Positions 1 to 64,000 of a stretch of DNA of 64,000 nt are shown here, in pieces. Origin of the DNA: Romanomermis culicivorax (lineage: Eukaryota > Nematoda > Enoplea > Mermithida > Mermithidae). The DNA lies in the NCBI GenBank assembly GCA_963922205.1, contig CAWUHX010000084.1, positions 1,054,001 to 1,118,000 on the forward strand. Reading direction: 5' to 3'. Numbering within the stretch: position 1 is the first letter of the stretch; every line of letters starts with the position of its first letter. Made by a program: the position numbers and the translations under genes. The notes under the pieces are model-generated. The model was not told where the DNA came from and did no database searches. It was given only the letters and a program-made list of their open reading frames with translations.

Positions 1-649
1 ATTTGCAACTATTGGCCATGAGAGTGATGAAAAAATTGTTTTTTTTGTAGTGCAACAACTATGTTTACGTATCGTACTACGTTTTCGATTTTTCACCTTA
101 ATGATTCAATTAATTATTGCTTGATACATTCACATTTTTCGGCATCCGAATTGGAAGACAGCTTTTCCTAATTATCGGAAACACCTTTCCGAACGTTTTT
201 TTCCGCCGTTCGTAGCCAGGCAGAGCGTCTCCTGAGGGTGGCCACCCAACTCTTCTTCTTTATGAATGTTGATGAGTTGGGAAGACAGTTCCCGCCATTC
301 TGGTGCTTTTGCCTTTTCGGTGTTCATTCGGATGACGTATAGATAAGGCTTTAGAACAATATTATGAATCATATTCATTTCAATACCAGCGCTGATGAAA
401 TGGTTGGCAATAAATGATTTGGTCTTGTGGATCTTAAAAAAGTTTGTATACTCACTAACATAAAATATCCATTTTGGTCATTTCACAGATTAAAATTATG
501 GCCAATCCAAATCAAACCTCTATTATTGGTTAGAGAATTATTCGTTCTTCGCAAGATCATATCACACCTAAACGTTTGCCCGGATTTTAACGGACAGCCA
601 TTATACTCGTATAATAAATTTCACTATAAGGAAGATCAATCTAGTTGAG
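1..649. other. Gene-free stretch, no supported gene
   Basis: AT-rich sequence without a convincing gene. A minus-strand frame from about 420 down to 172 is open for roughly 80 codons and reads like ordinary protein (charged, few low-complexity runs), so a terminal exon of a gene lying outside the window is possible. No clear acceptor site or recognisable family was seen, so it is not called. Confidence 0.4.
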
Positions 650-1572
650 AGTCAAAAGCGCAGTCGGTTCCACACCGCAGTCTGTTTCAAAAGAGCAGCG
701 AGAGTTTCAAAAGTGCAGTACGTGTTTCAAACGCGCAGCGAAAAGTTTCAAAAGCTCAGCAAGAATCAGCCCCTTTTGTCTTCTGTTCGTTTTGAAATAG
801 GGCCATTTAAAGACTTATTGACGTCATTGAGCATATGTAGAAGCTTATGAAATTCTGATTTTTACACATCTCTATACTGAACTGTAAGGAATGTCCCAGT
901 GCCACCTTTTTTGAATGATATTTTCTCATTACTTTTTTACAGGAAACATAGTTTTTTGCATAGAATGTAACAAAATTTTAACCAAATTAATTTCTGCATT
1001 TTCTCAGAAAAACATGGAGAATAATGAGACACAAAAGAAAGTGCAAACATACTATGATATGAAACGATGGATTTGCAATAGCAATCAGACGCGCTTATAG
1101 AGAATGATTTAAATCATAATGCGCTCCGCCGGAGTTCATTTTAAGGTGTTCACAGTATATCCATAAAATTTTAGTGACTGAGTTTTCAGAAATTCAGATC
1201 AAAAACTAAGTATACGTTTAATTCGCATGTTATACATTTATCGATTTTTGAAATCGCGATGGGCGCCGAGAATTTTTTTATGTTGCGTTTATTTCTGTTA
1301 AAAACTGTATAGCTGTTACACACATGTACGAGTGTCATTGACCAGGTCACTTCGTCAAGTCAATGAAAATTCAATAATATCTTTTTATGAAGTAGATAGC
1401 ATATGAAAATTTATAAGTGGCCGCGCTTTTGAAACACTTTTCCACCATTGGATGCCCTTTTGAACCTTTTAGCGCTAGGGTATAGACAGCACTGCTGTGC
1501 TTTTGAACTTTTTGCGTATGCTGCGCTTTTGAAACCTTTCCTGCGCTTTTGAACCCGCTGCACTTAAATTCA
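650..1572. repeat. Inverted pair of short-motif arrays (fold-back-like)
   Basis: About 650-780 holds five or six degenerate copies of a motif close to GTTTCAAAAGCGCAGC. About 1415-1570 holds at least five copies of its reverse complement, GCGCTTTTGAAAC. The two arrays face each other across ~640 bp of AT-rich sequence, so single strands could fold into a long stem. This resembles the subterminal arrays of fold-back transposons. No target-site duplication or transposase was found, and the identity as a mobile element is inference. Confidence 0.5.
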
Positions 1573-4490
1573 CACAGTAGAAAATTTTGAATGAGAATTA
1601 GCAGCACTGAATATAAAAATTGAGGTACTCTCAAACTATTTCCAGTATTGTAATGTTCAGAGTCTGATGATCAGCATGTAATATAAGTAAACCATATTAT
1701 AAAACAAAAAACAAATAAAAAAGACCAAATACGTGCAGATAGAAGATTATGAGAGATCAAGAGCGCGATAATTTGGTTTCTCATTGGCGATTGACACTAT
1801 TTGATTATATTATCAGGATTGCTTTTGAAAAGTTAAAATATACTCTTAAACCATAAATTTATTCAAGATTCTGGTTATTATTCAGTGAAATCTAGAAGCT
1901 TACCACTTACCATATGGATATTCAACGACTTCTTTCGCATCGTGCGATATAATACTGTGCGATCTGGACGTAGGCAAATTTTTCTCATGGATACTCCTAC
2001 AGAGACTGGCCGCTCCTGTGCAGAAAACCGGTGATAGAATGCTTATTCCTCATTTGCACTATGCCATATTTATACTCACTTGAGTTAATTTCTTCGGCTT
2101 CTGCTATAGTGACCATGCTGCTTTTCCTGCCAACTTCGTTCAGGCCTGCTGACCATGATCCTTAAGTTTGATTTGTCATTTTTATCGTGTGACAAAAAAG
2201 TAACCCCCCCCCCCAAAGAAAAACTGACCACTGCGCTTCCTGTGTAATAATCTTTGCTTCAACGGCGACAGGTGACTGTGGTCTGACAATGAGGTTTCTG
2301 AAAAAAGTACAAAGTAATATCGAGTTACACCAACTTCTACGGGATGTGTCAGGAAAGGACTCGAAGTGTGCAGTGATTGTTAGTTTAAAAAGTTTCTAAA
2401 GCACGTCATAAAGAATATCTTATCATAAGATGTCGCACAACCAAGTGACAAGTCTTTTCAAGGCAAAATTTTCTCATTGTATGAATTGTTCGAAATTTCT
2501 CCCAAAAGTATTCGACTGCACAGAATAATCCCCGTCAGTATCCCACAAATACCTGATATACGTTGCTCAGAGCCATCTCATGTCTAATTGGCCTTCAGTA
2601 GAGTAAGAACATGGAGTCGCACTCTCAGATAAAAGATGTAATTGAACCGCATTCCGATTTTGGCCTTCTAGCTCTATAACATAAAAACCACGTTCCATAT
2701 TTCAAAGAACTAATTTTGAAGTTTTATGGGCTTGATGGCTTTAGATTTTAAAGCGATGAACTTTTCACGGAACGTTAGGGAAGGCATCACCATCTGGATT
2801 CTTAATTGCCTTGTACTTCACGGATACAGGTAAATCCAAAAGTGAATGCTGAAACTTTTGTTTCTGGGAATCGATTTTGACTACGTTTCTCAAATTTTCC
2901 GGTACCCGAAGTAACTTTTGATACCATTTCAAAAATCAAAATAAGGTATTTTCCGTTTCGCATTTTTGGAGAGTTTGTTCAACTCTCGCTTATTTCGTTC
3001 CAAAAACACGGCCGACTACTTTCTGAGAATTACAATATGTAAAATGAAACTGTTGGCTTGCGATGCGTGTTTATCATCTGCGCAACAAATTTCTTTGAAT
3101 ATTTTGTATTCCGGGTATCATTTGACAATAAATGAATCGTAGAGTTATTGAGAAGATTGCAAATTTATTTTTCAGATTTAATTTTACAATACGAGGAAAG
3201 TTAGCTCAAGAAAAATATTGTGAAGCTATTTCGGACTGAAGTTAAAATATTTTTGTTCAGACACGTTTTTTAGAGAACCATTTCCTGATCTCATCGAAAA
3301 ATCGTTACAATTGCTCTCATAATGGCTCCATTGTTCGAAATTCTGTGTGCACAGGAGTGGCGATATATTTTATTGGTTGCAAGTATATTCTACCGTCTCA
3401 TGCACGCATTCTACATAGCGCTTCGAAATTCTACAGAGGAGCATTAAAAACGTGCACTACTAGGCATCCAGAACTGATGAACGCATCCAAAGAGTTAATT
3501 GAGAGATCTTCTAATTTTATATCTTGATCTTTATTCTGGTTCAATATGCACATAAGTCATCTTGTGTAATTCGCAAAAGCGTGTCCGTTTGATACAAGCT
3601 AAAAGTACGCTGTTTTTTCTTGAAATGCTTGCAAATGAAGAAACTGGAAGAAGGAAAGTATAACTTCATATTTTCTTTATTTCCTCCTAAAACACTTGTT
3701 GTGATTAACCTTAATCTTTTGAGTCACTAACTAATCTTTTTATCATTTTTTAAACGAAAAATTTTATAGGAAATTAAGCATCGTGTTAACGATTCTGATG
3801 AAAATACTGATTTTTATCATTTTTTCAATTTACAAGCATTTTATAATAAGAACAGATAATGAACACTCTTACCAACCTGAAGTCCTACGATCATTACACC
3901 CGGTAATTAGGCTACTTCTCCGCGATCCTACGAGAGAGTTGGGATTTGAATTTGAAATTTCGCGAAGAAAAGATAGTATAGAATTACATTCAAGGCAATC
4001 TTTCAACTCACCTCCGACAGTAATTACGGGTGGAAATTTTTTATTGACGATTCTGGTGTTATTGGACACTTGACCAAATAGCAATTTGTATATTATGTAA
4101 TCGTTGACTATGTTCATATTAAAATGGTACAGTATTATCGAATATATCGGAAATTTATACTACTTCGTATAAAAACGTTGATCTTTCGAAAATTCAATTT
4201 CACAGAGTAAATATAATGACGCTAATGTGGAAAGGTATGGACGCTGCTTCTCAGCAGATAATTATGTAGAAGCGTTGTTTTTAATTAAGGCGCTGCATTA
4301 GTTGAAACGTGATCTAATTAGCCTTTATTACCTGAGGCTACGGGTGGAGCAAAAAACGAAGTTTCGATCCTGATATTTTATACGCGTTAAAAGAAGTGAA
4401 GAAAATGGGTGAGTGCCACAGCTAACTGTAGCGGAGTATTCTTTCATGGATCAGCAGTGAATGTGAACGCGTGAGATATATCATAATATA
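1573..4490. other. Gene-free stretch, nothing recognised
   Basis: AT-rich sequence in which only short random-looking open frames occur. It includes a C-tract near 2204-2214. No splice-site-bounded exon, RNA gene or repeat array was recognised. Confidence 0.5.
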
Positions 4491-5225
4491 GTTTATTAGA
4501 AAATGAACCGATGGGGTAAAAAAAGAATATACTTGCTTGAATAGTTAGAAAAAGGAGTGGACTAGATTTTTGAGAATTTGAGTTAACGTTTGAAAAATCC
4601 ATTTTTGTAATATTGGATTTTTATTCTTTCTCATTAAAAAATGTTTCATGTCCGGGGAAAAGTATATTCTACAGCCTCGCGCATTTTGTCCTTTGATAGC
4701 ATAGTAAAATTTTTCTAGATGAAAATTATATGCAAGCTAATGTTTGACTTGTTCACTCCAATGTAGAGAAATGCTAAACCAATAACAATATAACATTCTA
4801 AGTTAACTTTTTCCAGAGGCCAGCCAGGGGTGACCAGGGTCTCAGTGGAAGGGATTAATCCCCCACCCTATCAATGGTTGGTGGGTGTGCTGATTCACTC
4901 AGCTACAGAATATATTTTTGGACGGACATGAAACATTTTTCAATGAGGAAGAATAAAAATCCAATATTACAAAAACGGATTTTTCAAACTTTACCTGAAG
5001 TTCTCAAAAATCTAGACCACTCCTTTTTCTAACTATCCAAGCAAGTATATTCTTCTTTTTTCTGCCCCATCGGGGCATTTTCTAATAAACTAATCAATCT
5101 CTTTTTAGTGGGCCTCAACCATGCATGACAACCTTTGTAGAGGCACATTGAAATTTTAAATTTGGTCATCTTCACGTCAAAGAAACAATAAAAAACAATC
5201 TTAAAACTAAAAATTCTCACTTTCG
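4491..5225. repeat. Inverted repeat made of two copies of an interspersed repeat
   Basis: The arm at 4491-4675 is the reverse complement of 4903-5090 (outer ends GTTTATTAGA and TCTAATAAAC), with ~230 bp between them. The right copy extends further, to about 5225, and that longer form matches a minus-orientation copy at about 42160-42500. A further partial copy lies at about 56215-56420. A shared landmark is TCTGCCCCATCGGGGCATTTTC. The family is therefore an interspersed repeat, possibly a non-autonomous DNA transposon, and two copies here sit head to head. Confidence 0.65.
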
Positions 5226-5280
5226 GTAAAAGTGAAAGATGTGTAAGCTGCATAGTAAAACACCTTGTAAACAGAATGTC

Positions 5281-6340
5281 AAGTGACCATATCTGTTGAA
5301 TTTCTCCATTGTCAAGAATCCTCAACCCAAAAAATCACAGAAATACCTTTGTTTACACAAAGGACAATTCTTTGTGTTAAGTGACTGCATCCATTGAATT
5401 CCCCATGGTCAGAAACCTCTTCCCCCGAAAACCGTGGAAATACGTTTGTTTACAATCAGGATAATTTTTTGTGTGACGTAATCGAATTCTCCAAAGCCAA
5501 AAACTCTTCCTCAAAAAAAAATCGCCAAAATGCATTTAGTTACACTCAAGATAATTTTTTTTATAAAATTTCCGCATCCCTCGAATTCTATACGGTCGAA
5601 AACCCCTTCAACCAAAAAATCACGAAAATACGCGTGTTTACACCCGGAATAATTTTTTTGTGTAAAAGGACCGCATCTATTGAACTTCCCGCGGTCGACA
5701 ACTCCTTCCACTAAAAAATCACTAAAATACACTTTTTTACATCCGGGATATTTTTTAGTGTAAAGTGACCGCATCCATTGCAGTCTACCCCCTTCCCCAG
5801 AAAATCACGAAAATACACTTGTTCAACTCGGTATAATTTTTTGTGTAAAGTGACCGCGTCTTTTGAATTCCCCCGCGATCCAAAACTCTTTCCACCAAAA
5901 AATCCCGAAAATACGCTTATTTACATCCGGGATAATTTTTCTGTGTTTAGTGATCGCGTCCATCGAACGCCTTGTGTTCGAAGCCTCTTCCACCAATAAA
6001 TCACAATAATACGCATGTTTACGAACGGAATAATTTCTTTGAGTAAACTGACCGCATCCATTGATTTCCATCTGATCGAAAGTTCTTCCCCCATAAAGGT
6101 ACATGAGAACCTTTATTTACATTCATGATGATTTGTTTGCGTAAAGTGACCGCATCCATTGAATTTCCCGCCGTCGAAAACCCTTTCCAATAAAAAATCA
6201 CGAAAATACACTTGTTTACACCCGTGATAATTTTTTTGTCTAAAGCGACCGGGTCCATTGAATTCCCAATAGTCGAAAAGCCCTCTCCCAATAAGACTAT
6301 TGAAATACCTTTGTTTACACTCAGGATAATCAGATAACAC
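5281..6340. repeat. Minisatellite, ~98-bp unit, about 11 copies
   Basis: Units begin near 5286, 5385, 5480, 5572, 5669, 5768, 5851, 5950, 6049, 6148 and 6247. Each contains versions of GACCGCATCCATTGAATTCC, then AAAATCACGAAAATAC, TTGTTTACACCCGG and ATAATTTTTTTGTGTAAAGT. Spacing is 83-99 bp, mostly 97-99. Copies differ by scattered substitutions and small indels, so the array is old. Open frames crossing it are by-products of the periodicity and are not genes. Confidence 0.85.
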
Positions 6341-6429
6341 TACATCTTTTCACCAAAAAATGTTTTGTTTTTTTGAACACAAACAAAGGGGATTTTCTCC
6401 AACTTTGGTCACTCATATAATTTGACCAA

Positions 6430-6765
6430 ATCAATATTTTCAAAAAATAAAAGAGCGTTTCGAGTGGACACTTGGTAGATGCACAGGTAAAAGTATCAGG
6501 ATCCAGGGATGCATACCCATTGAGGAAGCTGCTGCAACTGAGGGCCCTAAAAAAGGCTCTTTTTTGCATGTTTTTGGCGCCCCACCGAGCACCATTTGAA
6601 TATAGACCCCCAATGACCTTTGCCACACCGATGTTTGTCCATATGGCGTATATTATTCAAAAAACCACATGTCTCTATCTGTAATCGTTTTTGCTCAAGC
6701 GGGGGGGGGGTTAGTCAGATTTTAGGGGACCAAGTATATTATAGGTTGACGCTGCCGGGCCACCT
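6430..6765 (-). repeat. Interspersed repeat copy (family shared with 41065-41335)
   Basis: The end ATATTATAGGTTGACGCTGCC near 6740 matches, in reverse complement, the start of a copy near 41085. Both also share the stretch around TGCACTCGGTGGGGC-like sequence and a CATGCAAAAAACGG-like segment. The two copies are diverged, and the open frames in them are not conserved, so this is read as a non-coding dispersed repeat. Confidence 0.55.
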
Positions 6766-7079
6766 TTGATTATCTGTCAAAGAGGGACTTGAACAATGTG
6801 TAAATTAATACTTTAAAATGTCACACTTCTTAAGAAAAATGGGACATACAGTTTATAAACTCAGAAATGACAACAACCCAGAAAATAAACATGAAAACAT
6901 TGATTCTTATGCATCTAATTTTTGATTTTCTCATAAATATGCAAGCAGCGTAAAAGTAATTAAGTATTATTTTAGCTTAAGAATCCTGAGCGAAAAGTTG
7001 ATTATTCGGAACATTAGCAGAATTCTTGAAAATGCTTTTTGTGTTTCTGTAGGTAGACGTTGAAAATTACGCAGTGGAT

Positions 7080-7232
7080 GACTTATGAGGCACGAGCTTC
7101 GTCAACGAACTGAACATTTCGTCAGCGAAATCTCGTCAACGAAATTTTTTTCGGGAAACCTAAAAAAGTCTCGTCAACGAAGTTCGGAAATTTCGTCAAC
7201 GAATTGCCAATTTCGCCGACGAATTAAGTTTG
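7080..7232. repeat. Cluster of TCGTCAACGAA motifs
   Basis: At least six copies or near-copies of the partly palindromic 12-mer TTCGTCAACGAA lie within 150 bp (near 7095, 7119, 7132, 7171, 7192 and 7213), with irregular spacing. The half-sites TTCGT and ACGAA make each copy a small dyad. This could be a protein-binding cluster or the end of a decayed transposon. No function can be assigned. Confidence 0.6.
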
Positions 7233-9452
7233 AGAGCTTCGAGAAACCGGCCCCTGAGAAAACGTAAATTTCTTGCTACGCGAAGACAAAATCTGGCTAC
7301 CAGCTACGGTTTTGCTCCTTCATACTGGAAGTCGCATAAAATAGCATGTAGAACTTCTACTGTAACAAAGTTCTTCACGGATAACGGAGAATCCATTGTG
7401 GACACATATAGAAGTAAACAGGCGCACGGACTTGAACCCTACCCCCTGGTTTAAGTTTTCCATTGCGTTTTTACCGAGCTTGGGTTTTAAAAAAGTGATC
7501 ATCTTTTGTTGCAAGGAAATGACGACCCCGGGTTTAACTCGAGCAGTTAATTCTCCCTTCATTGCAACCGACAAACCTGACGTTCGGATTTAAGACACGA
7601 TTTATGAGAGATTCAACCTTCTCCATAAGTCGAAAATTAACCACATCTCTAAACGAAATTACTAATTTCCTGCGCTGAGCTTCGCGATATCATTGGTTTT
7701 GCTTAAAAATGAAAATTCACGAGGCTACAGTATGCCAATGTTTGATAAGTGATGACTTTTTCAGTGGTCCTGCTAGCCAAGCGATATTTCCGGATTGGAG
7801 TGATCTTATTCAAAAAATGATTATTCATTTTACACAGGAGCAAATAGGCTTTTTTTGTAACATTTACTGTAAATTACTGCACATTTCACCTTTTTGAAGT
7901 GTTTGTAGTATCAAAAATAAGCCGTCAAAATACGAAAAATTTTTTTAATGAGAACTCCCGAGCACCCACCCATCGGATGCCGCAGAATTTTATTTTCTTA
8001 TTTTATAGCTAATACATTCCTATTGTATTGGTAAAATTTTTATGGACATTTTTATACCATTTGGGTAGCCGCACACGTACTCATGGAAATCACTCAGAAG
8101 TCACTGTATTTTTCAGGTGGCTCTTGTCTACCACATGAGGTGGCTCTTATCTGCCACATGGGATACGCTCACTATCTGTACTATAGAATTATCAAATAAC
8201 TGTACTAATGTTTTCACAAATGAACATTTTACACTTTACAAGAAAACTTAAACTGTTTAAAATGAGACTAAAAAAATCCTGTTTATGAGCACTCCTGAGC
8301 ACCTCCAACTACGGTGCCGAGGAATTTTATCTTCCAGTTAATCCTTAATTCATATATTCCTACAGTAGCTGCGAAAGTAACATCTCATCATTATGCACCG
8401 TTTTGGCAACTGAAGAGATTTTCATACACCACACAGTCATTCAAATGTATTTTTGAATCTGGATTAATGTCCAATCAATAAAGTTCTGGGCACACAGGAT
8501 ACGTCTCTATCCAATATATTATAAAAACATGTGACTCGAAATCCTGATAAATTTTCATTGATCGAGGTTTGATTGTTTCTGAACGATATGCTTCAAAGGA
8601 AAATGCGAATTTTTCATCAAATTTCATAAATCAAGTGATTGTTTGAAACCTATTTAGAAAAAGCCGGCAGGTATTTGGATGCTCTTTGCTTTATTGGAAA
8701 GGCACTGCAATCTTCTATCATGTTCTCTATTTTCGTCTGATTAACATCATGTGGTGTGAAACAGGGATCCTTCAACTGCAGAGCATTTTGGCACAGCCTA
8801 TAACATAGGCCGTAGTCAGATAACCGACATTTATTTTGTAACATTAAACTTGCAGCTTCAATTTTCTTCCAGTCAAAGTACTGAAGAGATAAATATTCGT
8901 TGCCTCTCTTCTGAGGCGTTATGTTGCGCAACCAATTTAACCTATACTAAAATATAGTGAATATATCACATTATTTGCACAACTCATTGGTCGATCTCTA
9001 CACTACAAAATGATCACGATTGACGGAATACAATTAAACGCAGTAAGATTTGGTGAAATTTGGCCGAATGATGACGTCCAGTGTATTTTCCGTACCAGAC
9101 GAATTTTTTTGGGCTGGTACGGAAAAACTTTTACTGACGTTTCCGTACTGTACGGATTTTTTGATGCGCAGTGCAACCTAAAACCTGATGATCCTTTTGA
9201 TTGCGTTAAAAGATTTCCTGTCAGAAAATTCATTTTTATGCATTTTGAAACAAAAAATCCTGAAAATTTTCTGGCGCTCCGCGCCGGATTCGAATGATTT
9301 ATAATTTTTAATCTTAGTTCCGGTTCACAGTTGAAAAATGTCCGATTTTTTGTTTATAATTTTTGAACATCAACACATCGCGGATAAATGTTCGATCTTG
9401 TATTGTTTCCTGACATAATTGAAAAAAATCAAGATTTTTCTTGATCCTTTTG
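7233..9452. other. Gene-poor stretch with a duplicated ~340-bp segment
   Basis: Sequence near 7945-8030 (GAACTCCCGAGCACCC, GAATTTTATTTTC) recurs at 8285-8370, suggesting an old tandem duplication. GTGGCTCTTGTCTACCACATG near 8119 is repeated at 8141. A reverse-strand open frame at 8931-8650 encodes 93 residues with several cysteines; it could be an exon but has no recognised relatives. The 9090-9210 part carries several TACGGAAA motifs that recur at 26175-26260, beyond the retroelement, suggesting one older repeat was split by the insertion. Confidence 0.4.
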
Positions 9453-9456
9453 CAGT
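9453..9456. repeat. Target-site duplication CAGT, left copy
   Basis: CAGT lies immediately before the TGTCAC start of the left LTR and again at 25532-25535 immediately after the right LTR. A 4-bp duplication is normal for Ty3/gypsy-type integration. A 4-mer match alone is weak, but it falls exactly at both LTR borders. Confidence 0.7.
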
Positions 9457-10852
9457 TGTCACATTAAACAGAGTGGGAGCCATGTCACATTAACTGAATT
9501 GGTGATCAGTCACATTGATGGGAAACCCCATACCATATTCCATAGGAAATACGGCCATGACACTGTAGGTGACATGCTGTGAACCCATGGGGTGGCTCCG
9601 TTATATTTCTCTGTTTCGGGAACCTAACCCAGCTGGTACTCCCACAGGTAAACCTATGATGTACCTCGGCCTTGTCCTAGGGTTATGCTGTAGAATAATA
9701 GACAATGCGGCTGTGTCAGGGGTGCCAATCCCTAGTCCTCACTCACTGGGAATGAGGGACAGTGCCATTCGGAGAATGGCATACTGTAGGGGACCCGATT
9801 GTTAACCTAAATCCCCTTATTGGCCCTGACCTTAAGGGTCTGAGGGCTTTCTTAACTGAGGGTACTTCCAAGGGAAACTAGCTTAGGGGAGACTCCCACA
9901 AATAAACCCTCAACAATAATAACCCCTGAGAAGACTTACTAATCCTCTTCTTAACCTACTCGATGATGAGCGACGGGTCCTGGGGTCAAAGCGCGGGGGT
10001 CCTACGGACAGCGATGAACGGGTACGAGAATCCGAGGGATTCAGCGTGGAGTACTGCGGCTGCGGATCGGCAGGCGGCGGTATCAAACGTTTCCTCGGTG
10101 AGGGCGATGGGGTTCCTGATTAACGGCAACGGGGACGAGTTCCTACGGTCGGGTTACTGTAGTGATAACGTATAAGAAGGCCAGAGGCGAGAATATGTAA
10201 TTTTTATTCGACGACGGCAAAACGCAAGATGCAAGGCTAAAACGCAACAACCGATTAGAGTCGAAGACAAGATGAGTCAAGACACAAAAAATGACAAAAT
10301 ATAACCTTTTAAAGGGCTCCATAAACTACAGTATGCCTTGGGCAGAGTTAACACTCCCCCAAGCTAACTTCTGCAGCGGAAATCCTTGCAGAAGATGCCT
10401 ATGGTCACATAGACATTTTCCAGTTCACAACGTTAAGCATTGGGGCGAGTTTTCACTCTCCATGCTTAACATAGGAACGTCACTAGTGAGAATTTCAAAC
10501 TAGTTGTTTCATGTTGCGAAACATCACTAGTTTTTACTGATAAGAGGTGCACGTTGTGCCCCAATTACAGTGATGAGCTCGGAGAGCTTATCTCTAATGG
10601 AAATTCTTGACTAGCGGGCACATACCGTAGTCTACGTGTATAACAAAATAATAATTTGAAAGGGAAATAAAATGTGCGAAAAAGCAACAGAAATAAAACA
10701 TGAAAAGTACACACATTAATCGCATGTAAAAATTATAAAAACGAAACGCAAAATTGATGCAAATTACTGTAACACAAAACGTAATGAAAAACATAACGAA
10801 AAATTGTGATGTGAATCACGTGACGTTTGACGAAATTCGTTGGCACGTGACA
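9457..10852 (-). repeat. 3' LTR of element 1 (1396 bp)
   Basis: Plus-strand ends are TGTCACATTA and CACGTGACA, giving the short inverted termini TGTCAC/GTGACA. It aligns along its whole length with 24090-25531. A ~45-bp segment (near 24845-24895 in the other copy) is missing here, and scattered substitutions separate the copies, so the insertion is not recent. Internal hairpin candidates include TCTGCA with TGCAGA near 10368-10393. Plus-strand open frames occur at equivalent places in both LTRs but have no coding features. Confidence 0.92.
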
Positions 10853-11302
10853 CGGCGGTCCTTTGAAAAAGGGCGTCCTCATCCTTGTGCGCATGTCCGT
10901 GAAAGTCAAACGTTCAGGTGATGTTGATGGTCCAGTAGTTTTTCAGTGCGTTTTGGCTTGTGGAATTATGTCAATGGTGCGTGGAGTTGCTGACGTCGGT
11001 TGAAGATGCGTGGAGTTGCTGACGTCGGTCGATCCCTTTGGTGAAGTTGCCAATTGTCGATTGTATTGTTAAATCTGAAACGAGACTAAAAGAAAAAATT
11101 TTAGAGGTGAGGTATAGGCTATCGCATGGATTCGCCTGTGATATGGGGCAATACCCTAGTTTAGATGCATTGATCGCTGCTCATTCTCTTCTTTACACTG
11201 ATATTCCAGCATGGAACAGGAGTGGGTATTCTGTAAGGGGCACGGCGGTCCTTTGAAAAAGGACAACCCCGTCAGTAAGTAAAGGAGAGAAGAGCCATTT
11301 GA
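10853..11302 (-). other. Element 1 region between integrase and 3' LTR
   Basis: 450 bp after the integrase stop in element orientation. The 20-mer CGGCGGTCCTTTGAAAAAGG occurs at 10853 and again at 11243, so a short direct repeat brackets most of the region. The motif GTTGCTGACGTC occurs twice (10986 and 11013), within a 27-bp tandem duplication, and the same motif dominates the leader array at 21930-22790. The bases just inside the LTR are not purine-rich on the element strand. Confidence 0.6.
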
Positions 11303-12772
11303 TTACGGGTCAGAGACCTCTGCAACAAGATGTGGGTCAATGAGATCTTGTGTAAAATCTCGGTTTGTTGATGGAATCAACAATGGTGCCATCTCAATGA
11401 CCTGGGAAGTGAAAGGTACCTCCTCTGCTTCAGTAGGCTGAGCAGGTGACACGTAACGTCTGAGCTGATTGACATGCACAGTATCTTCCTGGTCAGTCTC
11501 AAGTCGAATGGTGACATTGGGATATGCCACCTTTGTTACAAAGTGGGGCCCATCATAAATGGGCAGCAATTTAGGCGTTAGGCCACGTTTGCTGGTGGTG
11601 CGCAGTTTGAGCACCTGATCCCCAACCTTGTATGAGACATCTCGTGCCATGCCGTCGTATGACCTGGCATAAGATGCCTGTGATCTCTTGATTCGGCTCT
11701 GGATCATGGTCAAGGCATTTGTAAAATGCCGTTTGACCTCCATATCATAAGTAGAAACATCTATGATATGGGCTGGAGGGTTGAACAAGAGCGCCGCATC
11801 AACAGGTAGCATGGGCATACGACCATACATGAGCTCAAAGGGTGAATATCCTGTGGACTCATTCATGCTAATGTTGACGGCGAACACAGAATACAGCAGG
11901 TGTTCATCCCAATCAGTATGACCTTGGTGGACATACATACATAACCGTGTAGCTAGCGTTTGATTAGCTCTTTCCACTTCTCCGTTTGTCATCGAGTGAT
12001 AAGCGGTGGAGTGGATTTTCTTAGTTGAACAAATGGCAGTGATTTCAGTCATCAGTTTGGACGTGAAATCAGTACCATGATTAGACTGAAGAATCTGCGG
12101 TGCCCCATGCCTGCAGACAATTTGTGTAACAAAAAGTCGTGCTATGGTTTGTGCAGTAATGTCCGCAGTAGCGAAAGCTTCAACCCATTTAGTAAAGTAG
12201 TCTATAAAGACTACAATAAAACGGTTTCCACTTTCACTAGTGGTCATTGGTCCCATACAGTCGACACCGACTCGGTGAAACGGCCCAGTAATGGTAATCG
12301 GTTTCAGAGTTGCATGGGTCTTTTGTCTCGCAGGTTTATTCTGTTGGCAAAAATCACACCCCTGACAAAAGGACTTGACGTCCGCACTGAGGGAAGGCCA
12401 GTGGTACCTGCGGGCTATAAGCCTCGCGGTACGTTTCGCACCAAAGTGTCCAGCAAGAATGTCGTTATGGTGAGCCTCAATAATGGTAGTAACCATTGAT
12501 CGAGGGACAATAATCTTGTTGGACTCGCCTGTCCACTTCTGAAGGATGTTATCCAACAGGTGGTAGCCATTAACATCATTCTGGTCACCATAGGGTTTTA
12601 GTGACCTAAGAATGGAGGCTAATTCCGGATCCTCAAATTGAGTTGCGAGAAGGTCATGGTGCTGCACATCCTGTGATATCTCTGTATAAGACTCAGACCT
12701 CGCCAGGTGCTGCGCACCATCGGTGGTCCTTTGGGATGATCTTGCCAGGTGCTGCACACCATCGGAGATCAT
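11303..12772 (-). pseudogene. Element 1 integrase (pol C-terminal part)
   Basis: Retroviral-type integrase that would insert the cDNA copy into host DNA. The 489-residue frame has an N-terminal zinc-binding HHCC module (histidines near 102 and 109, CQGCDFC near 136-142), then the catalytic core with the first Asp in GVDCMGP (171) and the Glu in GEVERANQ (266). The second catalytic Asp position reads QSNHGTDF (231), Asn where Asp is expected, so this copy is probably inactive. A GPH/F-type module (YDGPHFV) and a C-terminal tail follow, as in Ty3/gypsy integrases. The frame is shifted relative to the RNase H frame upstream. The first ATG here is not a natural start, because integrase is released from a polyprotein. 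Confidence 0.88.
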
Positions 12773-12815
12773 TTGAGATGTTTCGCCTGGTGCTGAGCAC
12801 CATCGGAGATCATCA
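12690..12815 (-). repeat. Short tandem repeat in the RNase H-integrase linker
   Basis: Three or four copies of a unit around GCCAGGTGCTGCACACCATCGG, spaced about 40-50 bp, encode repeated Asp-Gly-Ala-Gln-His-Leu-Ala-Arg-like peptides. The reading frame changes here between the RNase H side (ending at 12769) and the integrase side. Expansion or contraction of the array is a simple explanation for the shift. Confidence 0.65.
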
Positions 12816-13300
12816 TAACTTCTCCCTCGGGTCTGTATAGGGGAGTATCATCGATACTCTCACGGGCAAGGGAATTAGGATCAGGAAGGCGTGATAATGC
12901 GTCAGCATTACCATTAGACCGACCTTTTCGCGGCTGAATTGTCAGTTTGAATTCAGCTAACACGAGGCCCCACCGAGCTATCCCGGACGAAGGGTTCGGT
13001 TTCTCCAACACAGCCTTAACAGCAGTGTGATCGGTCTAAACGACCACCTCATGTTGAAAGAGGTAAGGCCGAAAGTGCTTGACGAAATGGACAACAGCGA
13101 GAGTCTCTAACTCCGTAATAGTGTAGTTCTTCTCAGCTGCTGTTAACCTTCTACTGGCGTACACAACAGGATGGTCGTATCCATTTTCATCTAACTGGCT
13201 CAGAACTGCTCCTATCCCCGAAATACTTGCATCAGTTTGAAGTATGAAGGATTTCGTAAAGTCGGGATGGCGCAGAACAGGAGGGTTCATCAACAGCCTT
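12816..13300 (-). pseudogene. Element 1 RNase H domain
   Basis: RNase H of a Ty3/gypsy pol, which degrades RNA in the RNA-DNA hybrid during reverse transcription. Visible motifs are FILQTDASISGIGAVL (first catalytic Asp), YTITELETLAVV (Glu), a TDH-containing strand, and NADALSR near the C-terminal end. An in-frame TAG at about 13036-13038 sits just before TDH and interrupts the domain. The frame is otherwise continuous on both sides of it, so a single base change may be responsible. Confidence 0.88.
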
Positions 13301-14177
13301 CGGAAACGCCTATAATAAGACACAAGACCAAGTAAAGACTTGATGTCTTTGGTGTTTGGTGGAATGGGTAGATCCTGGACGGCAGCCAATTTGACTTTAT
13401 CTGGCTTGAGACCTTTCTGTGAGATACGGTACCCTAGATATTCTACCTCGGAGTGCGAAAACTTGCACTTGCTCAGTCTGAGCTTCATTCCACCCTGACG
13501 GAGATGCGTAAACACATCCGTCAAGCGCTCAAGCATCTGGGTGTGAGAGTTCCCGAACACCAAGATGTCATCGAGATAGGTCAGTGCCATGCGCCACTGC
13601 AATCCTGTGAGAAGCAGGTCCATGAGACGTTGAAACTTCTAGGTGCATTGCAAAGACCAAAAGGCAGATAGTTGAACGCATAAAGTCCAATAGGCGTATT
13701 AAATCCAATTTTCTCCTTGTCTGCCTCGGCAATAGGTATAGACCAGTAGGCGTTAGCCTGATCAAGGGTAGTAAAGTATTTCATACCCTTGAGTGTGTCG
13801 AGGATATCATCAATCCGTGGGAGAGGATAAACAACCTTTTTCGTGACCTCGTTAAGACCACGAAAGTCTACACACATCCGGTGTGACCCATTTTTCTTGT
13901 GAACCAGGACGGTGTTAGTAGCCCAGGGTGAGGTACTAGGCCGAATGATGCCTTTTTCCTGGAGCGCTTTGACTTCCTGTATGATGAGATCCTTTTCCTT
14001 GGGCGCGGTGCGGTAAGGGAAACGGCGGACTGGTCGAGCGTCACCCGTGCTGATCTCGTGGTGCACGAGGTCAGTGGAACCTGTGTCCTTTTCATCAATA
14101 GCATAGAGGTCAGTGAATGCGACCAGTAGGTCGAGCAACGCCATTTTATCCTGTGAGGAGATATCTGAGGATATCAC
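13301..14177 (-). pseudogene. Element 1 reverse transcriptase, frameshifted
   Basis: RNA-dependent DNA polymerase of a Ty3/gypsy element. Palm and finger motifs are clear: SPWATNTVLVHKKNG, RMCVDFRGLNEVT, FTTLDQANAYWSIPI, FGLCNAPRSF, and the catalytic YLDD in ALTYLDDILVF, followed by the VEYLGYRIS and LLGLVSYYRRF stretches. The frame breaks between FGLCNAPRSF and the YLDD part (overlapping open frames at about 13623-13581), a one-base-type shift inside the palm domain. The upstream border is a lone in-frame TAG at 14193-14195 separating it from the protease. This copy cannot make an intact enzyme without frame correction. Confidence 0.92.
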
Positions 14178-14192
14178 AGCATTCGCCTCAAC

Positions 14193-14900
14193 CTACATAC
14201 GGTCAAGAATGGTATCAGACTTGACCACCGATCCCTGTGAGGAATCAGTGTGCATCTGCACATGACCGATGGTCGTGTGCGGGTAGAGAACCACTGAGTG
14301 TGTACTTGGGTTGACTACCTGTAGGGGTATGCTACCATTAGTCACAGTACTCACAGTACCAGCAAAGTACACACTGTGTTGTTGTCCCAAAAGAGGCTTA
14401 GGAAAGAAAGCTACTTCGGGTACAGTTGCGTATAATGCAGGTACAGGTGCAGTAAATTGTGTCAACGAGCGAGGCTCAAGGACAATCAACTCCTGCAAGG
14501 GTAGTGCCCCACGAGCGGAAGGACGATTGTGAATGAGGCCCTCACACCGAACCCAAAGTTCCTTGAACTGAAGAAAGGATTTCTCCCAGTTCAAGCTGAT
14601 GCAATTGAACCGTCCGAGGAAGTTCGTCCCCAAGACTAGTTCAGCTGAACAATTCTCTTTAACTTGGACCTGAATCCGTTCAGAGACATCAGCCACTGTC
14701 ACCGTGACATAGGCAGCGCCTAGCAGTAGAATCGGAGACCCATTGGCTGCTATTGGGTGGGCCCTAGTCTCTGTGAGTACCAAGTCGGGTAACTGAACTG
14801 CCAACTTGTGATCCATGAGCGAGAAAACTGCTCCTGTATCAATTAGAGCTTTGGCTTCCACCCAATTAATCAGTAGAACTCTGATATGAGGGGTCCTCAT
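14193..14900 (-). pseudogene. Second aspartic protease domain of element 1 (pol-side)
   Basis: A retropepsin-like frame of 235 residues directly upstream of RT, the normal place for a Ty3/gypsy protease. The active-site loop reads ALIDTGAVFSLMD (Asp-Thr-Gly at 21-23), and the C-terminal signature reads ELVLGTNFLGRF (about 87-97). These are the two hallmarks of a single-domain retropepsin that would act as a dimer on the polyprotein. The rest of the frame is a linker toward RT. It is in the same frame as RT with one TAG between them (14193-14195). The likely start is upstream in the polyprotein. It coexists with another retropepsin domain encoded about 1 kb upstream. Confidence 0.85.
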
Positions 14901-15396
14901 TTCAATTTCGGTAGAGAGCTGATACTACATGACCTGGGTCAGGCATGGAGTCATCAAAGCTCGACTCTGGCGCATCGGTTGGCCTTGGTATTGGCAAACC
15001 AGTGCGTCAGAGTAATCCTACCAGAGCATAACCAACCGAGGCTTCCAGATTGGTCCCAAGAGTGAGATGAACCTAAACAGTAAGTACATGATCCGATCTT
15101 TCCCCGGAGCTCTGAGTAGCTCCTAATGATTCGACCTCAGCATCAGAGAGTGGTGGCACCTCTAGTACAGGGGATGCAGGTGCATCAGAATCACTAGGCT
15201 CGCGAAAACGGCCTTTCTCTAGTGTAACCGGAGAAACTCCAGGCGGGGGTCGAGGGCAGTTTGACCCTGACCTGGTCATAAAGTGACCACTGGCCCGTCT
15301 AGAAGAGGTCTGACTACCTCTGGTTGACCCACGGGATGAGGCAACTGAGGAAGCTCGCGAGTGTGGCCGAGAAATGGACGAAGTCCTTGATCTGGA
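14901..15396 (-). other. Element 1 linker between the two proteases
   Basis: About 500 bp with only a short open frame (15279-15073, 68 residues, Pro/Ser/Glu-rich). The composition suggests a disordered polyprotein linker broken by frame changes. No domain is recognised. Confidence 0.45.
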
Positions 15397-16488
15397 TCAG
15401 GACCTGGACCTGTGGGAGGCCCTTGATAGTGAACGTGGGTTCTCCCACCAGGGTTCGACCTGATCAATCTCAGCTGCTGTCAAAAGAAGTGGCAGTTCGA
15501 CCGCATTCAATCGACAGACCTGTTGTTGGTAATCAAACGTGATATTCTGGAATTGTTCTAGAAAGTCCAATCCGAGAATCAGATCGATTGGTGCCCTGAA
15601 AGGAGACGTAGTCTTACACACATGGAGATGTATATCCACTCTAGTGTGTGGCTGACGGGTTCCGGGCAACATGATCTCATACGGTCCCGATAGGAGAGTA
15701 TGGACAGCTTTCCCATTAATACTCATCAATGGGTTAAAGTCATGTTGTTGCTGGAAAGCCATCCCCACCTTTGGACTTTCTTTAATCAAGGCTTTGTGAA
15801 GGTGTTGACTAATGATGGTCCGTGGACAACCAGTGTCAAGGAAAGCAGGAGTTTCCTTGTGGTCAACCAGTATGACAAAACACGGAGTGATCCTGTCTAA
15901 CTGGGTTGGCACATCGTTCTGCACGTAGTGAAAACCTACCCAATGCTGCACTTTCCGGAGGAGGTTCAGCGGAGAGTATAGGCTAACAAACCGAACCTGT
16001 CTCTTCCGCAGGCGGTAACTGAGGTAATAGGAGATCCCAATGTAGATGAGAAATCCTGTACCGGCCAGCACTGCCAGCGTGATAAGTGTGTTAAAGATCA
16101 ACTGCACTGGCCCACTCAAAAGAGACTGTAAGCCCTGTATGAGGTTGTGCTGCTGACCAGTAATCACATGGTTTGCTGCCAGACCAACACCTTCCAGTGA
16201 GGCTTTGATGTCAGTCCCTACCCCTGCAACCGCTTGATAAATAGTATCTGGTTGGAGGGATAGACCAGCGGTATAATTTACCAACCGGTCCAAGACTGCT
16301 TCAATTTGCTCAGTCTTGTAAACGTATTGTTTAAAGAAAGCGAAACTTGAAGGGGTCATTGCCAACTGATCGTGAAAGAGCGCAGGAGCGTCAAAGTGAG
16401 TGACGTTGAAGCACTGTTTCCAGAACAGTTCAAGCCGAATGTGGCTCACATGGACCATGCCAGACTCAGTAAACCAGCCCAAGTGATT
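15397..16488 (-). pseudogene. Env-like anchor region fused to an aspartic protease
   Basis: A continuous frame following the env-like ectodomain after a single in-frame TGA (16489-16491), so the two were probably one reading frame. Counting from 16482 (a TTG codon), residues 1-125 look like a membrane-proximal region, including an NYT glycosylation site. Residues about 127-154 form a long hydrophobic span ending in the basic YRLRKRQ, a typical single transmembrane anchor with a cytoplasmic basic stop. After ~50 residues comes a retropepsin-like domain: AFLDTGCPRTII (Asp-Thr-Gly 216-218) and DLILGLDFLEQF (about 300-311). Placing a protease on the cytosolic side of an envelope anchor is odd. 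Splicing or loss of an intervening stop could also have joined them. Both domain calls are by motif only. Confidence 0.75.
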
Positions 16489-17892
16489 TCAGAAAATCCT
16501 CATAAAGTGATGGTCACACGGCACTTTTGGGCTGAATTTAGTGAGATCTGAGCCACCAGGGGTGGCAAAATAAAGGGTACCGCCAACCTGTACGGGTAGA
16601 TACTTGTAACAGTTGTCCCCCACTGAATACGAATGGTAGACATAAGTGGGGTTGACCTTTTGACATGGCCATATCGTCAGTGCTTCACCTGTAAATTCCG
16701 CCATCAGATCATTCCTTTGAAGGAATGCCCGGGCTCCTAGTGTAGGGTCAAAACAAAGCAACTGCCAAGTCAGATCAAGGTAGCACTGAGCATGAGAACA
16801 CAACTCAAGCCACATAAATCGAAAATTGTTAATTTCCGATTCTTTGATCTGCTGAGCCAGGTAGTTCAGTTTGGCATTGACGGGGTCAGGGATGGAGTCC
16901 TTTGCCAATCCAAACAACCTCTGGGTCAAAATAAATCTTCCGTGGATGCGTAGAAGAAGACCCTGATCCATTCGTACTGTGTTCAACCAGAGGTCAGGAC
17001 ACAACCGAAACATGCGAGAGTTTCCCGGGATCTTCAGGGCAACCTGCAAATCATCGATGATGATATGGTTCCCTGATACAGACGCAGTGTAACTACCCTG
17101 AGGTTGATAATGACACTGTACTGTAAAGTTTGCAGCAGGCCAAACAATTACCCCCTCAAGAGTAGTGCATTGACCTGCAGTGGGACTGCATCCACCTACA
17201 TCTCCTAAGGTACTTAGAGCTGTAGTGCCATCCCACGAAGCGACCCATCCCTGCTCAATGAAGAGGTTAGCCACTCTCTTGCAGACGTCATTGCAGCACC
17301 ATGAGTACATCACCTCCAATGTTTGGTTAGTGCTATAAAAGCCAGGACATATCTCCACAAGCTTTTGTAAACCAAACACCTTCATGCGATGCACCAGTGT
17401 ACACGCCGCAGGCGCTAGATGCTGAGTGGTAATGAGGTTTGCAGTAATGCCCCTAGATCCGAAAAAACCAGTGTTAGTACATACCTTATGGTTTCGCCAA
17501 GTACATTTCCATGCTAAAGTGGTGATTGGATCAGAAATAGGCACATATACTGTAACATTCATGCGTCCTGCACTCCACGAAGATTTTGGTGGCTTGCATT
17601 CAACTTTTTGAGGTAACTCAAGTGGATGACCGCTTCTTGAAAGATCACAAAATGGGTATTGAGTAGCATGTGTTGCGGAGCTCATTCCTAAGAACAGTAG
17701 TGTCACAAAGGCCCAATTTATTATATGCAGAATATTTACAAATGGTGCTCGTAAATATACACCAAAATGTACAGTTTTCACTCCTCGGGCGGCTTCATTC
17801 TTCGTCATCATCATCATCGGACGATATCGGATCCTCTCCGGGGAAGTTGATGACCAAGCCTCCCCATGGGTGGACTTCGCGAAGAACGCCAA
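16489..17892 (-). pseudogene. Env-like surface glycoprotein ectodomain
   Basis: A cysteine-rich secreted or membrane-type protein frame. The open frame begins at a TTG, but a run of four Met codons at about 17817-17806 offers natural starts. It is followed by a hydrophobic segment (FVTLLFLGMSSATHA) with a plausible signal cleavage after THA. The ectodomain of about 390 residues has many cysteines and NxS/T sites (for example NVT, NQT, NFT), and the run CTNTGFFGSRG suggests a conserved folded region. A TGA at 16489-16491 ends it just before the stretch holding the transmembrane anchor. It is analogous to env genes of errantivirus-like and nematode env-bearing retroelements. Which viral fusion-protein class it descends from cannot be told by eye. 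It lies upstream of pol, unlike standard env. Confidence 0.72.
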
Positions 17893-18367
17893 TCTTCGGG
17901 GACCGCGGGACGGTTGCCGTCAGAAATGGTGATGCCTCAGTGATGCTGAGGTCGTTGTTGATGGCGCGCAACGGTTCTCCAAAGGCATAGGTGACCGGTT
18001 GCTGTTGAGCGATCGCGGCCAGTGTTTGGGCTCCTGTCGTCCTTGTTGTTGGTGACGTATCAACAACTGCTGTGGGCCCCACGTTGCGACTGGCTTCCTC
18101 CACAGCCCGGCGGACGGCGTCCACTGCCGGTGATGACGGTTCACCGTCCAACAGGATCTTGTCCACTGGGATGGTGCGAATAGTTCTGTTGGCAATAAAC
18201 TCGAGCGCCCGTCGAGCGATGTCGGGTCCCAATATCCGCAACGCTGCTGGCTCCGATAGCACCATGTCGGCAGCCATAAGCACCTCAACCTCGAATGGCT
18301 CGTTGAGTAGCGCCCATGGGAGGTGCGGATATTTCTTGGCCAAATCCCTTGACCACATGGCCCGCAT
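17795..18367 (-). CDS. Acidic-tailed 190-aa ORF between gag and env
   Basis: Starts at a true ATG and stays open for 190 codons. It is rich in Ala/Pro/Arg/Val with predicted helices in the first ~90 residues, then a Thr/Gln/Pro-rich middle and a final run of five Asp and two Glu. No signal peptide or transmembrane span is visible. Its last ~23 bases overlap the Met-run that could start the env-like frame, so the two are stacked in different frames; the acidic tail and the Met run come from the same GAT repeats. It follows gag and a candidate 86-bp intron (18391-18476). It may be a gag-derived, matrix-like or accessory protein. No family was recognised. Confidence 0.5.
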
Positions 18368-18390
18368 CGCATCAGTGACGGATGAGGAAT

Positions 18391-18476
18391 CTGTAAATGA
18401 GAAATCATTAAAGCCGGTGACTTATAAGGATATCTGATTTTCAGACCTGAAATGTCCTAAAAAGAAGGTAGTTTAC
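18391..18476 (-). other. Candidate 86-bp intron in element 1
   Basis: On the minus strand the donor ATAG|GTAAAC (exon end 18477) and the acceptor TTTCTCATTTACAG|ATTCC (exon resumes at 18390) match animal splice consensus, and the length suits a small invertebrate intron. It lies exactly between the end of the gag frame and the start of the 190-residue ORF. Joining does not directly extend the present gag frame into that ORF, so it may serve a subgenomic message or be coincidental. Confidence 0.4.
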
Positions 18477-19351
18477 CTATCAGATTCATCGATTCCAATT
18501 GACTGATGACCTCCAACACGGAGTCCGTAGGAATTCGGGGTGGCGGTTTTTGGGCGATAGCATGCACCGGGGGGCGCCTGTGTACCTTCCGTCGGTCGAT
18601 ACGATGGGATTACCCTGACGTTGCCAGTCGTTTTCAGTGTCGTTGATGGGTTTACGTTGACCAGCATTGCGTTTTTCGGTGGCGGCAGCGGAAAGGCTGA
18701 CGATGGAGTCAATGCCCAAACCACTGCGGCAGCTGAAAACCCAATACTGATTACACAGACAGGATAACACAGTTGTGAGTGATCCGCCAGATGTTCAGCC
18801 AGAACTTCATTATCCAGATCAAACAGATTTGGATGAGCAAGACCATCGGTAGCCCCTACAGTATTATTTTGCCGTGGAGGTGACTGATATTGGTTCCCTG
18901 TCCGGTGAGGAGTTGGATTAGCATAACGCCGAAAATTTCCACTTGCTCCCTGAGGAGAGTAACCAGAATTACCAAAGTTAGTCTCACCAGGCAATGTCGA
19001 AATCCGATTTGGGCAGGCCGAAGCCCTGTGCACTCGTAACTTTTGGCAATGCAGGCAGGGTCTGTCGCATCGGTTGGTCGGGTGCGCTCTTGTTCGACAA
19101 AAATAGCAACAGCTGGCGCCGGTGGCCGTGGTGGTGCTAGGGCCGGCGCTATTGGGATGTTGGGCCTGGCAATTAGCGTCATTGTGGGTGCAGCTTCCAT
19201 GGTAGGAGCACAATTGTAAATGTGCCCCTGACTGGCGATCGCCAGCGGTCTGGACACGCATCAACAGCGTCGTTGATGGCGTGGAATTTCTTGGAGGCAG
19301 CGCCGTTTGCTGAGCGGTAAGTCGGGCAATGTGAGCTGTAAGCCGGGCCAT
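18473..19351 (-). pseudogene. Element 1 gag, nucleocapsid part with two zinc knuckles
   Basis: The C-terminal portion of gag. Residues about 100-135 contain CYFCRTRAHPTNRC, a CX2CX4HX4C knuckle, and then CLHCQKLRVHRASAC, a CX2CX5HX4C variant. Such knuckles bind genomic RNA in retroviral and Ty3/gypsy nucleocapsids. The N-terminal part of the frame is Thr/Ala-rich, and the region after the knuckles is Gln/Asn/Pro-rich with a short hydrophobic stretch. The frame differs from the capsid part at 20124-19621, so at least one frameshift separates them in this copy. Confidence 0.8.
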
Positions 19352-19620
19352 CTCCGATTGTAAACATCAAATTTCGTCAGACGGCGTTGCCGGCGGACCT
19401 TGAGCAGTGCCCCTTTGATTCGACACTGACCTGACATTGTCTGCAGTCCTTTGTTCTGAAGAGAAAACAGCATTAGATGGGACAGTATACCTAATCTCAT
19501 CCCGAAAAATTTGCGATTCCACGTAACAGGCTGCTTTGAGGGTCTCTTTAAGAGTTGTAAACTCCCTGAACTTAATACTATCTCAAAGGACTGGTTTCAA
19601 CCCTCTCAGAAAGATAGGTT

Positions 19621-20124
19621 TTACAATTGAATCCCTAATGTCAGTCGCGAGATCCGGATAAGCCACTCTGGACAGTCTCTTAAGGTGCTCAACTCAGTCG
19701 GCTTCAGCAGGCGATCCTGGATCAACTGCTGATGCAGATCTGAGTCACGCCCTACTGGAAAGTCTTTCCTCAGAAAAGCTGTGAACTCTTCGTAGCGGGT
19801 AGACTGCGGAGTACTACTGCTAAAGTCCCAGTAGGATGCGAGAGCAGGACCTGTTAGGCAAGACTCCAGAAACGCGATTTTATATGCATGATCCGTTTCT
19901 GTTACTCCTTGAAGTGTAAAGAAATGGGTCAAGTGAGATATAAAATCCATTATGGACTCACCAAAAGCAGCTGAAAAGGCAGGAGGGGCCATGAAGCTGG
20001 ACACAGGTGGGTGCCTTCTGCCATTCATAGCCTCCAGCTTTTGGTTGAGTGGCCCAAGGGCATTCTCAAATGCAGCTGGGACCTTATTCTCAATCTGTGA
20101 AGGTAAATCAACTTCTGACTTCAT
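19621..20124 (-). pseudogene. Element 1 gag, capsid part
   Basis: A Retrotrans_gag-like capsid segment: FGESIMDFISHLTHFFTLQG, YKIAFLESCLTGPALASYW, then YEEFTAFLRKDFP and LHQQLIQDRL, the usual helical order of Ty3/gypsy capsids. The frame is open upstream of the first ATG to about 20300, where TTTCACAAAATAG|AGAC could be a splice acceptor, so the true start may lie further 5'. Downstream, the same protein sequence seems to continue in another frame (19620-19500) with a stop, so the copy is frameshifted before the zinc knuckles. Confidence 0.8.
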
Positions 20125-20300
20125 AGATGAGAATTTGTCTTCCTGTAAGGTATCTAAGACTGATAATCGTGCCTGTGAAGCTATACGATCAAACTGAATA
20201 GAGAGGGGCTCACTTGTCTGCTTAATCTTAGTACTAAGGCGACAGGAACGTCTAGGTGTCTCTATTTTGTGAAAGTGAAGTAAGTGTTACTTTTGTAGTC

Positions 20301-23300
20301 GCATGGTGAAGAGGCGCCGGAATTACGAGATCGTTTACGCGACGGCGTTTTTGAGACTTTAACTCTTGTTCTTTACAATAACTGGGGCTAGAAAAGAACA
20401 AGGTTTTAGCTCTCAGAACGGCCAGAAGGTAAGATAGGTTGACTCAGAAGGGAATTTATCTGGTCACCTATGTAATTAGAGAGGGGATAACCGGAGTGTA
20501 AAGAGAGGGAAAAATTATACCCAAACTTTAGAAATTAATGGGGCTAGACCCAGTTATTTGAACCAAAAGTAAATAAATTTGAATGAAATGGTGGATTTCC
20601 AACCATAAAATAAAGGACGATGTGAGGACGTACAGATAAACCCGCTCAAAAGGGAATTTTATTTGGAGGTTAGGTCCATTGTGCTATTTACAAACTTTGG
20701 ATATGGGAGGGCTCGTAACCAACAAAGTCCTACTTACCAGGAGTAGGGCATGGAGTAGCTTAAGAATTAATAAGTAAAGGGGGACAACTTAAAGTAAACT
20801 TAATGGGCGTAAATAGATAGCGACAAAATTAGTTTACAAACCAGACTAGGCAAAGGGGAATGCGCTATTACGCAATCGGCCTCACTCACTAGGAGCAAGT
20901 GCGAACTCTGAAAAGTGTGATGACTAGACAGGAGGATCCCGGGAGGATGACATTCGCATATATTCTACAACCGTGCCCAAAACGGGAATGCGCGTCTTGA
21001 ACAGAACGGGAACTCTCCAGGAGTATTATATACAGCTGGGGGCCGGGTTTCCAATCACTGAGATGAAATGAGGATCGCAGGTCACCAGTTGGAGATAAAG
21101 AGCACCAGGTACCAAGGTGCTATTCTGACACACTCAGTCAGTAAATGGGTGGCATGGGGGTCCTTGGCCCAGCTGTGCCTAAATGGAGGTGGGGAAATGC
21201 AGGCTTCCTCCTATGAATCGAGGCTAGGCTCAACGCATCTTGAGATCAGGGGTACAGTCTGTCTCGAATAAATGAGTGTAGGGTGAGGGGCTAAGGCGGA
21301 CTTAGTTGTAATGTGTTTAGGCGGACTCGAACACCTTTGCTTAGGCGGACTAGCGGCATATTATGCTAAGGGGCAAACCAACGGAGGTGGACTCAGGATT
21401 CAGGGTGGCTCTAGCACGGACATTATTAGGCCAGCTAACGAAGGCATTTGAGTCAAAAGAAATGATTACAGGGGGGCCTTTTACACTTTAGGCCAAACCA
21501 GTGGCTATGCCGTAATTCCTGAGGAATTATTCTGGTGGGGACACTAAAGAAGATCATAGGTGAGAAAGAAATGCCAGAATTTAGATAAGAAATTTACAGG
21601 AAGGTTGCCAACCGTTGCAGTTGTTAGACACAGGCAGTACCGACTGCAAATGCCCAACAGTTGAGTATGTTGAACAACCGACCCAGCTGAGGCCGAGTGT
21701 AAACCCGTTCCAACCTACAGTTAAAACTTAGAAGGTATTCACGTGCTGGCGGACAACCTGATCAGTATCATGGACCGAGTGCATCTCAGGTTATGTGAGC
21801 ATGTTTACTGATGTTTCCCAGGCACCAGTGACACACAGACACAACCCTTAGACAAGAGCTGTAGGTGAGAAAGTAATATTACAATCATCACCTAAGACTC
21901 AAGTGGCATCCTGAGAACCCACAGTAACCCGGTGCTGACGTCAAAAGATGTGATATACACCACCTCACGCTCAGTGCTGACCTCAGGTAACTGGGATGTA
22001 GGTGCCATAGTCTCATACTGCAGTATGTACGCCAAAAAGTATGAGCCTATGGCTACAGACTTCTTACGGCAATACGGGGCATTGCCGTTGCTGATGCCAG
22101 AATAAGACTGTAAAGTCTTAATTCCGATACTGGAATAGAGACTTATCATTGCTGACATCAGTAGATAGGGCCCTAGGCCAGCGACCCTGCTACGACAACA
22201 TGGAGCATCGTCGTTGCTGATGTCAAAAGGTAATAGCTGAGTCTCAGTTATCCTACAACAATGATATGAGATGCAGTTGTTGCAGACGCCAGATGTGCGG
22301 TTTGTAAGGCCTCACATCCACGAACAACAATATGGTGCATTGTTGTTGCTGACGTCAAGGACTGAAGCCGGAATAACCGACCAGTCCTAGTGCAACAACA
22401 CGAGCCTCTGCTGCTGCAGACGTCAGAAAGACAGTGCCATACGGTCACCATTCTGCAATAGCAACCCGTTACGTGGCCATTGCTGACGTCAGGGGTAGAG
22501 TCGGAGGGCCACCCACCCCTTAAAGCAACAGCAAGGGATGCGGCTGTTGCAGATGCAGGGGGAGGACACAGAAAACCATCAACCCCATAGATGGCCACAT
22601 GCTGTGCGGCCATTGCTGACATCAAAGGCTTGACCCCACTAGTCACGCCTCAGTGCAACAGCAGCATGTGAGGTAGTTGCAGACGTCAGAGGTAGGGTCG
22701 CCAAGACACACCACCTCAGAACAACATCCCAATAAGTAGCTGTTGCTGACATCAGGGGTCACGATCGGTAAGATCCTCACCACGTGCAACTACTTAGAGA
22801 GAGAAGAAAGAAAGGAGAAGACCATACAGTAGTGGAAAAAATAATAAAAATGACCTACTGAACAGTTGCCAACTATGAGGTATGTGTGACCAGTAAAAGA
22901 GAAAGTTTTTTTTTGATAAATTTGAATAGAAGTGAAAAGAAAATGTTTTATTTGTTTTTTGTTTTTGGGTAGGAAAAAGGAAGGATAAATTTTAATTTGT
23001 TTGTTTAGAAAAGGGAAGAAAATGGGTTATTAGTTTTTACTTGGGTTGATTTTTGAGATAAGAAAATTTATTGGGTGAAAAAGTTATTATAATTGGGTCA
23101 CACCTTACACATAGAAGACCGAGAAAATAAAAAGTAAAGTAAATAAAATAAAATTTGAGGCCCAAGAGATAAGCTATGTGACCTGCTAAGTAGGGTGTTA
23201 TATGTGTCAACAGTAAAATTTTGGCTTGTTTGGCCGGAAAAATGAGCAACTTGGCTAGTGCTCAGTGAAGATAAGAAAAGTATGAAAAAGTGTGTTGACA

Positions 23301-24089
23301 CACATACCGGACACAGATAACAAATCACGACCACACTTGACGTCCAGAATCAAGAGTGGAAGGTGTACTGTACCTCGTGATCGGAGACCCCAAAACTCTC
23401 AGGGGCTGTGAAAACCTCATGGGCTGTGATACTCAAGTACCCGTACCCAGGTATACTGTAGTTAGAGTACGTGCAAATCGCAGCCATACTGTAACCAACA
23501 GGCCATATGGCGCTACAGTAACCTATCCGATCACACGCAGTGGATGGAGCCCAAAAATAAGGAAAAAATGGAGAAAACAGAAAAAAATGAAGCTCAGAGG
23601 AGGTTTACGGCAGAATACTCTATTTACTCAACTCTGGGAATTTATGACTCTTGGGGACCAACGCTGGGGAAAATCAGACACCAGGGGGATATATTAAAGC
23701 TTACGGGCATTACTATACTCATAAGTCATTAATATACACGCAAGAATCATTAATTTAATCACACAAGGGGCAAATCCCGACCTACAGTAATTAAACTCTA
23801 CTCAAATGTGGTGCTATCTGAGTTGGCGTTAAACTCGAACATAAGGGCCTATTCTGACCTAAGGGGTAGTGTACCTTCTTACGGGCGTATCCACTTACAT
23901 GAGGGCATAAATTTTCATCCTAAGGGTCAGTAATCCCACTTTGAATGCGAATCAGCAGACCTGAGAGAGGTTTCCCCACTCAAACTGAAATTTTACCTGA
24001 TTGAAAGAGGTATCTCACTCAAAAGGGTAAAAGGTTCGTTCCTAAGGACTGTGAAGTCAGACTTAAAGGTCGATTTTTCAGCCTCAGCA
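20301..24089 (-). other. Long non-coding leader of element 1
   Basis: About 3.8 kb between the 5'LTR and gag, far longer than the few hundred bases usual in Ty3/gypsy elements. It contains the repeat array 21930-22790, three copies of TAGGCGGACT near 21303-21355, and a purine-biased stretch (22800-23100 on the plus strand). No convincing open frame is present. The sequence directly after the 5'LTR on the element strand is TGCTGAGGCTG, which does not look like a standard tRNA primer-binding site. Confidence 0.6.
21930..22790 (-). repeat. Tandem array with TGACGTCA-type sites in the leader
   Basis: About 11 units of roughly 66 bp, each carrying TTGCTGACGTCA or TTGCAGACGTCA. Sites fall near 21938, 22150, 22214, 22281, 22346, 22415, 22480, 22547, 22613, 22678 and 22744. 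CTGACGTCA and CAGACGTCA units tend to alternate, giving a higher-order ~132-bp period. TGACGTCA is the palindromic core bound by CREB/ATF-type bZIP factors, so this may be an enhancer or insulator array. Many Tirant/gypsy-like elements have regulatory repeats in the leader. The binding-factor assignment is inference. Confidence 0.7.
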
Positions 24090-25531
24090 TGTCACATTAA
24101 GTAGAAATTGGGAGCCATGCCACATTAAATGAAGTGGTGATCAGTGACATTGATGGGAAACCCATACCATATCCCATAGGCAATATGGTCATGTCACTGG
24201 AAGTGGCATGCTGTGACCCCGTTGGGTGGCTCCCATATGGTCTTCTACTTCGGGAACCTAACCCAGCTGGTACTCCCACAGGTAAACGTATGGTGCACCT
24301 CGGCCTTGTCCTAGGGTTATGCTGTAGAATAATGGACAACGCGGCCGGGTCAGGGGTGCCAATCCCTAGTCCTCACTCACTGGGAATGAGGGACAGTGCC
24401 ATTCGGAGAATGGCATACTGTAGGGGACCCCATTGTTAACCTAAATCCCCTTATTGGCCCTGACCTTAAGGGTCTGAGGGCTTTCTTAACTGAGGGTACT
24501 TCCAACGGAAACTAGCTTAGGGGAGACTCCCACAAATAAACCCTCAACAATAATAACCCCTGAGAAGACTTACTAATCCTCTTCTTAACCTACTCGACAA
24601 TGAGCGACGGGTCTTGGGGTCAAAGCGCGGGGGTTCTACGGATGGTGATGAATGGGTACGAGAATCTGAGCGATTCGGCATGGAGTACTGCAGCTGTGAA
24701 TCGGCAGGTGGCGGTATCAAACATTTCCTCGGTGAAGGCGATGAGGTTCCTGATTAACGGCGACGGGGACGAGTTCCTATGGTCGGGTTACTGTAGTGGT
24801 AACGTATAAGAAGGCTGGAGGTGAGAATATGTAAATTTTATTTGATGAGCGGCGAATGCAGTTGACAATAAAACAATATAATAATAACGACGATGGCAAA
24901 ACGCAAGATGCAAGGCTAAAACGCAACAACTTATTAGAGTCCAAGACAAGACGAGTCAAGACACAAAAAATGACAAAACATGCCCTTTTAAAGGGCTTCA
25001 TAAACTTCAGTATGCCTTGGGCGGAGTTAACACTCCCCCAAGCTAACTTCTGCAGCGTAAATCATTGCAGAAGATGCCTATGGTCACATAGACATTTTCC
25101 AGTTCACAACATTAAGCATTGGGGCGAGTTTTCACTCTCCATGCTTTACATAGGAACGTCACTAGTGAGAATTTCAAACTAGTCGTTTCATGTTGCGAAA
25201 CGTCGCTAGTTTTTACTGATAAGAGGTGCACGTTGTGCCCCAATTACAGTGATGAGCTCGGAGAGCTTATCTCTAACGGAAATTCTTGACTAGCGGGCAC
25301 ATACCGTAGTCTACGTGTATAACAAAATAATAATTCGAAATGGAAATAAAATGTGCACAAAAGCAACAGAAATAAAACATGAAAAGTACACACATAAATC
25401 GCATGTAAAAATTATAAAAACGAAACGCAAAATTGATGCAAATTACTGTAACACAAAACGTAATGAAAAACATAACGAAAAATTGTGATGTGAATCACGT
25501 GACGTTCCACGAAATTCGTCGGCACGTGACT
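24090..25531 (-). repeat. 5' LTR of element 1 (1442 bp)
   Basis: The second LTR copy, from TGTCACATTA to CACGTGACT in plus-strand reading. The last base differs from the other copy (A there), and CAGT follows. It contains an extra ~45 bp near 24845-24895 absent from the 9457-10852 copy. It would supply the promoter for the minus-strand genes. No TATA box can be fixed with confidence. Confidence 0.92.
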
Positions 25532-25535
25532 CAGT
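25532..25535. repeat. Target-site duplication CAGT, right copy
   Basis: Matches 9453-9456 and directly abuts the end of the right LTR. Confidence 0.7.
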
Positions 25536-26979
25536 GTTTGAATATTTTACTGTTTTGTGAACATGAACTTCCCATTTGAAATATGATTCAAACATCATCA
25601 AAGCAGAAAAATGACAGATGTTTTATCTGTTTGAGGAATTCAAACTATCGGGTGTGTGCATAATTTTTGTATTAAACATGTTGAAAATAATACATTTTCC
25701 TGGATTCTAGAATATTGAAATTGAGAAAATTTTCCGGCGCTGCGCGCCAGCATTAATGATTTTCGGCTAAAAGATTGAATGTCTGCTGCTGAATTTTTTG
25801 CAACCTTAATTCGCATGGTTTCATTCAACTGAAAAGACTGTTTATTATTATGATTATCTATGCTAAAAAAACAATGATTAGGATCGATAACCTGTGACAT
25901 AAGAATAAGCTGAAAAATGCATTTTCCAGCATTTTGCAAGCCTTGAAATGAAAATTTATCGGTAGTTTTGCCAGACTTTTCATTATTTTTCTCTAAAACT
26001 CATGAAATCCAGTTGCAAAAGTTTAGAACTTACGCGATTTAGCATTTAAGCGTTTTTCTGATAAAAGTGAAGTAAATTTATCAATTTTAGAGTGAGCTAG
26101 CATATTCCTACTTTTACGACCTATGTATAATTCGAACTATTATGAAGCAAGTGGAAAATAATGATTGTACGGAAATGGGTAGGACGATACGGAAATTTTT
26201 TCGCTAGATTTCCGCATGGTACGGATCGACTGGTACGGAAAAAACCCTGCATGTTGTCCACTTTTTTGCTGAAACCACTACTTTCTGTTTGTTCCTGTAT
26301 CAGATTGTGAAAAAACAGACTATGATAAATGTTACTCACTTTGTTTTAATGAGTTACCCACACTAGGAAAAGAAGTTTAAAAATTCCGAGGACCAGTGTA
26401 GTACTTCTTGAATATTTTATGTTAGACTCATGAATTAAGGCACTTCCAGGGTGCTGGGGGATAAAGTCAATTTCATGAGAGTTTTGACGAGGCGTCGGCA
26501 GCAAGGGAAATTTGGAAGAGGTCGCTCAAATTTCAACCCTCAATGAGATTTGTCGATTGATATCCAATTTGTAGAGCTTTGGGAGAAAAATTTTCCTGCT
26601 CGCGTTGAAAAGTTGATATCTGGGTGACGTCAAAACCTCCAGCAATCCCGCACCGATGTGTGGTATAGACACAGGAATTCAATGCATGCTTTTGCTAATA
26701 ACTTACTGTCAAAAAGTCAAAAATGTGAAATACGAAGGCAGCGTACTATCAGTTTATCCTCGTGACTGAACATGCTTGTACCCTGTGCAAATAGAAACAC
26801 TTTCTCGATTCATAGCATCATGGCATTTAGCAAAAAGTATTTGAAGAGAGCAATTCAATGCCCAAGATAGGCAACTGTATCAAACTAATCGATCAATGTG
26901 AGTTTTATTTCATAATTTGTACAAGATTATGAAAATGAAAAATGATATAAATAAATATTATACAGGCAACAAAGTCCTT
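25536..26979. other. Gene-free flank with TACGGAAA motifs
   Basis: AT-rich sequence. TTCCGGCGCTGCGCGCC near 25733 resembles TTCTGGCGCTCCGCGCC near 9268 on the other side of the retroelement. TACGGAAA-type motifs at 26165-26260 recur at 9095-9160. The retroelement appears to have landed inside an older repeat. No gene is seen. Confidence 0.45.
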
Positions 26980-27740
26980 TCACATACCCAATCCCGGGAA
27001 ATCGGTGCCTAGTCCTCCACTGCTGCCCATGCCAGCACCGATTCCTAATTCTTTCGAAATGCCTAATCCTCCGCTAGGCATAGTGGACATTCCTGGTATA
27101 CCGCCGCCTATGCCTGTCATACTGCCGACACCCAAGCCGTTCCCCAGGCCCGGAACGCCACCTACGCCTGTTGAACTTCCAACACCCAGGCCACTGCCAA
27201 ATCCTGGAATACCACCTATGCCTGTTGAGCTACCAACGCCCAGACCATTTCCTAAACCGGGGATGCCACTGACGCCAGTGGAACTTCCAACGCCGAGACC
27301 ACTACCAAGTCCTGGAATACCGCCTACCCCTGTTGCGCTTCCAACGCCCAGACCACTTCCTAGACCGGGGATCCCACCGATGCCAGTGGAACTGCCAACG
27401 CCGAGACTGCCAAGTCCAGGGATACCACCTACGCCTGTTGAGCTTCCAACGCCCAGACCATTTCCTAAACCGGGGATGCCACTGACGCCAGTGGAACTTC
27501 CAACGCCGAGACCTCTACCAAGTCCTGGAATACCGCCTACGCCTGTTACGCTTCCAACGCCCAGATCACTTCCTAGTCCAGGTATGCCACTGACGCCAGT
27601 AGAACTGCCAACGCCAAGACCACTGCCAAGTCCTGGGATACCACCTACGCCTGTTGAGCTTCCAACGCCCAGACCACTTCCTAGTCTAGGGATGCCGTCT
27701 ACATTAGTGGAACTACCGACACCAAGGCCGCTTCCAAGTC
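26980..27740 (-). CDS. Glycine-rich repeat protein, downstream exon
   Basis: The exon begins after the acceptor TTTTTTCAG (intron end 27741) and runs to an in-frame TGA at 26980. It encodes about a dozen imperfect repeats of 18-19 residues close to GLGSGLGVGSSTGVGGIP, ending in a Met/Gly-rich tail and FPGLGM. The regular Gly at every second or third place is typical of extracellular structural proteins such as cuticle, silk or shell-matrix proteins, but a specific role cannot be assigned. The same GLGVGSSTGV motif closes the upstream exon, and splicing (phase 1) joins them in frame as Gly-Leu-Gly, strong support that both belong to one gene. GGTATGT near the stop could be a donor instead, so the true C-terminus is uncertain. 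Confidence 0.75.
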
Positions 27741-28005
27741 CTGAAAAAACAATCCGTAGATTGACTTCTAAATTTTGATTTTTATTTCTTGTTGGATTCC
27801 AAAAAATCATCTTTGAAAGAAGATACCGCTCTGCTTTAACTAAAAATGACTAATCATTATCTGTACAGAGTCGATTTTTTAGCATCAGATAGATTTTTGA
27901 TCTACTTTTTTTCTTTAAGGGACGAAGTATCAATATTATCTGAAAATTGCATTGAAAATCATGTTGTTGTCCTGATTATCAAATGAAGTTTCGTTTTTCA
28001 TTTAC
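27741..28005 (-). other. Intron (265 bp) of the glycine-rich gene
   Basis: On the minus strand it runs from the donor CCAG|GTAAAT (exon end 28006) to the acceptor TTTTTTCAG|GACTTGG (exon start 27740). It is AT-rich, phase 1, and keeps the repeat frame open across the join. Confidence 0.75.
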
Positions 28006-28530
28006 CTGGAATTCTACCTGTGCGATCCAAACCAGACTGACCATTCAGTCCCAAAACTCCTGTCGACGACCCGACGCCTAATCCATTGGCATTGGTCAAC
28101 CGTCCAGTCGTCACACTTTCGGAAGAAATACCCGTTTTGCCGGAACTTCCAACAAGCGGGCCTGCTTCACTTCTAGTGCCCGATAAAAATTGATTGTTCA
28201 TCGGAGTTTGCGGTCGAATAATAGTATTTGATGCCGTATTTTCCCTGTCCGTCGAAGCAAATTTTTCCAACGCCGGTAAACTTCGCCCCGTATTGAATAT
28301 ATTAGTAGGCGGAGTGATGGCTGGGACCCGAGACGCGGCGTTGAAAGGATTCGAAGCGGGGCCGTCGAATGGGTTGCCGATCCTGCGCGTTGAAACGTTG
28401 GCGGTGGCATTCGGCACGTTCGGGGACAGTTGAGCGGCCGATCGGACGCCGTTCGCTAGCATTGAATTTTGGTTGGAAGAACATGCCGGCGCCGATGGGA
28501 AATGGCTACAAATATCGGCGATTATGGAAA
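28006..28530 (-). CDS. Glycine-rich repeat protein, upstream exon
   Basis: Bounded by an acceptor (TTTTTTTTCAG, intron end 28531) and the donor at 28005. The exon is phase 1 at both ends and encodes about 174 residues: a short Cys-containing start (ADICSHFPSAPAC), a Ser/Asn/Pro/Thr-rich low-complexity region with repeated NPF-like pieces, then GLGVGSSTGV matching the downstream repeats. The open frame extends upstream to 28741, but that part is AT-rich and reads like intron. The first exon, probably with a signal peptide, was not found. A plus-strand open frame here is an antisense by-product. Confidence 0.65.
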
Positions 28531-28953
28531 CTGAAAAAAAATTTATTCCGTTATAGCAAAGGATGATCCAAAAAAACTTCAAGTCTAGTGAACCAGGAAC
28601 ATGCAGAAAGCAGCGATTTTTCACAAATAAAAGGACAGCGTGCCTAAAAATTCTCAAAATTACATGGGTTTTCCACGGCACTTTTGAGTATTTTAGCCAC
28701 AAAATTGTTTCATGATAAAAATTTACAGGTCTACAATCCATAGTTATTATATTCAGCGGCTTACAGCAGATTATCGAATGATAATGTTTGATGCGAAATA
28801 GAGAAAATACAAATCCACTATTCAGATGTACGATTTTATTCCTTTAAACTGAACCTCATCAGGAGCAATATCATCAGGAGCCGGTTTCATGACGGCGTTT
28901 TAAGCTCAATGAGGAGATCCTATCTTGTGAGGAAATGCCGGAAGTAAAAACAT
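28531..28953. other. Probable intron or upstream region of the glycine-rich gene
   Basis: AT-rich sequence upstream of the 28530 exon. It should contain either intron or the missing first exon with the start codon. No signal-peptide-like exon could be picked out. Confidence 0.35.
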
Positions 28954-29193
28954 GTAGTCTGATTTTATGTGAAATGCTTCTAATTTGATCAATAATGCTC
29001 TCTCTCAAAGTCGTTTACACTAAACTTTTACAGTAAGATTTTTCACTCAAAAAATTATTGAAGCCGAATTGACTATGTTCACAAATTTCCACTATATATG
29101 ACGTATAGTATAGCAGAAGAACGTAAAGGTAGAAAATAGCACTTGCTTTCCACTTTTATGATTTAGAAGCATTTCAAGAAAAGCAGATTATAG
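28954..29193. repeat. ~245-bp TIR element, copy A
   Basis: Member of a small inverted-repeat family whose ends read like TATAGTCTGTTTTT, then AAATGCTTC, and GAAGCATTTC at the far side. Other copies are at 31058-31299, 43191-43440 and 59037-59283. It shares TTTTTCACTC and CACAAATTTCCA landmarks with the 31058 and 59037 copies. It has no coding capacity and the size fits a MITE. Confidence 0.65.
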
Positions 29194-29461
29194 TTTACAA
29201 AATCTGCTGAACGAGTTGACGAGTTGGCGTGCAATGGAATTTTTGGATTCCCAGCCAGTTGAGTTTCATAAAAATTTCGATTATACTAAAAATGCACTTT
29301 CTTGCAGAGTTGGATATTTTTTTGGATAAAATAGGCTTCTTAAAACGTTAGATCTTTCGGAATAACTCAAAACCGACATTCTAGAACATAATACGGTGTC
29401 TACTGTACTTTGGCCTGCTTTCGTCAACTTTACCATATCCCTCTACCCGTGACCGGATATT

Positions 29462-29503
29462 AGAGCGCGGGACAATAGAGTGCAGGGACACTAGAGCGCA
29501 TCA
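29462..29503 (-). repeat. Inverted fragment of the GCGCTCTA satellite
   Basis: Two or three units reading GAGCGCGGGACAATAGAG, the reverse complement of the 16-bp satellite at 29868-30770. It lies ~370 bp to the left in opposite orientation. Confidence 0.6.
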
Positions 29504-29867
29504 AATTTTAACCAACGTTCCGTGATCTGCAATGAACGCGAATTTTGAACATGAAAAAAGAACTCTAAGCAAGCAGCTTTATTTCAAAAGCTGACAAAAA
29601 CCTGCGTCTGTGATTATGAATGCGATTTAGAAACTCAAGATGAATTCGAAAAAAAGAAAATGAAACAATTTTACTCAAAGGTTCAAAGATCAAACATTCG
29701 CGATGTTTTGTGTGTTTCGCAAACACCATTGTGGAAAAACGCTTTGACCTGAACTTCTTCAGAGACACGAAAAGATTTGAAGAAAGGATTTTGAGCTGAA
29801 ATGTAGTTATTTTTCACATTATTTTACTTCCGGCTTTTTTATTTTGCTATGATTTAATTTTTCTGTG

Positions 29868-30770
29868 CTCTATTGTCCTGGCTCTAATGTCTCTGTGCTC
29901 TACTGTATGTCCTGATGCTCTATTGCGCCTATGCATTATAATCCTGGCGCTCTATATTGTCCCAAGGGCCGACGCAGGAATTTTTTTCGGGGGAGGGGCG
30001 AAAATTTTTTTACAATTTTCATATGTTTGTTAAATTATTTGCATTGAGATACAAAGGATTTTTTTCTTATTTTTCTTTTTTTTCTTATTTTTTCCTTGAA
30101 ATATTTTATTAAAAAAACGAAAGGAGGAAAAGAACGAAACAATGGGGCAACTGGCAAGAAAATAAATAATAGATGAAAGAAGAAAAAAATTGGAAAAAGT
30201 TAATTTTTGCTACAGTATTTAATTAAGTTTAGCAGATTTCTAATAATTTGCGTTTAACCATTATCTTGATAATTTTTATTTTTAGAACATGAGTTCAGGA
30301 GGCGTCCGCCCCTGCATCCGCCACTCTATTTTCTCAAATTTCCGCGCTCTATTGTCCATGTGCTTTATTATTCTTGCACTCTATTGTCCTGCGCTCTAAT
30401 GTCCCTGCACTCTAATGTCCGCGCTCTATTGTCCTGCGCTCTAATGTCCTTGTGCTCTATTTCCCTGCGCTCTATTGTCCCGCGCTCTATTGTTCCGCGC
30501 TCTATTGTCCCGCGCTCTAATATCCCTGCGCTCTATTGTCCTGCGCTCTGATGTCCCTGCGCTCTATTGTCCTGCGCTCTAATGTCCCTGCGCTCTAATG
30601 TCCCTACGCTCTATTGTCCTGCGCTCTAATGTCCCTGCGCTCTAATGTTTCTGCGCTCTAATGTCCCTGCGCTCTAATGTCCGCGCTTTAATGTCCCTAC
30701 GCTCTTATGTCCGCGCTCTGATGTACGCGCTCTATTGTCCGAGCTCTATTGGCCGCGCTCTAATCTTTCG
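29868..30770. repeat. 16-bp satellite array GCGCTCTAATGTCCCT, interrupted
   Basis: About 30 copies of CTGCGCTCTA(A/T)TGTCC-type units run through 30337-30770, with more diverged units at 29868-29965. Between them sits a TIR-bounded insertion (29968-30325). Units vary mainly at A/T in the centre and at the final bases. Open frames across it (repeating Ser-Leu-Arg-Ser) are periodicity artefacts. Confidence 0.8.
29968..30325. mobile_element. Short TIR element inserted in the satellite
   Basis: Begins near GCCGACGCAGGAATTTTTTTC and ends GCCCCTGCATCCGCCAC, so its ends are inverted relatives of each other. It is related to the longer element at 32928-33758, sharing AGGAATTTTTTTCGGGGG and the distal GATAATTTTTATTTTTAGAAC segment. 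Non-coding, and probably a deletion derivative. Confidence 0.6.
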
Positions 30771-31057
30771 GTACCCCTTCTACCATGGCCGAAGTTTGAC
30801 GGCCAGTTTGTCACTTTGTCATTTTCCTCCCCAATCTGGATGACGCTCTGTTTTATATTTGTTTTATTCTCAGATTTTTGTGCATTAACACAAATTAAAG
30901 CATTTATCTGATTTTGAGTGATTTTTTTATTTTGTCAAGCCGTAGATAATAGTCTATCTTATCTCAGATATTCTTGTATAGCTCATTCCTTACGACTACG
31001 GCATATGACTTAAGTCGCAGGACCTATGTAAAACAGATTATCCGAGAACAGCAGATT

Positions 31058-31299
31058 CTACAGTCTGTTTTTATAAAATGCTTTCAAATAGAATAGTGAC
31101 GCAAATCAGTATGGTCGTCAAAATCGCTTACTCTTACTGTAAAATTTTTCATTCGAAAAATTGTTAGAGCTTAGGTCAGTATGCTCACAAATTTCCATTC
31201 CTCTATGACATATTGTTTATCAGAAAATTGTGAAAATCTGAAATATTACTAGCTTTCCACTTTCATTATTTAGAAGCATTTCAAAAAAACAGGCTATAG
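31058..31299. repeat. ~245-bp TIR element, copy B
   Basis: Starts CTACAGTCTGTTTTTATAAAATG and ends AGAAGCATTTC followed by ACAGGCTATAG, giving inverted termini. It matches the 59037-59283 copy over most of its length. Confidence 0.7.
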
Positions 31300-32927
31300 T
31301 CTATGATTATGTTGCGAACGTTTAAGCAGTTCAAACAGCGAATATAGAAAGGAAATTTGCTGGATCCGAACGCCATGGGCAGTAAGCACACTTTTTTCAT
31401 TATCACCCCGGTTCACGCACATGTTACACTGGCCTCACGTATACCTAGCAGGGGTTACTCGTCTTCCATGTGTAAGAGTTTCTGCTGGGCTATAGCCAAT
31501 AAGTTTTTCGATCTTGAAAATTCCATACTCTGAGTGAAAACCGAACGCTTGCTGGGATATAATGGACCTAAGAATTTTGGGGGCAGGTGGTCAGTTCGAA
31601 TTCCGCATGGGATCAAAACCACCCAAACCTGACAACCAATAATCTTCGCAAAATATGTCTGATTCTATTAACTTTGCAAAAAAGAAATAGCTTAACTTCC
31701 ACGGAGGAAATTAGAAGCACGCTCAAATACATCCATACTGGCGCCCATCTTTTCAAATTAACCTCAAGATGCTCATGCAAATGATAAACCACATGCCGCG
31801 CGGCCACCAACTCCTATTGACTGTAGCAACCACCAGACAAATTTTTAAGTTTCATGTGATATGTGGTTTAGCAGAAAATTACAAAATGTGAAATATCTGC
31901 TTGCTCTCCGACCGAATGTCTTCTAAGTACAATGAGAAGAAAATACCATAATTTTTGAATGCGTCAGGTTCCGAGTTCGTTCCATCTGCCATTTAAAAAT
32001 CGATAGACTTTAATATCGATTATTCATTCAAATCACTGAGCATCTAAAACACATTTTACTTTAAAGAATAGTAGGAAGTCCAATGCAGGCATACCTGCTA
32101 CGAGCGATTTTTCGGATCACCCTGCATGATAGTGACTTTATCGCTCACTTGAAATTTCTCCACGTTATGAATTTGTGCAAAAAGTCCGTTCCGTTCAGAA
32201 GTTCGTTGCGTAAAAGTTAGCAGAACCGACAATTATTGAATTCAGTAGTAATAATAATCTGGAATTCTTTGAAACTACTGAATTCCGTAAAAATTTTCCC
32301 AATAATCCGACAGTAAATTGCTTTTTTAGTGTTGTCGCACCCTGCTATTACTATCACTGGGCGCAGACTTTGTGCTGCAGTGTTATATCTATTACTGCGC
32401 ACGTATTGATTTGTATAGAACATAGATTTATTTCACTACTGAAGTTTTATTGATGACAACTTCTGAAAAGAGCACAATTTACCACTGTTTTCTATGCAAC
32501 GTCAAGTCTTCCCTTTACCGCTGAATTCAATTCTTCCTACCACTGAAAAAGTTTTGTGCAACGGGTTTCGCATGCGTATTTTCCCTTGTGCTTTTCAAGT
32601 TGGAATGACATAAATCATTTCCTCAAATCAAATTTTTATAATACGGTGAGCAAGCTTCAATCTCCGTAGCTTTCATTGTTTTCTTTGCACAAAAAGTAGC
32701 AAAAGACATCCTGAGGTATGGAGCACAGAGAACATTATTCTTTGTTACCATGGAGCTAAGTCATTGTGTTAGATTTTCCTGTATGACATAAAAAAATATT
32801 AGCTCATTCTACCTCTCAGCTTGAAGTTATTGCTACAGACAATTTAGAAGGTGTACCTTGGATAAATTTGCGGTTGACTCGACGTCAAATGCTGTCTTCG
32901 GAAATGAGGAACAAAGTTGTTATCACA
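31300..32927. other. Gene-free stretch, nothing recognised
   Basis: AT-rich intergenic sequence. CAGTTCGAATTCCG near 31591 resembles an RNA polymerase III B box, so a decayed tRNA-derived repeat is possible, but no cloverleaf could be drawn. Confidence 0.4.
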
Positions 32928-33758
32928 GTGGCGGACGCAGGAATTTTTTTCGGGGGGGGGGCGGAAATTTTTTGTTTGGAATTTTTATATTTTTGTTAAA
33001 TTATTTGCATCGGCATACAAACGATTTTTTTTAATTTAGAGAGATCAGACACAACAATAAAAAATACCAAATAATCGAGCCGATTAAAGGATTACATTTA
33101 TTTTCAATAAGAGAATTGTACTTATTTCTTAGTCCCACGCATAGCGCCGGAAAATTTTTTTGGATTTTCACTATCTAAAACACTGGAAAATGAACCTTCA
33201 CAACGTTGAAAAATAAATTAAAATCAAACTAATAGAACGAAATTTGTTCCTTAAAATTTTCAGGTTATTATATTTTAAAACGCTAGAAACTGAATCTCTG
33301 CAACAAATATCTCTGAATAGAAGCTCTAAAATTAAAGTCCAGAATGATGACTTCAATCTTCATCGTCTATAAATGCGAAAGTTCACGTTGGAAACGTTTG
33401 AAAAATTCCAAGGCCCGGGAGAAAAAATTGAGAGAATCAATGAAAAATCTCAATTTTCGGCGAAATACTGATTGCTATTGATTACAAAATGAGACAAGAC
33501 GAGGTCTTTGAATTGATAGAAACTGTTGACGGTTAATTAATAAGTGGAAGTAGGTATGCTAACGGCCACGCCTGACAGAATATAATTATTACTATACCCA
33601 TGATCGGCACGAAGCGCCGGAAAATTTTGAGATTTTGACACCAAAATTCACCATTTTTTGGTTTTGAATTCCTTTTGAACCATGATCTTGATAATTTTCA
33701 TTTTTAGAACTTGAGTTCGGGTGGGCGGCCGCCCCCGCCCCTTGTTTCCGCCACCGTA
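32928..33758. mobile_element. 831-bp non-autonomous TIR element with TTATCACA flanks
   Basis: Ends read GTGGCGGACGCAGG and TTTCCGCCACCGTA, giving the inverted core GTGGCGGA. TTATCACA occurs directly on both sides (32920-32927 and 33759-33766). An 8-bp duplication would fit hAT-like or P-like transposition, though the TIR edges are offset by a few bases. No transposase frame is present. A shorter relative lies at 29968-30325. Confidence 0.65.
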
Positions 33759-33766
33759 TTATCACA

Positions 33767-35264
33767 TTTCATCCAGTCAGCTTCTCATAAAATTAGAAAA
33801 AATCTACAAATTCGAAGATTTATGATAATTTACCAGCTCACCATCATTATGGCATTGAGAAACATTTTTCGACGTGAAAGTTAGTTCGTGAAGAGTTGGT
33901 GCATTTTTTCTATTTGACCGATAGGATTTTAATCAAAAATATTTGTGATGAAACAAAAAAGCTGTTGTCAATTATTTGTTATGAAACATTAAAGTTTGTT
34001 ATTATCAACAAGGCAGCATTTTGATTCACTCTATCAATAATTATTAGTATATTTTCACCAGCCGAATTCTAAAGACAACTGTCATCAAAACCAGGAGTCA
34101 TTGACCACAATCAGGACTGGTGTCATCAGGCGAAAGATGAAGCAAAGCAAAACATTAAGAAATTCCAAAAAAGTATTCTATTAAATTACAACGCCTCGGA
34201 TGATTTTCTTCGAAACACAGACAATTTCCTGCAGTCTTAATCCTGTCGCATGTGGACTCAGATTTTTCAAGATGTTGTTTGCCTATAATTATTTTGCTTT
34301 TGTTACTCACAGTGTATAATTTGATTAATTTGGCAAAAGTTGATGTAGAAAATATGAGCTTTAAAATATTTGTTGTTTATTGATATGTTTTCGGCAGTAG
34401 AAATTCTTTAAACTTGTTCATACATGCATAGCATAGAAGTTCTGTTGGGGGTCAGCTAGGACAGGGGGGAGGATGGAAATTTTTTTTTCTTCATCATGGT
34501 ATCATGGTATAAATTATGCTATGCTTAGAAAAATCCTTATCATTGTCATTTACATGGCATCTTTTCTCTCAATATTTTTATTATTTTCCTTCATCGTCTT
34601 CCTTATCAATGCTAAATGGTCGAATCTGATGGGGTAATCTGCTGAGGGTCAATCAAAATCTGCTTGCTGTGCAGACCTGCCTTTGTGCATTAATGCTTGC
34701 AACAATATTCATTTAGATCAATTTTACAATCTTATGCATAATGAGGTGATGTACGTTGAAGCACTGTAGTTCATTAAACGATTCTTTTATTTTCCTTATT
34801 ATTAGCTCACTGAAGGCAATATAATTACCCTTTAAGCTGACAAAATTTGGGATTTGGCCCGAATTTATTTGGGTTACTGTAGGTCAAAATTTGTAAAACT
34901 TTGACAGATAAATCTTTAAACTTTTGCGTTCTTCTATTCCTAAAAAAAGCTAAACAATTTTTTATCGTAATTATGACGTGTAAATGTAGCTCAACATCTG
35001 CTCTATCATTTAATGATGAACAAATATAGTGAAAATTGAAAGAACTGTACATGAAAATGCAACATGAACCATTTCTGCAGTTCTGTGCAGATTTTCGTAA
35101 CTTTACATGCCCATAACATCGTGAAAAATAATTTTTCTGTAAAATCATTATTATCGTGGTAATCGGCGTCAAAAACAGAACAACGTATGTAAAATTCAGG
35201 ACAACGGTTTTTAGATTATCGCCCTTGATAATGATGCTGGGGTGATTTTAACAGACATGGACTC
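33767..35264. other. Gene-free stretch, nothing recognised
   Basis: AT-rich sequence with short open frames only. The longest, on the minus strand at 35172-34825, has no recognisable motif. Confidence 0.4.
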
Positions 35265-38200
35265 TTTAGAATCCTATTACTGTGACTGTCCGCCTCGAGG
35301 TATGTTGTTACGTCGCCAAAAATTACCATGTCATTTTTCCACGGGTTTCCCTCAAATAATTACACCATCAGTATTTGGTAAGAAATTACGTCTGATTGAT
35401 GTACTCTTTGTGAACTGACCAGAAAATTGTACCTGAATTTTTTCCAAAATGTATGATTATGGCCAAGCAACGTTTATCCATACAAAATATAGAAGAACTG
35501 ATTTATTAAAATGTGAAAGTACGGCTCAGCCAAATCATTTCTACCTTCTCCAGAAAAATAAATCTGTTAGGTTGGCTGATGGATCAAACTACTGATTGCT
35601 GTCGGTGTAGAAACTGTGATGAACTCGGGTGTTTTTATTGTTTTTTCAGCGAGGTTCGTAGATATCGTGATAGATAGATGAATATACAAATTTACTCGGA
35701 GTAAATGTTTTCGAAGATCTTGATGTGATAAGATTTTTAAAATATGGAGCATTAATTGTATTATGATGCACACGATAAAAAGGCGAAATTTTGCTTGCAC
35801 ACATAAGTTAGATTCTGTTGATAATCCAAGGGGATAAGTGCAGAATGATAATATTATCACAAAAAAATCAAATTTATCCGACGTCAAAGTCGAATTCATA
35901 ATATATGTAGAACAGTCGAAGTAACGAGACAAATAAAAAAAGATCCAAGAAAAATTTACTTTCCCATAAAAACTCTTTGGTCAATATAATGGGAGGTTTA
36001 CACGTTTGTCGAGGTGATGAGACAGTCGAGGTTCAACACGCAACACTTTATAAAACAATTGACGAAAAGGAAGATTTTAGATGGAAGCTACTCGTTCTGT
36101 CTCGATACCTTGAGCGTCCGGTTATCTCGAATGTCCCGTATTCTCGACTGATGTGTAAAAGTCCCGTTACATAGACCAATAAATTTCTACGAAAAATAAA
36201 ATCTTTTTTGCTCTACCCCGTTACCTCGACTGTGCTACTTATATTATGAATCTCGATTTGCTCTAATTGGTTTTGTTCCATTTTCGGCAACTTTAATCAT
36301 CTTTCTGGTCAATGTTGATGTTTCAATAGTCACAATATTTATTGCGGCTGAAATATTGTTTTGACCAACTTCAGAATTGCAAATTATCCGACTTCCCCCA
36401 GTTTATCACAATTTCTACACTGATAGCAATCAGCAGTTGAGCCATCAACCAATCTAACGGATTTATTTTTCTGGAGAAGGCAGAAATGATTTGGCTGAGC
36501 CGTACTTTTGCATTTTAATAGATCAGTTCTTCTGTATTTTGTATGCATATATGTTGCTTGGCCATAATTTTACATTTGGGCAAAAATTCAAGTTCAATTT
36601 TCTGCAGCCGGTTCCACGAATATTGCTCTCCGAGAGCCAGTTTCTTGGCTCGGAGGAGACAGTCTCTCGTGAGACGTCTCTGAGTTGGCTCTGCAAATCC
36701 GTTCCACAAATGTGCTCGCGAGCTTGCTCACGAGAGCCAAAAAGAGAGCACGATTAGAGCAAAAAGAGGAACAGCGCTGCGATAAAAATTTACGTCATTT
36801 TTGACATTTTAGCGCTTCCCTGATTAATTTTTCATCTCTTCATTTGGTTTAAAGCAATTTTTGCGTGCGTTTCTGTGTTTCTGCTAATTTTCTATATGGC
36901 TGACTATTCATAAAATACATAGTTTAATTTTTCGGTAGAAAATATTGATTTTTGAGCAGAAAATGGTAGAAAATGTCAACTTTTAGTTGAAAACGGCGAG
37001 TTCTTAGCAAAAATAGGTGAAAAAATCTTGATTTTTAGTAGACAGCGCTCATTTTTGAACGGAAAACGGTCAAAAATGTGAAATTTCTCGCTAGAATATA
37101 ATGATTTTTGAACGAAAAACAATTGAAAATAATCAACTTTTGCTAGAAAACGGTGACTTTCGAACGGAAAATAGTGACAGTTGTCAATCTTTATAGGAAA
37201 TATTCAGATTTGGTTAAAAGTGAAAATTTATCGTCGAATAGGGACATTATTAAACTAGAAAAGTGGTTAAAATTATCATTTTTTTGGCAGGAACTGGTAA
37301 TTTCTGAAAAAAACGTCAAAAAATTCTTTTTTTGAACAAAAAACGGTCGAAAACTTTAGTTTTCCGTAAAAAAATGGTTCTTTTTGAACATATTTGTAAG
37401 AGGTCCGACCAGTTGGGGGTGGTAAATCCAAAATTTTGGGGTGGGGGTACCGAAATTTCCAAAATTTTGAGGGGGTCGAAAAGACCCCAAAAATTTCGAA
37501 AACTTTCCCAAAAAAGGCCACAAAAGCCACTTTTTTCTCAATTCTTTCTAATTTTCCGAGTTTGGGGAGTTGGGTATAGGGTTTACCAAGTTGGAGGTGG
37601 ATATTCCGACACTTAGGTATAGCGTTCGACCAAGTTGGGGGTGGGCCCCGACCCCCCCCCCCCCCCAATTGCAGGTATGCTTTTGAACAAAAAATCATAG
37701 AAAACGTCAATGTTTCTATGCAAAATAGAAATTTTCCTATAAAGAACAATCGATAATGTCAGCTCTTTACGAGAAACTGATCCTTCTTGGAACATAAAAT
37801 GGTCAAAAATGTCAGATTTCCGGTCGAAAATGGTTTCTGAACGAGAAGGTTAGAAAAGTAATTTTTCTGGCACTTAAGTTATTTCTCAACAAAAATGGTC
37901 AAAAATGTCCCCCAAAATTTTAAATCGTATAGGCAGTTGTCGACAATTCTCTTCTCCAACTTCCAGTTGTTAACAGGCCGGAAATCTACCAAAAATACAT
38001 ATTTTTGGTCAAAAATCACTCTTTTTAGCAAAAAATCGGTTTTAAGAGAAAGTTTTTTCGGCGATTGGCGCCAAAATAATGCTCAGTATCATTTTTAAAG
38101 TGAAAATTCATTGATCAAGCACGTGATTTGTCCATTTTTGGTCAAAAAAACGAATTTTTTATCACTGCGTGACCCCCTCCCCTTGACTTCAGAAAGTTGT

Positions 38201-39262
38201 CTACTCCATCCCCCTAAAAATGGCTTTGATCGTGTACTCAACGGTCCCGAGCTCTAACAGATGTGCGATCAAAAAGACCAATTTCCTGGTAGAAATGTTA
38301 ATTTTTGAAGAGAAAATCAACTAAAATGTAAATTGTTTGGCAGGTAATAAGGGAAAAAACTGTCGAAAATGTTGGATTTGTGTTAAAAAATTGTGTTTTC
38401 TGAAGCAAAAAACGGCCAAAACCTGAATTTTTTGGGTCGTCGTTTTTTTATGGTTTTGTTGATAAAAACTACTTTTTGGAGTGATTTGCGAACTTGCTAG
38501 TCGAAAAATCGATTTCTTTTTTTTTATTGTCTCCGTTCCTGAGATAATTTTTGGCTATCGATGACCCCTTCTGTAGAAAACGTCGTTTTACTGTTTCTTC
38601 GCGCTCCATTTTTAACAAAAATGCTAATTTTTGGATCTCCAATGCTAAATCGAAAAAACAATGTTTTATAAAACTTTTCTATAAAATTGCCGTACGGGCA
38701 AAACATTGCAAAAGAGAGGAGCTATGAACAACTCAAAACACGAATAATTACTCTACAGCATAACGCAGTTTTAATTTGTGACCTAATACATAGTAAAAAT
38801 GTAAAAGATACAAAACAGAGACAGTCGTAAGCCAGCCCCTAGCAGGCTTCTTGCTGGCGTGAGTACTTTTTTGGTTCGTGGAACCTATTTGGCTCTAAAC
38901 TGTCTGTTGCAGAGCCATTTCACAGAGCCGCTCTCCAACAGAGCCGGCTCTCAGAGCATCTCTCCGTCAGAGAAAATTTCGTGGAATCCATTTTCTCTCT
39001 TTTGTCTCTCGGAGAGCCAAAACAGAGAGAAAATTGAGAGACAGAAAATTTTCGCGCGAGAGACATTCTTGGAACCGGCTGCTGGTCAATTCACAAGAAG
39101 TACATCAATCAGACGTAACTTTTTACCAAATATTGATGGTGTAATTATTTGAGAGAAGCTCGTGAGAAAATGATACATCTTGTAAATTTCACTTTGTAAT
39201 TTTTTGCGACGTCAGAACGTGGTCGAGGTGAGGGGACAGTCGCAGTAATAGAATTTTAAATG
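35265..39262. mobile_element. Old inverted-repeat element, split by a later insertion
   Basis: The arm 35265-35585 is the reverse complement of 36430-36604 continued at 39085-39262. Landmarks are AAATCATTTCTACCTTCTCC on the left versus GGAGAAGGCAGAAATGATTT on the right, and CATCAGTATTTGG versus CCAAATATTGATG. The ~850-bp centre carries TACCTCGAC and GTCGAGG-type motifs. The right arm is interrupted by the 2.5-kb element 36605-39081, so this one is older. No transposase frame was seen. Confidence 0.7.
36605..39081. mobile_element. 2.48-kb TIR element nested in the older repeat
   Basis: Ends are CAGCCGGTTCCACGAAT and ATTCTTGGAACCGGCTG, inverted termini of at least 16 of 17 matching bases, flanked by CTG on both sides (36602-36604 and 39082-39084), a 3-bp duplication. 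Subterminal zones are rich in GAGAGCCA-type motifs on both sides. The 3-bp duplication and a ...GGTTCCACGAA terminus suggest the PIF/Harbinger group, by analogy only. The interior is AT-rich, with repeated GGTCAAAAATGTC-like phrases and a 15-base C tract near 37653-37667, and encodes nothing recognisable. Confidence 0.75.
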
Positions 39263-39425
39263 TTTTTATACACAACATTAGTCGAGATAACGGGACAGTC
39301 GAGGCAAATAATGGGAATTTTTTTATAACAGTAGTCGAGGTAACGGGATGGTCGAGGTGATGGGACGGTCGAGATAACAGGATGGTCCTGGTAACGAGAC
39401 AGTCGAGTTATGGGGTACAATCGAA
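39222..39425. repeat. Degenerate GTCGAGGTAACGGGAC repeats
   Basis: Eight or so copies of phrases like GTCGAGGTAACGGGACAGTCGAG at 20-30-bp spacing, in the distal arm of the old inverted-repeat element and just beyond. The same phrase occurs on both strands near 36010-36230, so these are probably its subterminal repeats. Confidence 0.6.
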
Positions 39426-41064
39426 TCTACTAAGCAAACGCTGTAAGAACGCGATTTAGGTGTAGAGTATTAGTGCGAGGATTATTTGAGTTTTCGTGGA
39501 AAGCGAAGAGCATTTCCAAAAAAGACATTATGCAGAGAAATTTAAAATCTTGATCAGAGGTCACATTCTGAAACTAAACTTTAAAATCTACTGCAGGCCA
39601 TATTGAAAGATCTGAAGAGGATTATGATACAGTGGATGCATTCTGTACACCCTGATGTGGATTTTTAACCATGAAAAAAGCAACTGAGAACGTGAATTTA
39701 TAGTAACTTTTTTCCCAGAGTGGTCAACTTAGACAATCGACGTACCCTGTGCAAATAAGTGTGGTGTTTTTAAAACCCTGACCCATATGTCAATCTGAAA
39801 GTCTGCGTTTGGAGACATGGAATTATGTTTTTCTTGAGTACAATAAAAATGTTTTACAGTTACTTGATCGACAGTCTGTATGAAGAATCAACCACGTACA
39901 AAAAATTGATAAGATCATGCGATATAGGAGCGACATAATAATTCCTTACGATCAATTACAATATGAAATATCAACTGACATTGATCTAGCTGTGAAACTC
40001 GCTGCTCCATATAAGCATCATCGGACTAGTTTAGAACTAAAGGATAAACGTCATTTAGTTTGTCGTTTTGGATAATTTTCATTAATTATATCCATCGAAT
40101 AATCTGAACACAAACTAGATTCCTAAATTTCGATAATGCTGATAAGATAGATGTCGAACGTGTGTATGTTCTGTAAGTGATCGCACAAAAGTACCATTAT
40201 ATCCCGTAGCGAGCTATTTACTTTTTACAAAAAAGATTTCCTTTCTGAAAGTTCAAAACTTGTCGTTAAAAATACGCAAAAAATTAGTTCATGCAGATCA
40301 CATAATGACATTAGGAACATGAAGGTATTGCAAAAAATATGATAAACATACGTAAATTGTTTCAGTCGTACCAAATAAATAACTCATTCGATCAAATTTT
40401 ACAAAAGAAGTACAGTGGTTGCAGAAATTGCAAAAATGTAATACTTAGAGACTTCTGCTTTGGTCTACTGAATCTTTAGATGTATATTATCTTTGCGTAA
40501 AGTGGACATCCTGTTGACAATATTACACTTGGTTGTTTAAGCAAAGGCTTTCGAAAATATCTTATAAATTAGTGAATGTAGAATTCTATGACTATGATGT
40601 TGCTTCAGACACGATGTTGTTTCGACGACTGCTTCCTTACAAGGTCATCAAATCAGCCAGCAAATTTCATCTCTACCGTGATAATCAGACGCCTTCTTCG
40701 CTAACGAAGAAAGTTCTCCAGGCATGAATTCATGGTATATTTGATGGTCGATAACCATCCGAGTAGTGCTACACCAATTAGATTGTCTATTGGCTCATTT
40801 TCCACTGAATTTTATACAATCCGAAAAATTGAAGCTTCATCGATAACCCTACCTCAAGGAGTCAGACTATCGTCCATTTTTTTTAAGTGAGCATCGGAAA
40901 ACTCAAGAAAGGCTTTCTTAGACGAAAAACCTGAACGCATGCGAACATCTTTCTTGATATATTGTAGCCATATCTGCTATATTCAACTTGAAGAAAAGTA
41001 GCCGTTATCGCATTGTGCTCTCGTATTTTAGAAAAGCTCACGGATCTTCGTTTAATAAGGTATC
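39426..41064. other. Gene-free stretch, nothing recognised
   Basis: AT-rich intergenic sequence. Only short open frames, none with recognisable motifs or clear splice borders. Confidence 0.45.
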
Positions 41065-41335
41065 ATAGCTGGCGCGATAGCATCAACCTATAATATACTT
41101 GGACCCCCAAAGTTGGCCTCCTCCCTCTGGAGCCTAAACGGTAACCTTGGTTTTTTTCACATTTTCGTGCCCAGAGACAAACTATGGGGTGCATGTGGTC
41201 GTTTTCCCTCTATCTGCAAATGGTGCTCGGTGGGGCCTCAAAAACATGCAAAAAACGGCCTTTTTTGGGGGTTCAGTTCCAGCATACTTCATATTGGGTG
41301 TAGCACCCCGATGTCAATATTACGCCCCATAAATC
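41065..41335 (+). repeat. Interspersed repeat copy (family of 6430-6765)
   Basis: Begins AGCATCAACCTATAATATACTTGG, the reverse complement of the end of the 6430-6765 copy, and shares the central GGTGCTCGGTGGGGC and CATGCAAAAAACGGCC region. Two overlapping open frames cross it, but the frames are not preserved in the other copy. Confidence 0.55.
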
Positions 41336-41599
41336 TATTCAGTGTCCCTCAGATGACGCTTTTTACTTTTTTGAAAATATGGCCTCAATCCAATTATACT
41401 GTGGCCCAAAGTCCCGGGAATTCCCAAAATTCCGCAATTTTGTTATATAAAGTTTATGGCTTCAAAAAAATAATTTTTTGTACAAATTTTCTTGCTATAT
41501 GTTTTTCTACGCATGATGCATTCATGTCCACATATCTGATGCATAAAGTCGTGGGTGGACTAAGTGGTTAAGGATAAGCAATATTTAAAGCCATGGTTA

Positions 41600-42030
41600 A
41601 GGATAAGCAATGGTTAAAGACAGGCGGAAAAAATGGTCCTCAACTACGTGGTCACATGACCTCGAGGGCATTCCAGTAGATGGTGCGACGGGGCCACAAG
41701 GTCATTTTACCGACCGGATTTCCGTCACTGGACCATTTCCGTCACTGGGTCACTTGCGCTATATAGGGTCACTTCTGTTACAAGGTCATTTCAGGCACTG
41801 TGTTACCTTGCCGTATTTGTATCTAACCTGAAATAAAATCATGTGGCGCGGTAGTTCATAGGCCTAGTCTGACATTGGAGCTCCGCCTAGATGGACTGCG
41901 CAGCCGTCTGATTGCGAGATGCAGACGTCTGCAAGTGACACTAGCCTCCCGCAAATAAGACGCAGCCGCCTGCCAGCTACACGCAGCCGTCCACATGCAA
42001 AACGCAGCCGTCTGCAGGCGCGATGACTAT
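41600..42030. repeat. Two short imperfect repeat clusters
   Basis: 41690-41810 has four or five phrases like GGTCACTTCCGTCACTG. 41895-42025 has about five phrases like GACGCAGCCGTCTGC at 17-40-bp spacing. Both are GC-richer than the surroundings. CAGACGTCTG near 41931 is a perfect palindrome. Confidence 0.6.
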
Positions 42031-42159
42031 CTGTCAGAACTTAATCAAATTATCGAGTTCCAACTAGTTGAAGCAAAATGAATAAAAGAAAAATTAAATA
42101 GATGGTGAAATGAAAACGAAAAGTTGTTTTCGACCATAGTTGACTATGTTTATACGGTG

Positions 42160-42500
42160 TTTCAAGTACTATGCACTTTAGGCATCTGTTACTTTTAAGG
42201 GAAGTGACAATTCGTGGCTTTAAGATGGTTTTTTTGTTTCTCCGTCCGGAAGATTGCCAAATTTAAAACTTTAATGTGCTTCAATGGAGGTTCTCATGCA
42301 TGGACAGGCCCACTAAAACGGAGTGGACTGGTTTATTGGAAAAATCCCCGATGGGGCAGAAAAAAGAGAACATACTTGCTTGGATAGTTGTCCAGCTAAA
42401 AAAGGAGTGGACTAGGATTTTGAGAACTTGGGTGTGAGTTTAAAAAATCCAGTTCGCAATATTGGATTTTCTTTCTTTCTCATTAAAAAAATTTTTCAAG
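42160..42500 (-). repeat. Interspersed repeat copy (family of 4491-5225)
   Basis: The reverse complement of this stretch matches 4903-5225, including TTTTAGTGGGCCTGTCCATGC-like and GGGGATTTTTCC-like segments, and the AGTATATTCTGCAGC end. It shows the family is at least ~320 bp long. Confidence 0.65.
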
Positions 42501-42894
42501 TCTGTGAAAAAGTATATTCTGCAGCTTCAACACCCCTTCCAACCATACATGTACAGCTCCGAAGTTACGAGGAGTGTACTCGGGGTGGACCCTGATTTTT
42601 TGCGTTTTTTGCAACAAGATCCCAAAAAGTTGACCAAAAAAACTGTTTTACATGAAAAATTTTTCAGTTTCAAATATCTGGGGGTATGTACCCCCCCCCC
42701 CGTATCCACCCTCGCACATGTGTGCTTCCAACTGCATTGAACTTTTTTACTGAATTTAGTGTCAATAAAACAGGTATCAACTGAGTGGGAACTATGGGAA
42801 GTTGATACATCTTTTTTATGTAACATTTTTATTTATGTTATTTTATGTATCAACTGTAGGAAGTTGATGCATAAAATCAAACCCAGTTTTTTTT

Positions 42895-43015
42895 AGAAAA
42901 AGCTACATTAAGAAGTTTTCTTAGAACTAAATCATTTGTGTGAAATAATTTCAAACATTAAAATTGTGCAGATGAGGGAAAATCTGCAATAGTGTCACAA
43001 AATATAGGCTATGGG
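42895..43015. repeat. Dispersed ~100-bp repeat, also at 44915-45015
   Basis: CTTAGAACTAAATCA, TTAAAATTGTGCAGATGAGG and AAATCTGCAAT follow in the same order at 44930-45000. The pair is diverged by scattered changes, and the function is unknown. Confidence 0.6.
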
Positions 43016-43190
43016 TGCACGCGGGATTGAAAAAATTTCCACTCACATCACCTCAAAGCAATCCCGGTCCCATTGCTGACCTGGTCTTCCCATCCTACTA
43101 ATCAATTCAGTCTTTTTATATAACATAGTTTATAGAATTCACTTCGTGAGTTTGACTGATTAAAAGCTGTAAACAAATTTATTCTCTTAT

Positions 43191-43440
43191 CTATAGTCTG
43201 TTTTTTACAAAATGCTTCCAGATAATGAATCCAGAAAGTAAGTACTATTTTATATTTTCAGCGTTTTCTGCCAAGCCGTGTGTCATTTGGAACCAAAATT
43301 TTGTAACGACACTCAACTGGAACTCTAAAATCTTTTCAGTGAAAAATTTTACAGGAAAAGCTTCATGTAGACGATTTACAAATCATCAAATATTTGTGTG
43401 ATTTTTCATTTTAGTAGCATTTTATGAAAAACAGACTGTA
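43191..43440. repeat. ~245-bp TIR element, copy D
   Basis: Starts CTATAGTCTGTTTTTTACAAAATG and ends TTATGAAAAACAGACTGTAG, the clearest inverted termini of the family. Its interior differs from the other copies, so it may be a sister subfamily. Confidence 0.65.
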
Positions 43441-45427
43441 GATACTCGAAATCATGTTATCAAGTGTTTGTTGACACTATTCAACAAAATAAAATCATCC
43501 AAAGTTTTTGGATTTAAACTGTAATTTTTTCCCAAAAATTTTTTTCCAAAAAAAATTTTCCCAAAAGGGTCAAAAAATGCAATTTTTGCCCAATTTTTTA
43601 AGCTGGGGGGCTCACAACATTTGGGTACTAGGTTCAGCTGGGTTGGGAGGAGGGTTCCCCTCAACCCCTCAATTACAGGTAAGGTTCAGTGTATAACTAT
43701 GGAGTTTGATTCAGTTAGTATTTATCTTGGCTCTTTTATAATGATTTTTTTCTAATGTAAATTATGCACTTATAATCATAAAATTCGTTAATATAGAACA
43801 CCCTTGCAAACAAGCAGGGTGTCAACATTATATTTAGTGCCAAAGGGCATTTATTTTCACTAGTTGTTAACATAATATGAAAAGTCGCTCTATACAGAAA
43901 GTGTTTTGGGTATTCAAAATTTTCACTTCATTCAATTAGAAAAAGAATAGAAGAAATCAATAAAAATATTTGCTATTTTTAACCTTTTTTCATTGTATGT
44001 GTTCATTAATTATCTTATCGAAGTTCACCATCAGAAGTGTAAAGGGATAATTTATTTGAAATTGCACTATCTGAACTGGAATTCAGAATTCGTGATAATA
44101 ATGACAGAACGCGGCCCTTGTGAACATTGGCTTTGCTTAAAAAAAATGCACATCACAATCAAAGCGGACCACAAAAAATTATATCCCACCCGATGTACTG
44201 GCTGAGTCCCCCCAGAATTTCTATGTTGTGCTAGTATTATTAGGAAGCATGATAAAATAATACTTGAAAAATGTCATGATTCACAATTTATGTAAAAAAC
44301 ATGATTGAACTGCATATACAGATGTTATAGTATGCATCAATATGTTATAGCAACAATATATTACAGCTTTGTAACGATGATTTGTCCGAAAATTTCGTTG
44401 AGTTGAACTTCGAAAGCGGTGCCGCGAAAATTACAAAAATCTCTTCATACTTCCTAGGCGCTACCGCGCGGCGCCGCGAGTATGAATAGGACAAGCGGTA
44501 CCGCGCGGAACCTCGCGGTGAAGTATGACAGGGTCTATAATTTTGTAAGAATTTTGTAGTAAATTTCTAATTGTCAATTTTTTTAAATTAGCTATAGATC
44601 TAGTCTTTTTTAAATGCTTGTAACGCAAACATGCTGAAAGTAACTACGCACGCAGAATTTCGTGCTGAGGTAATATCGTTGTTGACTGTATGTCAGGAAT
44701 CGATTAACCGACGGCGGTAAACTATGACTAAACTCTAAACTAAGCTTGATAAATCTTTTAACAATAATTTCCGTCCGGTGAGAGAAATGTCAAAAAAAAT
44801 TTCCCACGGCTAAAAAAATATTCGCTCCGCGCAGAAAAAGCTAAGGAAAATACCAGAGCTGCAGCGCGATCCGCCGGATTTTTAATTTCTCCTCAGAATT
44901 TTTTTCTCTTTTTGTCTCCTTAGAACTAAATCAATTGTGTGAATCAACTCCAAGCATTAAAATTGTGCAGATGAGGAAAAATCTGCAATTGTGTCAATGT
45001 AATATAGGGCCTATATATTATATTATAGCCTTGACTGAATCAGGAGGGTTTTAAAGGCATTTTTGTATGTTTCATCCTGTTGGTCCATTTGTTGATGGTG
45101 CCCAAAGATTGTAACCAGAACCCAGTTGCGCTAAACAAATCTAAGCTCGAGCTCAAGATAATCTCGAATTAAAGGTCGACCATCTCAGTTTCAGCGATTG
45201 CACTAACATGTCGATGATCTGAAGTTTTGTGTAAAATCAACGTTGTCAGGATTATCACAAGCTCGATGTCAAGATTATCTGCAGCTCAAGCTGTTGAATT
45301 GCACTAACATTTTCTCATAATTGTTTATGTGTGAAGCAAATTAGTAAAAATGTCCACGACTCCCGAATTCAAGCTTAAACCTCAGTATCAGTTAATCGTG
45401 AAGTGAGGGTCGTTAGTGAAACTACTG
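43441..45427. other. Gene-free stretch with a GC-rich palindromic patch
   Basis: AT-rich overall, except 44455-44522, where GCGCTACCGCGCGGCGCCGCG and GCGGTACCGCGCGG form local dyads. The second copy of the dispersed ~100-bp repeat lies at 44915-45015. No gene seen. Confidence 0.4.
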
Positions 45428-46214
45428 TGTCAAATAAGCGGTCCTATGCCATCGGCTACCTAGCTGTGGTTCTCGGGAGATCCAATCTGGTACGGCCCCT
45501 GACGCTAACCCGGTACTAGATGCAATCCTACTGCAGGTCCCAGAGACTTGAAGAACAAAGATATTTATTTTGGAACTGACAAAAGTGTAAATACAACTGT
45601 GAGCAACTAATAAACGGAATACAAAGTGCCAAAGTAAGAACACGACGCTGAATTCCTCCCTAAGTCGCTGACCCTTCTTTCTGTCCCTGTGCACAGAGCC
45701 CCAGGGACTTCCGGGTATCTTAATCCAGGACCCAAGCTGAAAGTCTGTCCAAAGACAAAACAGTCTACCTAACTCCTGAACAACCACTCACTACTCTCCT
45801 TGATCGAGATTGAACGTCGAAAATCTCCTCAGGCCGCGGGAGTCTTCAAGATGAGTCCGCGACGCGAAAATCAAAACACACAATAATGCGAACGGTGAAT
45901 GCGTCCTCAATCCTTCCTCAGTCGCAGCGAGTCTTCTCCGAAGACGCAATAAGGGACGCGACCAGACAATAGTAATACGTAAAATTAATAATGAAAAAAC
46001 ATATTGCAACGCGTCTAACATGGACTTGCCAGTTGCATGCAAAACATTCGCATCACCATTTATGTATTTTGAACCAAAAATGTATGTGACACAAACCGTT
46101 TTACCGGTTTGTTTACCTAAGAATAAATGAAATCACTTTAACAACAAAGGAACTTTAGAAAATGAAAGTGAGGTAATTAGAGGACCAAAGGTCGGAGGAA
46201 TTGACCCTCTGACA
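45428..46214 (-). repeat. 3' LTR of element 2 (about 787 bp)
   Basis: On the element strand it starts TGTCAGAGGG right after a purine tract and ends TTTGACA, so the termini are the inverted TGTCA/TGACA. No second copy exists in the window because the 5' end of the element is lost, so the borders come from the tract and termini rather than from alignment. Confidence 0.7.
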
Positions 46215-46226
46215 TCCCTCCCCCCC
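46215..46226 (-). promoter_or_regulatory. Polypurine tract of element 2
   Basis: On the element strand GGGGGGGAGGGA lies immediately before the LTR start TGTCAGAGG. Such tracts resist RNase H and prime plus-strand DNA synthesis. Position and composition are textbook for the 3'LTR border. Confidence 0.8.
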
Positions 46227-46261
46227 AAAGGCAAGACTTTTCCCCCCAGCGAAGGGAAAAG

Positions 46262-46774
46262 TCAGGAGGTCCCCAAAGGGCCCCAGACTCCCGATGCCGA
46301 TGACTCCAAAATGTTCACAAATGACGCTACGCGCCGTTGATGCAATATAATCAATAAAATTAAAACGCCCGTATCGAACGGTATCGTTACAACTATGGGG
46401 CCGATGGCGCCGGATGCTACCCCCGACACTAAAAGTTCACCAATAAAAAATGCCCTGTGGGCCGGTTGTACCCGAATAAAAAAGAATAAAATGTTCAAAT
46501 GAATAGCGTTCGCGGCGCTCTGGCCGAATTTGACCAAAATTAAAAATAAAATCGTTTGACCGGCGGCGACCCCCGCGGTGCCCGAGTTAGGTTGTGGGCT
46601 GCTCCCCACTGCCGTCGATGTGTTTGTTATCAGCGGCTCCTCCATCACCGATTGTGGCCTTCGTCTCCGTCCTCTCCGGAGGGGGGGTTGTTGAATGTGG
46701 AGAGCCCGCAAGACTTTTGCAATTTCCGCCGCCGTTGCTCCTCTGGCCCCTTGGCCGGACACTGGCCCCCCCAA
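46262..46774 (-). CDS. Small hydrophobic protein, last ORF of element 2
   Basis: The frame is open for 170 codons. It begins at a TTG, and the first ATG is codon 44 (about 46645), giving 127 residues. Upstream is a basic stretch (RRGRRRRP). After the ATG come a Ser/Thr/Asn-rich part, then up to three hydrophobic spans at about 74-100, 108-131 and 135-144 of the long frame, separated by FFIRVQPAHR and other charged turns. This looks like a small multi-pass membrane protein. It is the last ORF before the polypurine tract, a place where elements carry env or small accessory genes. No family is recognised. An overlapping frame on the same strand (46823-46587) is Gly/Pro-rich and has no features. 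Confidence 0.45.
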   Translation of the reverse strand: MGGPVSGQGARGATAAEIAKVLRALHIQQPPLRRGRRRRPQSVMEEPLITNTSTAVGSSPQPNSGTAGVAAGQTILFLILVKFGQSAANAIHLNILFFFIRVQPAHRAFFIGELLVSGVASGAIGPIVVTIPFDTGVLILLIILHQRRVASFVNILESSASGVWGPLGTS

Positions 46775-47384
46775 CGCCTTTGGTATTATCTGCCTCCAGG
46801 GAGAAAGGATGCCCGAAAACCAAATCCTCTGGCCCTTTGGCTGTCTAGATTTTGAACCAAAAATATTTATGGTATTTGTTGTTAAAGTGAATCTGCCTTA
46901 TTAAAAGGTAAACTTAAACCAATAACACGGTCTGTGCCACAAAAAAAAGAATTTGTAGTGAAAATATGTTTTGGAAAAAAAGGGTAAAGAGAAATATAAA
47001 AATGGTTGCGCGAAAGCTGCCTACACACTGCACGATGTCAGTTGGTGACTGCTTTGGAAGGAAAAGAATGGTCAAAATTTACGAAAATACAAAAGTTGGC
47101 TTATAATTTACAAATTCACCGAAAAGGAGGTACAAAATATCTTCGTGCAGATTCGAATAAAACAAAACACAGACGAAAAAAAAATAAACGGAACAAATCA
47201 CTGAGATTAGTACGAGAGGCAATTTTAAGGCAAATTTTAAAGTGGCACAACCGGTTTTTGATTTTGTAATACTAACGCTCGGAGAAGAAAAAGTAAGTGA
47301 CCTTTGAAATATCAGAAAAATTTACAAAGTGACATTACATTTATGGTGACCTCACAAAGAGCGGGGTCATTGTTAACAAATAAT
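46775..47384 (-). other. Element 2 gap between accessory ORFs
   Basis: 610 bp without a minus-strand gene. A plus-strand 87-codon frame (47006-47269) is Lys/Arg-rich and opposite in direction to the element; it has no recognisable domain and is not called. Confidence 0.4.
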
Positions 47385-48536
47385 TTACTTTTGTCTATGA
47401 CCACTGTGGTCCCGCCCAGGCTGACCGATACCTTGTTCTCTTTTCAACGGCGATATATAATCAGGGTTCCCTGTCGACGGCGGTCCTTGCAGCAGTTGCA
47501 TTCCCGTTGACGTCCCCGGAATTTCCATCCTTTCTTCACCTTGTACGTTACATATCGGCGGAATTAGTGTCAGTGGTGGCATTTGAATGCCGGGCGGAAC
47601 CAAGAATGGATGATAATATTGTGGTTGCCCCGGCTGGAATTGCAAAACCGGAAATTGCGATACTTGAAATTGCTGTGGCGGAGGTATCATTGTATTGGGC
47701 AACACTTGGCCTGAAAAGAGAGGGCGATTCATACAGTCAACTCCTACCATGGGCAATCCCGGATAATTCGGCGGCATGTACGGTAATTGCTGCTGCTGCG
47801 CTATCATCATTGCATTCGGGTCGGCCATCGATACTCCTTGTTGACTCGCTTCATTGGCTCTAGGCCTATCCAGTGAAGCCGTTCGACTGGAGTGGGACAC
47901 GTCCAATCGATCATCGTGTTGATAATATCCCGGTGTCCTCTTTCGGCTTCGAGATTTTCGGTTCCCTTCCCTTTCTTCCATTTCTCTTTTCTCTTTCTCC
48001 TTTCGCTCGAACTTTTCTTCGTATTCTTCAATTTCTTTGCGCCAGCTCTCTTCTTCATTTTCTCTTCGTCTTTTCTCTTTCGACATCGATTTTTCATGGC
48101 GACTTTCGTCCCGGTGCCGACTTTCGTATCTTCTTTTCCTTTCCTTCTCTGGCGTCGCCGATTTTTCTCTTTTCCGCTCATCACCATCTTTCCTAGTCCA
48201 ATGTTTGGATACCTTACCTGCCGCAGGCCTGCTGTAGGGGTGCTTGACTCGGTACCCGATTTTCTTTTTTAATCTTCTCTCGACTTCCAACAGATCATGA
48301 GCCTTCTTCCTATCGATAACTTCCCAAAAACGTATCCGGGGATCTGTATTATCAGTTTCTTTCTTCCAAACTTGAATATTCGTATATTTTGGTTCCGGGT
48401 CTTTTTTATCCTGCAGGACGGCTTTAGCAATTGTATATGCTAACCCTGACGCCTTAGACTGGCAAGAGGCGTATAACGTATGAAAATTACTACCTGCTCC
48501 TTCTTGTCTGGCATTGAATTCGCGGCGCAGTTTCAT
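47385..48536 (-). CDS. Arg/Glu-rich and Pro/Gln-rich accessory protein of element 2
   Basis: A 383-codon frame beginning at an ATG six bases after the TAA of the exonuclease frame and in the same frame, so it could be a separate product or a readthrough extension. Residues 1-100 are mixed and possibly folded. About 105-215 is extremely rich in Arg, Lys and Glu, with RKRRYESRHRDESRHEKS-type runs resembling the charged RS/RE regions of splicing-associated proteins. About 235-345 is Pro/Gln/Met-rich (QQQQLPYMPPNYPG) and likely disordered. No catalytic motif or membrane span is seen. It may bind RNA or host factors, but that is inference. The frame has no internal stops despite the wrecked pol upstream. 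Confidence 0.6.
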   Translation of the reverse strand: MKLRREFNARQEGAGSNFHTLYASCQSKASGLAYTIAKAVLQDKKDPEPKYTNIQVWKKETDNTDPRIRFWEVIDRKKAHDLLEVERRLKKKIGYRVKHPYSRPAAGKVSKHWTRKDGDERKREKSATPEKERKRRYESRHRDESRHEKSMSKEKRRRENEEESWRKEIEEYEEKFERKEKEKREMEEREGNRKSRSRKRTPGYYQHDDRLDVSHSSRTASLDRPRANEASQQGVSMADPNAMMIAQQQQLPYMPPNYPGLPMVGVDCMNRPLFSGQVLPNTMIPPPQQFQVSQFPVLQFQPGQPQYYHPFLVPPGIQMPPLTLIPPICNVQGEERMEIPGTSTGMQLLQGPPSTGNPDYISPLKREQGIGQPGRDHSGHRQK

Positions 48537-48542
48537 GGTAAC

Positions 48543-51407
48543 TTAAGCATGAGCCTGATAGTGGAATCCAGCGAAATTCTGTGGAATCCTGCCCAACCGC
48601 GACAATTTCATGAATAAACAGGCGCAAGCCCATACCGCGGCTTCATACGCTTTCCCCGGGGGCCGAGTTGTAGCCCATTCTGTCAATTGATGTTCGAAAA
48701 TGTTCCACAATTTTTCAGGTAAATTCGCCTGCAATACGTGAAATTGCAGTTCATAGTAACGTATTGTTTCTATTTCGACTCCCGCTTCATCGTAGATACG
48801 ATTTATCAAGTCTGTGGTCATAAGAGCCACCTCTTCATCCAAAGCAGGATCCATGTGCGCGAGATATTTCTGAACACACGGATTTGACAGAGATACTCTA
48901 CCATATTGGAAATCTACGACGTATTTTCCCTCTTTCGAAGCTTTTTTCAAGACTTGCCCACATTTCCCGAGGCCTCGTCGATACTTGATTTTGTCATTTG
49001 GGTTTCCTGGCGGTTGTTGGAACTTTCCGCTTTTCACTTTGTCCAATTCAGCTTTGTTCTCCTCTTTTGCTATTCGCTTCTCTTTCTCTTGTCTTTTGCT
49101 GTACATTACTCTCGCAAACTTTCCAGGGTTGGTTATATTTTCTACACTCTGCCCACCAGCCTTGGCATATACCAGTGGTGCGGGCAAAACATTAGTTTCG
49201 GGAGCTTTGTCCTCACTCCCGATTTCGGAAACAACTTCCACATATGGTTCTTCGCTTGTCTCTTCTTCTTTGGCGTTGACATTTTCCAATTGCTTTGCTA
49301 GCTCAATCGCAGCCTTTCCATATTTCTCTTTTTCTAACGTTTCTATCTTTTCTTTCATCTCTTTTATCTGCTCGGTCAGCTTTTCCACATCGGGTTGTAT
49401 TTCGCTTTCGGGCTCGACTATTTCCATCAGTTTTTCTTCCTCTACGACATTTTTACTATCGTTAGCGGGTATATTGGCAATAGGGGGATCCGCGATGATC
49501 ACTTCCACAGGCTTTTCCTGTTCCATTTCGGTACCTGAAACATTCAAATTATCGATTTTAGATGGTACATTTTCTGTCTGTTCCTTCGAAGTTCTTTCCG
49601 TAGGACCCTGGCTAGCCGGGACCACAACTTCTACTTGAGGAAACAGATCCGAGTCCTCCCACTTAGTTACAGATTTGAAAGTTGTAGAAGTGCTGGGGAC
49701 CCATAGGTCCTTAGCCTCGAATATAGACGTGGAAACATTCCAATAAATGAGATTTTTGCTAGCCGTGTGAACATGCAAAAAATGAAACACATTATAAAAG
49801 TTATGATTCAAAAAATAAATCGAATTTTCGCGTAAATCTGTTTCTATTTCTTCTTCGGGTTCTCTTAAGGAACGCGGTATCCATTTTATAGGCAGTACGC
49901 AGAAAATATTTTGCACCGACTTCTGCGTGCGTACCTTCGGATATCGTTCCATCATTTGTTCTGCTTGTTCGGTCATTTTGTTATTCACAAGATCTTGGCC
50001 CATCCATTTCATAAATTCGATTCGCTCTTGTTCATTTCTCCATATGGAGGACCACATACCCGACGTAAATCCTGGCACCCAAGATCTCCATTCTTGCGCC
50101 GAATGAGGCCACAAGAAATAAATGAGGGGATTTATGTTCTTCTCATACAACTCCTTGACCACAGGGACAATCGATCGATTGATTTGTGGATGGTAATAGT
50201 CCCTAAGCGACGATACCTGTTCCCGTATATTATTCGTAAAGTGAATCACTTTGCTAGGCCACTTTCCTTGCTTCATTTCCATCTCTCTTGGCTCTATTGG
50301 TCGTCCGAATTGCCGCGCAGCTAGTATATCTTCTAAATCCCAATCGTTGGTGGGCCCTTCTTCCGACTCTTCCGTATCTTTCCTTTTCCGTGATGCTTTT
50401 ACCTTTCTTTCTACCCACGGGTACCAACTGCGGGGTACTGGTTGCGGGTCGATGTCGCTATTCGAGAAATGCGGAGGGCAATAGAAATTTCCAGATGCTT
50501 GCTCTTCCGATAATTTATAAGTTGCGATTGCTTCCCCACGCATCATGAAATATAACGCATTGATATTGCCCGTCATTTCCTCTACTCCGTAGGCGCCTTT
50601 CCACTGCGGGTCCGTATATTTATCTTCGAATGTTTCTCGAAATCTTGGGGCTAAATCGGCAACCAACTCTGGTTCCATCGTATCGTGACGATATAACTTG
50701 AAACAGTTTTGCACATCAATAGCGAACCCGTATCGTAGCAACGTCAAGAAACATAGAAGGGACCCGCGCGCGTCGAGCGTCGCGTATCGCAAAACTTCTA
50801 TGTTTAATTTGCCCGCTTCCATTAGCTGCCGAAATTCTAGAGAGCTCAATTGGCCCCACGAAATTTTAAAAGCATCAGGCCACAAAAATAGAATTTCCGT
50901 CATGAGGGCCTTTAAGTTCAGGGCTTCCGGACTAATTCCTATCATCCTTGTCTTTGCTTTATCCTTCATCTCGGCCAATACGATGTCTAGATCATAAACA
51001 CAGCACGACAAGATGTAATCGATATTGTCACGCTTTTTTCGGGCTAGCTCTTTTTCTTGATCTAAATATCCGAATCTAGTCAAGACTAGCGTGATGTCTT
51101 CTCGAATGTGAAAACCGACGATGATATTCTCTTCGCGAAAAATTGTGTTATATATCTTGTGAAAATGTTCTCTGTCCCAAAACTTTAAATCTATTATAAA
51201 GTTCTTCCCACATATCGTCGAAATCGTCAAGAGCCTCAAGGCGTCGCTGGGTTTCAAACCCCCCGTTTTGGGTTTCCTCCCACTTTCGGTATCTAGTGCG
51301 ATGACTACTCGTCCTCTGAATTTCGATTGGTTTATTGCCTTATTAAAAGCTTTAACATTTTCGGGTGCGAGAAACAAAGGTTCCTTCGATGGCTGTATGA
51401 GGCCCAC
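48543..51407 (-). CDS. Large protein with N-terminal DEDDy 3'-5' exonuclease domain
   Basis: An uninterrupted 954-codon frame. The first ~230 residues show the DEDDy exonuclease pattern of the WRN/EXD2/RNase D/MUT-7 group: ExoI VVIALDTESG (Asp39, Glu41), ExoII VGFHIREDITLV (Asp104), and ExoIII RYATLDARGSLL (Tyr208, Asp212, the Y-x3-D spacing), with the usual LRLLTISTICGKNFIIDL strand between. Such enzymes remove nucleotides from 3' ends of RNA or DNA using two metals. The middle (about 240-600) has aromatic-rich segments of unknown fold. About 674-715 is a coiled coil (EKLTEQIKEMKEKIETLEKE), and the last 100 residues are helical. The first codon is GTG, and the frame is open upstream to a TAG near 51520 without any ATG, so the start is probably on a spliced upstream exon. 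It lies between integrase and the 3'LTR. Confidence 0.72.
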   Translation of the reverse strand: MGLIQPSKEPLFLAPENVKAFNKAINQSKFRGRVVIALDTESGRKPKTGGLKPSDALRLLTISTICGKNFIIDLKFWDREHFHKIYNTIFREENIIVGFHIREDITLVLTRFGYLDQEKELARKKRDNIDYILSCCVYDLDIVLAEMKDKAKTRMIGISPEALNLKALMTEILFLWPDAFKISWGQLSSLEFRQLMEAGKLNIEVLRYATLDARGSLLCFLTLLRYGFAIDVQNCFKLYRHDTMEPELVADLAPRFRETFEDKYTDPQWKGAYGVEEMTGNINALYFMMRGEAIATYKLSEEQASGNFYCPPHFSNSDIDPQPVPRSWYPWVERKVKASRKRKDTEESEEGPTNDWDLEDILAARQFGRPIEPREMEMKQGKWPSKVIHFTNNIREQVSSLRDYYHPQINRSIVPVVKELYEKNINPLIYFLWPHSAQEWRSWVPGFTSGMWSSIWRNEQERIEFMKWMGQDLVNNKMTEQAEQMMERYPKVRTQKSVQNIFCVLPIKWIPRSLREPEEEIETDLRENSIYFLNHNFYNVFHFLHVHTASKNLIYWNVSTSIFEAKDLWVPSTSTTFKSVTKWEDSDLFPQVEVVVPASQGPTERTSKEQTENVPSKIDNLNVSGTEMEQEKPVEVIIADPPIANIPANDSKNVVEEEKLMEIVEPESEIQPDVEKLTEQIKEMKEKIETLEKEKYGKAAIELAKQLENVNAKEEETSEEPYVEVVSEIGSEDKAPETNVLPAPLVYAKAGGQSVENITNPGKFARVMYSKRQEKEKRIAKEENKAELDKVKSGKFQQPPGNPNDKIKYRRGLGKCGQVLKKASKEGKYVVDFQYGRVSLSNPCVQKYLAHMDPALDEEVALMTTDLINRIYDEAGVEIETIRYYELQFHVLQANLPEKLWNIFEHQLTEWATTRPPGKAYEAAVWACACLFMKLSRLGRIPQNFAGFHYQAHA

Positions 51408-52158
51408 CGAACAACGACGTAAAATAATTGAAAATGTCTGTTGACCGCACCAATCTTCGCACGTTATAATCTTAAAATTTTCACATAATTTTTTACCTAT
51501 TCTTTTTTGGTACTAACTTTCGAAATAAAAATGACTCAAATGCTCAAGAATAGATTTGGACATAGGCGAGTTGATCAGTCTCTCAAATACCCAAAATCCT
51601 CGGCATATAAATTGCCGCGCGGTCAATTTAGAGTCCCATTCCGAATAAAAATTTCTACCACATATTTTACCCTTTAAACACTTACTACTGATTTGAAAAT
51701 TTGTATTATCTTGGCGGTCTTGCGGCTGCCCGAAACTATTGTCTACTTTCGACGAAATTGGACGTGGCCATATCGCCTTCGAACTTGGACTTCAAAAATC
51801 CTCCAGTCGACGAAAATAATTAATATAGTAATATTTTGCAAATGAAATCTAAAAAATAGCTCCATAACGCCTTCGATTTTATGGGATCTGTAACTATGAG
51901 AGGGTTTTCTCGGGACTTATAAACATTTTGATTTCTTCACACCGAGCGCGTGAAAAAATATAATTTTGCCCATTAAAAAAATTTTCCGGCGTCGTAGTTT
52001 TTGATAACTGCCTAAAACTGCCATAAAATTGCCAAAAATAAGTTAGAACGATAAAAAATTTAAAGGGAAAAATGGGAAAGGTATAATACAGGGAACATTA
52101 AAAAAGGACACATAAAACAAAATTTGATCACAACGCACAAATAAAACGATAAAATGAA
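51408..52158 (-). other. Element 2 gap between integrase and exonuclease frame
   Basis: About 750 AT-rich bases. No LTR-like termini were seen, arguing that pol and the exonuclease frame belong to one element. AATAG|GTAAAA near 51499 (donor-like) and GTCAACAG near 51440 (acceptor-like) are weak splice candidates for supplying a start codon. Confidence 0.4.
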
Positions 52159-53658
52159 TTATGAACTACAGTAAAAATCGGGTGTCCGCGTAACAAAAGG
52201 CATTACGCGATTTACGGAGACTATTTGTACAGGCGAATCTGGTTTCCCAGTGCGGCGTATTTTTATGACATTTTTATCTAAATTCTTTGTTTCAATTACT
52301 TCATAGGGGCCGTCATTTGTAGTGTCGGCTTTCCCTTTTATAATTCCTTTCTGATAGAGGACAAGTTCACCCATTTGGAACGTCTTTTCGCGAGCCTTCC
52401 TATCATACTGTAATTTTCTTTCGACCGCCGCTTTTTTCATGATTTTCGTTTATAATTTTGTACGTGTTAAGGAGGTGTTCCGTTAACATGTATTTATACG
52501 TCTCGTAATTGTTCTGGACAATTATTGGCCTTGCGATATCATTATCTATCTGAAACCTTGCCTCATGTCCGTACAATAGACTATGGGGGGAACTTTTCGT
52601 AGTTTTGTGTGGCGTAATCCGGATACGCAAATAAAATCTGCTCCAGATAATGGGGCCAGTCATCCGGGTCGGTAATTGCCACTCTCCTAATCTGCTCAAT
52701 TAGCGTCCTATTGAATCTTTCCACCATACCATTACATTGCGGGTGGTATGGTGTCGTGTTTATTTTCTTTATTTTCAGGAGATCGCACACATCGCGCATT
52801 AGTTCGGACATGTACGCTGAGCCCTGGTCGCTCAGCAAGTGTTTTGGCGTCCCGTGGGTATAAATTACTTTTTCCATGAACGCCTTTACTATAGTATCGG
52901 CTTTTTGGTCGGGAATACATTTGGCCTCCACCCATTTCATGAAATAATCCATAAATACAATAACATATGGCCTCTTTTCTCGTAAGGGCGAAATACTAAC
53001 CACATCGGTAGCTACTATTTCCCAAGGGTAGGAAACAGGTATGGGGTTGAGTGGTTGAATTGGGTTTCGCTATGGGGCGACATAATTGGCATACGACGCA
53101 GGATTTTATCCATTTAATAATGTCGTCTTCCATATTTGACCACCAAAATTTATTCCCAATTGCGGCAATAATTCTATCTATCCCTTGATGGCCCATTAAT
53201 GTATCGCCATGGTATTGATGCAAAACAAGGTGCCTAAGCTTGGAGGGAATTACTAACTGATTTCTTCCATGGATATTTTCTCGGTATAATACTTCGTTTT
53301 CCAAGTGAAAACTGTTGAAGTATTTTTTTGAGCTGTTTTCACCGATATTCCGGAAAATATCCACCAACTTCGAGTCTAATCGCTGTTGTTTCTTGATCAA
53401 TTCCAGAGAGAATAAGTCGGACTCCTTTTTTGCTTCCTCTGGTGTTTGATCTATTTCTTTTTGCATTGGTGGTGGAGGGTCAATAAATGTTTCTTGTGTC
53501 TCTGGTTCAAGCATCTGTCTTGTCATGGCTCTTGTTACCGCCATGCATTCCGGGTTCCGTATCCACATTTTTGTCCTCGATTTCTTCGTTACTTTCTCGT
53601 TTCTTGTTTCGGATCTTTTCTTTCTCCTCGGATCTTGATAAAAAATCTGCAAAGGCAT
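52159..53658 (-). pseudogene. Element 2 integrase, frameshifted
   Basis: The three integrase modules are present but spread over several frames. The zinc-binding HHCC module is in the 53658 frame (HQYHGDTLMGHQG, then CVVCQLC). The catalytic core is in the 53003 frame: an Asp in VATD just upstream of it, Asp59 in LLSDQGSAY and Glu95 in GMVERFNR, so all three acidic residues remain. The C-terminal GPY/F module (NDGPYEVIE) is in the 52440 frame. At least three frame changes separate these pieces, so no intact enzyme is encoded. The module order is Ty3/gypsy-like. Confidence 0.88.
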
Positions 53659-53974
53659 TTTCGCGTCTGGCTACATATTCGAATGTATAGTTAAACTGTC
53701 CAAGATATAAAGCCCATTTCAATAACCTTTGATTTTGTTGTTTTTCTGCGGAGAGCCACGTAAGTGGTTTGTGGTCTGTTCTGATTGTGACCCTAAACCC
53801 CATAACGTAATGTCGGTATTGCTTGAATCCATAGACTACAGCTAAACACTCTCTTTCCGTTGTGGAATATCTTGTTTCGGCGTCGTTTAAAACTCTACTC
53901 GAATAGGCTATTGTCCAGCGATCGTTTTCCATTTCCTGGTATAAAATTGCACCTATCGCTGTCCCCTGACGCAT
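53507..53974 (-). pseudogene. Element 2 RNase H domain
   Basis: Carries AIGAILYQ, TTERECLAVVYGFKQYRHY (catalytic Glu), VTIRTDHKPLTWL (Asp) and NAFADFLSR near the end, the usual Ty3/gypsy RNase H series. The first strand with its Asp is in another frame just upstream (about 53955-53990), so a frameshift lies inside the domain. The C-terminal tail overlaps the start of the integrase frame in a different phase. Confidence 0.88.
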
Positions 53975-54004
53975 CAGTTTGAATTACAAATTTTCGCCGA
54001 TCCA

Positions 54005-55003
54005 TCAAATACTGGGATATCGCAGGAAAGGGTGCCCGTCATTAAGGGCGTTTTTTATACCTTTAAAAGCCGTTAATTGTTCCTCTGAAAGCTCGAACTT
54101 CTCCTTCCTATTCTTTTTTACGAGGGCTTTAAATAAAGGCTGGGCGATGAAAGCTAAGTTATGTATGAACCGTTTGGACCATTGTACTAATCCCAAAAAT
54201 TTTTGTAGCTGCTTGATAGACTTGGGTACTTCAAAATTTTTTACCGCTTCTATCTTCTGGGGATCAACTGACATTCCATTTTTATCCAATATGTGGCCTA
54301 AAAATTTTACTCTAGCTGGCATAAAGGAGCATTTGTCAGGTTTCAATGTAAGATTTGCGTTTGTCAGACATCGAAAAATAGTCTCTATATTTTCTAAATG
54401 CTCCTCGACCGTTTTTGAGAAAACTATCAAATCGTCGATATATACTAAACCATATTTTCCACACATAGGGATAAAGAATTCGCTCCATGAGACGCTGAAA
54501 TTCCGTGGGAGCATTTTTAAGCCCAAATGGCATTACTTTAAACTGGAAAAGACCGTCTTGGCATATAAATGCTGTCTTTTCCTTCCATTCTGAATGCATT
54601 GGTACCTGCCAGTACCCGGACTTTAAATCCAAAGTCGAAAAATAGCGTGCACCTCCTAATGCATCTAAGTAATCGTCAATTCGTGGTATCGGGAATTTAT
54701 CGTCTTTTCGTTACTTGGTTAATCCCTCTGTAGTCAACTACTGGTCTCCAAGTGCCATCTTTCTTGCCCACTAAAAACAATGGTGCGGCCCAAGGGCTTC
54801 CTAGAGGGCTCAATGACCCCTTTTTCCATCATATCCTTCACATGCTCACAGATAATATCTCTTTGCATTATAGGGGCTCTCCAGTAGTGCTTTTGGACCG
54901 GCAACGCGTCTCCTGTGTCGATTCTATGTTGTGCCTCATGAGTCATCGTCAGAGGGTCGTTCTTCATACTAAATGCGTGCCTATGTTTAAGTAGAACGTT
55001 CAT
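54005..55003 (-). pseudogene. Element 2 reverse transcriptase, frameshifted
   Basis: A Ty3/gypsy-type reverse transcriptase in at least three frames. The N-terminal part holds [19 protein letters not shown] and ending pieces of the first palm motif. The next frame holds [20 protein letters not shown] and [16 protein letters not shown]. The last holds the catalytic YIDD in [13 protein letters not shown], then KFLGHILDKNG and LQKFLGLVQW. The catalytic motifs themselves are unaltered, so the damage is chiefly small indels. Confidence 0.9.
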
Positions 55004-55128
55004 AAGCTGTTGTTGCCCTTGTCGATCAATACTTGATTCCTTTCACTAACTGCCTTATGATTTTGATAAATTCTGGTTCGCTCTGCTGTTGGATTTGCGG
55101 TTCTGACTGAAGTTGATGTATCTTTTCG

Positions 55129-55866
55129 TCAAATTCTGGCCCCACGAATTTCGTTTTGGATTTTGCTATTAGCTCGTTTGCTACGCAATTTTATCCCCTT
55201 GTTGGTTTCGTTTATTAGTAGAATTCGGAAATTATTATCTCTGGCGTCTACAATTGAGGCGTCGACATCGAACAAAGTATTCTTCCCGGTTTCTTCTACC
55301 ACTATGGGACCCTTTGTCCAATCCTTTCTGTGGCCAAACCACAGCTTGTACAAAGGAAGTGGTATTCGGGGGAATGTATACGTCCCATTTTTTGTCCAAA
55401 TAAAAGTTTCCTCATTCATTTCGGTAATTCGCATTACTTGTTCTTGATCATCGTCACTTTCTAACTCAGGCAGATCTTCTTCCTTAATTTCCTCCTTTAT
55501 GGGTACATAATCCAAAACCATCGGATTTGTAGGAATTGGCAACCGCGGCGGTATTTGTGTATCGTCGAATAACGTTTCACTAATTATCTGTCTTTCTACA
55601 TTTGCTAGGCGTATGTGGCCTTTTCGAAAATCAATAGACGCCTGTATACTAGGATGGGTTAGAAAATCTAGACCCAATATAATACCTTCACTTAGGTTAT
55701 CTAGCAATGCGAATCTAGCGAGGAAATTTCCAAAACCAGTTCCAACGTATATGAATGTAGGACCATATGTCGTTACGCGTTTTCCAACCGCTGTTACTAC
55801 TGAATTCAAAATAGGAAATTTTGTCTTTGATATATTCAGTAATCTCGACGCTGTACCTGTCCTCAT
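55129..55866 (-). pseudogene. Element 2 aspartic protease remnant, 5'-truncated
   Basis: The C-terminal part of a retropepsin, followed by the usual protease-RT linker. GIILGLDFLTHPSI (residues 62-75) is the second hallmark. The active-site loop reads MRTGTASRLL, with Arg where the catalytic Asp of DTG should be. Because sequence upstream of this point is unrelated to the element, the simplest reading is that the truncation junction falls at the Thr-Gly and the Asp codon was lost. The acidic KEEIKEEDLPELESDDDQE stretch and a WFGHRKDW block follow. Confidence 0.75.
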
Positions 55867-55875
55867 AAAGCTAGA

Positions 55876-57340
55876 TACTGCATGAAAATAATCCCAACAT
55901 TGGGATCAGCTGAAACTGAGGATCAGCAATTTGATCCCCGTGCAGCCAACCTCAGGTTTTTGTAGTGCATAAGGACGCCCTCTTAACCATGGGCATAAGT
56001 TGTAAAAAAACGAAATGACTATAATTTGTCCACCCCTCACTGTTTTTCAGCTAGAAGGAGAGGCACAGTTTCGAATCAGTCAGGAGCTTAGACTACTACT
56101 AGTTTACCATTTCTCTACACTTGAGCAAAGTCAGCCATCAGCATCATTGCTTATAATTTTCATTTGAAAAAATTTTACTGTGGGTAACACAGTAAAAAGG
56201 GAAAGACAAAACGCACGGAGCTGCAGAATATACTTTTTCACAGGCATGGAAAATTTTTTAATAAAAAAGAATCAAAATACAATATGACAAAACTGGATAT
56301 TTTAAACTCTCGTCCAATTTCCCAAAAACCTATTCCACGCCTTTTTCCAGCTTAACAACTATTCGAGCAAGTATATTCTCCTTTTTCTGCCACATCGGGG
56401 CATTTTCCATTAGATTAGTTTGATATATCTAAGGAAACTAGCTTTTAAGCTGTAGGCTTAAGAGTCTGTTTTAACCTGGGCATGTGAATCACAGTCTTAA
56501 AGTATCATCTTCTCATTTTCAAGTAGTCATAATACTCATTGCTGGGGAATGCTAAGTTCTTGTTCAGGAATGACTTGCTACGATACAAGATTTCTATAAT
56601 AAAATCTACCAGTATGATTATACATCGGCATAGCTGGACTTGGGTTCAACTGGCTACAACTCGGTACCGGATGAGGTACATTCGGCACTAGTTTCTAGCA
56701 CAACATTAAAGTTAATGTCAGGGGTAATTTGATTGAATGACTGGGTAACGATACTCTATAATGAGTATTATTTTCCACAGTTCGATGCTGATTTTTTATA
56801 CTACATATTGAAAGTGTAGACTTTAAAATAAGATGGAAAATCAAATTTGATTGCATCTTGCCCACTATCTATGAGATAAATGTACTCAAATTCGGTTTTC
56901 TGCTCTTATTTGGTTTTGGCAACCACGAAAACGATTTTGGAAACAACCAACTTTATGGTTGACTGACCAGATTAATCCGTATAGTTTGTCCAGTTATGCA
57001 AGTAGACCGATTCTCCTTCAGCTCAATTCGAGGCAAATATATCACCATAAATATGATATAACAACGTTATCTAAACTTTATCTACATTTTATTTATGTGA
57101 GTTGATTGTTAGAAGCTAGAATTTAATCTACCACGCTAAGAATGCATCATAGAAGATAACATTTCTATTGGAATCATATGACATTCTTGCTGAACAAGCC
57201 AACAAAAATTCAGTCTCTTGCTGCATTTAACGTCGTAAGAGACGTTTTTGATTGAAAAAAACGTATCTACTATCTACTTAATTTGACCAGAAAACCTCCA
57301 GCCCCCAGCCAGTTTTGCCCTCCTTCCAGCCCGGCGGCCG
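55876..57340. other. Gene-free stretch with one dispersed-repeat copy
   Basis: AT-rich sequence. 56215-56420 matches part of the 4491-5225 repeat family (TTTTTCTGCCACATCGGGGCATTTTCC). Nothing else was recognised. Confidence 0.45.
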
Positions 57341-57344
57341 GTGG

Positions 57345-58640
57345 TGAAAAAAAGGTCAGGGGCTGAGCTGCAGCTGAGCTGCACCTTAATGGCAATGCTA
57401 TAACATATAGAGTTAAGCTACAGCTTAAACTGCAGCTTAACTTTCTCGATATGTTTTGTGTACCAGTTAAGCTCTAGCTGAGCTGCACGTGTGAAGAAAA
57501 TGTTTCCATGACGCATTGCCCCGATTTTATCCCAAAACTTTTCGTTCGATTATCGATTTTTTTCGAGGTCATCAGTAGTGCTTTATCGACCAGAAAAAAT
57601 TTCGCTTCTTGTTGGAACTTTGCCAGTAGCTTGAGTAGGCAGTTTTGGAAGTTTGTTAAATTATTATTTATGTTCATGTGTCAAAATGGAAGGCCGTCTC
57701 CATTTGCTTCTCAGAGAGGAGCAACAGCAGAATCTTCGAAATAATCGTATTTTTCGTGATAGACGAAATCCTATCATTTTTTGTGATGATATCGAGCTTT
57801 GTCGAAGATATCGATTTGATCGCACTTCGATTTTCTATTTGACTGAATTGTTGTCAGATGATCTGCACAATACTCATCGAACAGAAGCCCTACTGCCTGT
57901 TCAGAAATTTACGGTTGCGCTTCGATATTATGCAACTGGAACGCTTTAGTCATTTTGTGGTGACAATTTAGGAGTTGCAAAGCTATTGCAAACAGAGCTA
58001 TATGGACTGTGGCGTTGGCTCTTGTTCAGGGATGTAATCAATTCATTTTTTTGACTTTTTGACTAGCTGACAAAACTGATCGATGTGATAAACATAATTC
58101 GCTCAATAATTTGGTTTGTGGATCAGTCCAGTTACAACCTCGCTTTTTTCTGGATCAAAAGACATAACATTAGGATGAAAAATATTGCAGACTGAGAAAA
58201 TCACCACAACACAATTGACAAAAAACGAACGAAGTGTCAAAAAGCTCATCCACGAGTTGCCGGTACCGACGAAGTTCCAAAAAAAGGCAAAATTTTTTCT
58301 AGTCGATTGAAAAAATCGATAATCGAATGAAAAGTTTTCGGGTAAAATCCGCGCAATGCACCATGGAAACATTTCTCTATATGAAGAATTGAGGTGCAGC
58401 TCAGCTGCAGCTTAACCCATACACAAAACATGTCAAGAGAGTTAAGCTGCACCTTAAGCTGTAGCTTAACTCTATATGTTATAATATTGCCGTAAAGGTA
58501 TATTGCCGTTAAGGTGCAGCTCAGCTGCGGCTCAGCTGTAGCTTAACTTTCTCGACATGTCTTGTGTACGAGTTAAGCTACAGCTGAGCTGCAGCTCAGC
58601 TGGAGCTTAAGTCTCTTTGATGAAACTGGCCCTGATTTGC
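57345..58640. mobile_element. PIF/Harbinger-like remnant with palindromic subterminal arrays
   Basis: Both ends are packed with versions of the palindrome GCAGCTGAGCTGC and TTAAGCTGCAGCTTAA (57360-57490 and 58390-58615), and the right border reads TTTGATGAAACTGGCCCTG, like the GGGCCAGTTTCATC termini common in PIF/Harbinger elements. The left border is less clear. Between them lies a fragment of a Harbinger-type transposase (57653-57949 and a little beyond). No TWA duplication could be assigned. Confidence 0.65.
57653..57949 (+). pseudogene. Harbinger-type transposase N-terminal fragment
   Basis: The residues FRDRRNPIIF, LCRRYRFDRTSI and FTVALRYYATGTL match the conserved N-terminal region of HARBI1-like DDE transposases (R-N-P, Arg-Tyr-Arg-Phe, A-L-R-x-Y-A-T-G). 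The frame ends at a TAG immediately after ATGTL, but recognisable continuation (FCGDNLGVAKLL, equivalent to the GD..GV helix-turn-helix stretch) follows in the same frame. The catalytic DDE part is absent, so this is a dead fragment. Confidence 0.75.
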
Positions 58641-59036
58641 CAGAGGCCGGACCTAAAGCTAGAGCTGCGGCTGATTCCTAGGTGTGACTTTATGATAGCC
58701 GTATAGCATCTTGAGCACGGCTTTCATGAAATGAAATTCGTGCTCTTCCTGAACGCCTTTGTTTTCCGCCATCTATCTTTGCCGGTGGCTTTTGTTCCAC
58801 ATTATGCTGTCTTGTTTGATTAAGATAATTTTTTGAACTAATTTAAATATACGCGCATCAGTTTTTCGTATTTATCAATGCAGCTTTTTTGAAATTATCT
58901 CCAACTGACTTGCTTTTTGCAGTAATTACTTGTCAATGCCTGATTCAATGATCTTCTCAGGCCTGGATAGAGAACGGCCTTTGTTCATGATTACGCGAGG
59001 CTTCACCGCCACTTCTCTAACAAGCATCATCAACTT

Positions 59037-59283
59037 ATAGTCTTTTTTTATAAAATGCTTCCAAATAGAAAAGTGACAAAAATGAGTAGTGTCGTCAAAA
59101 TCGTTTACATAAGGCTCTTGCTGTAAAATTTTTCACTCTAAAAATTGTTGAAGGTTTGATCAGTATGCCCACAAATTTCCAGTCCTATTTGATATATTGT
59201 TTATCAGAAAATCGTGGAAATCTGAAATAATACTTGCTTTCCACTTTCTTTATTTAGAAGCATTTCACAAAAAACAGACTATA
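59037..59283. repeat. ~245-bp TIR element, copy C
   Basis: Starts TATAGTCTTTTTTTATAAAATG and ends GAAGCATTTC followed by ACAGACTATAG. It is the best-preserved copy of the family at 28954, 31058 and 43191. A separate half-copy, ACAGTCTGTTTTTCATG, lies near 59583. Confidence 0.7.
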
Positions 59284-59384
59284 GGCCTTTTTTGGCCGTT
59301 GCTAACCTGCCTTCCTTGCAAATGGGAAATCAATAAGTACAGAAATAAGACATTACTATTCTTCTTCTCTCGCCTTACGATCAG

Positions 59385-59520
59385 AAGTTTGTATGGCTTG
59401 TTAGGATATTCGGTAATATTGTTTGCGTGGTGTGTTTCGGTATGGCTCGTTAGGATATTCGGTAATATTGTTTGTATGGCTTGTTAGGATATTCGGTAAT
59501 ATTGTTCGCGTGGTGTGTTT
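59385..59520. repeat. Short tandem repeats, TTAGGATATTCGGTAATATTG
   Basis: Three copies at about 59400, 59451 and 59486, separated by TTTGCGTGGTGTG- or TTTGTATGGCTTG-type spacers. A local minisatellite without known function. Confidence 0.7.
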
Positions 59521-59629
59521 CAGGTAGTGGTGACGAAAATTATTCGTTAGACTGAAGACACATTTGGAATGAAATCTGACCTACAGTCTGTTTTTCATGA
59601 AGGGCTTGTAAACTATTACTATTTAATTA

Positions 59630-59992
<363 letters not shown>

Positions 59993-60707
59993 TTAATGCT
60001 ACGATGCTACGGAATTAACCAATTATTGCCGGTGAACATTCTAGTCTTGCAGAAAAGTAAATTGATTCTAGGTCTATTCTTTCCCAGATGAACCTTGTAA
60101 AGAAAAAAGATGTTTAATACAAATAATGATCAACCTGCATATGCAGCCGTTTTTCATTAGATTTGCCCATAGAAGTCAGGACTACAATTTGAAAAAAGGA
60201 AATGTTGGCTTGAAATGGCATGCCCATGGATTTGTTTGAATTTTTTTGTATTCCGAGGCTCAACCGGAAATGAATGAGTTAAGGACTCTATATTTTCTAG
60301 ATTTCAATTTTTCAAAGTGTATTGCATTTTCTTCAACATAATCTTGAAAAAATTAAGATGCCGTTTTGAAAAAAGATCAAGATCCTATCTTCAAAAAAAA
60401 TCAAGATCCCATGTTGAAAAAAATGTATTTTAAAAGAAAGTCGAACATCGAGGAAATCTTATGTTTTGATTTATTTGTGATGCATCGTGAAAAAATGTTG
60501 TGCGTCATGTGTGAAGGTAACGATTTTTTTGCAAATAGTAACGAATTTTTTCAAGCGGTAATGGTTTTTTTCAAGTAGCCCTTGCCGTATTCCGTACCAT
60601 ATGCCTCATTTGTTGTGGATGTTAGGCAAATGTGTGAACCAAAAATGGACCATTTTTTCGCAATGATGCAGAAAAATATTCATGCAAGTAATAGGCTTGC
60701 AGCCTAA

Positions 60708-61556
60708 GGCCCGTATGCTAGAAGGTGGAGCAGAATACTCCACGGAGTAGGCTAATCCGAGGAGTAGCCACTCCGCGGAGTAAGCTAATCCACCGACTAG
60801 CTACTCCTCGGATTAGGCTAATCCACGGATTTTCTTTTTCGGCATTCCAGAAAGTGGAGTAGTGGCGGAGTTCGTAATCAGTGGATTAAACAGTGGAGTA
60901 GTGGCAAAAAGACAAGAAAGAAAGTCGTCGCATTTTTCACAATGGATTTCTGCTGTTCATCATCGGCTGATCGATTTTATTACTTTTCCGTGCAAGACCA
61001 ATTTATCAACTTAATCGGTTTTTTCTGCAAGACCACTTTGATGCTTTGCTTTTTGCTAATCTGCATATATGAAACTTGTGAAATGAGCAACAAAAAACGA
61101 GGTGATATTTTTCCTATCAAAATTGACACGTTCGGTTTAGTTGGAAGTCGAAATCACTATACATTTCGAATGGATCTGATCTTCGAAAAAGAACTCGTGG
61201 AGTGTTGTTTGCATGCTCGTTTTCCTCGTCCAAATTTCTCAAAAAATTGATGAAATCAACAACTTCCATAGTTATAGTGTTGTAAATCAGTCTTACTCCA
61301 CCGAATACACCTGCCCGATGAAGGTTTAGAAAAAGAAAAGGAAAAACGTTTTTTTAGTCCACTGTTTGCCCTACTCTTCTTTCTGGCATACCAAAAAAAT
61401 ATAAACCACAGCCTACTCCGCTTTCTGGCATACCGATTTATTCTACTCTGCTCTTCCCTTTACTCCTCCTTCTGGAATGCCAACTGGAGATAATCCAGGA
61501 AATAATCCATCGTTTACTCCATGGAGTAGGTTAATCCACCTTCTGGCATACGGGCC
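60708..61556. mobile_element. 849-bp TIR element with TAA target duplication
   Basis: Ends are GGCCCGTATGCTAGAAGGTGGA and TCCACCTTCTGGCATACGGGCC, inverted with one mismatch, directly flanked by TAA (60705-60707 and 61557-61559). A 3-bp TWA duplication and GGCCCGT-type terminus are characteristic of PIF/Harbinger non-autonomous elements. Subterminal zones repeat GGAGTA and GGCTAATCC phrases. A 102-codon plus-strand frame (60942-61250) has no recognised motif. Confidence 0.85.
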
Positions 61557-61559
61557 TAA

Positions 61560-62256
61560 GCGGATATCTTTTTTCTTAGATCGACAGTGGCAATCACGGA
61601 ACTAAAACTTGAATTGGCAAGCGATGCAGGTTTACTGCCCCCCCCCGGATTTCTTCGAGTTCTGAAGCTGATTTCGAAATAAATAGACTATAATTTTCAT
61701 TGCACACGTCAGGTGATTGTAGGCAATCGAATGAATTGGAATATGTGTTTTTCCATAATTAGCACTTGAAGATCTTCCCTTGTCAACCAATGTACGAATT
61801 ATATCTTTCATAAATACGGTGTAGAAAATGATAATCATTGTGTTGGAGAATTTACGAGTCGCTCTATTTTATCTATGTACGAAATATGACATGCAGCGTA
61901 TATCTGCGTATTGTTATTGTAGCTGATATTTCCAGTTTTGAGTTATGTGCTTTATGGGAGTAATAAGCTAATTAGCAGTGATATTCTACACATGCATAAA
62001 TTTACCCTCATGCTGTTCCGTCATATACACGGTAATTTAGGAACGATTGTGTCTCGCTACAGCCACCACCCCACAATAGCCACCGTCCCAATATGGTTAC
62101 TGTCTCACTACAGCCACCATCATTCTAAAAATAAAGGGCTAATATTTAGTTTTTCAATATTTTTATCGATGCTAATTTGCCAATTGGGAGTCAATGTCTG
62201 AGAGAATTCATCTTCTTATACAGAGAGTTGTGATAAGTAAAAAATTAACTATCCAT
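61560..62256. other. Gene-free stretch, nothing recognised
   Basis: AT-rich sequence with a C-tract near 61639. CTACAGCCACCA-type phrases repeat at 62057 and 62114. No gene seen. Confidence 0.45.
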
Positions 62257-63972
62257 TAGTGTAAAGTGCTTATTAGGAATACAGGGGTGCTAGAAACATC
62301 AAATTTTGAGAGCGAAAATTTTCATTTTTTTACAAAAATTACTATATCTACCATTAAGGCTCAGAAGCACCAAAAAATTCCCTATACAATAAATAGCTTA
62401 CGATGTTTTCTATCTGCTGCAAAAAATTACGGAAATTCATGTACTGCTAAAGGGTCACACAACCTGAAGTTTAAAAACTATCTTATAGTTGTATTTTCTG
62501 AAAGTTAAAACCTTGACTGTGGAACTACTAGAGCTTGATAAATTTTAAAAAAGAGACAGTAAAACAATTTTCTTATGGTGAATATTAATAGCCCAACTGA
62601 TAAAAAAATCAAATTTGCCGGGCTGCAGTATCCCAAAGTTTTGAATTTTCACATTTTTAAACATTTTTCTGTCTATTTACGTGACTTGAGATATATCAGA
62701 CTAGGCATGAAGTAATTTTATTATTGACTGTGTATTTGATACAGAATACAATTCTCTATAATGTATTATGAAAATGTTTTCCGAATTTTGCATTCTACAC
62801 TTTTTAGGAAGTTCAAAAACGTCAAAAATCAGACCATAAAAATGGTGCAAATGCAGGTTCCTCTGCACAACAATGACTATATGTACTGCTGAAGTCGAAA
62901 GCACCCAAGTACAGTGGATATATTATGATGTCTGCTAGTTGCATACAAAAAATGTCAAAATTTGTGCACTGCTAGGGTGTTAAATCTGCAAAAAAACTAT
63001 TATAGTTGATAAATTTTAATTTTCAATTCTTGATCAGCAAATGTTTACTTTTCTCGAAATTTATTGTTCCAGTTGAGATGATAGGGAATTATTGGAAGTT
63101 TGAACATAAATAGAAAAACAAAGCATCACAAGCTTTCGAAGCAATCAGTTTGGAAAAATTCACTTTCCATCTGCAAATTCGGATCATATTGTGCTGGGTC
63201 CTTTATAGCTTCAGCTTCATCCTCTTCACACAAACTGTCTGCTTCAGCAGGATTATAATAGGTTCCTTGGTCTTCACGACCAAGGAACTTTCTTCCGGTG
63301 ACCAGAAGCTTGCAATTTGTTGGCCTGTTAGAAATTCATCCTTGGAAAACCGTCCATTTTTGTGCATCAGCCTGAATATCATTTCAGCATCAAACTTTTG
63401 TTTGAGATGGATTCCTTCATCAAATTTGCCCAGTAAAAACTGCTTCTGCTTTGCTGTGATCATTTTACATCTTCTTTGACTTTTGAGTGCCCATCCTTCT
63501 AAAATATTTGTTCTATCGGCAGCATAGTAAGCTTGTAATGCTTCTTGAAGATCTGGAAGTAATGGCATCAAACGGGCTGCTTCCATTTTCTTGCTATATG
63601 CATTTATAGCAGTGTCTCTCAAGCTGACTCTTTGTGGTATTAGTCGATGATTACTGACAAGTAGATGCCAGAGTAAGTTGCCATGTTTGGAGGAAAGACT
63701 TGACACATCCTTCTTCTGGTCAAATGGAGGTCGGAACTACCCGAAGATACAAGTATTAGATAGTATTCAAACTTCAGGTTGTACGACCCTCTAGCAGTAT
63801 ATAAATTTCTGTAATTTTTTGCCAGCAGGTAGAAGACATTGTAAGCTATGTATTGTACAGAGAATTTTTTGGTGCTTCTGAGCTAGTGATTTTTGTGAAA
63901 AAAATTACAATTTTTGCTCTCAAAATTTGATGTTTTGAGCAGTTTTGAGCACCTAATAAGCACTTCGCACTA
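62257..63972. mobile_element. 1.7-kb transposon with ~245-bp terminal inverted repeats
   Basis: The left arm (62257-about 62505) and the right arm (about 63725-63972, reversed) match for most of their length. Both open near AGTG(T/C)(A/G)AAGTGCTTATTAGG and contain CATCAAATTTTGAGAGC, GCTCAGAAGCACCAAAAAATTC and CAACCTGAAGTTT. The interior carries a truncated protein frame (63706-63203). Long TIRs with a small internal gene fit a deleted DNA transposon. No clear target duplication could be fixed. Confidence 0.75.
63203..63706 (-). pseudogene. Transposon-borne protein, C-terminal fragment
   Basis: A frame of 167 codons starting at GTG with no ATG in the expected place, so it is probably a fragment or a later exon. 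[22 protein letters not shown] and [13 protein letters not shown] match a C-terminal signature (GWALK ... F-L-T-x-Q-Q-I-x-S-F) that recurs in uncharacterised, often zinc-finger-containing proteins of transposons in many animals; I recall this pattern and have not checked it. No catalytic residues are identifiable. It sits inside the long-TIR element, supporting a mobile origin. Confidence 0.5.
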
Positions 63973-64000
63973 CTGAATCATACAGTAAATTTCGGCTCAT

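What the first reader, a model, noticed from the sequence alone, without database searches (positions are those of the whole stretch)
48543..51407. DEDDy 3'-5' exonuclease carried by an LTR retroelement in the env position
Seen: ExoI (DTE, residues 39-41), ExoII (D104) and ExoIII (Y208-x3-D212) in order in a 954-codon frame located after integrase and before a polypurine tract and 3'LTR. Known: DEDDy exonucleases are cellular (WRN, EXD2, RNase D), and the C. elegans member MUT-7 acts in RNA silencing of transposons. Inference: the element may have captured such a nuclease to counter silencing, trim RNA or cDNA ends, or edit. I know of no standard Ty3/gypsy element with this.
Basis: partly seen in the sequence, partly recalled or inferred. 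Interest (0 to 1): 0.9.

Follow-up and report, generated by a model that had tools for sequence, protein, structure and literature searches.

The report
Exonuclease gene inside nematode LTR retrotransposon
A common LTR retrotransposon of a nematode that parasitises mosquito larvae carries, where a retrovirus keeps its envelope gene, a gene that begins with a diverged 3'-5' exonuclease-like domain; a similar arrangement is published for rotifers, and what the gene does is not known.

Summary
The window's assembly (359,112,060 bases, 595 contigs) matches published Romanomermis culicivorax v2 figures. The ORF belongs to the element: in 20 of 20 other copies examined pol lies upstream and the same 3' end downstream, and 3 of 3 copies checked have paired 99% LTRs with 4-bp target duplications. 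The window copy is truncated and broken; 26 of 45 other scored copies have no stop in the match. DEDDy evidence: motifs in register with cellular DEDDy nucleases beyond shuffles, kept in a 25%-identical sister family, and dN/dS 0.09 in the domain. Against: no Pfam or PDB hit for the window protein, only marginal PF01612 hits in relatives, inconclusive structure prediction. A second integrase-linked repeat in the genome carries a clear DEDDy ORF (5.2e-11). DEDDy ORF3s are published for bdelloid rotifer LTR elements (PMC5408684 passages), so this is a new variant of a known kind. Capture from host MUT-7 is not shown. Function is inferred: siRNA antagonism (about 0.4) or RNA/cDNA 3'-end processing (about 0.3).

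The parts
50643..51386 (-). DEDDy exonuclease-like domain, N-terminal part of ORF3 (ExoI 51299-51282, ExoII 51110-51093, ExoIII 50786-50763)
   Evidence: profile and family evidence
48546..51470 (-). ORF3 exon 2 up to the stop at 48543-48545 of this broken copy; no Pfam domain found; an acidic stretch (residues 631-780) looks coiled-coil-like by eye
47388..48542 (-). ORF3 C-terminal tail frame: Lys/Arg-rich then Pro/Gln-rich; continues the frame in UniRef relatives
51686..51771 (-). ORF3 exon 1 (frame broken in this copy)
51471..51685 (-). Predicted intron of ORF3 (GTAAGT ... TTTTAAG); a donor/acceptor pair by pattern in 20 of 20 other copies examined
52584..53670 (-). Integrase: H2C2 zinc-binding and rve core (two frames in this copy)
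53510..53983 (-). RNase H of pol
54008..54710 (-). Reverse transcriptase (two frames; YIDD 54442-54431)
55132..55905 (-). Protease end and linker to RT; upstream of here neither gag nor 5' LTR was found
   Evidence: no Pfam hit; the protease label is recalled from the motif
46215..46229 (-). Polypurine tract
   Evidence: same place before the 3' LTR in 3 of 3 copies
45428..46214 (-). 3' LTR (TGTCAG ... TGACA), about 787 bp
   Evidence: 20 of 20 copies examined end within 45419-45452; LTR pairs of 782-789 aligned bp, 3 of 3

Best explanation
ORF3 is a real third gene of a multicopy Ty3/gypsy-type LTR retrotransposon family of (by assembly size) Romanomermis culicivorax. Its N-terminal domain is a diverged DEDDy-type (RNase D/WRN/MUT-7-like) 3'-5' exonuclease domain, followed by about 1100 residues of unknown kind, and it is probably made from a spliced mRNA, as env is. 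Shown: presence, linkage, LTR boundaries, splice-site pattern, kept catalytic-type residues, a purifying-selection signal. Inferred: recent activity (from 99% LTR pairs in 3 copies), that it is a working nuclease (about 0.7), and what it does. Mechanism I commit to (about 0.4): it trims or destroys the unprotected 3' ends of Dicer-made siRNAs or nascent silencing RNAs aimed at the element. Next most likely (about 0.3): processing of 3' ends of the element's own RNA or cDNA. The confidence given is for identity and linkage, not for the mechanism.
For: Linkage: all six pol segments in the same order and strand in 20 of 20 upstream pieces, collinear 3' ends in 20 of 20 downstream pieces (20 of the 45 other scored copies). 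Paired LTRs 98.98-99.49% identical and, read by eye from the printed ends, 4-bp duplications in 3 of 3. Copies: 46 scored of 3151 first-look candidates; 27 of 46 without a stop in the match, 18 of them with a frame of exactly 1361 codons. DEDDy: in alignment A3, PF01612 is the family matched by most members (3 of 14, E 0.014-0.13). Sister family C is homologous to ORF3 (blastp E 4e-25 to 2e-24, about 25% over 361-417 columns) and has PF01612 as its only Pfam hit at E up to 0.1 (5e-4 to 2e-3, 4 of 4; these four were picked from the PF01612 list). Profile-profile with six cellular DEDDy domains: family A 27.0, 0 of 300 column shuffles reach it (maximum 22.2), reversed 13.4; A+C 37.0, P 8.6e-5, 0 of 100 shuffles (maximum 26.9), all three Exo motifs aligned; PolA as positive control 44.2, ten negative controls 10.1-16.9. 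D, E, D, Y, D kept in 7 of 7 further DNA copies and in 4 of 4 family C copies (sequences). dN/dS of the domain 0.09 (ratio of means, 28 pairs of 8 copies). Family C lies downstream of an integrase 62% identical to the window's (1 of 1 locus checked). Mechanism: clade I nematodes are reported without piRNAs, and T. spiralis transposon siRNAs as Dicer products without 3' protection (PMC4323106 passages).
Against: The window protein and its exonuclease piece have no Pfam hit to PF01612 even at E 10 and no PDB hit beyond noise (family C likewise). PF01612 hits in relatives are marginal: none among nine whole relatives at E 1, 3 of 10 proteins or pieces, and unrelated families reach similar values in single members (Regnase_1_C 0.014, WipA 0.032; NCBIfam T4SS_Wip 0.013). 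Family C was found through PF01612, so its hits are not independent of that model; genome-wide their E-values are 0.04-0.08. AlphaFold models are poor (mean pLDDT 41.2 and 52.7) and neither Foldseek nor VIA listed a DEDDy structure among the rows shown. Among UniRef fragments plus the window the ExoIII Asp is kept in 10 of 14 and the ExoI Glu in 9 of 11 rows, no better than the average column. No activity, expression or small-RNA data were seen. Family A alone is not alignable beyond shuffles to family B, the clear DEDDy family (17.1 against up to 21.1), though A+C is (25.9 against up to 20.0). The siRNA chemistry is known for T. spiralis, not for this species.
Confidence: 0.85

Rival explanations
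1. Catalysis-dependent housekeeping role: the nuclease trims 3' ends of the element's RNA or cDNA (for example non-templated ends before integration), or removes misprimed ends.
For: 3'-end processing is proposed for the rotifer DEDDy ORFs (PMC5408684, PMC6431247 passages). Catalytic-type residues kept.
Against: Most Ty3/gypsy elements do without it (recalled). It occupies the accessory position, not pol.
Confidence: 0.3
2. Pseudo-enzyme or RNA-binding/particle protein: the DEDDy domain only binds RNA (like Maelstrom or EXD1 as described in PMC5408684), and the long basic and Pro/Gln-rich tail serves packaging or transport.
For: Long conserved non-nuclease part (dN/dS 0.07-0.17); basic tail (K+R 0.27-0.28); two fragments have Lys at the ExoI Glu (P0017, P0038).
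Against: All five catalytic-type residues kept in 7 of 7 further DNA copies and in 4 of 4 copies of the 25%-identical family C.
Confidence: 0.15
3. It is an envelope-like or membrane protein that happens to show the motifs.
For: Env position and probable spliced expression.
Against: No stretch over 1.29 on a 19-residue Kyte-Doolittle window in the two frames scanned; profile evidence for DEDDy.
Confidence: 0.03
4. Another fold: a cysteine-protease fold of the Ulp1/YopJ kind (clan label recalled), as the weak structure hits suggest.
For: Foldseek probability up to 0.96 for AvrA over 97 columns, and several such proteases in the Foldseek and VIA lists.
Against: Foldseek E 0.16 at best, on a model with mean pLDDT 52.7; the Cys of ICGKN in the matched part is not kept in all relatives; profile evidence favours DEDDy.
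Confidence: 0.04

Closest known systems
DEDDy ORF3 of bdelloid rotifer Juno and Vesta LTR retrotransposons (Rodriguez et al. 2017, PMC5408684; passages seen)
   Same: LTR retrotransposon, DEDDy exonuclease in ORF3 after pol, acquired in more than one lineage of the same genome.
   Different: Nematode host; 1361-codon frame with a long C-terminal part of unknown kind; DEDDy domain so diverged that the window copy has no Pfam hit; many copies. Sequence relation to the rotifer ORFs not tested.
Terminons (rotifer Penelope-like elements) with DEDDy ORFs (PMC6431247; passages seen)
   Same: Retroelement-borne DEDDy exonuclease.
   Different: Penelope-like, up to 40 kb.
Cellular DEDDy exonucleases: RNase D, NrnC, WRN, MUT-7 (Pfam PF01612)
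   Same: Order and type of ExoI, ExoII and ExoIII motifs; profile similarity to RNase D, NrnC and PolA domains.
   Different: Below Pfam's cut-off; a long insert between ExoII and ExoIII; not a host gene.
Family B in the same genome (ORF of 608-609 codons in 5 of 12 loci, L134-L145)
   Same: DEDDy ORF downstream of an integrase-like ORF.
   Different: Clear PF01612 hit (5.2e-11, one copy scanned); neighbouring integrase-like ORFs only 26-36% identical to the window's; exonuclease not alignable to ORF3 alone beyond shuffles. LTRs not examined.

Membership tests
DEDDy 3'-5' exonuclease (PF01612) | ExoI DxE, ExoII D, ExoIII YxxxD in order | tested here: met
   7 of 7 further DNA copies; 4 of 4 family C copies. 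UniRef fragments show losses
DEDDy 3'-5' exonuclease (PF01612) | Profile similarity beyond chance | tested here: met
   0 of 300 and 0 of 100 column shuffles reach the score; motifs in register
DEDDy 3'-5' exonuclease (PF01612) | Pfam curated cut-off (23.6 bits) | tested here: not met
   Window: no hit. Relatives 12.5-15.6 bits. Family C 18.3-20.3 bits; one family C place is listed at 24 bits 'with its neighbours in the frame'. I therefore call ORF3 a diverged DEDDy-like domain, not a PF01612 member
DEDDy 3'-5' exonuclease (PF01612) | RNase H-like fold | tested here: inconclusive
   pLDDT 41.2 and 52.7; no DEDDy structure among the rows shown
DEDDy 3'-5' exonuclease (PF01612) | Metal-dependent 3'-5' nuclease activity | not testable with these tools
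   needs purified protein
Ty3/gypsy-type LTR retrotransposon | Order RT, RNase H, integrase with matching Pfam domains | tested here: met
   (window); same order in 20 of 20 other copies examined. No RT tree was built
Ty3/gypsy-type LTR retrotransposon | Paired LTRs, TG..CA ends, short target duplication | tested here: met
   3 of 3 other copies examined; in the window only the 3' LTR was found
Bdelloid-type DEDDy ORF3 | DEDDy ORF between integrase and 3' LTR | tested here: met
Bdelloid-type DEDDy ORF3 | Sequence homology to Juno/Vesta ORF3 | not tested
   rotifer sequences were not at hand
Retroviral-type envelope | Transmembrane/fusion stretch | tested here: not met
   highest 19-residue Kyte-Doolittle mean 1.29 in the window's two ORF3 frames; other copies not scanned
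Host MUT-7 / EXD2 capture | Closest relationship to the host's own MUT-7/EXD2 rather than other DEDDy groups | not tested
   no tree was built; ORF3 is near the limit of profile detection

The most novel reading that the evidence does not exclude
LTR-type retroelements of a nematode that has lost piRNAs repeatedly took up DEDDy exonucleases (ORF3 of families A/C and, separately, family B) as transposon-encoded suppressors of RNA silencing that destroy unprotected Dicer siRNAs, which would be an animal transposon counterpart of plant-virus silencing suppressors and could explain the spread of these elements.
Probability: 0.25. Interest if true: 0.85.

Novelty: new variant of a known kind. Interest (0 to 1): 0.6.

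Why it matters
It extends retrotransposon-borne DEDDy exonucleases from rotifers to a nematode, apparently in two unrelated integrase-linked lineages, with many open copies of one of them, and shows nuclease-type residues kept between sister families at 25% identity and a purifying-selection signal (dN/dS 0.09). The rotifer paper states that the intragenomic evolution of its extra ORFs shows no significant departure from neutrality (the ORFs it resequenced were env- and GDSL-like; passages). Because nematodes of this clade are reported to lack piRNAs and, in Trichinella, to silence transposons through Dicer siRNAs, the family offers a testable case of whether a transposon carries its own nuclease against silencing.

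Tried and rejected
Pfam and PDB searches with the window protein: nothing useful. Database of 5.8 billion proteins: 1, 24 and 32 hits, all named R. culicivorax (in only the 7998 candidates sharing most words were scored, so relatives elsewhere are not excluded). NCBIfam: no exonuclease. First AlphaFold model and its Foldseek list: not usable. Second model: better N-terminal half, but the best structural neighbours are proteases of the Ulp1/YopJ kind at E 0.16; rejected on motifs and profiles. A cellular DEDDy set from genome contigs gave only bacterial RNase D close to E. coli's in the 80 kept loci and was not used. Alignment searches of genome contigs and viral contigs were not run because the alignments were not conserved enough. 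Conservation of motif residues among UniRef fragments does not stand out from other columns, so it was not used as evidence. Adding more fragments to the family profile lowered the score to 23.2 and lost ExoIII; still 0 of 300 shuffles reached it. With genome copies only, family A scores 24.9 and family C 23.4 against cellular DEDDy. A alone is not alignable to B (17.1; shuffles up to 21.1 of 200; 14.4 with genome copies), C is (25.1). Pfam did not confirm the integrase label beside family B in 2 of 2 ORFs scanned (rve_3 only at 0.038); it rests on blastp to the window's integrase (E 2.7e-10 to 2e-25). The idea that ORF3 is a neighbouring unrelated gene was rejected. Literature searches. In their listings only papers of the rotifer group pair DEDDy with retrotransposon ORFs, and no paper on an R. 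culicivorax ORF3 showed; of the ten papers I saw passages of two, and PMC5718144 was seen only as a listing.
Full report
What is there. On the minus strand of the window, pol runs from about 55905 to 52584 (RT, RNase H, H2C2 and integrase by Pfam), followed by the 989-codon frame 51512-48543, a further frame 47388-48542, a polypurine tract at 46229-46215 and an LTR from 46214. The frame has ALDTES, HIREDI and YATLDARG in the order of a DEDDy exonuclease. The window's self-comparison finds no second LTR, and the frames listed upstream of 55905 show nothing gag-like by eye, so this copy looks 5'-truncated.

The gene is larger than reported. UniRef fragments map to 51749-51684 and then to 51471-51385; the window has GTAAGT at 51685 and TTTTAAG ending at 51471, and a donor/acceptor pair by pattern in the same place in 20 of 20 other copies examined. 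So ORF3 most likely starts near 51771, is spliced over 215 nt, and continues into the tail; 18 of the 46 scored genomic matches are stop-free in a frame of exactly 1361 codons. The window copy is broken at two places in its reading frame, at the 48543 stop, and in pol. Two UniRef gene models join ORF3 to other parts of the element: P0016 to the protease-RT linker, and P0026, by eye, to a piece of gag.

Is it part of the element? The assembly has 359,112,060 bases in 595 contigs, the figures published for R. culicivorax v2 (359.1 Mb, 595 scaffolds, passage in PMC10879605). I took 20 of the 45 other scored copies (rows 2-21). All 20 have the six pol segments upstream on the same strand and in the same order at similar distance, and all 20 match the window downstream to 45419-45452 and no further, apart from one short separate match in one of them. 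For three (rows 12-14) the far upstream piece holds a matching LTR: 782-789 bp aligned at 98.98-99.49%; read by eye from the printed ends, the target duplications are TTTC, AGAA and AAAA; spans 13586-13601 bp. A 723-codon frame, open at the end of the piece, follows the 5' LTR in L131; it has no gag Pfam hit, and gag is my reading from its place. This is decisive for linkage and suggests recent insertions.

Is it a DEDDy domain? Alone, the window protein gives no PF01612 or PDB hit. Support comes from relatives, and some of it is thin. Nine whole relatives gave no PF01612 at E 1. Scanned as trimmed or single-domain sequences, PF01612 is the family matched by most members of alignment A3 (3 of 14, best E 0.014), at E 0.014, 0.036 and 0.13 over profile positions 8-109 (3 of 10 scanned); Regnase_1_C also reaches 0.014 in one member and the NCBIfam Wip model 0.013. 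Two UniRef relatives carry the name 3'-5' exonuclease domain-containing protein. A profile-profile alignment of A3 with six cellular DEDDy domains (A4) scores 27.0, against at most 22.2 in 300 column shuffles and 13.4 reversed; ten unrelated proteins or parts score 10.1-16.9 and PolA, a true DEDDy domain, 44.2. Searching the genome with PF01612 gave 103 matches. I looked at four weak ones with long frames (E 0.04-0.08 there); all four are one sister family, C: homologous to ORF3 over 361-417 columns at about 25% (blastp E 4e-25 to 2e-24), each with PF01612 as its only Pfam hit up to E 0.1 (5e-4 to 2e-3), and with D, E, D, Y, D aligned to those of ORF3. Because they were picked through PF01612, the hit itself is not independent; their homology to ORF3 and the aligned motifs are. 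A+C together score 37.0 against cellular DEDDy (P 8.6e-5; shuffles at most 26.9 of 100) with all three motifs in register, and 25.9 against family B (shuffles at most 20.0 of 100). The one family C locus checked sits downstream of an integrase 62% identical to the window's, so ORF3 has probably stayed with this pol lineage while diverging faster than it.

Is it functional? Among the window copy and seven others, dN/dS (ratio of means) is 0.09 in the domain and 0.09, 0.17 and 0.07 in the following parts (28 pairs; some of these copies carry stops, which works against a low ratio). All five motif residues are kept in the seven. On the other side, UniRef fragments plus the window show losses (ExoIII Asp 10 of 14, ExoI Glu 9 of 11). 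Structure prediction did not help. I judge enzyme activity likely (0.7) but unshown.

Family B. Of the 12 best PF01612 matches fetched, 8 carry one and the same exonuclease ORF by pattern, 5 of the 12 with 608-609 codons; 12 of the 103 rows have a frame of 608-610. One copy scanned hits PF01612 at 5.2e-11, and its 8 PDB matches are all DEDDy-type proteins by name or by the RNase D comparison. In 8 of 12 loci a neighbouring ORF resembles the window's integrase at 26-36%, although Pfam confirmed that label in neither of the two scanned. It looks like a second, unrelated retroelement lineage with a DEDDy gene after integrase; its LTRs were not examined.

Mechanism. PMC4323106 (passages) reports that clade I nematodes lack piRNAs, that R. 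culicivorax shows no Piwi and no 5'-triphosphate small RNAs but has DNA methylation machinery, and that in Trichinella transposon siRNAs look like Dicer products without 2'-O-methyl protection. A 3'-5' exonuclease would be a fitting counter-weapon there; this is inference. The rotifer authors proposed RNA 3'-end processing and doubted that a MUT-7-like self-silencing role would last (passages). MUT-7's 22G context (recalled) appears absent here.

Novelty. DEDDy ORF3s in LTR retrotransposons are known from bdelloid rotifers, acquired at least twice there. New here are the host group, the size and divergence of the ORF, a second integrase-linked DEDDy lineage in the same nematode, the copy number, and the selection signal. 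I file it as a new variant of a known kind.

Noticed in passing
window 11306-20286, minus strand: A second Ty3/gypsy-like element with an ORF matching a mononegavirus-type fusion glycoprotein (PF24664, E 1e-13, 16492-17919) placed between a weakly Ty3_capsid-like ORF (19624-20286, E 1.5e-3) and protease/RT, not after integrase; a weak second protease-like match (E 0.037) lies in 15400-16488.
   Followed up: partly
L134-L145 (own genome): Family B: 103 PF01612 matches in the genome, 12 of them with a frame of 608-610 codons; 8 of 12 fetched loci have an integrase-like ORF alongside.
   Followed up: partly
L146-L150: Family C: diverged sister of ORF3, two of its four places with frames of 1396-1398 codons, and in one locus an integrase 62% identical to the window's.
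   Followed up: partly
UniRef fragments P0017 and P0038: Both have Lys where ExoI has Glu: a possible sub-lineage with a lost catalytic residue.
   Followed up: no
window 59632-59992: (CTA)n microsatellite of about 120 units.
   Followed up: no
window 27157-27743: 54/108-nt tandem array open in both strands, Pro- or Gly-rich translations.
   Followed up: no
G000:C209:307041-309881 and 319855-322695: Two ORF3 copies with the same score and strand 12.8 kb apart, and likewise two on C551 46 kb apart: possible tandem or segmental duplication.
   Followed up: no
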